In this document: positions 1 through 38,953 of the stretch, in pieces
Position numbering within the stretch: position 1 is the first letter of the stretch
Layout of the letters: every line of letters starts with the position of its first letter
From: a virus
IMG/VR virus record: IMGVR_UViG_3300025087_000193
Coordinates: 1 to 38,953 of that record
Length of the DNA stretch: 38,953 nucleotides
Strand: one strand, 5' to 3'
Position numbers and translations under genes: made by a program
The notes under the pieces: generated by a model
Told to the model about the DNA's origin: nothing
The model's database searches: none
The model's input: only the letters and a program-made list of their open reading frames with translations

Positions 1-104
1 GCGGCGTGTGCCGGGCGTACGGCCGCGCGCAGGTGACCCAGAGCGGCGGCGAGTGCCGGGCGTACGACAATGCGGAAATCATCAAGGCGAAGGGAGATTT
101 ATAA
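1..104 (+). CDS. C-terminal fragment of a repeat protein, cut by window start
   Basis: An open frame enters from the left edge (reading from base 3) and stops with TAA at 102-104. The 33 visible residues show a 15-residue period: a CRAY motif occurs twice, 45 bases apart. Alternating small, polar and hydrophobic residues (AQV, AEI) suggest the end of a beta-helix-like repeat protein. The DNA repeat behind it is a 21-mer with one mismatch at 1-21 and 46-66. The function is not recognisable from this fragment. Confidence 0.55.
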   Translation, partial: GVCRAYGRAQVTQSGGECRAYDNAEIIKAKGDL

Positions 105-391
105 TAAGATGCCAGAACTGTCCTAAGGGGGCCGTTGTATCACGCGACGCGACCCGGTTTGACGGATCTCCGACAACGGCGTGGCGGTGCAGCCACTGTG
201 GGGAGGAGTACGGCGCCGGGGATAGACCTCCGCTGGCGGACGCCTACAACGACCGCTCCCGCAAATTGTGGGAGCTGGTCGGGGCGATGTCATCGGACGG
301 CCATGCCCTGAAATGTGGTGCCGACTTGATCGCCGACGCCGCAGAAATCTTGACCGCCATCTACGGCCCCGAGCCGGGAGAGGGGGAGTGA
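104..391 (+). CDS. small zinc-ribbon protein, start codon unclear
   Basis: The frame carries two CxxC pairs (C3/C6 and C29/C32 counted from base 104), the signature of a zinc ribbon, then a helical C-terminal half. It ends one base before the next gene. The start is odd: a good ribosome site (AAGGGAG at 90-96) lies seven bases before ATA at 104, while the nearby ATG at 109 is in another frame and stops after five codons. Either a non-standard start is used, an upstream GTG (base 53) is used, or one base is wrong here. The role is unknown; a nucleic-acid or protein-binding accessory protein is a guess. Confidence 0.5.
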   Translation: MRCQNCPKGAVVSRDATRFDGSPTTAWRCSHCGEEYGAGDRPPLADAYNDRSRKLWELVGAMSSDGHALKCGADLIADAAEILTAIYGPEPGEGE

Positions 392-392
392 G

Positions 393-662
393 ATGCCACT
401 GTACCGCAAGAAGCTAATTGTGATCAAGGCGCAACAGATCCTAGACAGCGATTTCGACCTGCCGCACCCGAACGACCGCCACATGGCCGGAGTCATCTAT
501 GATCCGCTGGAGCGGTGTGTGATAATCCCGACGCTTGAAGGCCCGATGCGGGGGAACGTCGGAGATTTCATTATTACCGGCATCAAGGGCGAGCTTTATC
601 CATACAAGCCAGACATCTTCGCGGCCACCTACGACGATGTACCCGAGCCAGGAGGTGAGTGA
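393..662 (+). CDS. conserved phage protein of the GDFIITGIKGELYPYKPDIF type
   Basis: This 89-residue protein has the layout of a small family found in many tailed phages: an N-terminal YRKK strand, a central TLEG segment, then a GD(F/W)II-G-KGE-YP-KPDIF-TY block at about residues 50-80. The family has no settled function that I know. ATG follows the previous stop by one base, inside a run of short accessory genes that appear to be translationally coupled. Family membership rests on the C-terminal block only. Confidence 0.75.
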   Translation: MPLYRKKLIVIKAQQILDSDFDLPHPNDRHMAGVIYDPLERCVIIPTLEGPMRGNVGDFIITGIKGELYPYKPDIFAATYDDVPEPGGE

Positions 663-1006
663 TGCTCAACATTACTGACGATCAGATCAGAGAGGCGGCG
701 AAGAAAGCGGAGATGGACCTGTTTGAATGTGAATGTATGGCGTGCGTGGAACAGCGCCATCCTAAGATTATCGCTGGCCTCCGCCGCTTCATCGAGATCA
801 TCGACGCCGACTGCGAGGACGCCCTCTCCGCCGAGGTCGTCCGGTACAAGGCGGCGTGGAAAGACGCCATTCGCCTTGTTGAGGCCAAAGAAAAACTGTT
901 GATGGCATACCGGCTGGGGAAAACCACCCCCGAAAGGGCGCTGGATACGATCCACAAATTCGGGTCCATGGACGACATCGCCCGCAGCCACGGACTGGAG
1001 GAGTGA
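662..1006 (+). CDS. hypothetical helical protein, 114 aa
   Basis: The ATG shares one base with the previous stop (TGATG) and has GGAGG just upstream. The product is mostly charged and probably alpha-helical. It has a C-E-C-MAC cysteine cluster at about residues 22-27 that could bind a metal, although no second pair is clear. No family was recognised. It belongs to the accessory-gene run at the left of the window. Confidence 0.65.
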   Translation: MLNITDDQIREAAKKAEMDLFECECMACVEQRHPKIIAGLRRFIEIIDADCEDALSAEVVRYKAAWKDAIRLVEAKEKLLMAYRLGKTTPERALDTIHKFGSMDDIARSHGLEE

Positions 1007-1239
1007 TGAAGCGCTGCAAGCATGAGCTGGTGTCCATTCAAGAGGTCGGCCGCGCTTTCACGGCACACGAACGCGAGGCAGATGGAACGTGGTCGCACGA
1101 CAGTTATCTAGGCGAGTACACGGGAGAGATCATCGTCAAATGTCACGCCTGCAATATGTTAGCATCCTTCTACCGGGCGCGCCCAAAGTGGCTCACTGAG
1201 AGAATGGCCGAGTATCGGGAAGATCAGCTAAAGCGATAG
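1006..1239 (+). CDS. hypothetical small protein with two CxxH/CxxC-like sites
   Basis: The 77-residue product starts at ATG 1006, sharing one base with the preceding stop, with GGAGG upstream. Its N-terminus has CKHE and its middle CHAC, which together could make one zinc site. The C-terminal end is basic and helical. The function is unknown. Small one-zinc proteins are common in phage accessory regions. Confidence 0.6.
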   Translation: MKRCKHELVSIQEVGRAFTAHEREADGTWSHDSYLGEYTGEIIVKCHACNMLASFYRARPKWLTERMAEYREDQLKR

Positions 1240-1266
1240 GCGCGTGGCCGAGAAGGAGGGCGAGCA

Positions 1267-1743
1267 GTGATTCCGACCATTAAGTATTTTCGCATCACCG
1301 TTGTCCATAAATGGTTTGTGCTTGTCGCCGGGCTGAGGCTCAGGGTTTCATTGTGGCGGCTCATCGCACACGACTGGACGAAGTTTATCCCGCAGAACAC
1401 GCGCCAATATGGGCGGCAGTTCTTTGGGGACCAGGGCGATCCGTTAGGGTTCGCCATTACATGGTGCCGCCATCAAAATGCCCATGACCACCATTGGGAA
1501 TTCTGGATTCCACGGACTGGCCACAACAGATCGGTGCCGCCATATCCAGACAATGAGCCATTACCGATGCCGGAAATGGCGATTAGAGAGATGGTCGCCG
1601 ACTGGTACGGCGCGTCAAGAGCCTACGAAGGCAAATGGCCAAATGGATCATGGCCGTGGTTTGAAAAGAATTTTGATAAGATTAGGTTACATCCGCAAAC
1701 GCGAGCGAGAGTGCTGGAGATTGTGCAAGGAGGGCGTGCATGA
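1267..1743 (+). CDS. DUF5662-like phage protein
   Basis: The 158-residue product begins at GTG 1267, behind AGGAGGG. It carries the family landmarks: an HDWTKF block at about residues 37-42, a following aromatic YGRQFF segment, then an HQNAHDHHWEFW block at about residues 68-79. The many conserved His, Asp and Trp residues suggest a metal site, but no activity is established for the family as far as I know. It overlaps the next gene by four bases. Assignment rests on these motifs. Confidence 0.7.
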   Translation: MIPTIKYFRITVVHKWFVLVAGLRLRVSLWRLIAHDWTKFIPQNTRQYGRQFFGDQGDPLGFAITWCRHQNAHDHHWEFWIPRTGHNRSVPPYPDNEPLPMPEMAIREMVADWYGASRAYEGKWPNGSWPWFEKNFDKIRLHPQTRARVLEIVQGGRA

Positions 1744-2036
1744 GTGATCAATTTCGTGAGGGCGTCGCGGCGCTTGATGAAGTGATGAAGAAAATCGTCA
1801 CGGAAAATGAGCGGCTTCGCGCCGAGAACGCCTCCCTCCGCAAGCGCGTGGAGGAATTGGATGGCGCGTGGACGAATGTTCCGCCGAAAGTCCACGGCTG
1901 GTACTGGACACGCACCAATCGCAGCCGGTCGCAGCGCATGGTACTGGTGACTGCTAGGGGTGGCATCGCCACCTACATTGGGGGATACAATGTGCGAACC
2001 GCTGCCGTGGCCGGCGGCAACGACGGTAGAGAATGA
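1740..2036 (+). CDS. coiled-coil accessory protein, 98 aa
   Basis: ATGA overlap with the gene before it, with GGAGGG upstream. Residues 10-40 form a leucine/valine heptad pattern rich in Glu and Arg, a clear short coiled coil. The C-terminal half has a WYWTR segment and short beta-like stretches. No family was recognised. It may form a dimer; the function is unknown. Confidence 0.6.
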   Translation: MSDQFREGVAALDEVMKKIVTENERLRAENASLRKRVEELDGAWTNVPPKVHGWYWTRTNRSRSQRMVLVTARGGIATYIGGYNVRTAAVAGGNDGRE

Positions 2037-2068
2037 TCCGGACCGATCCCGGAGCCGAAGGAGGGCAA

Positions 2069-2329
2069 GTGAAGGCACGAATCGTCGAGGCATTCGGCGC
2101 CCGCCGCAGCCATCAGCAAATCATGGGGCTGATCTGCGATCTGATCGGCCCCGGTGAATGCAGGCTGAAGATCCGAATGCTGCTGAATGGCGAGGTGGAG
2201 GTCGTGATCGAGTCGCCGACAGACATCGCGCGAAGCACCGGCGCGTCCATCTGGCTCGCCCTGTGCGATGCTGTTGAATGTATGGACGTGGTTGCCGCGC
2301 CGAAGGGCGGAAAGGACGGAGAGGAATGA
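2069..2329 (+). CDS. hypothetical protein, 86 aa
   Basis: GTG at 2069 is preferred over ATG 2033 because AAGGAGGG sits five bases before it, whereas the ATG has no ribosome site and lies inside the previous gene. The product is a small alpha/beta protein with a central beta pair (LKIRMLLNGEVEVVIE). No family was recognised. It overlaps the next gene by four bases. Confidence 0.6.
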   Translation: MKARIVEAFGARRSHQQIMGLICDLIGPGECRLKIRMLLNGEVEVVIESPTDIARSTGASIWLALCDAVECMDVVAAPKGGKDGEE

Positions 2330-2787
2330 ACGCTTACATCGACATCGTATTTGACGGACCGCCCTCACATGAGTCGGGGCGGTTTGTCGAAGTGGAGAAT
2401 CAAGACGGATTGTCAATTAATTTCGGGGAATGGGTACAGCGGCACGATGGGCTTTGGGCGCTGCGAATTGTGGACTCTGGCTCCCAACTCGCCGCCAGCG
2501 AAAATGAGAGAGCCGCCGGCGAATGGAAAATCTCGGCGATCAAGGACCTGCTGGCGAATGCGTCTGGGGAGACCAACCTGATTGATGTTGGCCCGCTGCG
2601 GCTAGCGGCCTGCGTCAACAAAATTGCCGCGCTGCTCCACGATGACACTCCTCCGCTCGCGGTCATGGATGGAATGTGGGACCCCTACGATGAGAGGTTC
2701 TACCCCGCCAGCGAGGCCCCGCCCGCGAATGAGATGAGCCTGGATTACGGCCAAGTCACCGTGATCGTGGTCGGGAGGAAGCCATGA
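2326..2787 (+). CDS. conserved phage protein with an FDGPP-ESGRFVEVE block
   Basis: This 153-residue protein starts at ATG 2326, overlapping the previous stop by four bases, with GGAGAGG upstream. Its first 50 residues (FDGPP, ESGRFVEVE, GEWVQR-DGLWALRI) follow a pattern I associate with small phage accessory proteins of unknown role. The rest looks like a second unit with a helical middle and a beta end, so it may be a fusion of two short modules. No catalytic motif is visible. Confidence 0.65.
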   Translation: MNAYIDIVFDGPPSHESGRFVEVENQDGLSINFGEWVQRHDGLWALRIVDSGSQLAASENERAAGEWKISAIKDLLANASGETNLIDVGPLRLAACVNKIAALLHDDTPPLAVMDGMWDPYDERFYPASEAPPANEMSLDYGQVTVIVVGRKP

Positions 2788-2948
2788 CCACGCAAACGGT
2801 CGCCACGAACAAGGACAGCGACCCGAAGGACTACGACGCATTGCGAGCGGCGATGCGGAGAATTACTCAACTCGAACGTGAGAACGAGACCCTGGAATTG
2901 CTGGCAAAGGCGCTGGCGATGCGCCAAACGAAAGGCGGGAAAACGTGA
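2784..2948 (+). CDS. 54-aa coiled-coil microprotein
   Basis: The ATGA overlap with the preceding gene and the GGGAGGAA ribosome site support this short gene. Residues 18-46 form one amphipathic helix with leucine heptads (ITQLERENETLELLAKAL), so the product is probably a small coiled-coil dimer. The next reading frame overlaps its stop by four bases. The function is unknown. Confidence 0.55.
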   Translation: MTTQTVATNKDSDPKDYDALRAAMRRITQLERENETLELLAKALAMRQTKGGKT

Positions 2949-3034
2949 AACGGTGGAAGATCCGATATGTGGTGGCGATTGAGCTGTTCCTGGCCTCACT
3001 GGCCCCGCTGCTCTGCGTCTGTTCTCTTTTTTGA
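2945..3034 (+). CDS. 29-aa membrane microprotein
   Basis: GTG at 2945 overlaps the previous stop (GTGA). The peptide is a basic head (KRWKIR) followed by one hydrophobic segment of about 20 residues ending in a CVCSLF tail, as expected of a single-pass inner-membrane peptide. The chain of four-base overlaps before it and the spaced ribosome site after it make translation plausible. The role is unknown. Confidence 0.4.
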   Translation: MKRWKIRYVVAIELFLASLAPLLCVCSLF

Positions 3035-3046
3035 GGGGAGAGTGAC

Positions 3047-3250
3047 ATGGACAAGGAACTGATGGACGTGCTGTGGCTGCTGGCCCGCTGGCGGTGGGAG
3101 GAGTCCTGCATCGGCCCCGGAAGCGTGACCCCGGGCACAGTGAACGCGGTGGACGATCTGCTGGACAAACACGGGCTGCTGTTCACCAAGACCGCCATGA
3201 CTCCGCCGCCGTTCTCCAGGACGGACCCCCACGGAAAGGAGATCAAGTGA
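3047..3250 (+). CDS. hypothetical protein, 67 aa
   Basis: ATG 3047 follows GAGGGGAGAGTGAC, a strong ribosome site. The N-terminal half is an amphipathic helix rich in Trp and Leu (MDVLWLLARWRWEES), and the rest is polar. It overlaps the following gene by four bases. No family was recognised. Confidence 0.6.
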   Translation: MDKELMDVLWLLARWRWEESCIGPGSVTPGTVNAVDDLLDKHGLLFTKTAMTPPPFSRTDPHGKEIK

Positions 3251-3510
3251 AAACCCGCGAGTCTCAGAACCGCAAGGTGCTGGCCTGGCTGCTCAAGGGA
3301 CGCACGCTGACGGCAGAACAGGCCAGGGCCAAGTGGGGGATCGCACGGCTGGCGGCGAGGATCTACGACATCGAGGGGATGCCCGACGAAAGAGAATGGT
3401 GGCTGGACGTGGTTGGCATTCCGTTCCGCAGATATGTTGTCTCCCGCAATCTCGTCACCGTCCGCAACCGCGAGGGCCGCAAGGTCCGTGTCGCCCGATA
3501 CTCCCTGTAA
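3247..3510 (+). CDS. small winged-helix (HTH) DNA-binding protein
   Basis: From GTG 3247 (GTGA overlap) the product is 87 residues. The order NRKVLAWLLKG-TLTAEQARAKWGI-LAARIYDIEG followed by two strands and an RYSL end matches the small helix-turn-helix proteins that many phages carry, in which a fold of three helices and a wing binds DNA. It may act as a local transcription regulator of the left accessory genes. The target is not known. Confidence 0.65.
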   Translation: MKTRESQNRKVLAWLLKGRTLTAEQARAKWGIARLAARIYDIEGMPDEREWWLDVVGIPFRRYVVSRNLVTVRNREGRKVRVARYSL

Positions 3511-3539
3511 GCGCCTGACTCCAATGCGAAAGGACTGAA

Positions 3540-3875
3540 ATGCTGCACGTCAAGATCGAAGTCAAAGTTATCGAAGAACTGCCCAAGCACGCCGACGAAG
3601 AACTTGGGCTGAACTCTTTCCTGGTCACGATGCCTGACTTCACCGGCGACCCCGAGGACGTGGGCGGCCCCGAAATGCCGTTGGTGCAATTCCTGGGGGA
3701 GAATCAAGAGACAATCGCCAGGTTCGCCAGCCAATGCGGACAGGCGGCCGTGTGGGCGGCCGTCAAGAAGCTCCACGCGCGGCGGCAGAGGCGAGAGCAG
3801 GCCGAGGCCAAGGCGGCCTATGAGGCCCGGGCGGCGGCGCACAAGGCCGCGCAGGCAGGCGGGCAGGAGAACTAG
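3540..3875 (+). CDS. hypothetical protein with basic helical tail, 111 aa
   Basis: ATG 3540 follows AAAGGA by six bases. Residues 1-60 look alpha/beta. Residues 75-111 are a long Ala/Arg/Glu-rich helix, probably a coiled coil. It is the last gene of the rightward accessory run, and the hairpin at 3893-3914 follows 17 bases after its stop. No family was recognised. Confidence 0.6.
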   Translation: MLHVKIEVKVIEELPKHADEELGLNSFLVTMPDFTGDPEDVGGPEMPLVQFLGENQETIARFASQCGQAAVWAAVKKLHARRQRREQAEAKAAYEARAAAHKAAQAGGQEN

Positions 3876-3892
3876 CGGGGCGGGGAAAGGAC

Positions 3893-3914
3893 GGGGGCGG
3901 GGAAACCCGCCCCC
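3893..3914. terminator. bidirectional GC hairpin between convergent genes
   Basis: A perfect 9-bp stem (GGGGGCGGG / CCCGCCCCC) closes a GAAA tetraloop. It lies between the last rightward accessory gene and the end of the leftward small-gene cluster, where a shared terminator is expected. No T-run follows on either strand, so it may need a factor. A 12-base copy of its left arm (GGGGCGGGGAAA) at 3877-3888 could pair with the same right arm instead. Confidence 0.6.
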
Positions 3915-3932
3915 TTGGTGTGTGCTGTCGGG

Positions 3933-4136
3933 CTACCTGACTGCGGCCACCAGCTCAAGCGCGACAACGGCCAGGACGACGGCCACCACCGGCCAGGGCC
4001 AGCGACGGGGGCGCTTTTGGCCGAGGCGCGGCTCGGAAGTCAGTTTCAGCCAACGAGTTTCCGCCACCGCCAGATTGCGAACCCTGCGGGAAAGCCGCTC
4101 ATGCCAGCGGGATCGGCGAGCGTAGTGCTTCGGCAT
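3933..4136 (-). CDS. 67-aa basic tail-anchored membrane protein
   Basis: ATG at 4136 is chosen because AAAGGAA lies seven bases upstream on the minus strand; the longer frame from GTG 4229 has no such site. The N-terminal 45 residues are very basic. A single hydrophobic segment (VVAVVLAVVALELVAAV) sits at the extreme C-terminus, which suggests a tail-anchored protein with its basic part in the cytoplasm. It is the last gene of the leftward cluster. The role is unknown. Confidence 0.5.
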   Translation of the reverse strand: MPKHYARRSRWHERLSRRVRNLAVAETRWLKLTSEPRLGQKRPRRWPWPVVAVVLAVVALELVAAVR

Positions 4137-4138
4137 GG

Positions 4139-4342
4139 TCAAATTCCTTTCGTTACGAATTTCTGGCCCAGCCGAGTGTAAAGGGCCATTACCGATGACC
4201 CTCCCAACGGATAGGCATAGGCCCCGCACCCGCAGGCGGCAGCCTCTTTGTCGGCCTTGGTCTTGTCCTCGAAAACCGCCTGCGCGTCCCCGTCCATCAA
4301 GACAAGGCGCGGGTGATCCTTGGTTACAACGCCGTAGTACAC
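4139..4342 (-). CDS. hypothetical protein, 67 aa
   Basis: GTG at 4342 follows AAGGGGGGACCTT on the minus strand and comes 13 bases after the stop of the preceding short gene, so the longer frames in front of it are rejected. The product is compact alpha/beta with a central Ala/Lys-rich helix and a CGCGAYAYPLGG segment. No family was recognised. Its stop is two bases from the next start. Confidence 0.55.
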   Translation of the reverse strand: MYYGVVTKDHPRLVLMDGDAQAVFEDKTKADKEAAACGCGAYAYPLGGSSVMALYTRLGQKFVTKGI

Positions 4343-4355
4343 AAGGTCCCCCCTT

Positions 4356-4529
4356 TCAGTTGCAGAAACAGTCCTCAATGTGCACAACGCATTCATTCCC
4401 TGGGCAGCGGTCCTTTTCGGCCGCTTCTTTGGTGGCGTATGTCCGCGCCATTTGTAGGAACTTGGTGTAACTGCTCCGGTTCCCAGGTTTGGCAACGAAG
4501 GACCCGTCTGAACGTTGGATCACCCACAT
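4356..4529 (-). CDS. 57-aa cysteine-rich protein
   Basis: ATG 4529 is preceded on the minus strand by GGAGGGAAAACC. The product begins MWVIQRSDGSFVAK, a pattern seen in small phage proteins made of a beta hairpin and a helix, continues with a helix (FLQMARTYATKEAAEK), and ends with cysteines at residues 42, 47, 54 and 56. The frame overlaps the gene before it by ten bases. The cysteines could bind one zinc ion. The function is unknown. Confidence 0.6.
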   Translation of the reverse strand: MWVIQRSDGSFVAKPGNRSSYTKFLQMARTYATKEAAEKDRCPGNECVVHIEDCFCN

Positions 4530-4783
4530 GGTTTTCCCTCCTCGGCCGGAACCCCAACCGGCCCCGCGTCCGTGTCCTGGACGTGACCGATCAACTCCGG
4601 CGACCGTTCGGCGCGGCTCCCCCAGGTCATCCAGACTTCAAAGCCGTCACGATCTTGCGCGTCCCGGAAGGCCATCGCCTTGACCCCGGCGCCCCAGCCG
4701 TTAACCTCCGCGTGCATCGCGTGGTGGCCCAGGCGGGTTACGGCCCCACGGGCACCTTGAATCTTACCAATGAATCGAGCCAT
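4520..4783 (-). CDS. hypothetical protein, 87 aa
   Basis: The second in-frame ATG (4783) is used because AAAGGAGAAACC stands directly before it, the same leader used by its neighbours. The product has a beta-rich N-terminal half (ARFIGKIQGARGAVTRLG) followed by FEVWMTWGS and an acidic end. The N-terminal part resembles a short phage family in which an RLG-hydrophobic pattern recurs, but no function is known to me. Confidence 0.55.
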   Translation of the reverse strand: MARFIGKIQGARGAVTRLGHHAMHAEVNGWGAGVKAMAFRDAQDRDGFEVWMTWGSRAERSPELIGHVQDTDAGPVGVPAEEGKPCG

Positions 4784-4794
4784 GGTTTCTCCTT

Positions 4795-4962
4795 TCAACT
4801 GCGGATCAGGTAGTCAACCCCGTCGAAGTCAACAGAGAAATAGTCCTGTTTCAGCAGGTCGGTGGCTTCGTCCCAATCAATGCAGTTGTTCGGCCAGGAG
4901 GCGTTCAGGATGTCCCGGCTATCCAGGACATCCTGGGAATTGTCAACTTGTTGCCTTGCCAT
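4795..4962 (-). CDS. 55-aa acidic microprotein
   Basis: ATG 4962 follows AAAGGAGAAATC on the minus strand. The product is strongly acidic (many Asp, few Lys/Arg) with a WDEATDLLKQDYFSVDFDGVDYLI core, probably one helix and a beta hairpin. Small acidic phage proteins often bind and inhibit host proteins or mimic DNA, which is only a guess here. Confidence 0.55.
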   Translation of the reverse strand: MARQQVDNSQDVLDSRDILNASWPNNCIDWDEATDLLKQDYFSVDFDGVDYLIRS

Positions 4963-4973
4963 GATTTCTCCTT

Positions 4974-5069
4974 TCAGCGGCAGACGGTACAGAACCACAC
5001 GGCCCACAGCGCCACAACGGCGGCGCAGGCCAACAGGACGCAGAGGTCCGAGCGGATGAATGCGCGCAT
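4974..5069 (-). CDS. 31-aa membrane microprotein
   Basis: ATG 5069 follows AAGGGGGACCACCA on the minus strand. The peptide is a short basic head, one hydrophobic segment of about 20 residues rich in Ala, Val, Leu and Trp, and a CTVCR tail. It fits exactly between two cluster genes that have their own ribosome sites. A single-pass inner-membrane peptide is likely; the role is unknown. Confidence 0.45.
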   Translation of the reverse strand: MRAFIRSDLCVLLACAAVVALWAVWFCTVCR

Positions 5070-5081
5070 TGGTGGTCCCCC

Positions 5082-5330
5082 TTAGATCAGCGGCCCGTTG
5101 TGGTACGCCTCGGCGCAACCCTTGCAACAAAACATGCCTTTGAGCCAGTTGAAACTTCCCGGGCGGTCATCTGATACCGTCGCATAGGAAAACAGGTTGC
5201 GGCGCTTCCCCCGAACGTTTCCGCACCAATCGCAGGCGCGGCCGCCCGTACCAGCCAAAGCCATGCGCACCAGATCCACCCTTGAAAACGGGTGCGGTTG
5301 ACGGGTGCGGTTGATTGTTACGATTCCCAT
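5082..5330 (-). CDS. 82-aa zinc-finger-like protein, first gene of minus cluster
   Basis: ATG 5330 follows GAAAGGGGAAACA. The sequence holds CDWC (about residues 33-36) and a later CCKGC (about residues 68-72) flanked by aromatic residues, a spacing like treble-clef or TRASH-type zinc fingers. It leads the leftward cluster just downstream of the divergent control region. DNA or protein binding is inferred from the zinc pattern. No specific family was assigned. Confidence 0.6.
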   Translation of the reverse strand: MGIVTINRTRQPHPFSRVDLVRMALAGTGGRACDWCGNVRGKRRNLFSYATVSDDRPGSFNWLKGMFCCKGCAEAYHNGPLI

Positions 5331-5582
5331 TGTTTCCCCTTTCGTCGGTCGATGACCGGTCATGTATAATAGTGTAGTTTGCCTATCGGCTCTTTGCCAA
5401 GTGAAATTTAAAAATAAATTCAATGCTGGCGATTTATTTCTTTTGCTCCGCCGCCCTGTGTGGTACAGTTCTTGGCCGATGGACAACCGGCCAAGGAGGC
5501 CAAGGGCAATGCCGAGACAAGCGGGCGCGCAAAAGTTCGGGGGTATTACAACATATCTATATATATATAGAGAGGTTGTTTA
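5331..5582. promoter_or_regulatory. divergent AT-rich control region
   Basis: This 252-base gap separates the leftward small-gene cluster from the late operon. It is much richer in A+T than its surroundings. A possible minus-strand promoter reads TTGGCA (rc of 5394-5399), an 18-base gap, then TACACT, with TATTAT just downstream. An AT inverted repeat (AAATAAAT 5412-5419 / ATTTATTT 5432-5439) and three TTGGCC/GGCCAA copies (5472-5477, 5489-5494, 5498-5503) look like operator or terminator elements. A short rightward frame here has no ribosome site and is not called. Confidence 0.55.
5548..5579. promoter_or_regulatory. 32-bp interrupted palindrome at the first late start codon
   Basis: The core TCTATATATATATAGA (5556-5571) is a perfect 16-base palindrome. 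Flanking ACAAC (5548-5552) and GTTGT (5575-5579) extend the same symmetry axis. The right arm holds the AGAGG ribosome site, and ATG follows at 5583. As RNA it would hide the ribosome site; as DNA it could be an operator or an easily melted promoter element. Which of these applies cannot be told from sequence. Confidence 0.6.
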
Positions 5583-6191
5583 ATGCACGGAGACTCCAAC
5601 TCTCTCAATTCATCTCCTGATTATGTTAACCTGGACTGGTCAGAAATCATCCAGGCGGGCGGGAACTCACCGTTAGACGTTTCGTCAGACTGTATACAGT
5701 ATCCAGAAGTCGTTCAAACCACGGCGCTTGCGAAACCGGATGAAGATGTCCTATCTCAGTTTCTACGAAGGAGGACACGTCTGCTATGGCGGGCGTATGA
5801 CCAGTGTGCGCGTGAGCTAAGAGACGATAGCGCAGGGCTTTCGGTTGGCGAGCGGTCTCGGATAGTGGCTACGTTGGCGAAGGCGGCGCGAGACTTGGCG
5901 AGTGTGGACAGGAGCGGAGATCAAAAGTCGTCACAGACTCGCGTTAATGCTGGTGTTATTGTGCTGCCGGGCAAGGATGCGCCGGATCGGTGGTCTGGCA
6001 GGGCGCAGGCGAGCGGGCGCGAGGGCGCTCCCGGCAAGGTGCAGGCGGTGGACCTCGACCAGGTGCGCCGTCAGCTGCGGCAGGCCGAGGACGCACTGCC
6101 CGGCCCGCAGATGCAGGCACCCAAGCGCAAGAGGGGCAGGCCGCGCATGTACGAGAGGGTGCCGGTGGGCAAGCAGAGGGGTGAGGGCTGA
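5583..6191 (+). CDS. AT-hook protein, small-terminase candidate
   Basis: The 202-residue protein has a polar N-terminus, a helical middle (about residues 56-110, rich in Arg and Leu), a second helix at 155-172, and a C-terminal AT-hook: KRKRGRPRMY at 181-190 with the RGRP core. The AT-hook binds the minor groove of AT-rich DNA. It is the first gene of the late operon and lies four genes ahead of the large terminase, which makes a small-terminase or late-regulator role plausible. No clear TerS signature was seen. It could bind the AT palindrome that abuts its own start. Confidence 0.5.
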   Translation: MHGDSNSLNSSPDYVNLDWSEIIQAGGNSPLDVSSDCIQYPEVVQTTALAKPDEDVLSQFLRRRTRLLWRAYDQCARELRDDSAGLSVGERSRIVATLAKAARDLASVDRSGDQKSSQTRVNAGVIVLPGKDAPDRWSGRAQASGREGAPGKVQAVDLDQVRRQLRQAEDALPGPQMQAPKRKRGRPRMYERVPVGKQRGEG

Positions 6192-6363
6192 TGCGAGCGC
6201 GCAGGATGGCCCAGGACGAGCGCAGGCCGGCGATGGCAAGGGCCAGGTGCCCCCTCACCCGCGCGTGCGGCGGCGGGCAGCGGGGGCGAGGGGGGGTAGG
6301 GGGGGGTCTCGCGGCGACCTCGATTCCACTACACGTTCGCCCGCGCAAATTTTGGGGAAAAAC
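6192..6363. other. non-coding G-rich stretch with quadruplex-type runs
   Basis: This 172-base gap contains GGG 6275-6277, GGGGG 6282-6286, a seven-G run at 6290-6296 and an eight-G run at 6299-6306, separated by four, three and two bases. Four such runs on one strand meet the usual pattern for a G-quadruplex. The short frame from 6191 across it is arginine/glycine-rich and unconvincing. Its place between the AT-hook gene and the genes before terL makes a packaging signal (cos or pac) possible. Confidence 0.55.
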
Positions 6364-6726
6364 ATGGCGGGTTTGAGGTGGCCGAAGTCTGAGGTTGAGT
6401 TTGATGTGCCGGTTTACGGTGGGCGGGTGTATTTGTATACGGATGTGCGGAGGTTGGGCAGGGCGCGGCGGTTTTTGAAGTTGGGGGAGGAGGAGCGGGG
6501 GCTGAACGGCCGGTGCGCGACGGTGGAGAACGAGAAAACGGGCGAGGTATTGTACTTGGTGAGTTGGTACAACGGGGATGTGGGGACGTTGGCGCATGAG
6601 GCGGGTCACCTGGCGTTTTCTGTGCTGGAGCGTGCGGGGGTGCTGGTGGGCGGGGAGGCCGGGGACGAGGCGTACTGCTATTTGCTTGGGGATCTTGTGC
6701 GGCGGCTATCGGCGGGTGCTGGGTGA
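6364..6726 (+). CDS. small HExxH metallopeptidase-like protein
   Basis: The 120-residue product starts at ATG 6364 behind GGGGAAAAAC. It contains HEAGH at 78-82, the zinc-binding and catalytic motif of zincins, with a downstream acidic pair D101/E102 in DEAYCYLLG that could give the third ligand. This HE-x-x-H plus (E)EA-Y layout recurs in small phage proteins near packaging or head genes, whose substrate is unknown to me. Codon use is G-skewed and unlike the structural genes downstream. Confidence 0.6.
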   Translation: MAGLRWPKSEVEFDVPVYGGRVYLYTDVRRLGRARRFLKLGEEERGLNGRCATVENEKTGEVLYLVSWYNGDVGTLAHEAGHLAFSVLERAGVLVGGEAGDEAYCYLLGDLVRRLSAGAG

Positions 6727-6734
6727 TTTATTTC

Positions 6735-6763
6735 TTGACGTGGTTGGTTGCATAGTTTAGGGA
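6735..6763 (+). promoter_or_regulatory. possible sigma70-type promoter
   Basis: TTGACG (6735-6740), a 17-base spacer and TAGGGA (6758-6763) lie in the 63-base gap before the next small gene. The -35 is good and the -10 is poor. The gap is AT-richer than both flanks, which supports a regulatory role. Confidence 0.35.
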
Positions 6764-6789
6764 TTTCGGGATTGCGTAGGAGGTTGATT

Positions 6790-6948
6790 ATGGAACAGAC
6801 GAAGGAAGCGTTGTCGGAGCGGCGGTACGATTTGGTGAAGGCGATTGCGGCGGGTGCTGCGGCGAACAGCGGCACACAGACCACTGCTGCGGCGATAGTG
6901 GTGTTTGCGGACGCGCTGTTGGCGATCTTGTACCCGCCGAAGGAGTAG
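6790..6948 (+). CDS. 52-aa small helical protein
   Basis: ATG 6790 follows AGGAGG by six bases. The short product is mostly helical, with a hydrophobic C-terminal stretch (TTAAAIVVFADALLAILY) that may be a weak membrane segment or part of a helix bundle. It shares the G-skewed codon use of its neighbours. No family was recognised. Confidence 0.55.
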   Translation: MEQTKEALSERRYDLVKAIAAGAAANSGTQTTAAAIVVFADALLAILYPPKE

Positions 6949-6952
6949 ACTG

Positions 6953-7189
6953 ATGGCCTACAAGGTACGTGAGCGGCTGGGTGGGGCGCGGCTGAAGACG
7001 TTGCGCGGTGCTGCGGGTGGGAACGTGCGGGGGTTGTTGGCGCCGTCGAAGTTGGGAGCGGGTTTGAGTTTGAGTGGTCGTTTGGTGATGCCGAAGGTGC
7101 ACATGCCGAAGGCGTCGTTTGGTAGTGGTCCGGCGGGGAAGTACAACGCGTTGCGGACCATGGTGGGGACGTTCAAGAAAGGACGGTAG
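6953..7189 (+). CDS. 78-aa basic protein
   Basis: ATG 6953 follows AAGGAGTAGACTG. The product is strongly basic, glycine-rich and without long hydrophobic stretches (repeated MPK and R/K-LG segments), as in small nucleic-acid-binding or head-decorating phage proteins. Its position before terL in the late operon fits either role. No family was recognised. Confidence 0.5.
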   Translation: MAYKVRERLGGARLKTLRGAAGGNVRGLLAPSKLGAGLSLSGRLVMPKVHMPKASFGSGPAGKYNALRTMVGTFKKGR

Positions 7190-7193
7190 CAGG

Positions 7194-7685
7194 ATGAAGA
7201 AGGTCGTGATTTGGGCTGGATTGTGTGCGGTTTTGGTGGGGGTGGCGGTGGCGCAGGTGCCGGTGATCAAGATGCCGGATTACTTCCGGGTGGGCAAGAC
7301 GATGGTGGCGGTGGCGTTGGACACGTTCCATTTCGAGGACGCGCAGGTGGCGGAGGTGGCGGACTGGCAGGGGAAGGAGACGGTGTACGTTCCCCGGCCG
7401 AATGGGACGTTGGACGAGCGGACGGCGTATGTGAAGGCGGCGGTGCTGTACGGGCAGAAGCCGTTCCGGTACAATGCGGTGTTCCGCAACGGGGACAACA
7501 CGGCGTCGTTGGTGCAGACGTTGGTTGATACGGTGGCCTCGCCGGCGTTCTCCGGCGCCGGGGTCGTTCGCCATCCCGAGGCGTTCCCGTGCTGGACGGT
7601 GGTGGTCGGCGACCTGGACGAGATCCGGGCGACCCCCGGGGCGAGCGATTCGCTGCTCTGTCTGCCGTTGCTGGACTACGAGTAA
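7194..7685 (+). CDS. exported protein of unknown function, 163 aa
   Basis: Residues 1-20 form a classic Sec signal peptide: MKK, a hydrophobic core, and an AVAQ-like cleavage zone. The rest is beta-rich, with a KAAVLYGQKPFRYN segment. A secreted product inside a packaging region is unusual. It could alter the host envelope or block superinfection, but this is inference. Base composition changes inside the gene at about 7535-7550, from G-skewed to the balanced style of the later genes. Confidence 0.55.
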   Translation: MKKVVIWAGLCAVLVGVAVAQVPVIKMPDYFRVGKTMVAVALDTFHFEDAQVAEVADWQGKETVYVPRPNGTLDERTAYVKAAVLYGQKPFRYNAVFRNGDNTASLVQTLVDTVASPAFSGAGVVRHPEAFPCWTVVVGDLDEIRATPGASDSLLCLPLLDYE

Positions 7686-7690
7686 GCGGC

Positions 7691-9124
7691 ATGTCCTTTC
7701 CTGAACGTCCTGCGGCTCCGGTCATTTGGCAGCCCCAACCGGGGCCGCAGGAAGCGTTGATCAGGTGTCCCCATCAAGAAGTTCTCTACGGCGGCGCACG
7801 GGGTGGAGGCAAGTCCGATGCCCTGATCGGGGACTACGCCTCGGGGATCGAGGAGTGGGGTTCGGCCTGGAAGGGGATCATCGTCCGCAAGAGCTTCCCG
7901 CAGTTGCGGGAGATCGAGTCCCGGTGTTTGGAGATATTCGGTCCTCATTACGGATTTTCCAGTTACAAGCGCGGGGTCAAGACCTGGTACTTCGAGACGG
8001 CCAAGGGGACCGCCGAGTTGCGGCTGCACTCCTGCGAAGATGACGTGAACATCTTCAAGGTCCAGGGCCACCAATTTTCGTGGATCGGCATTGACGAATT
8101 GACGATGTTCGCGACCGATGCGGTCCTGGAGTTCCTGCTGACCTGCTTGCGCTCGCCGAAGGGGGCGCCGACGTATGTGCGGCTGACCGCCAACCCCGGC
8201 GGGCCGGGGCATAATTGGGTCAAAGAGCGGTTCGGAATCGGCATTGTCCCGCCGATGACCCCAATCGAGGTCACTTCAAAGCGCGGGGACACCCACTACC
8301 GCGTGTTCATCCCAGCCAAGGTCACGGACAACAAGATCCTGATGGACAACGACCCGACCTATATCAGCCGGCTGGACAACATCGCCGATCCGGTCATGCG
8401 CCGGGCGCACCTGTTGGGCGATTGGAACATCGCGCAGGGGGCAGCGTTCCCCGAGTGGAACCCGGAGATCCATGTGGTGGATGACCACGATGTTCCACGG
8501 GGATCACGGATCTGGCGGTCCTGCGATTGGGGGCGGGACAAGCCCTACGCCGTGCTGTGGGGCTACGACGACTACGACGGCAACGTGGTTCTGTGCCACG
8601 AGCTATACGGCTGCGGGCCAAAGCCGAATACCGGGGTCGGACACTCCCCGTCGCAGGTCGCCGAGCGGATCAGGGAGATCGAGGCGGCCCGCCGGTGGGA
8701 CGTGCGCGAGGCGTACCTGGACCCCCAATGCTGGGCCGAAATGGGCGGCGACTCGATTTTCAAGCTGCTGGGCGGCCACAAGATGCGCTGGCAGAAGTGG
8801 GCCAAGGGCAACGACAGCCGGATCAACCACAAGCAGTTGGTACACGAATACTTGCGCGTGGTCAACGGCGACAGTAGGTTGAAGGTCATGCGCCATCTGG
8901 TGCATTTCCAACGGACGATCAGCACGATCCAGTTGGACAAGCGCGACACCGAGGACGTGAACACCAGGGGCGAGGACCACCTGTACGATGCGTTCAGGGG
9001 GGCCATGGCCAGCCGCCGCGCACCGCTAAGCGTCCAGGAGCAGATAAAAACCCGCGAGCAGGCGTGGATGCGGGAGTGGGATACCGACCCGGCGGGCCAA
9101 GAGTCCCGCTTCGGAGGCTGGTAG
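7691..9124 (+). CDS. terL: terminase large subunit
   Basis: The 477-residue protein is the packaging motor that moves phage DNA into the prohead and cuts it. The Walker A loop is GGARGGGKS (34-42) with K41. Walker B is IGIDE with D135/E136. The C-terminal RNase H-like nuclease opens with RSCDWGRDKPYAVLWGYDD, whose first Asp is a usual metal ligand, and continues to RGEDHLYDAFRGA near the end. ATG 7691 is taken because it is the first ATG after the preceding stop and leaves the usual short N-terminus before the P-loop. The length is typical. Confidence 0.95.
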   Translation: MSFPERPAAPVIWQPQPGPQEALIRCPHQEVLYGGARGGGKSDALIGDYASGIEEWGSAWKGIIVRKSFPQLREIESRCLEIFGPHYGFSSYKRGVKTWYFETAKGTAELRLHSCEDDVNIFKVQGHQFSWIGIDELTMFATDAVLEFLLTCLRSPKGAPTYVRLTANPGGPGHNWVKERFGIGIVPPMTPIEVTSKRGDTHYRVFIPAKVTDNKILMDNDPTYISRLDNIADPVMRRAHLLGDWNIAQGAAFPEWNPEIHVVDDHDVPRGSRIWRSCDWGRDKPYAVLWGYDDYDGNVVLCHELYGCGPKPNTGVGHSPSQVAERIREIEAARRWDVREAYLDPQCWAEMGGDSIFKLLGGHKMRWQKWAKGNDSRINHKQLVHEYLRVVNGDSRLKVMRHLVHFQRTISTIQLDKRDTEDVNTRGEDHLYDAFRGAMASRRAPLSVQEQIKTREQAWMREWDTDPAGQESRFGGW

Positions 9125-9125
9125 A

Positions 9126-9512
9126 GTGAACCTGTGGCTCTACAACATCTTCAAGAAGGACGACGGGCTGTACTACGTCCTGCGGGACGACGGCCGGCAT
9201 ATCGCCAAGCGCCGGCGGTTCAGCCATGCCGTGGAAATCCGTGACGTCCTGCTGTTCGGCGGGCCCCGACCGTCCGAGCGCGAGCAAATACTGCGCGACT
9301 GCAAAGAATTTAAGATAATTGAACGATCAGATTCGCAGTTTCGGTATTTTGTTGTTGACAACATGGATGTCCCTGTCCGATGGTACAAGCACTTGTACCA
9401 GGCCAAGTGGTTTCTGGCCCAGGTACGCAAGAAACAGGGGGCGCTGAGCGCCCCTAGCCCTTCACCCGCGCTCTCGGGGGCCGATGCCGTAGATGATCAT
9501 TCGCGGGGCTGA
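9126..9512 (+). CDS. hypothetical protein between terL and portal, 128 aa
   Basis: GTG 9126 is one base after the terL stop. The product is rich in aromatic and basic residues (LWLYNIFKK, FRYFVVDN, WYKHLYQAKWFLAQV) and ends in a Pro/Ala/Ser tail that overlaps the portal start by 20 bases. The middle (9300-9380) is AT-rich compared with its flanks, a possible sign of separate origin. No family was recognised. Confidence 0.6.
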   Translation: MNLWLYNIFKKDDGLYYVLRDDGRHIAKRRRFSHAVEIRDVLLFGGPRPSEREQILRDCKEFKIIERSDSQFRYFVVDNMDVPVRWYKHLYQAKWFLAQVRKKQGALSAPSPSPALSGADAVDDHSRG

Positions 9513-11514
9513 CGAGCAAGGGCTAGTCGATTTCATCACCACCAAGTTTGACGACCTCAAGACCGCCCGCAAGGAAAAAGAGGACCGCTGGCTCGAATGT
9601 GTCCGGGCCTACCTCTCCGACTTCGAGAACGTTTGGGACGCCAAGGCCAAGGTCTGGAAGAAATCCAAGCGGTTCATCCCCCTGAGCTTCGATGCCGTCG
9701 AATCCCAGCAGAGCCAACTGGTTTCGATGATGTTCAATGGGGATAACTGGCTGAGTTTCGAGGCCGACACTCCCGGCAGGCTCCCGCACGACGATACGGC
9801 CGCCGAGGATCTGTCCCTGTTGGTCCGCAAGCAGCTAAAGAACATCAACTTCGAGCGCGAGTTCGGCATCCTGATCAAGCAACTGGCGATCACCGGAAAC
9901 TGCCCGTACACCGTGGGCTGGCAGAAGGACTACGCCGTGGATTACCCGGCGTATGACAAGGCGATGACCCGGTGGCGGCAGGAAAACGCTGTCCGGTGGC
10001 AGCAGCACCAGCAGATCGTCGCCGCCTGGCGCATCCAAGCCCAACGGGCCGTGGCCCTGGGCCAGCAGGTGCCGCCCCCGCCGCAGCACGAAATGCCCGA
10101 GCCGCCGCCGGTGTCCCGCGAACTGGCCTATTGCGGCCCTACGTTCCACGTCGATGACATCTTCAACTTCGTGATCGACCCGTTCTCGCCCGATCCGAAA
10201 CACGCCCTGCGGATCAAGCGCACGTTCGTCGCCAAGAGCCAACTTGTCGCATTGTCGCAAAAAAACGAGTATGGTTACTCTGTATACAGCAACGTGGAGA
10301 GGATCACCACCAGCGAGGTCCGCCGCCACCAGACCGACGACTTCGAGGAGGACCGCTACCGCGCCTTCGGCATGGAAATGCCTAAGTCCAGCGAGGTCGA
10401 GCTTCTGGAGGCATGGGGGACCATCGAGATCCCCGGCGGGTACGGCGGCGAGGACACCAAAACCTACGTCTCGCACGTCTGCACCATCGCCAACCGGCAG
10501 ACGGTGATCCGCTTTGAACCCACGTTCCTGTGGTCCGGAGACGCCCCGGTCCAACTGGCCACCTACCGCGATGTTCCCGGACAGGTCTACGGGATAGGGC
10601 AACTTGAGCCCTTACTGGGCCTGCAAGACCTGACAAACGTGCGGGCCAACCAAAACGTCGATGTGGTCGCCTTCTGCGTCAACCCCGAGTACAAATGCTA
10701 CGACGATGGGGTTATCGACCTGAGCGCGGTGTCCGCGCCGAACAAGCGGCACCTGATGGGCGATCCGGCGGGCAACATGATCCCGCTGGAAAAGAACATG
10801 ACCGGACTGCAACTTGGCTTCCAGGACGTGGAGTATCTCAAGCGCGAGTTCCATACCATCGCCAAGTCGCAGTCGCCGCTCGCCGCCTCTTCTCGCGAGT
10901 CGGCCACCCGCAGCAGCCTTGACGCGGGCGCGGTCAATACCGACGTGGCTAAGATCGCCGCGCACATCGAGGATACCGTACTGTTCCGCGTCATCGACCT
11001 ATTCGTCCAACTCAACGCGCAGTACCTCCCCAAGGGCGAGGTCGTCAAATCGTTGCAGGACGGCACCGCGAACATCAAGGAGATCAGCCCGGAGACCCTG
11101 CGCCGCCACTGGCTGGTCAAGATCCGTGGCTCGCAGTATGTCGCCGACCGCGCAGAGAACATGCAGAACATGATGATGATATTCCAGCTTCTGACCGGCA
11201 ACCCGATGCTGCTGCCTGCGGTCAATAGCCTGGAAATGGCCAAGAAACTCTACACCATGCTGGGGTTCACCGACGCCGACGTGGTGTTCAACGACGCTCC
11301 GACTGCGGACGCCATCCTGCAACAGATGTTGCAGCTTGGGATCTTCAAGGGGAGCGCCAAAGCAGGTGCCAATGGACGACCTGGAGAGTCTGGAGCAGAC
11401 GCCCAATCAGCCGAATCCGCAGGACCAAGCTCGGATGCTCAAAGCGGACGTATCGCGTCCGGGGTTCCAATGCCTGGTCAGGGAAATCAACCGGCGGGCG
11501 TCCCAACCTACTAG
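9493..11514 (+). CDS. portal protein
   Basis: The 673-residue protein forms the ring through which DNA enters and leaves the head. It is assigned from position (after terL, before scaffold and capsid), length, and sequence style: KEKEDRWLECVRAYLSDFE near the N-terminus, SQQSQLVSMMFNG, a long central stem and wing region with DIFNFVIDPFSPD, LLGLQDLTNVRANQNVD at about residue 375, and a Gln/Pro-rich C-terminal tail. These fit the large portals of podoviruses with N4-gp56 capsids. The final 143 bases overlap another frame. Confidence 0.85.
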   Translation: MIIRGADEQGLVDFITTKFDDLKTARKEKEDRWLECVRAYLSDFENVWDAKAKVWKKSKRFIPLSFDAVESQQSQLVSMMFNGDNWLSFEADTPGRLPHDDTAAEDLSLLVRKQLKNINFEREFGILIKQLAITGNCPYTVGWQKDYAVDYPAYDKAMTRWRQENAVRWQQHQQIVAAWRIQAQRAVALGQQVPPPPQHEMPEPPPVSRELAYCGPTFHVDDIFNFVIDPFSPDPKHALRIKRTFVAKSQLVALSQKNEYGYSVYSNVERITTSEVRRHQTDDFEEDRYRAFGMEMPKSSEVELLEAWGTIEIPGGYGGEDTKTYVSHVCTIANRQTVIRFEPTFLWSGDAPVQLATYRDVPGQVYGIGQLEPLLGLQDLTNVRANQNVDVVAFCVNPEYKCYDDGVIDLSAVSAPNKRHLMGDPAGNMIPLEKNMTGLQLGFQDVEYLKREFHTIAKSQSPLAASSRESATRSSLDAGAVNTDVAKIAAHIEDTVLFRVIDLFVQLNAQYLPKGEVVKSLQDGTANIKEISPETLRRHWLVKIRGSQYVADRAENMQNMMMIFQLLTGNPMLLPAVNSLEMAKKLYTMLGFTDADVVFNDAPTADAILQQMLQLGIFKGSAKAGANGRPGESGADAQSAESAGPSSDAQSGRIASGVPMPGQGNQPAGVPTY

Positions 11515-11650
11515 CCGTCTATCGCTTGATGACCCCAACTGGGCGATCAAGCGTGCGGAGTTGGACGGCTATGACAGGGCGTTGCGCGACCTGCAAGGAT
11601 GGATCGCGGGAAAACTCCGCGATCCCCAAACTTCGCCTCCCGAGGCGTAA
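11372..11650 (+). CDS. hypothetical protein overlapping the portal 3' end, 92 aa
   Basis: ATG 11372 has AGGTG seven bases before it and lies in a different frame inside the last 143 bases of the portal gene. The product has an acidic helical start, a middle part LVREINRRASQ and an end with DDPNWAIKRAELDGYDRALRDLQGWI, probably helical. The part beyond 11514 is read only in this frame, which supports real coding. It sits between portal and scaffold; the function is unknown. Confidence 0.6.
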   Translation: MDDLESLEQTPNQPNPQDQARMLKADVSRPGFQCLVREINRRASQPTSRLSLDDPNWAIKRAELDGYDRALRDLQGWIAGKLRDPQTSPPEA

Positions 11651-11668
11651 AACACGGAGGACATGGAC

Positions 11669-12379
11669 ATGGCAACCGAACGTGATCAGTTCAGCGAGTT
11701 CGACGAACCGGGATTCGTCCAGCAGGAACCGGACGAAGCTGCGACCGACAGGGAGCAGATGGCCAACCTCACTGGCGAACCCATGATCCCGAAATCGCGT
11801 TTCGATGAGGTCAGACAGGAGCGCGACCACTACGCCTCCAAGTACGACGAGACCGTCCGCACGATGCTCAACCGGCCCGCACCGGCGATGCAGCAGGCTC
11901 CCCAGGAGCCCCAACTGCCGCCCGGAACGGACAAGGAAGTGTTCGAGGCGGTCGATCCCGTGGTCAGAGCGATGTTCCAGCAGGAAGTCCCGCGCTTGCG
12001 CGAGGAAATCCGGCAGGAAATCGCCGGGCGCTACGGCCACGTCCTGTCCCGCGTCGAGCGGGACATGAACCTCAACGAACTGGACGAGCGCGTGCCCGGA
12101 TTCAAGTCCGAGCTTTATTCGGATGTCAAGGCCATGTGGGACGAAATGCCGCCGGAACGTCGGCGCGAATACGACTCGAAGGCCGGGATGGAAGCCCTGG
12201 CCCTCAAGGCGCGGCTTCGTCGCCTGGAGCAATCCCCTGGAGCCGATCTGAGCGGCATGGCGCACAGCGCCTACGGCCACCCGGCCGATGCCCGCTCCGG
12301 CAGCGGACTCCAGACCGAAAACGACATTTGGAACCTGAGCCCCGACGAGTTCAGACGCCGGTATCCTGCCGGAGGCTGA
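11669..12379 (+). CDS. scaffolding protein candidate
   Basis: The 236-residue product is acidic, Gln/Glu-rich and almost wholly helical, with charged coiled-coil stretches (RFDEVRQERDHYASKYDE, VPRLREEIRQEIAG). It lies immediately before the capsid gene, where scaffolding proteins are usual. Scaffolds guide capsid assembly inside the prohead and then leave. Two ATGs (11663, 11669) follow GGAGG; the second has the better spacing. Assignment is by position and composition. Confidence 0.7.
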   Translation: MATERDQFSEFDEPGFVQQEPDEAATDREQMANLTGEPMIPKSRFDEVRQERDHYASKYDETVRTMLNRPAPAMQQAPQEPQLPPGTDKEVFEAVDPVVRAMFQQEVPRLREEIRQEIAGRYGHVLSRVERDMNLNELDERVPGFKSELYSDVKAMWDEMPPERRREYDSKAGMEALALKARLRRLEQSPGADLSGMAHSAYGHPADARSGSGLQTENDIWNLSPDEFRRRYPAGG

Positions 12380-12403
12380 CCGGGACTCCAAGGAGGATAG
12401 ACG

Positions 12404-13492
12404 ATGGCAACCACGCTCAATACCGTTGCAACGCTTGCCGCGTCCAACGTGTATGGCACCGGGACGATGCCCGATGTCACCAGGGGCGTTTACAACCGGA
12501 CCCTGCTGGAGACGGCGCAGCCGTATCTCATGCACCAGCGGTTCGGACAGATTCACCCCCTGGGCTCCCGCAAGGGACAGTCCATGGTGTTCCGGCGCTG
12601 GGAAAAGCTCGCGCAGGCCACCACCCCCCTGACCGAGGGGATCACCCCCACCGGCGTCGCTCTGACCAAGAGCGATTACGTCGCAACCATCAAGCAGTAC
12701 GGCAACTACACCGTCATCACCGACTTCGTGGACATGACTTCCGTGGACGACATGATCCAGGAAGCCAGCTCGAAGATGGGCGAGAACATGGGCGAGTCCA
12801 TGGACACCGTGTACCGCGAGGTGCTGGTGGCTGGGACCAACTGGTACCGCGTGTCCGCGGACGGCACCGCGCCGACCCACGGCAGCGACACCGCCGCCCC
12901 CGCTCGCACCACCGTCGCCGGGTGTCTGACCAAGGCCGTGATCGACGCTGCGATCCGGGATCTCAAGGGTGAGGACGCCAAGCCGTTCACCCCGCAGATC
13001 TCCGCAAGCTCGAAGATCAACACCATGCCGATCCCCAAGGCGTTCTGGTGCCTGATCCATTCCGACCAGGAGCATGACTTCTACAAGCCGGAATCCGGGT
13101 TCACCGTGAACACCGACTTCATCCCGGTGCAGAACTATGCCGGGTCTTCGGGGGTCATGGAGAACGAGGTCGGCGCGTACCGCAACGTGCGCTTCGTCAC
13201 TTCGACCAACGCCAAGGTGTGGGCCGACTCGGGCGCGTCTGTCGGCGCGACCGGGCTTCTGTCCACGACCGGCACGAGCATCGACGTGTACGCGGCGCTG
13301 ATCTTCGCCAAGAACGCCTACGGCATCGTGCCGCTGCAGCGTGGCTCGGCCAAGACGATCATCCACAAGGCCGGCGGACCGACCGATCCCCTGAACCAGC
13401 GCAACACCGTCGGGTGGAAGGCTGCGGGCGTCGCGGTGATCCTGGAAGATCGCTGGATGATCCGCATTGAGTCCGGAACCCTGGCGTCCTAA
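12404..13492 (+). CDS. major capsid protein, N4-gp56 family
   Basis: The 362-residue protein forms the icosahedral shell. It shows features of the N4-gp56 capsid family: a start with TRGVYNRTLLETAQPYL, FGQIHPLGSRKGQSMVFRRWEKL, the TPLTEGITPTG loop, an E-loop-like region with YVATIKQYGNYTVITDFVD, and a C-terminal NAYGIVPLQRGSAKTIIHKAGG-type block with DPLNQRNTVGWK. A strong AAGGAGG site precedes ATG 12404. The HK97 fold is known for the family and is not seen directly here. Confidence 0.92.
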   Translation: MATTLNTVATLAASNVYGTGTMPDVTRGVYNRTLLETAQPYLMHQRFGQIHPLGSRKGQSMVFRRWEKLAQATTPLTEGITPTGVALTKSDYVATIKQYGNYTVITDFVDMTSVDDMIQEASSKMGENMGESMDTVYREVLVAGTNWYRVSADGTAPTHGSDTAAPARTTVAGCLTKAVIDAAIRDLKGEDAKPFTPQISASSKINTMPIPKAFWCLIHSDQEHDFYKPESGFTVNTDFIPVQNYAGSSGVMENEVGAYRNVRFVTSTNAKVWADSGASVGATGLLSTTGTSIDVYAALIFAKNAYGIVPLQRGSAKTIIHKAGGPTDPLNQRNTVGWKAAGVAVILEDRWMIRIESGTLAS

Positions 13493-13505
13493 GGAGGTGT
13501 GACAA

Positions 13506-13841
13506 ATGGCAAACACTGTGACTATCACCCACCCTAACGTCGATTCGGCGTTTGCGAGTGGGACGATCACCTGCGACGGGACCATCGTGTATGTGTCCTG
13601 CGGGTTCCAGCCGAGCTACGTCAAGCTCGTCAACACCACGACCATCGAGGTCATCGAGTGGTGGGCGGGCATGACGGCGGAGAACTACCTGGATGTCATC
13701 ACCAGCGCGGGCACGACCTCCTACGCGACCAGCGGCGGGCCGGCTGTGTTCGCTGGCGACAGCGACGAGTCCTCCGGGTTCTCGATCCCGGCGGCCCTGA
13801 CCGCCGATGCCGAAGTCATCAAGTGGATCGCCTTCCGCTAG
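13506..13841 (+). CDS. small structural protein after capsid, 111 aa
   Basis: AAGGAGGTG precedes ATG 13506. The product is beta-rich, Thr/Ser-rich and has few charged residues, like head decoration or minor head proteins encoded next to capsid genes. It ends 17 bases before the GC hairpin at 13859-13882, so it probably closes the head transcription unit and may be made in large amounts. No specific family was assigned. Confidence 0.6.
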   Translation: MANTVTITHPNVDSAFASGTITCDGTIVYVSCGFQPSYVKLVNTTTIEVIEWWAGMTAENYLDVITSAGTTSYATSGGPAVFAGDSDESSGFSIPAALTADAEVIKWIAFR

Positions 13842-13858
13842 TCGGGAGGGGGTCTCAG

Positions 13859-13882
13859 GGGGGCGGGACGGAGCCCGCCCCC
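13859..13882 (+). terminator. GC hairpin after the capsid genes
   Basis: A perfect 9-bp stem GGGGGCGGG / CCCGCCCCC closes a six-base loop (ACGGAG). It is the same stem as at 3893-3914. No T-run follows, so termination is probably partial or factor-dependent, which would give more capsid than tail transcript. Confidence 0.6.
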
Positions 13883-13926
13883 AACCAACCAAGATCGCCG
13901 GAGGGCGTTAAACTCGAAAGGTGAAC

Positions 13927-14373
13927 ATGAATACCACCAAGACCACCGAAGCGCCCCCGCGCACCGATGTCAAGCACATGGCCCAAATCGCCGAACAGAA
14001 CACGCGCCATCCGGGGATCAAACCCGGCAAGCCGCTGCCCGAGGACTTCGTGAACCCGCCGCTTGGCGAGGACGGGCACCTGTGCCTGGACCCGGCCGGA
14101 AACTACCGGCCTGCGTGGAAGTGCGTGAAGATCCACAAGACCGGCGACCACCTGCCCAAGTACCAGTTCTTCAACTTCAACGGCAGCAAGTGGAACGTCC
14201 AGGTCGGCGTGTGGGCCGATGTGCCGCCCGGAATCGTCACCTGCCTGGATGACGCCGTGACCGACGTGATCGAAATGGACGTCGGCTCGGCCACCGCCAG
14301 GCAACAGGATTTCGTTGAGACCGTCGTGGAGCGCATCCCGCGGTTCTCGTACACGGTCAAGAACTCGGCCTAG
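13927..14373 (+). CDS. structural or accessory protein, 148 aa
   Basis: ATG 13927 is chosen over GTG 13921 because AAAGG lies five bases upstream of it. The product has a disordered Thr/Pro-rich start and then an alpha/beta part with HLCLDPAGNYRPAWKCVKIHKTGDHLPKYQ, which includes conserved-looking His and Cys residues, and a helical end. It lies between capsid and head-tail adaptor genes. The family is not recognised. Confidence 0.55.
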   Translation: MNTTKTTEAPPRTDVKHMAQIAEQNTRHPGIKPGKPLPEDFVNPPLGEDGHLCLDPAGNYRPAWKCVKIHKTGDHLPKYQFFNFNGSKWNVQVGVWADVPPGIVTCLDDAVTDVIEMDVGSATARQQDFVETVVERIPRFSYTVKNSA

Positions 14374-14390
14374 TGACGCGGCCGGATTCG

Positions 14391-14429
14391 GGGGTCTTTC
14401 GAGTGGACTGTGGTTCGCGCTAAGACCCC
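14391..14429 (+). terminator. hairpin between head and tail gene groups
   Basis: GGGGTCTT (14391-14398) pairs perfectly with AAGACCCC (14422-14429) around a 23-base loop, then TTTGC follows. It lies in the 74-base gap before the adaptor gene. It may be a weak terminator or an RNA-processing site that tunes tail gene levels. Confidence 0.45.
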
Positions 14430-14447
14430 TTTGCTTTGGAGGACACG

Positions 14448-15245
14448 ATGGGATTCCTTTCCACCTCTACGGTCACGGCACGGATTCCCAGCACGCGGAC
14501 CTTCTTGCAGGCCGTGGGCCGCATTATGAACGCCTGCGGCATCGACGCCCCGACCGACCTCGCAGACGCCTCTGCGGTCATCAACGTCAAACAGGCCAAG
14601 AACGCCTGCAACGACGCCCTGTCGCGCATCTGGACCGCCAACCGCTGGGAATGGCGGATGCGCCATATCTTCCTGGACATGGACGACAAGGTGTTTTTGT
14701 ACGACCTGCCCGACGACTTCGTGGAGGCCGGGGCCGGGCTCATGCGCGCCTACGATACCTCGCCCATGACCTTCATCGGGTACGGCGATCTGATGGTCAA
14801 GTACCCCGAGTTGGCCATGGCCGACGAAACCCTGATGACCGAGGGCGGGACCACGTTCAGCGACCTCATGGACGAAATGCTCGCCGACAATACGCAGTTG
14901 GGCAGTCTGCCCACCCACTGGACGATCACCGGCGACCGGCTCGGCCTGTTCCCCGTTCCCTGGCAGGACAACGTGGACAGCGACGATTGGACGAACAAGA
15001 GCCGACTGTTGGTCAGCTACTACGGCGCGTTGAAGGAACTGTCCGCCAACGCGGACACCCTGCCGATTCCGTTTGAGCTGTATCCCGCGCACCACTGGCT
15101 GGCCCTGGCCTACCTAAAGCAGGGGTTGGAGTATGGGGACTTCACTGCGGACGAGCAGCGCGGCGAGCGCCTGTTGCAGGTCGCGGTGGCCAAGTCGAGG
15201 CAGAAGCAGGCGGACACTTACGTTATGACGCCCGAGGGGTTCTGA
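14448..15245 (+). CDS. head-tail adaptor (tail tube) protein candidate
   Basis: ATG 14448 follows GGAGGACACG. The 265-residue protein has an all-helix N-terminal domain with NACNDALSRIWTANRWEWRM, followed by a beta-rich part with FLYDLPDDFVE and WTITGDRLGLFPVP and a helical end with HHWLALAYLKQGLEYGD. This order fits the gatekeeper or adaptor proteins under the portal in short-tailed phages (T7 gp11 or P22 gp4 role). It overlaps the next gene by one base. Confidence 0.65.
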   Translation: MGFLSTSTVTARIPSTRTFLQAVGRIMNACGIDAPTDLADASAVINVKQAKNACNDALSRIWTANRWEWRMRHIFLDMDDKVFLYDLPDDFVEAGAGLMRAYDTSPMTFIGYGDLMVKYPELAMADETLMTEGGTTFSDLMDEMLADNTQLGSLPTHWTITGDRLGLFPVPWQDNVDSDDWTNKSRLLVSYYGALKELSANADTLPIPFELYPAHHWLALAYLKQGLEYGDFTADEQRGERLLQVAVAKSRQKQADTYVMTPEGF

Positions 15246-17413
15246 TGCCCGGTTACGACGAAAAACTCGGCATGGAGATCATCACCTTTGGCGGGCTGAA
15301 CAGCAACGCCTCCGAGTTGTTCATTACGGGCAATAAGAGCCCGGACTTGCAGAACGTCGAGTTGACGCCCATCGGCGCGGTCACCAAGCGGCGCGGGCTG
15401 GAGTACCGAGTGGACGGCAGCGGGGATTACGTCGTGCCGGACGGAACGGGCGCGATCCTGTCGGTCATCCCGATCAACAACCCGGCGAACTCGACCACCG
15501 GATACCCGAGCGACGGTAACACATCGCTATTTGTTCACCGGGGCAACGAGTGCTCCAGATTGCGGACCGGCGTGGACGAGGATTATACCACGGCCATCTG
15601 CACGCTCAATTCCAGCAGCCGCCATGTGTCCTACGCGCAGGCCGGGTATTACGACGAGTCCAACGCCGACTACTGGCACAGCGCCATTTACTGCGTTTGC
15701 AGGGGCAGCGAGCCGTTCATCATCATTCGGCCCACGGTGTCTAGTCCTTCGGCAACTACGGTTACGGTCAGCCGTTCCGGGAACGAGGTCGAAGTCGGTG
15801 GTGGCACACTTGCCGAGGGCACGCTGATCAAGTTCGCCCCGGATGTGAGCAGCGCCTACTACGCCCTGCTCAACGGCAAGACCTTCCACATGACCAACAA
15901 GGACGCATCTAACGGAACGCAGCGCAACCTGTTGCGGGTCTATAATCCTACGGGAACTGTTGTCACACAGACCACCGGGGGCACCGAGGCGGGAGTTCCG
16001 GCGACCATTCAGACGTATTCCACGGACCCGGTGATCCGCTGGCCGCAAGGTGTCTATTCGGCGACCGCCGGGACTCGCGGGTACCCGCAACGGTGGGACG
16101 ACGTGGACAACGACAACCGCTCCTATTTCCCCAGGGGCGGCACGACCGATTTTCCGTCCGGGATCGTCATTGTTGGCGAGAGCCTGGACGCACGCGCCTA
16201 CGCCTTCGGTTTCGAGAAAGACCCGTGCAGAATCGACTACAGCGAATTGGGCGCACCCTACAACTTCCTCAAGCACGAGGTCATGTACGCCACCGAGGCC
16301 ACGGCCCCGGCGCAGCCGGGCATCGACGGCGGGTACTTCTACGCCGACCGGGGCGACGGCGACAAGGTTATCGGCATCAAGTCGTTCTTCCAGTACATCG
16401 CCGTGTTCAAGCGCCGCAAGGTCATGTTGTACCAGGGCGTGCCCGGCTCGGACACCGACCCGCTGCATCTGGTACAGACCTACCCTACCGGGGCCGTTTC
16501 CGAGCAGAGCATCGTCAAAGCCGGGAACGACATCTATTTCTGGAACGATGCGGGGCCGCAAAAGCTGTCGGTCGTCACTGAGTATGGCGATCTGCTTACC
16601 GACTCGATCTCATGGCCCGTGCGCGACCTCTGCCTGGATCTGAACAAGTTATACGCCTATAAGGTCGTCGGAAGGCACAGCAGGGACGACGGGCTCATTG
16701 ATTGGCATTTCCCGTCCGGCACCGGGCAGACCACGAACAACATGGTTTTGCGCTACTACTACCCGTCCCCGGAGCGGCTTATCGGCGAATGGTCGAAAAT
16801 GACCGGCAGGTACGCCAAGATGAACTCCGTGGCCGTTGTGGAGCAGGGGCCGGATTGGACCGAGACCTGCTTCGGCGGGTGCCTCGACCCCGTGACCGTC
16901 GAGGGCGGCAGCAGCGAGTACATGGTGTTTGAAATGGACAGCGGAGACGTCGACTCCTACGAGTACGACACCGCGACCTCGGCGTATGTCAACGAGCCCA
17001 TCGAGGCGTACTATGTCACCCGCTGGTTCGCGCCGGGGAACCCCGATATGGTCAAGCGCGGCCTGTGGGCCGAACTGGCCATCGGCAGCCTCGGATATGG
17101 CAGCATGGCCCTGTACCTCGGATCGGACTTCAGCCCCAACTTCGCGAGGATCAAGGCCGCGAACGTCACCGGCAGCACCACGGGCAGTAAGTGGGGGGAG
17201 TGCATCTGGAACTACCCGTCGTCGGGCGGCAGTCAGGAGCCCAGGCCGGACTTCGCCTACTGGAGCGAGGGCACCAGCGCCTACGGCCTGGTCCGCGTAG
17301 CCCTGAAGAATCTGCACAAGATATTCCGGTTCAAACTCTACGACAACGGCAACACCCGCTTTGAAGTGAGCGGGATGATCACCGACTTCCGACTGAAAGG
17401 TAATAGGGCATGA
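15245..17413 (+). CDS. tail nozzle/hub protein candidate
   Basis: The 722-residue protein begins with GGLNSNASELFITGNKSPDLQNVELTPIGAVTKRRG, typical of nozzle proteins of podoviruses (T7 gp12 or P22 gp10 role), where a short N-terminal segment precedes a large beta-propeller. The rest is strongly beta, with many Tyr, Gly and Ser residues and FQYIAVFKRRKVMLYQG near residue 380. It follows the adaptor gene by a one-base overlap. It probably forms the tip of the short tail. Confidence 0.7.
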   Translation: MPGYDEKLGMEIITFGGLNSNASELFITGNKSPDLQNVELTPIGAVTKRRGLEYRVDGSGDYVVPDGTGAILSVIPINNPANSTTGYPSDGNTSLFVHRGNECSRLRTGVDEDYTTAICTLNSSSRHVSYAQAGYYDESNADYWHSAIYCVCRGSEPFIIIRPTVSSPSATTVTVSRSGNEVEVGGGTLAEGTLIKFAPDVSSAYYALLNGKTFHMTNKDASNGTQRNLLRVYNPTGTVVTQTTGGTEAGVPATIQTYSTDPVIRWPQGVYSATAGTRGYPQRWDDVDNDNRSYFPRGGTTDFPSGIVIVGESLDARAYAFGFEKDPCRIDYSELGAPYNFLKHEVMYATEATAPAQPGIDGGYFYADRGDGDKVIGIKSFFQYIAVFKRRKVMLYQGVPGSDTDPLHLVQTYPTGAVSEQSIVKAGNDIYFWNDAGPQKLSVVTEYGDLLTDSISWPVRDLCLDLNKLYAYKVVGRHSRDDGLIDWHFPSGTGQTTNNMVLRYYYPSPERLIGEWSKMTGRYAKMNSVAVVEQGPDWTETCFGGCLDPVTVEGGSSEYMVFEMDSGDVDSYEYDTATSAYVNEPIEAYYVTRWFAPGNPDMVKRGLWAELAIGSLGYGSMALYLGSDFSPNFARIKAANVTGSTTGSKWGECIWNYPSSGGSQEPRPDFAYWSEGTSAYGLVRVALKNLHKIFRFKLYDNGNTRFEVSGMITDFRLKGNRA

Positions 17414-17928
17414 CGGACACAACGTTGACCGTAGTGCGTTGGACTGCAACCGAGAACCCGGCGCTGAGTGCTGAACAGGTCTACGAGGTATTGACCAAAC
17501 ACCAGCTTTTGCCAGAAAGCCCGGTCATGGCCGCAGCGACATGTAACGCCATGAGTGCCGAGTGTCGGCACTTCAAGATCGCCGACGAGTCCGGGGAGGT
17601 TGTCGCCAACGTGTTTGTCAGCGGCATCGCCGACGGCGAGGAGGCCACCTTGGACATCATCCCGGTGGCCAAGCATTTCCGCAGCGGGTTCGACGATCCG
17701 CTGAAAGAGGCCATGCGCCCGATATTGAACATCCTGTTCAACGAGCATCGCGTGCGCCGGGTCAACGCCTGCGCCCCGTTCTCCAGGTCGCGCACCAAAC
17801 GCGCCCTGTGCGCCCTAGGCTTTGTCCACGAAGGGCGCAAGCGCGGGGGCGTTCACCTGTTCGGCTGTCAGCCCGAGGACTTGCGGGAACTCGGACTTCT
17901 GAGGGAGGAATACCGTGGCAACAAATAA
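17410..17928 (+). CDS. GNAT-like acetyltransferase in the tail/ejection block
   Basis: The 172-residue product overlaps its neighbours (ATGA at its start). Its C-terminal half shows the GNAT pattern: LNILFNEHRVRRVNA, CAPFSRSRTKRALCALGFVHEG and a final beta segment. GNAT enzymes move an acetyl group from acetyl-CoA to amines. Short GNAT-like proteins are found next to ejection proteins of podoviruses, where they may be structural and not catalytic. The acetyl-CoA loop is not clear in sequence, so activity is uncertain. Confidence 0.6.
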   Translation: MTDTTLTVVRWTATENPALSAEQVYEVLTKHQLLPESPVMAAATCNAMSAECRHFKIADESGEVVANVFVSGIADGEEATLDIIPVAKHFRSGFDDPLKEAMRPILNILFNEHRVRRVNACAPFSRSRTKRALCALGFVHEGRKRGGVHLFGCQPEDLRELGLLREEYRGNK

Positions 17929-19456
17929 TCCCATGTTCGGTGGCGTACCGGGGGCGGACCTTGCGACCACTGCGGCCGCCACGGCCGTCAGCCCGTGGTT
18001 GACCGGTGGGTTGGCAATCGCCGACACCATTGCCGGGGGCCTGTTTGGGGGCGGTGGGCAAGAGCAACCGAGGAATACCACGACATACACCACCGGGGTC
18101 GCCGACCAAACCCTGAACACCGACCAAAACCAGTGGGGGCAGGATAACTCCTTCTCCAACGCGCAGGGCTACAACAACCAGCAGGGAAACACGTTCAACA
18201 ATGCGACCAATGCCGGGGTGACAGGTGGGCAGAACACCGGGTACGCCAACACCATCGGCCTGACCACCGGAGGCGGGACTGAGGCCGGGACTTCCACCGG
18301 GACGCAGCAGGTCCAACTGCGGGACTACAACGCCAACGAGCAGGCAGTCAACGCCGCCATCGGGCAGAACCTCCCGGGCATGTACGGCAACCTGACCGCC
18401 GAAAGTCAGAACCAGTACGTCCAGGACTTGCAGAAGGGCATGGCCGAACAGGGGCTCAGGAATGTCGGCGAAACCTTCGACCGGGCTGGAGCCGATCAGA
18501 AATTGGCCATGGCCAGGACCGGGACCGGGCCGGGCAGCATCGCCGCATCGCAGGCCGCCGAACTCGCGCACCAGCGCGGGATCGCCGAATCCGACGTGCA
18601 GACCAACGCCAGGCTGGCCGCAGAGTCCGCCGCCGGCCAACGCGCCGCCGTCAACCAGGGGGCCGCAGGAACGATGGCCGGGACCATGACCGGCATCGAG
18701 GGGTCGCGGCAAGTCCTGGGCTCGGCCAACACCGGAACCTTCGCCGGGCAGTCCACCAACTTGCAGAACACCAGTCAGGGAACCAATACCGGGCAGAACT
18801 TCTCCGGTTATAGCAACGACACTTCGTCCCAGGCTGGCGGGTTCTCAAACACCGGGCAAAGCGGGCAGAACGTGGTCGGCGGGTCCAACACCCAGGGCGG
18901 CTCGTCGGTCAATCAGACCAGCAACTCGCAGCAGAACACCGGCAGCGCGACCTATCCGACCGAGAACACGAAGCCGCTGAGTCTGACGATCGGCCAGGTG
19001 CCCGGGTCGCTCTACAACTCGGCTACGCCGGGGTCGCCGTATGCGACCGGTGGATCTGCATGGAATCCCGGTGGTAATAGTGGAAACCCATTGGATTGGA
19101 CGACCGGCGGCGGGAATGGATTCAACTACGGCAACGGCAGCGCAATGCCGGGCATGGTCGCACCGGGCAGCAACTTCAATGTCCCCGGCCTTAGCGGAAA
19201 CGCAGTGGGCCAGCCGCTACCGGGAGCATCCGCACCTGGTGTTGGGTCCACGATGTTCGGCCCGTACCCGCAGCCTCAGCCGGGCGGGACCGGATACGTT
19301 CCCCCCGCGCCCCCGGGCACGACCCTGCCTGCTCCCAGGGGCGCACAGACACCGGGCGGTCCCGGTGCGATGGTTCAGCCGATGCCAACACCGGTGCCCG
19401 CTCCGGTCGGCAAGCAGCCCTGGCCGCCGATCATGGGTGGGGCACAGCAGTTCTAA
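17915..19456 (+). CDS. low-complexity Gly/Asn/Gln-rich virion protein, 513 aa
   Basis: GTG 17915 is used, after GAGGGAGGAATACC and inside the end of the previous gene. Residues 1-50 hold a hydrophobic glycine-rich stretch. Residues 55-120 and 270-350 are built from Asn, Gln, Gly, Ser and Thr, with repeated NTGQ-type units. Residues 130-260 form a helical core (EQAVNAAIGQNLPG, AASQAAELAHQRGIAES), and the end is Pro/Gly-rich. It is the first of three consecutive large genes where podoviruses keep ejection proteins. An ejection-protein role is inferred. Confidence 0.6.
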   Translation: MATNNPMFGGVPGADLATTAAATAVSPWLTGGLAIADTIAGGLFGGGGQEQPRNTTTYTTGVADQTLNTDQNQWGQDNSFSNAQGYNNQQGNTFNNATNAGVTGGQNTGYANTIGLTTGGGTEAGTSTGTQQVQLRDYNANEQAVNAAIGQNLPGMYGNLTAESQNQYVQDLQKGMAEQGLRNVGETFDRAGADQKLAMARTGTGPGSIAASQAAELAHQRGIAESDVQTNARLAAESAAGQRAAVNQGAAGTMAGTMTGIEGSRQVLGSANTGTFAGQSTNLQNTSQGTNTGQNFSGYSNDTSSQAGGFSNTGQSGQNVVGGSNTQGGSSVNQTSNSQQNTGSATYPTENTKPLSLTIGQVPGSLYNSATPGSPYATGGSAWNPGGNSGNPLDWTTGGGNGFNYGNGSAMPGMVAPGSNFNVPGLSGNAVGQPLPGASAPGVGSTMFGPYPQPQPGGTGYVPPAPPGTTLPAPRGAQTPGGPGAMVQPMPTPVPAPVGKQPWPPIMGGAQQF

Positions 19457-19468
19457 CAGGAGGCCGTG

Positions 19469-21325
19469 ATGGGAATTTTCGGCAATCGCAATACTGGCGG
19501 CGTCCTGGGGGCGGCGGCGATTTCCGGGCTGTCCGAATACCTGCGCCAAAAGGCGAAGAATGACCTGCTCAAGGCCAAGGCCGAGGCCAAAGCCGAAGCA
19601 GCGGCGGCGGAAAAGGCCGATGAAGACGCCAAGTGGTGGCTGAAATTCAACCAGGACCAGGAGCCGATCGAAAACGCCAAACTGGATGATTTTCGTTCAG
19701 TCATGGATGGCGTTACTCCGATGAACCGGGAGGACAAGTACCTACAGTTGCGCCTGCTGGCCGGGAAAGACGAGGATCTGCTGCGGATGGCCGACCGCTT
19801 CGGCGAACAGTATGGGATTGTCCCGCCCAAGATGCCGGCCGCTCAAGGCCCCGCCGATGGTGCCGAGGCGTCCGCCCTGGGCGACGCCGTGCCCGGTCGC
19901 GCCGCGACGGCCGCGAGCAAGGTCATTCGCGGGGGCATCTTCGGGATCTCCACCAAAACCGGCGACAGTTCCGAAAGCAGGGTCGCCGATGTGTCGGGCG
20001 GGCCGCTGTCTTTCCTCGACCGCGTACGCAAGTCCGGGTACTCCGATCCGCAGGCATGGGCCGATGGCGGCGGACAGGCGGAAGTGCAGAACGTCTACAC
20101 TTCGGCCATGGCCGCTGTCCTTACCCGAGGCGGCCGTCCGTTCTTCGAGGCCATGCGGAATCCCGATGCCTTTCAGACCGCAAAGCTCGCGGGCGAAACC
20201 GTGATCGCCGAGCAGTATCCTGGGTTGCCCACGAAGGTCCGCACGGCGATCAGCGACTATTGGGACAAACAACAGGACGATCTGCTGTCCGATGACACCA
20301 CGCGCCGGGCGCTGGCCGAGGCGAATATCCGGTTGGCCACGTCCCGAGACAAGGTACTCGGGGAAAAAGTCACGATGGCGCAGAACATCATTATCAAGAC
20401 CCTGGCCCAGCCCAACGCCCAACAGGCGATGATGGCCGCAATGGCGGCCGGGGGCAGCTTTGCCGAGGCGTTTGGCAAAGATCCGGCGGCGGAAACGGCC
20501 GTGGCCACACAGCGCAAGGCGCTCGAAATCCTGACCAACGACCCGTCCATCGACCCGGCGTATGCGGCAAAGGCTGCCCTCGATGAGTTCGCCGGGCACC
20601 CCGGCCTGCAATCTCCCTACGGGGCGCGAGGCTACGATACCGTCGAGGAAATCGTTGACGGACAGACGGTCTCGCGCAAGGTCTTGCGCGACCTGCCGTA
20701 CGGATTCCCCAGCGACACGCCGCAGGAAATCCTTGACCTGATCAAGCGCGTTGGTCCGGCCGGGGTCATCCCTGCGGGATACGACCCGATCACCCATGAA
20801 CTACGGGTCGCAATCCCATTCAACGCGGCGGGGCAGGACACGGCGCAAACGTACATCACGGTGGATCGTGAGGGCGCGAAGAAGTGGAGTGCCGACCTGG
20901 ACAAGATTGAAGCCGCTAAGCAGGGCAATGTTTCCAGCGGCCTCCCAGAACTCGACGAGAAGGTCAAGGAGGCGTTCAAGGAAAGCGCCCCGCTGGTCGA
21001 GGAGGCCAAGAAGCAGGGCGATTCGTTCTTGAAGAAGGCCAAAGGTGCCGTCATCGGAATACCTGCGGCGATGGGGCGCGGATTCGGCGCTGGCGGTGGC
21101 GCAGTCGGATCTGCGGCGGGTGGGCTTTCCCGAGAAGCCGCGTCTTTCGCATCCAGCCTGTTTGGCGACGGCGACACGCTGGCCGAGGGGGACCAGGGCT
21201 CGGCCAAATTCAACGTGTTCGACCCAAACGAGCCGTTCCGGGACAAGACCATGCGCGACTACCTGCGGAATACCTACCCGCAGTCGGCCTACATCTTCGA
21301 CGGGCAAATCGGAGGTCGCCGATAA
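19469..21325 (+). CDS. internal virion (ejection) protein candidate, 618 aa
   Basis: ATG 19469 has AGGAGGCCGTG upstream; the GTG at 19466 is too close. The product is helical and Ala-rich, starts with a long coiled coil (LRQKAKNDLLKAKAEAKAEA), and ends with a glycine-rich hydrophobic stretch at about 530-560. Large helical proteins between tail genes and a giant polyvalent gene are typical of proteins that leave the head with DNA and build a channel through the host envelope. It overlaps the next gene by one base. Confidence 0.6.
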   Translation: MGIFGNRNTGGVLGAAAISGLSEYLRQKAKNDLLKAKAEAKAEAAAAEKADEDAKWWLKFNQDQEPIENAKLDDFRSVMDGVTPMNREDKYLQLRLLAGKDEDLLRMADRFGEQYGIVPPKMPAAQGPADGAEASALGDAVPGRAATAASKVIRGGIFGISTKTGDSSESRVADVSGGPLSFLDRVRKSGYSDPQAWADGGGQAEVQNVYTSAMAAVLTRGGRPFFEAMRNPDAFQTAKLAGETVIAEQYPGLPTKVRTAISDYWDKQQDDLLSDDTTRRALAEANIRLATSRDKVLGEKVTMAQNIIIKTLAQPNAQQAMMAAMAAGGSFAEAFGKDPAAETAVATQRKALEILTNDPSIDPAYAAKAALDEFAGHPGLQSPYGARGYDTVEEIVDGQTVSRKVLRDLPYGFPSDTPQEILDLIKRVGPAGVIPAGYDPITHELRVAIPFNAAGQDTAQTYITVDREGAKKWSADLDKIEAAKQGNVSSGLPELDEKVKEAFKESAPLVEEAKKQGDSFLKKAKGAVIGIPAAMGRGFGAGGGAVGSAAGGLSREAASFASSLFGDGDTLAEGDQGSAKFNVFDPNEPFRDKTMRDYLRNTYPQSAYIFDGQIGGRR

Positions 21326-24300
21326 TGCCGCAACTGATCACGGCAGAGGATCTTCGCAAGCAGGTCCTCCAGGACACAGGGATCGACATTTTTGCCACGG
21401 CCGGTGGTACGCGCAAGGAACTGTTGCCGCCCGGCCAGCACGCGAAGATCGTCTCCGAGCCCGAGGACATGGACGCGATGATCCGCGCCGCCCGCTACCG
21501 CCCGATTGACCAGAAGAAGGTCCAGCGGTGGCTCGCCGATCAGGAGGACACCCTTACCGAAACCGAGGGGCCTTACGCACAGGTCGATGACAAGAGCTTC
21601 TTCCAGGGACTCCTGGGTGCGGTGGACGAAATCGAGGATTGGGAGAGTTACGGAAAGTCACTGGCCTACGGGTTCTTGACCACGGGCACTTCCGCCGGCC
21701 TGGCTGTCGGCGGGCTTGCGGCCAAGGCCGGGCTTGGCGAGGGGATGGCCAAGACGTTTTATCGGGCTGGGGCGTACCTGGACGACAAACTCGGCACCGA
21801 CGATCCGAACGTGCTGAACCACCTGGCGTCAGGGGCGGGCTCGCTGATGTCCATGCTGATCCCTGCGGTAGGCGCGGCCGGAATGGTTAGCCGAGCTGCG
21901 TGGGCAGCGAAGATCACCGCCGGTCTCAAGACTGGGGGAGCGGTTGGGCGCGTAGGCAAATTCCTTGGTGGGCTGAAGGGGGTTACCGGCGGGGCGGTCA
22001 TGGGCGCCGGCGAGGGGATAGTAGAGTCTGGGCAGGTCATTCAGGAGGCCATGCGCCGGGGCGAGTCCGTCGAATCAGCATTTGACAAGGGCACCAAGGT
22101 CGTACTGCCCAATGTGGGGCTTTTGATGGCCACGGACGCCCTGATGTTCAGCCCCATGAACCGGGCGCTCCGCATGGTCACGAACGGCGTGCTTGAGGGG
22201 TTCGAGGAAACCGAGCAGAAGAACTTCTCCGAATGGGCGCAGGGGGATCGCGGGTTCGATCTGACGCCCCGCCTGGGCGTTGATTTCGCCGTGGGGGCAG
22301 TCTTGGGCGCTGGTGTGGGGGCGATGACGCACCGGATAGCCATGCCACAGATTCCAGAGACCGAGAACAAGCCCATGGGCCGCCCCGAGGGCCTGGGCAT
22401 GGACCCCCGGGCAGAGCAGGCCGAGGCCGTGCGCCAGGGGGCGACCGCCAGGGGGCTCAAGGACGAAGAACTGGTCGTGCGGGCGCAGCAACTCGAAACC
22501 CTGTTCCAGGCGTCCACGCGGGGGCAAGCGCAGACCAAAGACGAGGATTTGCTGGCCTACCAGGCGACCCGCAACGAGATGGCCCGGCGCGAACTGACGA
22601 CCCAACTCAAGGGCAAGTACACCTACGACCAGATGCGCGGGTTCGTGAAGAAGGGGCTCAACTACGGGCTGCACAATCTCAATTCGGAGCAGACCGGGTT
22701 CCTTTTCGGGGCCATCGACGTGCTGGCCAGCGACGGGCAATTCGACCCGAACATAGTGGCCCCGCTGTCGGCGCAGACGGCAGTCCACGGCGGGTTGAAC
22801 CTGAACGCCAGGTCCGTGCAAAACAGTGGGATCGTCCTGAAGGGGGCGACCTCTACCTACCGCGTCCCCGGCGGCAAGCTGTGGGCCGCCGCAGCGGTCG
22901 ATGGAAACTTGAACTACGAGGTCAAGATTTTCTCGGACGGGAAACAGGCGAAAGCATGGGTCGAGCAAGCTCAGCAGCAAATCGGCCAGGACCAGGGGTT
23001 CGCCAAGCAGGGGGTTGGCACCCTTGGACAACAGGCCGATCTCGCCATGGCCGAGCGCCAGGCTGCTCAGGCCGAGCGTGACGCAGCTTTTGCTGCCCTC
23101 GAACAGCAGCGGCAGGACAAGGTGGCTCGTGATTACGACGCCGCCATGGCGCAGCAGGCCGGGGTGGTACCCGGTGCCGCACCCGCCCCGGCGCAGGCGG
23201 GCCAACCGGCTGAGGCCCCCGCTGTGGGAATTGAGCCCCTGGCCGCCCCGCAGCCGCACCCGCAGCGCATCGGGGATGCTACGGCACCTGCGGAGCCAGC
23301 GCCAGTCCTGGGGCAACCTGAGGCCCCTGTAGTCGAAACGCTGCCCCCGCAGTGGACGACCCCGCAGACTTTTGACGATTTCAAGCGGCAGATGATGGAT
23401 GCTGCACCGAGCACCATTTTGAACATTCCGGGCATCGAGGCGGTCGTGCGCGGAATCGCCGGATACAAGGGCATGACCGTCGATGATTATGTTAAGTCGC
23501 GCTTCGCCGGGGTCGTCCAGGACAAGAACAATCGCCTTGCCCAAAACCAGGCCGCGATGGTCGAGTTTCAGCAGGACGGCCGGGCGCTCATCACCGCGCT
23601 CCAGCACGCCAACGTCGCGGACATGGCCCACGAACTGGCCCACATCTTCCGGCGAGACCTGAACCCCCTGGATATGGCGGCGGCGGTCAAATGGGCCGCC
23701 CCCAAGTCCGGCAAGTGGGCCGCCCGGGCCGAGGAACGGTTCGCCAACGGGTTCGAGCGGTACCTGCGGGATGGCCAAGCGCCGACCCCTGCGCTCGCCC
23801 GCGTATTCGAGAAGTTCAAAGCCTGGCTGCGCCAAATCTACAGCGCGGCCAGCGACACCGGGATGCTCAAGGAACTCAAGCCGGCGATCCGGCAGGTGTT
23901 CGACCGGATCATGGCCGGAGATCCGACGCTCGGGCGGGCGTCTTTCCCGTCCATCGCCAGGGCGATCCCGGCAGAAGTAAACCCGGACCTTAAGAATGCC
24001 GGGGTGCGCTCGGCGGTCGCTGCAACCGAAGAAGCCAGCCCCGCGACGGAAGCCTCCCCGGCAACAGTTCAAGCGGAGCCCGACGTGGACCCGCAGACTA
24101 TGAACGGCGAGCAACTGCGGCTGTTCAAAACCCGCCGCATCCAGCAGCTCAAGCAGCAGGGCGGGGTCGCCGCAGAAATCGGTGCCAAACTCGAAGCGCA
24201 GCACGAAGCGGAGGTCCGCGTCGCCAGAGGCGAGCCCGTCCCGTTCAGCGGTTGGGACCGCTTCTATTGGTCCATGTTGGACAATGCCCACCTGGCCAAG

Positions 24301-27081
24301 AAGGTCATGGAAGACGGCACCGGCAAGAGCATGGACACACTGTTCAAGGTCGGCCTGTCGCCCTATCACACCGTTCGTGGGCTGGTTCGTTCCTGGTCGA
24401 TTGTGGCCGGAGAGTTTGTCGCCGACGGCCCGTCGTCCATGAAAGTCCGGGGCAAGAAGTTCGCGCCCAAGGGACTAGAGCAGATCGTCAAGCCGATCCA
24501 GATCAAGCGGCATTACGAAGAATGGGGCCAATACCTGCGCGACCTGCGCCTGCTCAGTCGCGCTAAGACCACCCCGGACAAACTCACGCCAGAGGCGCAG
24601 CAGGATGTCGTGGGCGCACAGCGGCGCGTTCAGTTCCAGGAGGCGCAGCCTTGGGGTGCGGCCTTCAAGCAGACGGTCGAAGAGATCCGCCAGTACAATG
24701 ACGGACTGCTCCAGTTCCTCAAGGAAATGGGCATGGTCGATGATGCCGAGATCGCCCGCATCAAAGGCAGCGACGAGTTCTACGTTCCCCTGCAACTGGT
24801 GGAAAAGAACCGCGGGCGCGGGCCGGGGGCCAAAGCCGGACAGGCCATCAGCAAGCAGATAAAGCGGATGCACGAACTCGGCACCGATCCCACCGTACAC
24901 CCCTACGAGGCGATGATCGGCAACACCCACCGCATGGTCAACTCGGCGTTCAACAACTACGCCCGCCAGCAGGTCGCCGAACTGTCGCGCATGGCCCCTG
25001 ACGGGCCGTGGCGCATCCTCGACCCGAAGGAAATGGGCCGCATGGTCCAGGCCCCGGTATCCAGGATGCTCCAGGCTGCGGGCCTGGCCGAGGCCACGGT
25101 CGGGGACACCGACCAGACCGTCCGCGAGTACATCGCCGAACTCGCACAGGAGGCCGGGTACAACCAGAAGGAATCCGACAAGCTCGGCCGGCTGGCCACG
25201 CCCGGCTTCTTGCAGATGCCTGAGGCCATGGGCCGCCTGTGGCTGATGGATATCGAACTCGGTGAAAACCACCTGGCCTTTTTCGACACGGACGGCAAGT
25301 ACAAGATCCTGGAAGTTGACAAGCACATCTTCGACTTGCTGACCACCATGACTGGCCATCAGGCGAACAAACTGGCGGAAACGGCGTTCTTCCGCATGGC
25401 GCAGAAGATGACAGCGACCCTGCGTACCGGCGTCGTGGGCAGCCCCGACTTCTCGCTGGCCCGCAATCCGTTCCGCGATCTGATCAACGCCTTCATCGTC
25501 TCGGGCAGCAACGTCAACGTGCTGCGCCCCATGGAAACCGCCCGTTACTTCGGCCGCGCCATGACCTCCGTGTTCGACATCCTCGGCAAGAAGCAGGCGT
25601 ATCTCGACTACCTGAAATCCGGTGCGCCGATGGGCGAGTCCCTGTCCCTGGACATCGTGGACATGCGCGATAGGGCCGCAGATTCCATCCGCAAGGGAAC
25701 GTACACCAAGGGTGGGTACGTTTTCGCTCTGGCCACCCACCCGCAGTGGGCGCTCTGGGATGCGTTCTCGGCCCTGTGGTATCTCGCCCATGTGACCGAG
25801 AGTTCGACCAGGCTGGCCGTCTACAAGGGCACCATGGACAAGCTCGACCGCACCGAGCCAGGCATGGACTGGTTCCAGAAGCAGATGATCGCCGGAATGG
25901 CGGCCAGGGAGACCTCGACCGACTTCCAGCGTGCCGGGCATCACGGCCGAGCGCTGAACATGCTGGTCCCGTTCTTCAACGCAGGCGCTCAGGGCCAGGA
26001 CAAGATGATCCGCTCGCTCACCAGGGGGACCGCCGAGGACCGGATCAACACCATCGCCAAGGCCGTTCTGCTGGTCACTCTGCCGAGCCTCGCCCTGTGG
26101 CGCGAAAACAAGGACAAGGACTGGTACAAGAGCCTGGAGCCCTGGCAGAAGAACATGTTCTGGTGGAAGGAACTGGCCCCCGGATGGATCGTGCGCCTGC
26201 CCAAGCCCTTCGAGTTCGGCATGGCCTTCGGCTCGCTGCCAGAGCGGATCGCCGAACAGATTCAGGGCCGCGACGATCAGGCGCTTGAGGAATGGTTCGA
26301 TCAGATGTTGGCCGTCAACTCCCTGAGCCCGTCGGCAGTGTTCAACACCATGTTGCCGCCGATCAGCGCCTACAGGAACATCAACGCCAACTATGACCCA
26401 TGGCGGCGGGCACCGATCATTCGCGGCCGGCTTGCGGACACGCTGCCTCCGTTCCAGACCACCGAAAGCACATCGCAGTTCTTGACCTGGCTGTCCCCGG
26501 CGATCTACGACCTGACGGGCGTGAGCAACCGCCTGCTGGCCCCGGCCAACATGGAGTATTTCATCAAGTCCACCACCGGCACTATGGGCAAGTACGGGCT
26601 GAACGCGCTGGATCTGATGATCAAGGACGACCCGAAGGCCCCCAGGGACATCCCCTGGGCCTTCCGCGCCCCCGTGCTGCGGGCCGTCCTGCACCGCGAG
26701 GTCCAGCCGTGGGACAACAACAGCAGTCGCTTCTACGACGCGTTGGACAAGGCGCAAAGCGTCTACCTGACGATCTCGGACAACCTGCGGCCCGAAAAGG
26801 CCGACAGGCAGACCGCCGCCAGGACGATGAAACATGACGGTAAGTATTTCTTTATGAAACAACCGCTTGAGGCGTGGTCTTCGGCCGCACGTTCGATCAG
26901 TACGTTGATCAACGTTACCAAGACCTCGCCGGGAATGAGCCCCGACAAGAAGCGCCAGCAACTCGACATGCTCTACAGGCAGCGAGCCGAACTATTCGAG
27001 AAAGCCGAACGGTTCATCAGGGAGAACGACGAGGAATTCGAGAAACTGGCCGAACGCGCCGCAAAGAAACTCGGAGGATGA
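21325..27081 (+). CDS. giant polyvalent ejection protein with zincin-like domain
   Basis: At 1918 residues it is the largest product here. Residues 110-250 include several glycine/alanine-rich hydrophobic segments, which could insert in membranes. Residues 600-690 are a Gln/Pro/Ala linker. A metallopeptidase-like domain follows, with HELAH at 769-773 and EERFANGFERYL from 803, a layout seen in polyvalent proteins of phages and plasmids. Near residue 1380, FSLARNPFRDLINAF resembles the LPD38-type large polyvalent domain. Such proteins are packed in the virion and enter the cell with the DNA. Protease activity is inferred. Confidence 0.7.
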   Translation: MPQLITAEDLRKQVLQDTGIDIFATAGGTRKELLPPGQHAKIVSEPEDMDAMIRAARYRPIDQKKVQRWLADQEDTLTETEGPYAQVDDKSFFQGLLGAVDEIEDWESYGKSLAYGFLTTGTSAGLAVGGLAAKAGLGEGMAKTFYRAGAYLDDKLGTDDPNVLNHLASGAGSLMSMLIPAVGAAGMVSRAAWAAKITAGLKTGGAVGRVGKFLGGLKGVTGGAVMGAGEGIVESGQVIQEAMRRGESVESAFDKGTKVVLPNVGLLMATDALMFSPMNRALRMVTNGVLEGFEETEQKNFSEWAQGDRGFDLTPRLGVDFAVGAVLGAGVGAMTHRIAMPQIPETENKPMGRPEGLGMDPRAEQAEAVRQGATARGLKDEELVVRAQQLETLFQASTRGQAQTKDEDLLAYQATRNEMARRELTTQLKGKYTYDQMRGFVKKGLNYGLHNLNSEQTGFLFGAIDVLASDGQFDPNIVAPLSAQTAVHGGLNLNARSVQNSGIVLKGATSTYRVPGGKLWAAAAVDGNLNYEVKIFSDGKQAKAWVEQAQQQIGQDQGFAKQGVGTLGQQADLAMAERQAAQAERDAAFAALEQQRQDKVARDYDAAMAQQAGVVPGAAPAPAQAGQPAEAPAVGIEPLAAPQPHPQRIGDATAPAEPAPVLGQPEAPVVETLPPQWTTPQTFDDFKRQMMDAAPSTILNIPGIEAVVRGIAGYKGMTVDDYVKSRFAGVVQDKNNRLAQNQAAMVEFQQDGRALITALQHANVADMAHELAHIFRRDLNPLDMAAAVKWAAPKSGKWAARAEERFANGFERYLRDGQAPTPALARVFEKFKAWLRQIYSAASDTGMLKELKPAIRQVFDRIMAGDPTLGRASFPSIARAIPAEVNPDLKNAGVRSAVAATEEASPATEASPATVQAEPDVDPQTMNGEQLRLFKTRRIQQLKQQGGVAAEIGAKLEAQHEAEVRVARGEPVPFSGWDRFYWSMLDNAHLAKKVMEDGTGKSMDTLFKVGLSPYHTVRGLVRSWSIVAGEFVADGPSSMKVRGKKFAPKGLEQIVKPIQIKRHYEEWGQYLRDLRLLSRAKTTPDKLTPEAQQDVVGAQRRVQFQEAQPWGAAFKQTVEEIRQYNDGLLQFLKEMGMVDDAEIARIKGSDEFYVPLQLVEKNRGRGPGAKAGQAISKQIKRMHELGTDPTVHPYEAMIGNTHRMVNSAFNNYARQQVAELSRMAPDGPWRILDPKEMGRMVQAPVSRMLQAAGLAEATVGDTDQTVREYIAELAQEAGYNQKESDKLGRLATPGFLQMPEAMGRLWLMDIELGENHLAFFDTDGKYKILEVDKHIFDLLTTMTGHQANKLAETAFFRMAQKMTATLRTGVVGSPDFSLARNPFRDLINAFIVSGSNVNVLRPMETARYFGRAMTSVFDILGKKQAYLDYLKSGAPMGESLSLDIVDMRDRAADSIRKGTYTKGGYVFALATHPQWALWDAFSALWYLAHVTESSTRLAVYKGTMDKLDRTEPGMDWFQKQMIAGMAARETSTDFQRAGHHGRALNMLVPFFNAGAQGQDKMIRSLTRGTAEDRINTIAKAVLLVTLPSLALWRENKDKDWYKSLEPWQKNMFWWKELAPGWIVRLPKPFEFGMAFGSLPERIAEQIQGRDDQALEEWFDQMLAVNSLSPSAVFNTMLPPISAYRNINANYDPWRRAPIIRGRLADTLPPFQTTESTSQFLTWLSPAIYDLTGVSNRLLAPANMEYFIKSTTGTMGKYGLNALDLMIKDDPKAPRDIPWAFRAPVLRAVLHREVQPWDNNSSRFYDALDKAQSVYLTISDNLRPEKADRQTAARTMKHDGKYFFMKQPLEAWSSAARSISTLINVTKTSPGMSPDKKRQQLDMLYRQRAELFEKAERFIRENDEEFEKLAERAAKKLGG

Positions 27082-27082
27082 A

Positions 27083-27985
27083 ATGAGCTTCACAACTACC
27101 GCATACTCGCATGTCACGGTGGCCAGGACCAACGACGCCGACATCGCGAACGGGCTTCCGGCCTCGGCCACGGACGTTGCTGCGGAACTGGATAACCTTG
27201 TCACCAAGGTCAACACGGTCGGAACGGCCGTTGACACCCTGTCCGACACGGTGCTGGCCGATCTGACCACCATCGACAAAGGGTTGGGCACCAACGATCA
27301 CACCGACCAGGCCGACCAGAACGTGACGCTCAACGCCACCACGGATGTCGGCAAGACCCATGTGATCCGCCACAACACCACCGCTCCGGCGACCGTGACC
27401 GTCCCGGCGATCTCGGGCATGACCGAAGGTTGGGCGTACCGGCTGTTCTGCCTGAACGAGATCGGCTGCATCGTGCGGATTCCCAACGCCGACAACGGAC
27501 TGGCGACATTGCAGGCCAGCGACTTCAACGATGGGGTCGTCACCTACGACTACGTTCCTCTGAATCACGGAGATTCCATGGAGATCTTCACCGGCCTGGG
27601 CACGGCCGGGACCGCGAAGTACCTCTACCAGGTGTTCCGGTGCGACCGCTTCATCTTCTGTCGGCAGGAGATCACGCACGCCGAGACGGCCAATTTCTTG
27701 AACAAGGCCAACATCCGCGTGGTGCTGATCGACATGAACGGGTCGTCCGGGAACGCCGCCGTCACCCTGCCGGATCTGACCGCCTCGGCGTCGCAGGTCT
27801 ACCACGGGGAGACGTTCATCATTTCCAACAGCGGGCACGCGACGAACACCGTCGTAATGACCTGCTCGGGCGCGGGGGTCATCACCGGCAAGGGAAACCA
27901 GTACGACGCCGACTATGCAATTGCAGCCGCGACCGTCGTGTCGATGATCGCCGACTGTGTGAACGACAAGTGGTACATGATCTAA
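27083..27985 (+). CDS. tail appendage or fibre protein candidate, 300 aa
   Basis: ATG 27083 follows CGGAGGATGAA at the end of the giant gene. The N-terminal 70 residues are a trimeric-coil-like helix (DVAAELDNLVTKVNTVGTAVDTLSD) and the rest is beta-rich with repeated Thr/Val strands, like the N-terminal adaptor and beta domain of tail fibres. Its position after the ejection genes fits a receptor-binding appendage. No specific family was recognised. Confidence 0.55.
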   Translation: MSFTTTAYSHVTVARTNDADIANGLPASATDVAAELDNLVTKVNTVGTAVDTLSDTVLADLTTIDKGLGTNDHTDQADQNVTLNATTDVGKTHVIRHNTTAPATVTVPAISGMTEGWAYRLFCLNEIGCIVRIPNADNGLATLQASDFNDGVVTYDYVPLNHGDSMEIFTGLGTAGTAKYLYQVFRCDRFIFCRQEITHAETANFLNKANIRVVLIDMNGSSGNAAVTLPDLTASASQVYHGETFIISNSGHATNTVVMTCSGAGVITGKGNQYDADYAIAAATVVSMIADCVNDKWYMI

Positions 27986-27995
27986 GGAGGAAACA

Positions 27996-28394
27996 ATGAA
28001 AAGACTAGTCTTGCTCGCGCTCATGCTCGCCGCCGGTTTCGCGCTCGCAGAAGATCCCGGGTGGAAGCAGTACGACATCGCCGTGTCCGCAGGGGGATCG
28101 GTCTACACGACCGTTGATCACGGCAACCATTTCAGGATCAGGACCGACGACAGTGGGATCACGGCCCGGGTGTTCTACGCGGTCCGGGGCAGTAGCGGGT
28201 CGATCCTCAGCTACCAGCCGGTTCCCGCGCTGCCGGGATCGGGCTCGTACCCGGCTGCGGCCGACACGGTATTCACGATCTTCCCGACCTCGACGGATTC
28301 GTGGAACACCTTCAACAGCACCGAGATTGACAGTCTGCATCTGCACAACTCCAGCGGGGCGTCGATCACGGTCTACGTCCAGACGAGGTTGTAA
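27996..28394 (+). CDS. exported protein of unknown function, 132 aa
   Basis: Residues 1-18 are a clear signal peptide (MKR, Leu/Ala core, ALA before EDP). The remaining part is a small beta-sandwich-like chain rich in Ser, Thr, Tyr and Val, with no Cys and no enzyme motif. AAGGAGG precedes ATG 27996 and the stop is two bases from the start of the following exported gene, so the two are likely made together. It may be a partner or envelope-binding subunit of the larger protein. Confidence 0.6.
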   Translation: MKRLVLLALMLAAGFALAEDPGWKQYDIAVSAGGSVYTTVDHGNHFRIRTDDSGITARVFYAVRGSSGSILSYQPVPALPGSGSYPAAADTVFTIFPTSTDSWNTFNSTEIDSLHLHNSSGASITVYVQTRL

Positions 28395-28396
28395 TC

Positions 28397-31300
28397 ATGC
28401 GCCGTAAAATTGCCGGGTTCGCGGTCCTGCTGTTCGGCGGGGGCATCGCCGCGCTTTCGATGTTCGGCGGTGGCGGCGACGGGCCGGGGGCCGGGTTTCA
28501 GGACTTTCCCGGCGCGGGCGCGGGGTTTGAAGTGGAGGCCATCGCCCCCATCGACACCTTCCGCCTGCTGGTGCGCGACGCGGGCAATCCTCCGGTTGCG
28601 GCAGTGGATTCGGGGTGGGTTCTGGCCGACGTCGCCTATGACTTTATTGTAAGCGACACTGACGGATCAGGGCTGCGGTACGCAGGGATCATCAATACAA
28701 GCCCAGACACCGTGAGTACGACGATCTTTCCTTATGGCGCGAGCGCCGGACGCATGTTCGGCCAGGACGACAACGTGACGAAATTCGGACAGAATGTATA
28801 TATTTGGTTCGACATTTCCGACCTGCCGAGAAACTGCAAGATCGAGGACGCCTACGTCACGCTCTGCACCGGCCCACCCGCGTGGTTTGACTGCACTTTC
28901 ACTACCGGCTACGTCGAGGCCCGGGCCGACACCCACACCGCTAATTTTCAGATGTTGCAGACTGCGGGGATCGACGGCGATCCGTCGTGGATGTCCATCT
29001 CGTGGAATAACGTGGACAACACTCCCGGCGCGGAGATTGCCTGGGAAGTGTCGATGGGCAATCAAGACGACTGGCACGATTTCGGTCCGGCTGGCGCGCC
29101 CTACGCGCCTGCGGCGATCATCCCCGAGAACAGCGCCTATCGGCTCGACGTTTCCGATCCCATCCAGCAGATCATCGACACCGGGAATCAGGGGCGCGGG
29201 GTGATCGTCGTCCCCCACTTGGTCGGCGGAACGGTAACGAGCTTCCCGATTTCCTTCGGCGACCACGCCACATATCAGGCGCTTGGCAACCCGTGCTTAA
29301 CCGTCACGGCTACCACCAGGCGCGGGGTGCGTCCGTGGGGCGGGGTCAAGGTTCCCGTGTCGCTGGTGTTCGACGACGCCAGGGACGGCGAGGACGTATT
29401 GTTTGCCGCCATGAAGGCCGCCGGGTTGACCTTCAATGCCGCCCCCTACGGCGATGCGTGGACTACCGGCGATGACAGCCTGTGGTCCGCGAACGAGCCA
29501 GCCGACTATCAGTTTATCGCCCATAGCCTTACGCACGCGAGGCTCGGCGACATGGCGCGAGGCCAGACACTTGCCGACGAGCTGGTGCGCGAATGGTATC
29601 CGACCGCGATTGACGGCTACGTCGCGGCCGACACCACCGCGATCACCGATTACGCCTGGCCTGCCGGGACGGGCACCAAGGTCTATGGATTTCCGGCTAT
29701 CGCTGCGATGATGGACCACGGCTACAGGTCCAGCCGGGGGATCATCTGGGCGACCACCACGCCCATCGGAGAAATCACATTTGCGTCCTGGGACGAGTTT
29801 GTAAACATCTTCGCCGTGCAATCCTACGGGGCCACCGCGATCTGGACCAGCCCGACCGACCAGGCGGCGTTCACCGACAATTTCTGGGATTACGTTGATC
29901 TGTGCTACACGAACTATGGCAAGTCCGCTGCGCTGATCTACACGCACGGACAGTCCAACAACATCACCGAGACCGGCATCGGCTGGCTTATCGACCTGCT
30001 CGCCGCCAACCCGAGCGTGATCAGATACATGAACCATGAGGGGGTGATCGACTTCTTGGTCGCCCACAAGACCGCCGTGCCGCCGTCGATGGTCACGGCC
30101 GCCAATGGGGCGAGTGCGACAACCGTCACGGCCGCCGCGAAGTTCGACTCCCTACTGTCCGCCGATGGTTCGGACGCGCTGTGGGTTGACGACGTTTGGC
30201 TGGCCCCGGTCGATTGGGAATGGCCGTCCGGCACACTTGGCGGCCTGACCGTGGAGAAAGACACCCACATCGGCGTTGCCTTTCCCGGCGACACCACGAC
30301 CGTCGATTATACCTATCTCGGCGAGATCGGCGCTGGGACCGCCAGGATCAACGTCAAGTGGAGCGACTACCCGAGCAACCTGGCGGCGACGGTGCAAAAA
30401 TTGCACGCCCTCGAAAACCGGGGAATCACTCCGGTCATCACGCTGGTCTGCGACAAAACCGACTCGACGATGGCCGGCAGCGGGACCTCCAGGGACGGTG
30501 CACCGTCTGACGGCACCGCGTTCGACACCGAGGCGTGGGAGGCGTTCGTCCAGTGGCTTGCCGAGAAACTGGACGCCGACACGGTGAACGACCAGGCCGA
30601 CATCAATGTGGCGATCAATCAGTTTCATTTCCCGAACGAATGGACGACCCGCAACAACGCCTCCGGCGGATGGCGCGGGACATATTCAAACCTGAGCGCG
30701 ACCGTAGACAGTACCAAGGTCGCGCTTGCCCGGGCCAACGCCAGCGCGGTGCTGTACCTGGGCGGGCCGTCCTCGATCTACTCCGACATCATGCTGCTAT
30801 CCGAGGGCGCGGAAACGCTTGCCGAGGGGTACACCGCCTGCAACGAGAACGGCTGCGCCACGGCCGATACCCTGACCGCCTACGAGGCGCACGTCGATAG
30901 CATCGTGACCGTGTTCGGCTCGACCACGGCCGACAACATCAGCCTGCACCAGTACGGGCCTATCCGCAACGTCCGCCAGCGCGAGGCGTTCTTCGATTCC
31001 CTGTGGGTCGCCAACATCCCCGTGACTGAGGCCGGCGGTCCGAACCTCAACTACGACGCCGCACCGACCGACCTGGAGAAATTCGACTTCGCCATGGACG
31101 TGAACCTGTACTCCTGGTCGCAGGGAGCACCGTTCGTCTGCTGGCTGAAACTGTTCGACGACGGAACCGAAAACGCGGGCGAAGAAGACACCCCGCTGTT
31201 GGTTGGGGACGGCCAGACGGTCACGACCTATAGGCCCCAATGGTACGCCTATAAACTGCTGGCCCTGGTAATGCAGGACTTCTCCAGCGTGGCCCGCGTC

Positions 31301-31534
31301 GAGGACGGGGTCTACAAAATAACCCACACCGGCGCAGAAGAAACCTACATCATCCTGCCCGGCCACGGGGATGGTATATATACTATCCCCGCAAGCGTGG
31401 CCTTCAAGCAGGCCCTTTGGATTACCGACTTCACCAGCGGCGCGTACACGCTCGTTCAGGTGCCCGTATCCGGGTCCGTAATCGGGCACACCGCCGCGTG
31501 CATGATCGCAAGCGAGAAAATCCTGATTCCATAG
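28397..31534 (+). CDS. exported NodB-like deacetylase plus GH-A-like glycosidase fusion
   Basis: The 1045-residue protein starts with a signal or membrane segment (residues 4-22). Residues 80-305 resemble a DNRLRE-type beta-sandwich (YIWFDISDLPRNCKIEDAYVTL). A NodB-like deacetylase domain follows: SLVFDDA with D326/D327 and HSLTH at 376-380, the motif pair that binds metal and removes acetyl groups from sugars. From about 590 a TIM-barrel-like region shows FPNEW (N747-E748) and VTEAGG (E878), then CWLKLFDD, which fits acid/base, nucleophile and last-strand Trp of clan GH-A. It probably works on host surface polysaccharide. Confidence 0.65.
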   Translation: MRRKIAGFAVLLFGGGIAALSMFGGGGDGPGAGFQDFPGAGAGFEVEAIAPIDTFRLLVRDAGNPPVAAVDSGWVLADVAYDFIVSDTDGSGLRYAGIINTSPDTVSTTIFPYGASAGRMFGQDDNVTKFGQNVYIWFDISDLPRNCKIEDAYVTLCTGPPAWFDCTFTTGYVEARADTHTANFQMLQTAGIDGDPSWMSISWNNVDNTPGAEIAWEVSMGNQDDWHDFGPAGAPYAPAAIIPENSAYRLDVSDPIQQIIDTGNQGRGVIVVPHLVGGTVTSFPISFGDHATYQALGNPCLTVTATTRRGVRPWGGVKVPVSLVFDDARDGEDVLFAAMKAAGLTFNAAPYGDAWTTGDDSLWSANEPADYQFIAHSLTHARLGDMARGQTLADELVREWYPTAIDGYVAADTTAITDYAWPAGTGTKVYGFPAIAAMMDHGYRSSRGIIWATTTPIGEITFASWDEFVNIFAVQSYGATAIWTSPTDQAAFTDNFWDYVDLCYTNYGKSAALIYTHGQSNNITETGIGWLIDLLAANPSVIRYMNHEGVIDFLVAHKTAVPPSMVTAANGASATTVTAAAKFDSLLSADGSDALWVDDVWLAPVDWEWPSGTLGGLTVEKDTHIGVAFPGDTTTVDYTYLGEIGAGTARINVKWSDYPSNLAATVQKLHALENRGITPVITLVCDKTDSTMAGSGTSRDGAPSDGTAFDTEAWEAFVQWLAEKLDADTVNDQADINVAINQFHFPNEWTTRNNASGGWRGTYSNLSATVDSTKVALARANASAVLYLGGPSSIYSDIMLLSEGAETLAEGYTACNENGCATADTLTAYEAHVDSIVTVFGSTTADNISLHQYGPIRNVRQREAFFDSLWVANIPVTEAGGPNLNYDAAPTDLEKFDFAMDVNLYSWSQGAPFVCWLKLFDDGTENAGEEDTPLLVGDGQTVTTYRPQWYAYKLLALVMQDFSSVARVEDGVYKITHTGAEETYIILPGHGDGIYTIPASVAFKQALWITDFTSGAYTLVQVPVSGSVIGHTAACMIASEKILIP

Positions 31535-31548
31535 GCGGTGAGACGGGA

Positions 31549-31749
31549 ATGGTCAGTCAGCAAGAAACAGACATGAGAGAGATTCTTACCCGGCTCGCCC
31601 GCATTGAACAGAAGTTGGAGGACCGCGACGCCCGCCTGGACAAAATCGAGGCGACACAGGGCAAGCAGAGCATGATCTCAGCGACCATCGGGGCCGTGGC
31701 TACCGCCCTGGTCCTACTGGCCAAGTGGCTGTTCTCGAAAGGAACGTAA
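31549..31749 (+). CDS. XhlA-like small holin or anti-holin, 66 aa
   Basis: The product has an N-terminal coiled coil (MREILTRLARIEQKLEDRDARLDKIEATQ) and one C-terminal membrane segment (ISATIGAVATALVLLAKWLF) ending in a basic tail, the layout of XhlA-type lysis proteins. It is directly before the endolysin gene, overlapping it by one base. It may act as a holin or as the partner of the two-segment protein encoded after the endolysin. Confidence 0.65.
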   Translation: MVSQQETDMREILTRLARIEQKLEDRDARLDKIEATQGKQSMISATIGAVATALVLLAKWLFSKGT

Positions 31750-32132
31750 TGGGTACCCCCTCACAATGGCGAAACTTCACTGTAGAGGAATTGACCTGCC
31801 GCTGCGGATGCGGGCAGATGAAAATGGACCCGGGATTCATGGCGCACTTGGAGACCTTGCGACTGGTGTTCGGCGAGCCCATGACCGTGACCTCTGGCTA
31901 CCGCTGCCCGGCCCACAACGCCTCAGTTTCGTCCACGGGCGACGGCGGGCCGCACACGACCGGCAAGGCGGTGGACATCCAGATCAGCGGCGTAGCGGCC
32001 GCCAGGCTCGCCAGGATGGCCATGAACATGAACTTTCGTGGCATCGGCCTGCGCCAGCACGGACCCGTCGGCCAGCGGATTGTCCACCTGGACGAAATTT
32101 TGAGGCCTGAACAGATCATTTGGACCTACTGA
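31749..32132 (+). CDS. endolysin, peptidase M15 family
   Basis: The 127-residue enzyme cuts peptide cross-links in peptidoglycan. It shows the M15 zinc ligands: H69 and D76 in PHTTGKAVD and H113 in RIVHLDE. The order TSGYRCPAHN before them is also typical. An N-terminal CRCGCG cluster (18-23) is common in this phage subfamily. It has no signal peptide, so it needs a holin for release. ATG 31749 shares one base with the previous stop. Confidence 0.88.
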   Translation: MGTPSQWRNFTVEELTCRCGCGQMKMDPGFMAHLETLRLVFGEPMTVTSGYRCPAHNASVSSTGDGGPHTTGKAVDIQISGVAAARLARMAMNMNFRGIGLRQHGPVGQRIVHLDEILRPEQIIWTY

Positions 32133-32143
32133 AAGGATCGGCC

Positions 32144-32416
32144 ATGCTCAAGAACATCATGCTGATGATCCTCGGCCAGGCCGAGGAGGGCACGCGCAAG
32201 ATGGCCTACGGGTTCTACGCCTTCAATGTGCTGGCCCTGGGCTGGTTTGCGGCGATGGCCGGGGTGTGGTTGGCACCAATCGACCGGCGGGCCGCATTTC
32301 AAGATTGCCACGACGGGGCCGGACAGGCTATGATGATCGTGTTCTCGGCCGTCATCCTGGGCAACGTGGCCGAGCATGGATTCAAGGCGGTCCGCCGCGA
32401 GCCGAAGGGCGGGTGA
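32144..32416 (+). CDS. two-segment membrane protein, holin candidate, 90 aa
   Basis: ATG 32144 follows GAAAGGATCGGCC. Two hydrophobic segments (about residues 24-46, FYAFNVLALGWFAAMAGVW, and 63-80, AMMIVFSAVILGNVAE) with a charged C-terminal tail fit a class II holin. It lies directly after the endolysin. With the one-segment protein before the endolysin, it may form a holin/anti-holin pair. Confidence 0.6.
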   Translation: MLKNIMLMILGQAEEGTRKMAYGFYAFNVLALGWFAAMAGVWLAPIDRRAAFQDCHDGAGQAMMIVFSAVILGNVAEHGFKAVRREPKGG

Positions 32417-32654
32417 TGGCCGAAACCATCAGGCAGAGATCATCGCCAGCAAGAAGTCTCCCAACAAGATCCGCCTGACCGAAGCGCAACAGAAGTGCCT
32501 GGTCCACGCCATCGACAATAGGATGCCGTGGGAAACTTTGGTTGAGTGGTGGACGGCCAAGGGCTGGCCGGGCAGGGGGAACACGCTGCGAAACTGCTAC
32601 TCGGAGATCACCGGACGCACCGAGATCCCGGCCAGGCGCAAGAAAGTATCGTGA
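32416..32654 (+). pseudogene. small lysis-region gene with an apparent one-base frameshift
   Basis: ATG 32416 shares one base with the previous stop, like most genes here, but this frame stops at 32478. From about 32433 the neighbouring frame gives a well-formed 70-residue product (EIIASKKSPNKIRLTEAQQ, WETLVEWWTAKGWP, RNCYSEITGRTEIPARRKK) that has no start codon of its own close by. One extra G near 32432 would join them. It may be a sequence error, a broken gene, or a real shift. The product looks like a small DNA-binding or regulatory protein. Confidence 0.5.
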
Positions 32655-32676
32655 CCTTATCGCCGGGGGATAAACC

Positions 32677-32964
32677 ATGAAAAGATTGTTACAATTCAAG
32701 CTGCGGATCGCCGGTGCGCTGGCCCTGCTCGCCGTGCTGTTCGGCCTGCGCCGGCGCGGGCCGTCCAAGCAGGAGAAGCGCGTCACCGAGGCCCTGGGCG
32801 GCGCGGTAGATCGTGCGGTCAAGGCCGAGACTGCCGCCAAGGAGGCGCAAGCAAATGTGGAAATGGCCGCGAAACGTGCTGTTCCCGGCTCTGTTCGCGT
32901 GCGGACTGCTCTTGCCCGCGCTCGCACTCGCCGAGCCCGTGACGGAACCGCTGACGGCGGCTGA
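32677..32964 (+). CDS. inner-membrane spanin candidate, 95 aa
   Basis: The product has a basic start, one N-terminal membrane segment (IAGALALLAVLFGL), and a long charged Ala/Lys/Glu helix, as expected of an i-spanin that links inner to outer membrane during lysis. The next gene is nested in its 3' part in another frame, the same arrangement as Rz/Rz1. The last 30 residues are Arg-rich and may be shaped by the overlapping frame. A small TTATC / GATAA inverted repeat surrounds its ribosome site. Confidence 0.55.
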   Translation: MKRLLQFKLRIAGALALLAVLFGLRRRGPSKQEKRVTEALGGAVDRAVKAETAAKEAQANVEMAAKRAVPGSVRVRTALARARTRRARDGTADGG

Positions 32965-33199
32965 GGCCGACTCGCTCGTCTGGTACATCGAGGCGCTGGA
33001 GCGCGACCTAGCGGTCAGGGATTCTCCCGCCTACGTTGACTCGCTGGAGATCCGGCTGGAACTCCTGACCATCGAAAACATGGGGCTCAAGGACCAGCGG
33101 ACGCCGTGGTACAAGGCTCCGGAGTTGGTGTTCCCCGCCGGTGTCGGCCTCGGTGCGCTGCTCGTCGCGGTGATCGTGCGGGTGTCTATTCAGGAGTGA
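32855..33199 (+). CDS. exported partner of the spanin candidate, 114 aa
   Basis: ATG 32855 follows GGAGG by nine bases inside the preceding gene. The product has a signal peptide (residues 1-24, core LFPALFACGLLLPALALA), a periplasmic helical part with regular Leu/Glu spacing, and a C-terminal membrane segment (PELVFPAGVGLGALLVAVIV). The nested frame suggests the outer-membrane half of a spanin pair, but there is no convincing lipobox and the C-terminal segment is unusual, closer to a unimolecular spanin. The role in outer membrane disruption is inferred. Confidence 0.5.
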   Translation: MWKWPRNVLFPALFACGLLLPALALAEPVTEPLTAAEADSLVWYIEALERDLAVRDSPAYVDSLEIRLELLTIENMGLKDQRTPWYKAPELVFPAGVGLGALLVAVIVRVSIQE

Positions 33200-33323
33200 A
33201 TGGTTCGGCTTGGTGGTCATTTAGCAGCCCAAGCCACGACGACCATTAACTCCGCCAGTTTGCGCATTACCAGACGTTCCCAGACCGTCCTTTTTTAGTG
33301 GGGCCGGGTTCCGTCCCGGCCCC
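33200..33323. terminator. convergent terminator zone with three hairpins
   Basis: Three inverted repeats lie between the end of the lysis genes and the end of the leftward recombination operon. They are GGCTTGG / CCAAGCC (33207-33213 / 33229-33235) with outer ATGGT / ACCAT; a weak GACG / CGTC (33273-33289) followed by six Ts at 33291-33296, the best rightward terminator; and a 9-bp stem GGGGCCGGG / CCCGGCCCC (33300-33323) for the leftward genes. No coding frame is supported here. Confidence 0.6.
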
Positions 33324-33334
33324 GGTTGCGGAGG

Positions 33335-33400
33335 CTACTTGCGCAGCCACCAGAACAAGTCGATCAGGCTCAAGGCCATGATCAGCACCACGTTGTCCAA
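33335..33400 (-). CDS. 21-aa membrane microprotein at the end of the minus operon
   Basis: A short frame (start TTG 33400, or internal GTG/ATG) follows the preceding stop by three bases and reads DNVVLIMALSLIDLFWWLRK, a single hydrophobic helix with a basic end. A GGGCGGGTGA stretch could serve as ribosome site. It lies just before the leftward terminator. Translation is uncertain because the frame is very short and its start weak. Confidence 0.3.
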   Translation of the reverse strand: MDNVVLIMALSLIDLFWWLRK

Positions 33401-33403
33401 ATC

Positions 33404-33622
33404 TCACCCGCCCTTCTTGTCACCAAAGAAGCGAGAACTCCCTTCCCGCGCCTCCTTGAACCCGGCCGCCGCTGCCCTCCGTTGCAGATCCAGGGATGAT
33501 TCCAGCCCCTTGACGGTCTTTTCAAGTAGATCCTTTTCCTCAAGCATCGCCTCATGGTCGAGGAACCAGCCCGCGCCGAGGATGGCGACCAGGAGGTCGA
33601 GAAACAGTTCGAGGCCGGTCAT
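33404..33622 (-). CDS. 72-aa N-terminally anchored membrane protein
   Basis: The product has one N-terminal hydrophobic segment (LELFLDLLVAILGAGWFL) followed by a charged helix (EEKDLLEKTVKGLESSLDLQRR) and a basic tail. ATG 33622 overlaps the preceding stop (ATGA), with GGAGGAA upstream. Position at the end of the recombination operon is odd. The topology resembles a small spanin-like or membrane-scaffold protein. The function is unknown. Confidence 0.55.
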   Translation of the reverse strand: MTGLELFLDLLVAILGAGWFLDHEAMLEEKDLLEKTVKGLESSLDLQRRAAAAGFKEAREGSSRFFGDKKGG

Positions 33623-33804
33623 TTCCTCCAGACCTCCCGCGCCCCATCCCGCGCCTCAGTGAACCCCAGGATGCCAGCCAGCGACCACACGCCGATGCCC
33701 AGGACCAGGATCGCCCACTCGCACAATGCCTGCCCCGCGACCGCCCCGGCGAACACCAGCAGGCACACGATCATCAGGGCAAGGCCGAGAATGAATCGCA
33801 GCAT
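33619..33804 (-). CDS. 61-aa two-segment membrane protein
   Basis: ATG 33804 follows GGGAGGCAATC on the minus strand; the longer frame upstream has no ribosome site. Two hydrophobic stretches (LRFILGLALMIVCLLVFAGAV and CEWAILVLGIGVWSLAGILG) and a basic tail (GAREVWRK) fit a small inner-membrane hairpin. It follows SSB by ten bases. The role is unknown. Confidence 0.55.
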   Translation of the reverse strand: MLRFILGLALMIVCLLVFAGAVAGQALCEWAILVLGIGVWSLAGILGFTEARDGAREVWRK

Positions 33805-33814
33805 GATTGCCTCC

Positions 33815-34201
33815 CTAGAACGGCATGTCCTCGTTCTCCGGCGGCGGATCGCCGACCGGCGGCTCGTTCGCACTCTGGTAGTTGTTGGCCTTCTCCCGGG
33901 CACGCATCCCGATCAGATCCACCTGCAGCACTTGGAACTTCGTCACCTTGACGTTCTCGCCCTTCTTGTTGACGTACTCGTCGTTCGTAATGTTGGCCAC
34001 GATGGCCACCGCATCGCCGATCCCGTGCCCGCGCCGGATCAATTCGGCGAGCTTACCGAAGGCCACGCATTGGAAGAAGTCGTTCTTCTTCTTGTACGGG
34101 TCATAGCTGCCGACCGAGAACCCGAACCCTTCATCTCCGTTCTTTGTGGAGAAGCTGGTTGGCTTCCCCCAAAACGCGCCGGTGATCAATGCGACTTTCA
34201 T
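33815..34201 (-). CDS. ssb: single-stranded DNA-binding protein
   Basis: The 128-residue protein has the OB-fold order of SSB: KVALITGAFWG, FGFSVGSYDPYKKKNDFFQCVAFGKLAE, GDAVAIVANITNDEYVNKKGENVKVTKFQVLQVDLIG, then a disordered Pro/Glu-rich linker and the acidic tip ENEDMPF, which matches the DDDIPF-type tail that recruits other proteins. It overlaps the recT stop by four bases, as expected for a recombination operon. It coats single strands for RecT and replication. Confidence 0.88.
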   Translation of the reverse strand: MKVALITGAFWGKPTSFSTKNGDEGFGFSVGSYDPYKKKNDFFQCVAFGKLAELIRRGHGIGDAVAIVANITNDEYVNKKGENVKVTKFQVLQVDLIGMRAREKANNYQSANEPPVGDPPPENEDMPF

Positions 34202-35052
34202 GCGTCATCGCCTCCTACGAGTTCGTCCAGTTCCGCATCGGTCAGGGCGGACTTGTCCATGGTTGCCAGTTCGGCCTGGGCCTCGTGCTCCAGCGGCGGC
34301 AGTTGCATATTCTCCAGCGGCGTCGGGGGCGGGAGCGCGACCCCAAGCGTTTTCGCCAGCGTCCCGATGGCCCTGCCCGTCGATGCCGCCAACGCCTCGG
34401 GCGTCTTGCCGAGCAGGCGCATCTGCTCGGCGTCCGCATCGTCGAACAGCGAGATGCCCAGGGCCTCGCGAACGGCCTGCGTGAACGCCTTCATCTTGAG
34501 CCGATGGGTCGGGTACATGTCCCAATTCGACGGGGCATTCCGGCCGTGGATATACCACTCCTCCAGGAACGCAAACGCCTGCGTCGGCACACGTCCCTGG
34601 ACATGGCAGGTCGCACACACCCACGGCCAACACGGCTTGCCGCCGCTGGTCTGCACCAGATCGTAGGAGCCGTCCGGCTTCTTGGGAAACTCGTAGGTCA
34701 CCCCCTGGTATTTCGGGTTGCGGTTAGCCATGGCGACCCAGCCGTCCAGGGGGACGCTGATCACCAGTTTGCCCTTGCTGCGGAAGGCGTAGATCTGCCG
34801 CACGAACGGGTTCAGCTTGTACGCCTGCATGACGGACATGACGTGAAACACTTCTTCTTGCGTCGCTGGGGGCTCGTCCTTGCCCACGCTGATGATCTGC
34901 TTGGAGATCACCCGCAGAAGTTCCTTGGGGTCCACCATGAATTTCTCGGCCAGCACTTGGGACACCCGCAGCCCCTTTTCGGGCGGCGGCGTCTGCGCCG
35001 GCGGGGCGCTGGTCACTGCCGCATCGCTCGCGGCCTGGCGGTCGTCAGACAT
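34198..35052 (-). CDS. RecT/Bet-family single-strand annealing protein
   Basis: The 284-residue protein carries the Bet/RecT core at about residues 62-120: QEEVFHVMSVMQAYKLNPF, RQIYAFRSKGKLVISVPLDG and MANRNPKYQGVTYEF. It continues with CATCHVQGR and PTHRLKMKAFTQAVREALG. The N-terminus and C-terminus are disordered and acidic. It pairs complementary strands after exonuclease resection. It lies between the YqaJ exonuclease and SSB genes with eight- and four-base overlaps, the standard phage recombination set. Confidence 0.88.
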   Translation of the reverse strand: MSDDRQAASDAAVTSAPPAQTPPPEKGLRVSQVLAEKFMVDPKELLRVISKQIISVGKDEPPATQEEVFHVMSVMQAYKLNPFVRQIYAFRSKGKLVISVPLDGWVAMANRNPKYQGVTYEFPKKPDGSYDLVQTSGGKPCWPWVCATCHVQGRVPTQAFAFLEEWYIHGRNAPSNWDMYPTHRLKMKAFTQAVREALGISLFDDADAEQMRLLGKTPEALAASTGRAIGTLAKTLGVALPPPTPLENMQLPPLEHEAQAELATMDKSALTDAELDELVGGDDA

Positions 35053-36058
35053 CGGCCTCCCCCTCCTTCTCTGCGGTGAGCGTCAGCCGCCGCGTGGGCG
35101 TGCCGACCTTCGAGAACAGGCCCGGATCGTCGTGCAGCCGCTTGGCCATGGTCCACGCCTTGGCTTCCTGCCGGTCCAGGACGGCGCGGCACAAATCCTG
35201 CGCCCATGCCAGCAATTTGTCCCCCTGGATCGTCGTGCACCCCTTGGCTACCGGGTAGGTGGCGTGCCCGATGCCGGGGGCGACCAGGCGCGTGCAGTCC
35301 TTCATCGCCAGGCGCACGGTGCCAGAGGCGATGGCGTATTCCTCGGCGTACTGGTCCCTGAGGTACTTGACCCGCAGGGCATTGGCCATCGCCTCGCCCA
35401 ACTCGTCGTCGGCCTGCATTTCCGCGACCGTGGGCGTGATGAAATCCGCCGGGGCGGGCATGTCGTCCGGCGGCTCCCGGTCCTCGTCCACCATGGCCAG
35501 AAACTCGTAGATCCGCCTGATGATCTCCTCGGCCACCAGCTGGTCGTAGGCGATGTCCACGCACCTTACGTCCCGGTCGTCGTAGTCCAGGATGATCAGC
35601 CGCGCCCACTGGAGCCCGGCAAGGTGCATCTGCACCTGGACCTGGCAGAGCATGTCCTGGTCCGGCCCTTCGGCGACCAGCCGGGATACCCGGCCGCTGC
35701 GCGGGCACTTGACCTCGGACACGCCCGGACCCGTGACGCCGTACAGCGGGGGGACGCCCTCGATGCACTCGTAGTCGGGGATGATCCCATCGACGTGCGC
35801 CCGGATGCGCCCGTCATCGCTCTGATACTCCTTCTGCCGGTCGGTGATCTCGATGCCGTAGATTTCCTTGGCCAGGCGGATGGCGTAGGGCTCCATGTCG
35901 TGGCCGCGCTTCATGTCCGGCGTCATGTCGGGCTTGGCCCAACGCAGGGTCTTGTACATCCACAGGTCGTGCCGGGTCTCCCACTTCGACACGCCGATGG
36001 CCGCGCCCGCTTCGCTGGCCCCAACGTAGGTATGCCGGTTCGGGAATCGCTGGTTCAT
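35045..36058 (-). CDS. YqaJ-family viral recombinase exonuclease
   Basis: The 337-residue protein belongs with lambda-exonuclease-like YqaJ nucleases that chew one strand for annealing. Motifs in order: GASEAGAAIGVS, RGHDMEPYAIRLAKEIYG (Glu of motif I), HVDGI (catalytic Asp), SEVKCP (ExK pair), and QVQVQMHLAGLQ (Gln motif). ATG 36058 overlaps the HTH stop (ATGA); the longer frame from 36079 runs into that gene. The protein has an additional C-terminal part of about 110 residues. Confidence 0.88.
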   Translation of the reverse strand: MNQRFPNRHTYVGASEAGAAIGVSKWETRHDLWMYKTLRWAKPDMTPDMKRGHDMEPYAIRLAKEIYGIEITDRQKEYQSDDGRIRAHVDGIIPDYECIEGVPPLYGVTGPGVSEVKCPRSGRVSRLVAEGPDQDMLCQVQVQMHLAGLQWARLIILDYDDRDVRCVDIAYDQLVAEEIIRRIYEFLAMVDEDREPPDDMPAPADFITPTVAEMQADDELGEAMANALRVKYLRDQYAEEYAIASGTVRLAMKDCTRLVAPGIGHATYPVAKGCTTIQGDKLLAWAQDLCRAVLDRQEAKAWTMAKRLHDDPGLFSKVGTPTRRLTLTAEKEGEADV

Positions 36059-36357
36059 TTGGTTTCCCCCTTCTCCCAATCCTTGAGGATCAGGTAGTCC
36101 AGCGGCACCTCCAGCGCGAGGGACAGCGCGAGCATCGCCGGGGCACTTGGCCTGCGGCAGGTCACGCTTTTCATCACGCTACTTTGGTAGGTGCCCATGC
36201 TCACGGCGAGCTGGGCGATGTTGCGGATGCCGCGCACCTGCATGGCCGCCTCCACGCGGGCGAGCCGTTCTTCGGGTGTCAGCAGGAGTTCTTTCAGCCG
36301 CAGGCCCATCTTGTGTTTGGCCTCCGGGTCCGTGCGCGGGCGGATTTCATCTTCCAC
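36055..36357 (-). CDS. XRE-type HTH regulator heading the recombination operon
   Basis: The 100-residue product from GTG 36357 has an XRE-like helix-turn-helix at about 45-90: IRNIAQLAVSMGTYQSSVMKSV, CRRPSAPAMLALSLALEVPLDYL. A longer frame (ATG 36423) is ruled out because it would begin in the promoter's -35 box. GGGGGGCT stands upstream of GTG. It probably represses or switches the promoter pair just upstream (repeats at 36390-36408), controlling the nuclease/RecT/SSB operon and the divergent resolvase gene. Confidence 0.75.
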   Translation of the reverse strand: MEDEIRPRTDPEAKHKMGLRLKELLLTPEERLARVEAAMQVRGIRNIAQLAVSMGTYQSSVMKSVTCRRPSAPAMLALSLALEVPLDYLILKDWEKGETK

Positions 36358-36394
36358 TGTAGCCCCCCTGGTGGTAGGATTCGTCGAGAACACT

Positions 36395-36423
36395 ATCGTA
36401 CACTTTCGCCAATGGGGTGTCAA
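36395..36423 (-). promoter_or_regulatory. sigma70-type promoter of the HTH/recombination operon
   Basis: On the minus strand TTGACA (36423-36418), a 17-base spacer and TACGAT (36400-36395) make a near-consensus promoter. Transcription would start near 36388, giving a leader of about 30 bases before GTG 36357. Near-identical nine-mers ACACTATCG (36390-36398) and ACACTTTCG (36400-36408), one helical turn apart, overlap the -10 box and may be operators. Confidence 0.75.
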
Positions 36424-36936
36424 GTGAAAAAAGGTGGAGAGTTCGAGAATTTCATTTCCTCATGGATCGGCAGGGTCGGCAACGGCACGATCAAGCGGGC
36501 GGAACCCCCAATCAGGGTCATCCACATGGACCCGACCGGCGGCACCTTCCGGGGCGTGTACCTGTCCGCTGGCGTCCTGGACTTCGTGGGAAGCTGGCGC
36601 GGGGCGCACGTCGAGTTCGACGCCAAGGACATCAGCGGCGACCGCTTCCAGTTCACCAACCCGCGGGCCATCCGGCCAGGACAGGCGCAGAGGGCTCTGG
36701 CTTTGATCAAGGACGACGTTCTGGCCGTTGGCCTACTGCTACGGTTCCGGGGGGCGAACGCCGCGCAGGATCGAATCTGGTGGCTCCCCTGGCGAACCCT
36801 GCTCAAGGTCCAGGTGTCGGGCAAGAAAAGTCTGACCACGGCGATGATGCCGGAACTCGATGGCACCGCGCAGATTAGCTACGCCTGGCCGAGCCGCGAC
36901 ATGGAAAATATGCTCAAGGCTCTTTTTTCCGCTTGA
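36424..36936 (+). CDS. RecU-like Holliday-junction resolvase candidate
   Basis: The 170-residue product (GTG 36424, or ATG 36412 four codons earlier) shows a PD-(D/E)xK arrangement in RecU order: FRGVYLSAGVLDFVGSW with D53, VEFDAKD with E64, D66 and K68, then RPGQAQRAL with Q87 and VGLLLRFRG. RecU enzymes cut four-way DNA junctions. Its start lies inside the -35 region of the divergent promoter. Placement beside the recombination operon supports the assignment. Confidence 0.65.
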   Translation: MKKGGEFENFISSWIGRVGNGTIKRAEPPIRVIHMDPTGGTFRGVYLSAGVLDFVGSWRGAHVEFDAKDISGDRFQFTNPRAIRPGQAQRALALIKDDVLAVGLLLRFRGANAAQDRIWWLPWRTLLKVQVSGKKSLTTAMMPELDGTAQISYAWPSRDMENMLKALFSA

Positions 36937-36961
36937 CACACTGCGGGGATCTTGCTATCGT
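36933..36961 (+). promoter_or_regulatory. sigma70-type promoter
   Basis: TTGACA (36933-36938), a 17-base spacer and TATCGT (36956-36961) form a good promoter at the end of the resolvase gene. It would drive the short gene at 36985 with a short leader. The heptamer CTATCGT is also present at 36393-36399 in the HTH promoter region, suggesting a shared regulator. Confidence 0.7.
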
Positions 36962-36984
36962 GGTTTCCAACGAAGGGGCGGCCA

Positions 36985-37272
36985 GTGTACGACCAACTGA
37001 AAATCATCTTCTTCGAGGGCGACTCCAGCTTGCGGGCCGTGGCCGACCGCTTCAACGAACTCAAGCGGACGCGGGGGGTCGGTATTCCCCGCGAAGTGTG
37101 GGAGCGCCACGGGGCGCACTACCCGCCGAAGCAGGACAAGCCGACGCCTATCCCCGAACACAAGAGGTCGGCTGGCGGGACAACCTTACCGGGTTCGGTG
37201 TCTGCCAGTCCTGGGGGCGGCGGGAATCTCCCCCTTGGTTCCACCGCCCCCGCCGGGGATAGCCATGAGTAG
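36985..37272 (+). CDS. hypothetical protein, 95 aa
   Basis: GTG 36985 is preferred because AAGGGG lies eight bases upstream and the promoter at 36933-36961 would place the transcript start between it and the earlier ATG. Residues 1-55 form a compact helical part (SLRAVADRFNELKRTRGVGIP, EVWERHGAHY). The remaining 40 residues are Gly/Pro/Ser-rich and disordered. It may be a small regulator. No family was recognised. Confidence 0.5.
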   Translation: MYDQLKIIFFEGDSSLRAVADRFNELKRTRGVGIPREVWERHGAHYPPKQDKPTPIPEHKRSAGGTTLPGSVSASPGGGGNLPLGSTAPAGDSHE

Positions 37273-37543
37273 CCGGGGCATCTTGGGCAAGAGGACCGGG
37301 CGGCAACGCCTGGAGAGCTGCTTGACGGCCTCCTCGACCTCGGGATGCCCCGCACAATCGGGGGGACCGGCGAAAGCGTGCGCGGCGAAGAACTCGCACC
37401 CTTGCCGCGAGCATCCTGGCTGGTCCCCCGTGTTTTTCCCTGGCGCGTCCCTCCTTGAGGCGTCCGGGCGGGGGGCGCGAGACGTGGACTACCGGCGCGC
37501 CCCCCAAATTCTTTGTTTGACAGGGGAAGTCCGCATGGTGTAG
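37265..37543 (+). CDS. doubtful 92-aa reading frame
   Basis: ATG 37265 overlaps the previous gene and is in another frame, with GGGGATAGCC upstream. The product is Cys/Ser/Pro/Arg-rich without clear secondary structure, and its end overlaps the next promoter. A longer leftward frame covers the same DNA and is no better. I list it because the stretch 37273-37516 has no other content, but coding is not secure. Confidence 0.25.
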   Translation: MSSRGILGKRTGRQRLESCLTASSTSGCPAQSGGPAKACAAKNSHPCREHPGWSPVFFPGASLLEASGRGARDVDYRRAPQILCLTGEVRMV

Positions 37544-37546
37544 GGT
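37517..37546 (+). promoter_or_regulatory. sigma70-type promoter of the replication gene
   Basis: TTGACA (37517-37522), an 18-base gap and TAGGGT (37541-37546) lie upstream of the structured leader. The -35 is perfect and the -10 weak, so an activator may help. The transcript would start near 37553, about 110 bases before the replisome organizer start codon. Confidence 0.5.
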
Positions 37547-37558
37547 CTGCGGGTCGTT

Positions 37559-37652
37559 CCTACCGACGATAAGCAGACGGTCAAATTGGCGCGCGCGGTA
37601 GGTTCTGGCCCTTCGGGTCAGGTAGGAAGCCTGCTTCGCGCGCCTACGTTTT
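37559..37652 (+). ncRNA. structured leader RNA, attenuator-like candidate
   Basis: Stem P1 is GGCGCGCG (37588-37595) with CGCGCGCC (37637-37644). Inside it are P2, CTGGCCC / GGGTCAG (37605-37611 / 37615-37621) with a UUC(G) loop, and a small GAAG / CTTC hairpin (37626-37637, its last pair competing with P1), making a three-way junction. Four Ts follow P1 at 37649-37652. Two alternative pairings compete: CCTACCG (37559-37565) with CGGTAGG (37596-37602), and AAGCAG (37571-37576) with CTGCTT (37631-37636). This looks like transcription attenuation or a small RNA before the replication gene. Confidence 0.55.
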
Positions 37653-37664
37653 GGGAGACATCGA

Positions 37665-38483
37665 ATGTCCTTCGACAGTTGGCTCAAACTCCACACTTCC
37701 CTGCTCCTGTCGCAGAAGTATCGCGGCCTGCCGTCCAACGACCACCGGCTAGTTTTCGTCCACCACCTGATGTTCCAGGCCCGGAAACTTCTTGGCGACG
37801 ATCCTTCCCTGCTGGCGTGCCTGTGCAACCTCCCCGCAGCCAAGTACCTCCAGATCATGTCTCACCTGAATACAGTTGGTCTCCTGAACGACGACGGTTC
37901 CGTCGTTGACTTTGAAAGGAAACAAGTTAGCCAAGACGCGATGAGGAAGCGGATGGAAAGGTCGCGGGACATGTCACGGACAAGTCCTGTGACAAGTCAC
38001 GGGGATGCAGATGCAGATGCAGATGTAGAGAAAGAAGCAGATGCAGAGAAGAAGAAGGAACCTCGCGCTGCCCGCGCTCGGCCTGCCCCTCGACGCAAGA
38101 AACCCGAGCCGGACCCCAACGGAATCCCCGAGCAGATCATCGCCTACTGCGGCAAAGTCACGGGCCGAAACTTCCAGATCGACAACCGGGGGTTCGTCAA
38201 GATGGTCAACCGAGCGATCAAAGAGGACGGATGCACTCTCGATCAGGCCAAGCGCGTGATCGACTACAAGTGGGCCGAGTGGGGGCCGGAGCCCGAGCGT
38301 CGGGATTATGTTAACCCCGTGACCCTGTTCCGCAAGGCGAACTTCCTGGGCTACCTCGGGCTCGCCAACGCGGGGCAGGCCAAGGCCGCGCCGCCGAAGG
38401 ATGCCGCGCTGAAACGCAGATACGGAGACACCGAGGAAAAAGAACAGATCGCCTGGATGAAAAAAATTACGGGGGAGGATTAG
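37665..38483 (+). CDS. phage replisome organizer protein
   Basis: The 272-residue protein has an N-terminal winged-helix-like part (WLKLHTSLLLSQKYRGL, LPAAKYLQIMSHLNTVGLL), a charged linker with Ala/Asp/Glu repeats (about 100-150), and the C-terminal domain of replisome organizers: IPEQIIAYCGKVTGRNFQI, RAIKEDGCTLDQAKRVIDYKWAEWG, YVNPVTLFRKANFLGYL. Such proteins bind the phage origin and recruit the helicase, as lambda O does. GGGAG precedes ATG 37665. Confidence 0.8.
   Translation: MSFDSWLKLHTSLLLSQKYRGLPSNDHRLVFVHHLMFQARKLLGDDPSLLACLCNLPAAKYLQIMSHLNTVGLLNDDGSVVDFERKQVSQDAMRKRMERSRDMSRTSPVTSHGDADADADVEKEADAEKKKEPRAARARPAPRRKKPEPDPNGIPEQIIAYCGKVTGRNFQIDNRGFVKMVNRAIKEDGCTLDQAKRVIDYKWAEWGPEPERRDYVNPVTLFRKANFLGYLGLANAGQAKAAPPKDAALKRRYGDTEEKEQIAWMKKITGED
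37973..38045 (+). repeat. palindromes and GATGCA iterons, origin candidate
   Basis: Two adjacent palindromes share the GACAAGTC core: GGACAAGTCC (37978-37987) and GTGACAAGTCAC (37989-38000), with GTCACGG repeated at 37973-37979 and 37996-38002. Right after them GATGCA occurs at 38004, 38010 and 38016, GATGTA at 38022, and GATGCA again at 38040, followed by an A/G-rich stretch. They lie in the linker-coding part of the replisome gene, as the lambda origin lies in gene O. Confidence 0.55.
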
Positions 38484-38485
38484 TC

Positions 38486-38815
38486 GTGGCCTATCCGCAG
38501 AATGAAAAAATAGACCCGCCGTGGTCCTACATCCAGATGGCCCTGGCAGCTGGAGACGGTGCCCGCGCCCGCGACCTGCTGAAGGCCGCCCGTGAGGACG
38601 ACCGAGGAATCTACAACGCCCTGTACTGGCGCACGACCGATTGGCTGAAGTCTAGGATCGCGCGCGGACCCGTGACCCCCGGCGAGGAAAGGGCCGGTCT
38701 GACCATGTTCGATGTCGGTGAGGTCCGGCTGCAGGGGTTTTTGAACGAGCACAAGAAGTGGCCGTGGCAGATTGATGACCTGCCGTATCTCATGCAGGAG
38801 ATCAGGAAATCATAG
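38486..38815 (+). CDS. hypothetical protein after replisome organizer, 109 aa
   Basis: GTG 38486 follows GGGGGAGG by seven bases and comes two bases after the previous stop. The product is compact and helical, with YIQMALAAGDGARARDLLKAARED and a Trp-rich middle (YWRTTDWLKSRIARG, KKWPWQIDDLPYLMQEI). Position suggests a replication partner such as a helicase loader, but no ATPase motif is present and the family is unknown. Confidence 0.6.
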   Translation: MAYPQNEKIDPPWSYIQMALAAGDGARARDLLKAAREDDRGIYNALYWRTTDWLKSRIARGPVTPGEERAGLTMFDVGEVRLQGFLNEHKKWPWQIDDLPYLMQEIRKS

Positions 38816-38841
38816 CCGCCCGGCGACGAAGGGAGATTGAG

Positions 38842-38953
38842 ATGTGCAAACCGGCAAGCGGGATACTGACCAAGGACGCCGTGTTCTTCTCCGAAATCGG
38901 AGATTCTCACGAGCAGGTCATCGACGAGCATAAGCTGAACGCCGACGGCGCAC
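38842..38953 (+). CDS. conserved phage protein, cut by window end
   Basis: ATG 38842 follows AAGGGAGATTGAG. The 37 visible residues (CKPASGILTKDAVFFSEIGDSHEQVIDEHKL) have the shape of a family common in phages, in which a KxSGIxTKD strand is followed by a DSHxxxIxEH helix; the function is not known to me. The gene continues beyond the window. Confidence 0.6.
   Translation, partial: MCKPASGILTKDAVFFSEIGDSHEQVIDEHKLNADGA

Follow-up and report, generated by a model that had tools for sequence, protein, structure and literature searches.

The window, that is, the whole 38,953-base stretch of DNA analysed here, is a record of an uncultivated podovirus (short-tailed phage) that encodes a terminase (7589–9124), a SU10-type portal (9493–11514), a major capsid protein (12404–13492) and a SU10 adaptor (14436–15245). 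Further along, on the plus strand, lie the genes for a 1918-aa internal virion protein with an LPD38 domain (21325–27081; Pfam PF18857, E 7.7e-29) and for a 300-aa fibre-like protein without a signal (27083–27985). The latter occupies a position matching that of an annotated 305-aa tail fibre in MW202898, the likeness being one of position only, as the two proteins share no sequence similarity. Directly upstream of the gene studied here (28397–31534, plus strand), the 1045-aa multidomain product of which is referred to below as P0001, lies that of a 132-aa protein (27996–28394, plus strand) whose cleavable signal peptide is of textbook form. On the 3' side, the same strand carries genes for a 66-aa holin-like membrane protein (31549–31749; weak XhlA match, E 0.069) and an endolysin of the peptidase M15 type (31749–32132; PF08291, E 1.3e-18), and the P0001 gene is thus situated between virion and fibre genes on one side and holin and endolysin genes on the other. 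Neither tRNA genes, Rfam families nor an integrase were found in the 38,953-base record; a temperate lifestyle or a role in lysogenic conversion was considered and set aside given the lack of an integrase in the record, though the record may be incomplete. The window also encodes a DUF5662 protein (1267–1743, E 6.8e-27) and a possibly spanin-like 95-aa protein with a single transmembrane stretch near its start (32677–32964).

The P0001 reading frame is uninterrupted, opens with ATG and shows a coding signature in its codon-position GC content (0.58/0.49/0.81). The first methionine is favoured as the start over the next ATG (M22), since it is preceded at a distance of 8 bases by GAGG and GC3 is 0.81 across codons 1–21, whereas M22, a start at which would delete the leader, lacks a good ribosome-binding site. 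The preliminary description of this DNA, made from its letters, had named a set of motifs, and all of them are present in the translation where it had placed them: FDD (residues 325–327), HSLTH (376–380), NE (747–748), TE (877–878) and CWLKLFDD (915–922). Its N-terminal hydrophobic export segment is likewise borne out. The leader (residues 1–23; 28397–28465) begins with RRK at residues 2–4, followed by 19 mostly hydrophobic residues, and the stretch at residues 4–23 is by far the strongest transmembrane-like segment of the protein. It has the positive n-region and the hydrophobic h-region of a signal peptide; under a crude cleavage rule it offers weak sites only (for example between ALS and MFG) and no clear A-x-A site, so it may be either a signal peptide or a signal anchor. 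In the 132-aa upstream neighbour the signal peptide is MKRLVLLALMLAAGFALA, followed by EDP, with cleavage between FALA and EDP. A Gly-rich linker (residues 24–43; 28466–28525) follows the leader in P0001.

No relative of the whole protein was found in Pfam, PHROGs, PDB, phages, plasmids or IMG/VR, nor among 395 genomes of the phylum to which G038 belongs, and direct queries of genome contigs and the above collections, whether by the full-length protein or by its separate domains, returned nothing usable. Each domain was therefore tested through intermediates, and conservation of the active sites within a true family of P0001 cannot be judged. Two weak tblastn matches were rejected, one in Rhizobium phage RHph_I1_18 that runs antisense to unrelated genes and one inside a small hypothetical gene of Gordonia phage DumpTruck (E 1).

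The beta-sandwich region of the preliminary description corresponds to a likely DNRLRE-type domain (residues 129–271; 28781–29209). It matches the NCBIfam model DNRLRE (NF033679) with E 3.5e-4 when the whole protein is searched and 1e-5 for the fragment, the score of the latter (25.7 bits) being under the curated cut-off of 34, and it matches Pfam Disaggr_repeat with E 0.034. DNRLRE domains are CBM96-type modules of secreted enzymes, and this region of P0001 is likely to be a divergent, carbohydrate-binding relative of them.

The next region (residues 315–568; 29339–30100) contains the motif string of the CE4 carbohydrate esterases: D326, D327, H376, H380, P422, G424 and H517. Motifs 1 (FDD) and 2 (H[ST]xxH) are present at CE4 spacing. 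In an alignment with seven phage NodB domains, D326, D327, H376, P422, G424, H517 and D552 are invariant, and D326, D327, H376, H380 and P422 are invariant in another that combines P0001 with nine other sequences. P422 and G424 of motif 3 (xxPxG) are aligned in both, H517 of motif 5 (LxH) only in the former, and motif 4 (DxxDW-type) was not recognized in P0001, where residues 440–500 align poorly. Among 50,000 shuffled versions of the protein, the pair FDD..HSxxH arises in 12 and the full string, with P.G and xH added at CE4 spacing, in none. The same full string occurs in a single member of a decoy set of 2,523 sequences (2,000 shuffles and 523 viral ORFs), and that decoy is a true NodB protein. 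Sequence profiles gave scores that are not significant alone: P0001 reached 0.1 bits (no signal) with a profile from the seven phage sequences, and 7.4 and 6.2 bits (E 0.3–0.7) with two profiles based on wider sets. In both of the latter, P0001 nevertheless ranks above all 2,523 decoys other than one true NodB protein. Pfam contains no NodB/CE4 match for P0001, a NodB query against 270 genomes produced chance-level matches only, and degenerate DNA patterns for FDD..HSxTH found no matches in IMG/VR.

An AlphaFold model of this domain, built from ten sequences, is of low confidence (pLDDT 50, pTM 0.53). In a Foldseek search with the model CE4 deacetylases lead (E 4e-4), and phage NodB proteins lead among viral models. 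VIA-align places the turret protein of HFTV1 first (Z 12.8, 198 residues, 3.8 A), and most of the entries ranked behind it are CE4 structures, with Z of about 10–13. Given that the alignment behind the model consists of NodB sequences, the CE4 match is partly circular and is to be read as consistency rather than independent proof. In the fold check proposed in the preliminary description, CE4 enzymes thus head the matches of a low-confidence model built on NodB sequences, and an AlphaFold2 run on residues 300–1045 without an alignment was uninformative (pLDDT 32) and was discarded. Taken from motif order, decoy rank and the low-confidence CE4-like model, residues 315–568 are probably a divergent NodB/CE4 deacetylase domain.

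The C-terminal part of the protein (residues 590–1045) was compared with 285 genomes and gave one weak match, L146, a 462-aa bacterial protein that contains an ENEW motif and bears a signal peptide itself (BLASTP E 3e-8 when only the two proteins are compared, corresponding to 5.8e-5 per genome and about 0.02 over the 285 genomes). A family profile constructed from 22 bacterial segments, relatives of this protein, matches P0001 at residues 622–974 (30260–31318) with 37.3 bits (E 2.1e-10), the best of the 2,523 decoys reaching 9.5 bits. As the choice of L146 had rested on its similarity in residues 945–997, a stricter test was run without that protein and without that region, and it still gave 16.3 bits (E 5.8e-4), with the next decoy at 5.8. 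In the alignment, N747–E748 and T877–E878 fall on the NE and TE catalytic columns of the family; P0001 contains three NE and four TE dipeptides, and as such dipeptides are common, the motifs carry weight only via the profile match. Members of the family match Pfam models of the GH-A families GH44, GH42, GH5, GH39, GH53 and GH10. Run against the PDB with P0001 as one of its 15 rows, the family profile finds PslG first (E 9e-13), with the NE/TE columns on the NE/TE of PslG, and GH39-type beta-xylosidases are prominent behind it. P0001 itself has no direct match to the GH39 model PF01229, its likeness being only through the intermediate family, and it is therefore filed as a GH-A domain of the PslG/GH39-like type rather than as a member of GH39. 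On these profile statistics, residues 622–974 can be firmly assigned to the GH-A superfamily, with E748 as the putative acid/base, a role taken in this clan by a Glu that follows an Asn on strand 4, and E878 as the putative nucleophile, for which the clan uses a Glu on strand 7. The fusion of NodB-type and GH-A-type domains that had been read from the motifs is thus supported, for the second domain by the profiles and for the first with the probability given above. The remaining C-terminal region (residues 975–1045; 31319–31531) is beta-rich, and its start extends the match to the bacterial protein. A search of genome contigs with a GH pattern returned 16 stretches, the coding ones mostly GH39-like Microgenomates proteins, which were rejected because the NEW element lies outside their active site.

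The leader was placed in context by a survey of 80 IMG/VR loci with an LPD38 protein, in which ORFs were tiled mechanically and scored by a crude hydropathy rule. Among ORFs of at least 400 aa, signal-like leaders occur on 8 of 47 downstream of the LPD38 gene, as against 10 of 209 upstream (p 0.007, or 0.018 when one near-duplicate contig is omitted). Carriers in the slot behind the LPD38 gene were found in L031 (821 aa, 11580–14042), L071 (984 aa, 12728–16612) and L004 (917 aa, 15481–18231). In L017 (409 and 744 aa, 13451–17510) and L041 (424 and 760 aa, 12320–16689) several occur in a row after this gene, and one of those in L041 matches a tail-spike family and Beta_helix. The carriers include a beta-helix protein matching a tail-spike family, together with a NosD-like beta-helix protein and the protein in the fibre slot of MW202898. 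Shewanella phage X14 has an annotated tailspike gene immediately behind its LPD38 gene. This position, the beta-helix and tail-spike carriers and the MW202898 fibre identify the slot as that of the tailspike, in which leaders are recurrent. The preliminary description had regarded a signal on a tailspike as unusual: the leader of P0001 is real, and several large proteins in the same slot of related phages, tailspike-like ones included, carry one too.

Several known systems resemble P0001 in part. PslG (PDB 5BX9/4ZN2), an exopolysaccharide hydrolase of family GH39, is the closest solved structure to the bacterial family of the GH-A domain, although it is bacterial, lacks a CE4 domain and is similar only via that intermediate family. 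CE4 esterases are also joined to glycosidases in secreted multidomain bacterial xylanases (PDB 7AX7, 2C71), which are, in contrast, feeding enzymes with other GH families. PgaB and BpsB differ from P0001 in being bacterial biosynthesis and export proteins that are not phage-borne, lack a DNRLRE module and have a hydrolase of another family, GH153 in PgaB. They nevertheless follow the plan that is proposed for it, in which one polypeptide is exported and carries a CE4 domain at the N-terminal side of a glycoside hydrolase acting on a surface exopolysaccharide (PMC5933820), and PgaB chains match the NodB alignment of P0001. As the hydrolase of PgaB cuts the deacetylated polymer (PMC5933820), deacetylation followed by backbone cleavage may be proposed for P0001 by analogy with this division of labour. 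Turret protein gp31 of HFTV1 (PDB 8QPG) is a viral protein in which a carbohydrate-binding-like domain precedes a CE4-like deacetylase domain (PMC12494034), but it belongs to the capsid turret of an archaeal virus and no GH-A domain is reported in it; its binding and CE4 domains are located on the virion and are proposed to modify a host glycan (PMC12494034).

Its place in the tailspike slot and its make-up, in which an export-like leader is followed by a likely sugar-binding module, a probable deacetylase domain and a glycosidase domain, suggest that P0001 probably strips the sugar coat of the host. The DNRLRE-type module would hold the polymer while the metal-dependent NodB/CE4 domain removes acetyl groups, with D326 as the presumed base and D327, H376 and H380 as metal ligands. 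The GH39/PslG-like GH-A domain would then cut the backbone through its two glutamates. Most likely, the leader would direct P0001 to the Sec pathway late in infection, for insertion into the host inner membrane or passage across it, and the small signal-bearing protein encoded upstream may be exported together with it. Upon holin and endolysin action, P0001 might remain in the envelope or be released, so that progeny would be freed from the host matrix, and it could also bind progeny particles. This reading, a late-expressed, Sec-exported two-step enzyme that strips the host surface polysaccharide, may be given an even chance of being correct.

Against it stands the slot of P0001, which is also that of ordinary tailspikes, and an ordinary virion tailspike or fibre depolymerase, with an N-terminus that packs on the tail or anchors in the particle and with enzymes acting at adsorption rather than exit, is a serious if less probable alternative. 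The gene follows those for the internal virion protein and the fibre-like protein, in the slot of the X14 tailspike and the MW202898 fibre, NodB domains are present in annotated phage tail proteins, and the best VIA-align match is a virion turret with carbohydrate-binding-like and deacetylase domains (PMC12494034). The signal-like character of the leader, with its RRK and hydrophobic run, the textbook cleavable signal peptide of the adjoining 132-aa protein and the lack of any recognized tail-attachment domain in P0001 argue the other way. Both lines of evidence would be true if P0001 were exported by Sec, processed and then bound to virions at or after lysis, as the recurrence of leaders on the large tailspike-slot proteins of the five loci would allow; this is unlikely, as no tail-binding element was identified in P0001 and the virion location of the slot proteins is itself presumed.

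Other alternatives concern the domains rather than their destination. One or both barrels might be degenerate and serve only to hold sugar, in keeping with their marked divergence (about 15–22 % identity to relatives) and with the existence of CE4 pseudoenzymes (6hm9/7bkf); the retention of the metal ligands and both catalytic glutamates amid divergence elsewhere makes this distinctly unlikely. That the motifs are due to chance, with neither a NodB nor a GH-A domain present, would agree with the lack of a Pfam, PHROG or PDB sequence match and with the uninformative first single-sequence model, but is very improbable in view of the profile and decoy tests, being already unlikely for the GH-A domain. 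The idea of the exported enzyme can also be extended broadly to podoviruses that encode an LPD38 protein; their tailspike-slot proteins would carry Sec leaders and act as depolymerases exported through the host membrane during infection, subsequently arming the particle from outside at lysis or freeing progeny from the matrix. Under this rather doubtful generalization, P0001, with its two enzymes, would represent the extreme.

Each part of P0001 is of a known kind; their combination in a phage, together with the leader, appears to be new and represents a PgaB-like arrangement in a phage. With both activities and the sugar-binding module, the protein would be a candidate tool for attacking exopolysaccharides that are acetylated. 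Should the leader function as a Sec signal, it would be informative about the way in which phages deliver enzymes of this type, and the recurrence of leaders in the same slot makes the question of delivery testable in other phages. The broader occurrence of leaders on tailspike-slot proteins, a pattern that rests on a crude rule, may be the more interesting point.

Tailspike deacetylases of Acinetobacter phage Aristophanes, E. coli phage G7C and Pectobacterium phage Possum deacetylate host polysaccharide, as proposed for P0001, and, in contrast to it, the accessible portions of the source articles describe no backbone-cutting partner for them and assign those of G7C and Possum to SGNH hydrolases rather than NodB (PMC11126041, PMC9569702). 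As far as those portions extend, each of the phage depolymerases compared has one activity, as either a deacetylase or a backbone cutter. The motif order of the P0001 NodB domain recurs in tail proteins of Staphylococcus phages Alsa_2/Madawaska, Bacillus phage G (gp673), Arthrobacter phages and a TM7 phage. None of the phage loci fetched, however, contained a GH-A relative from the family seen in P0001, and the pairing of NodB with a GH-A domain of this kind is therefore new for a phage as far as searched. One viral contig (L220, 2923–3678) encodes a NodB protein of 252 aa that stands alone and has a signal-peptide-like N-terminus, and in another phage of the LPD38 group a NodB domain is found in a tail-type protein encoded upstream of the LPD38 gene (L038, 371–2077; L088, 1051–2748).
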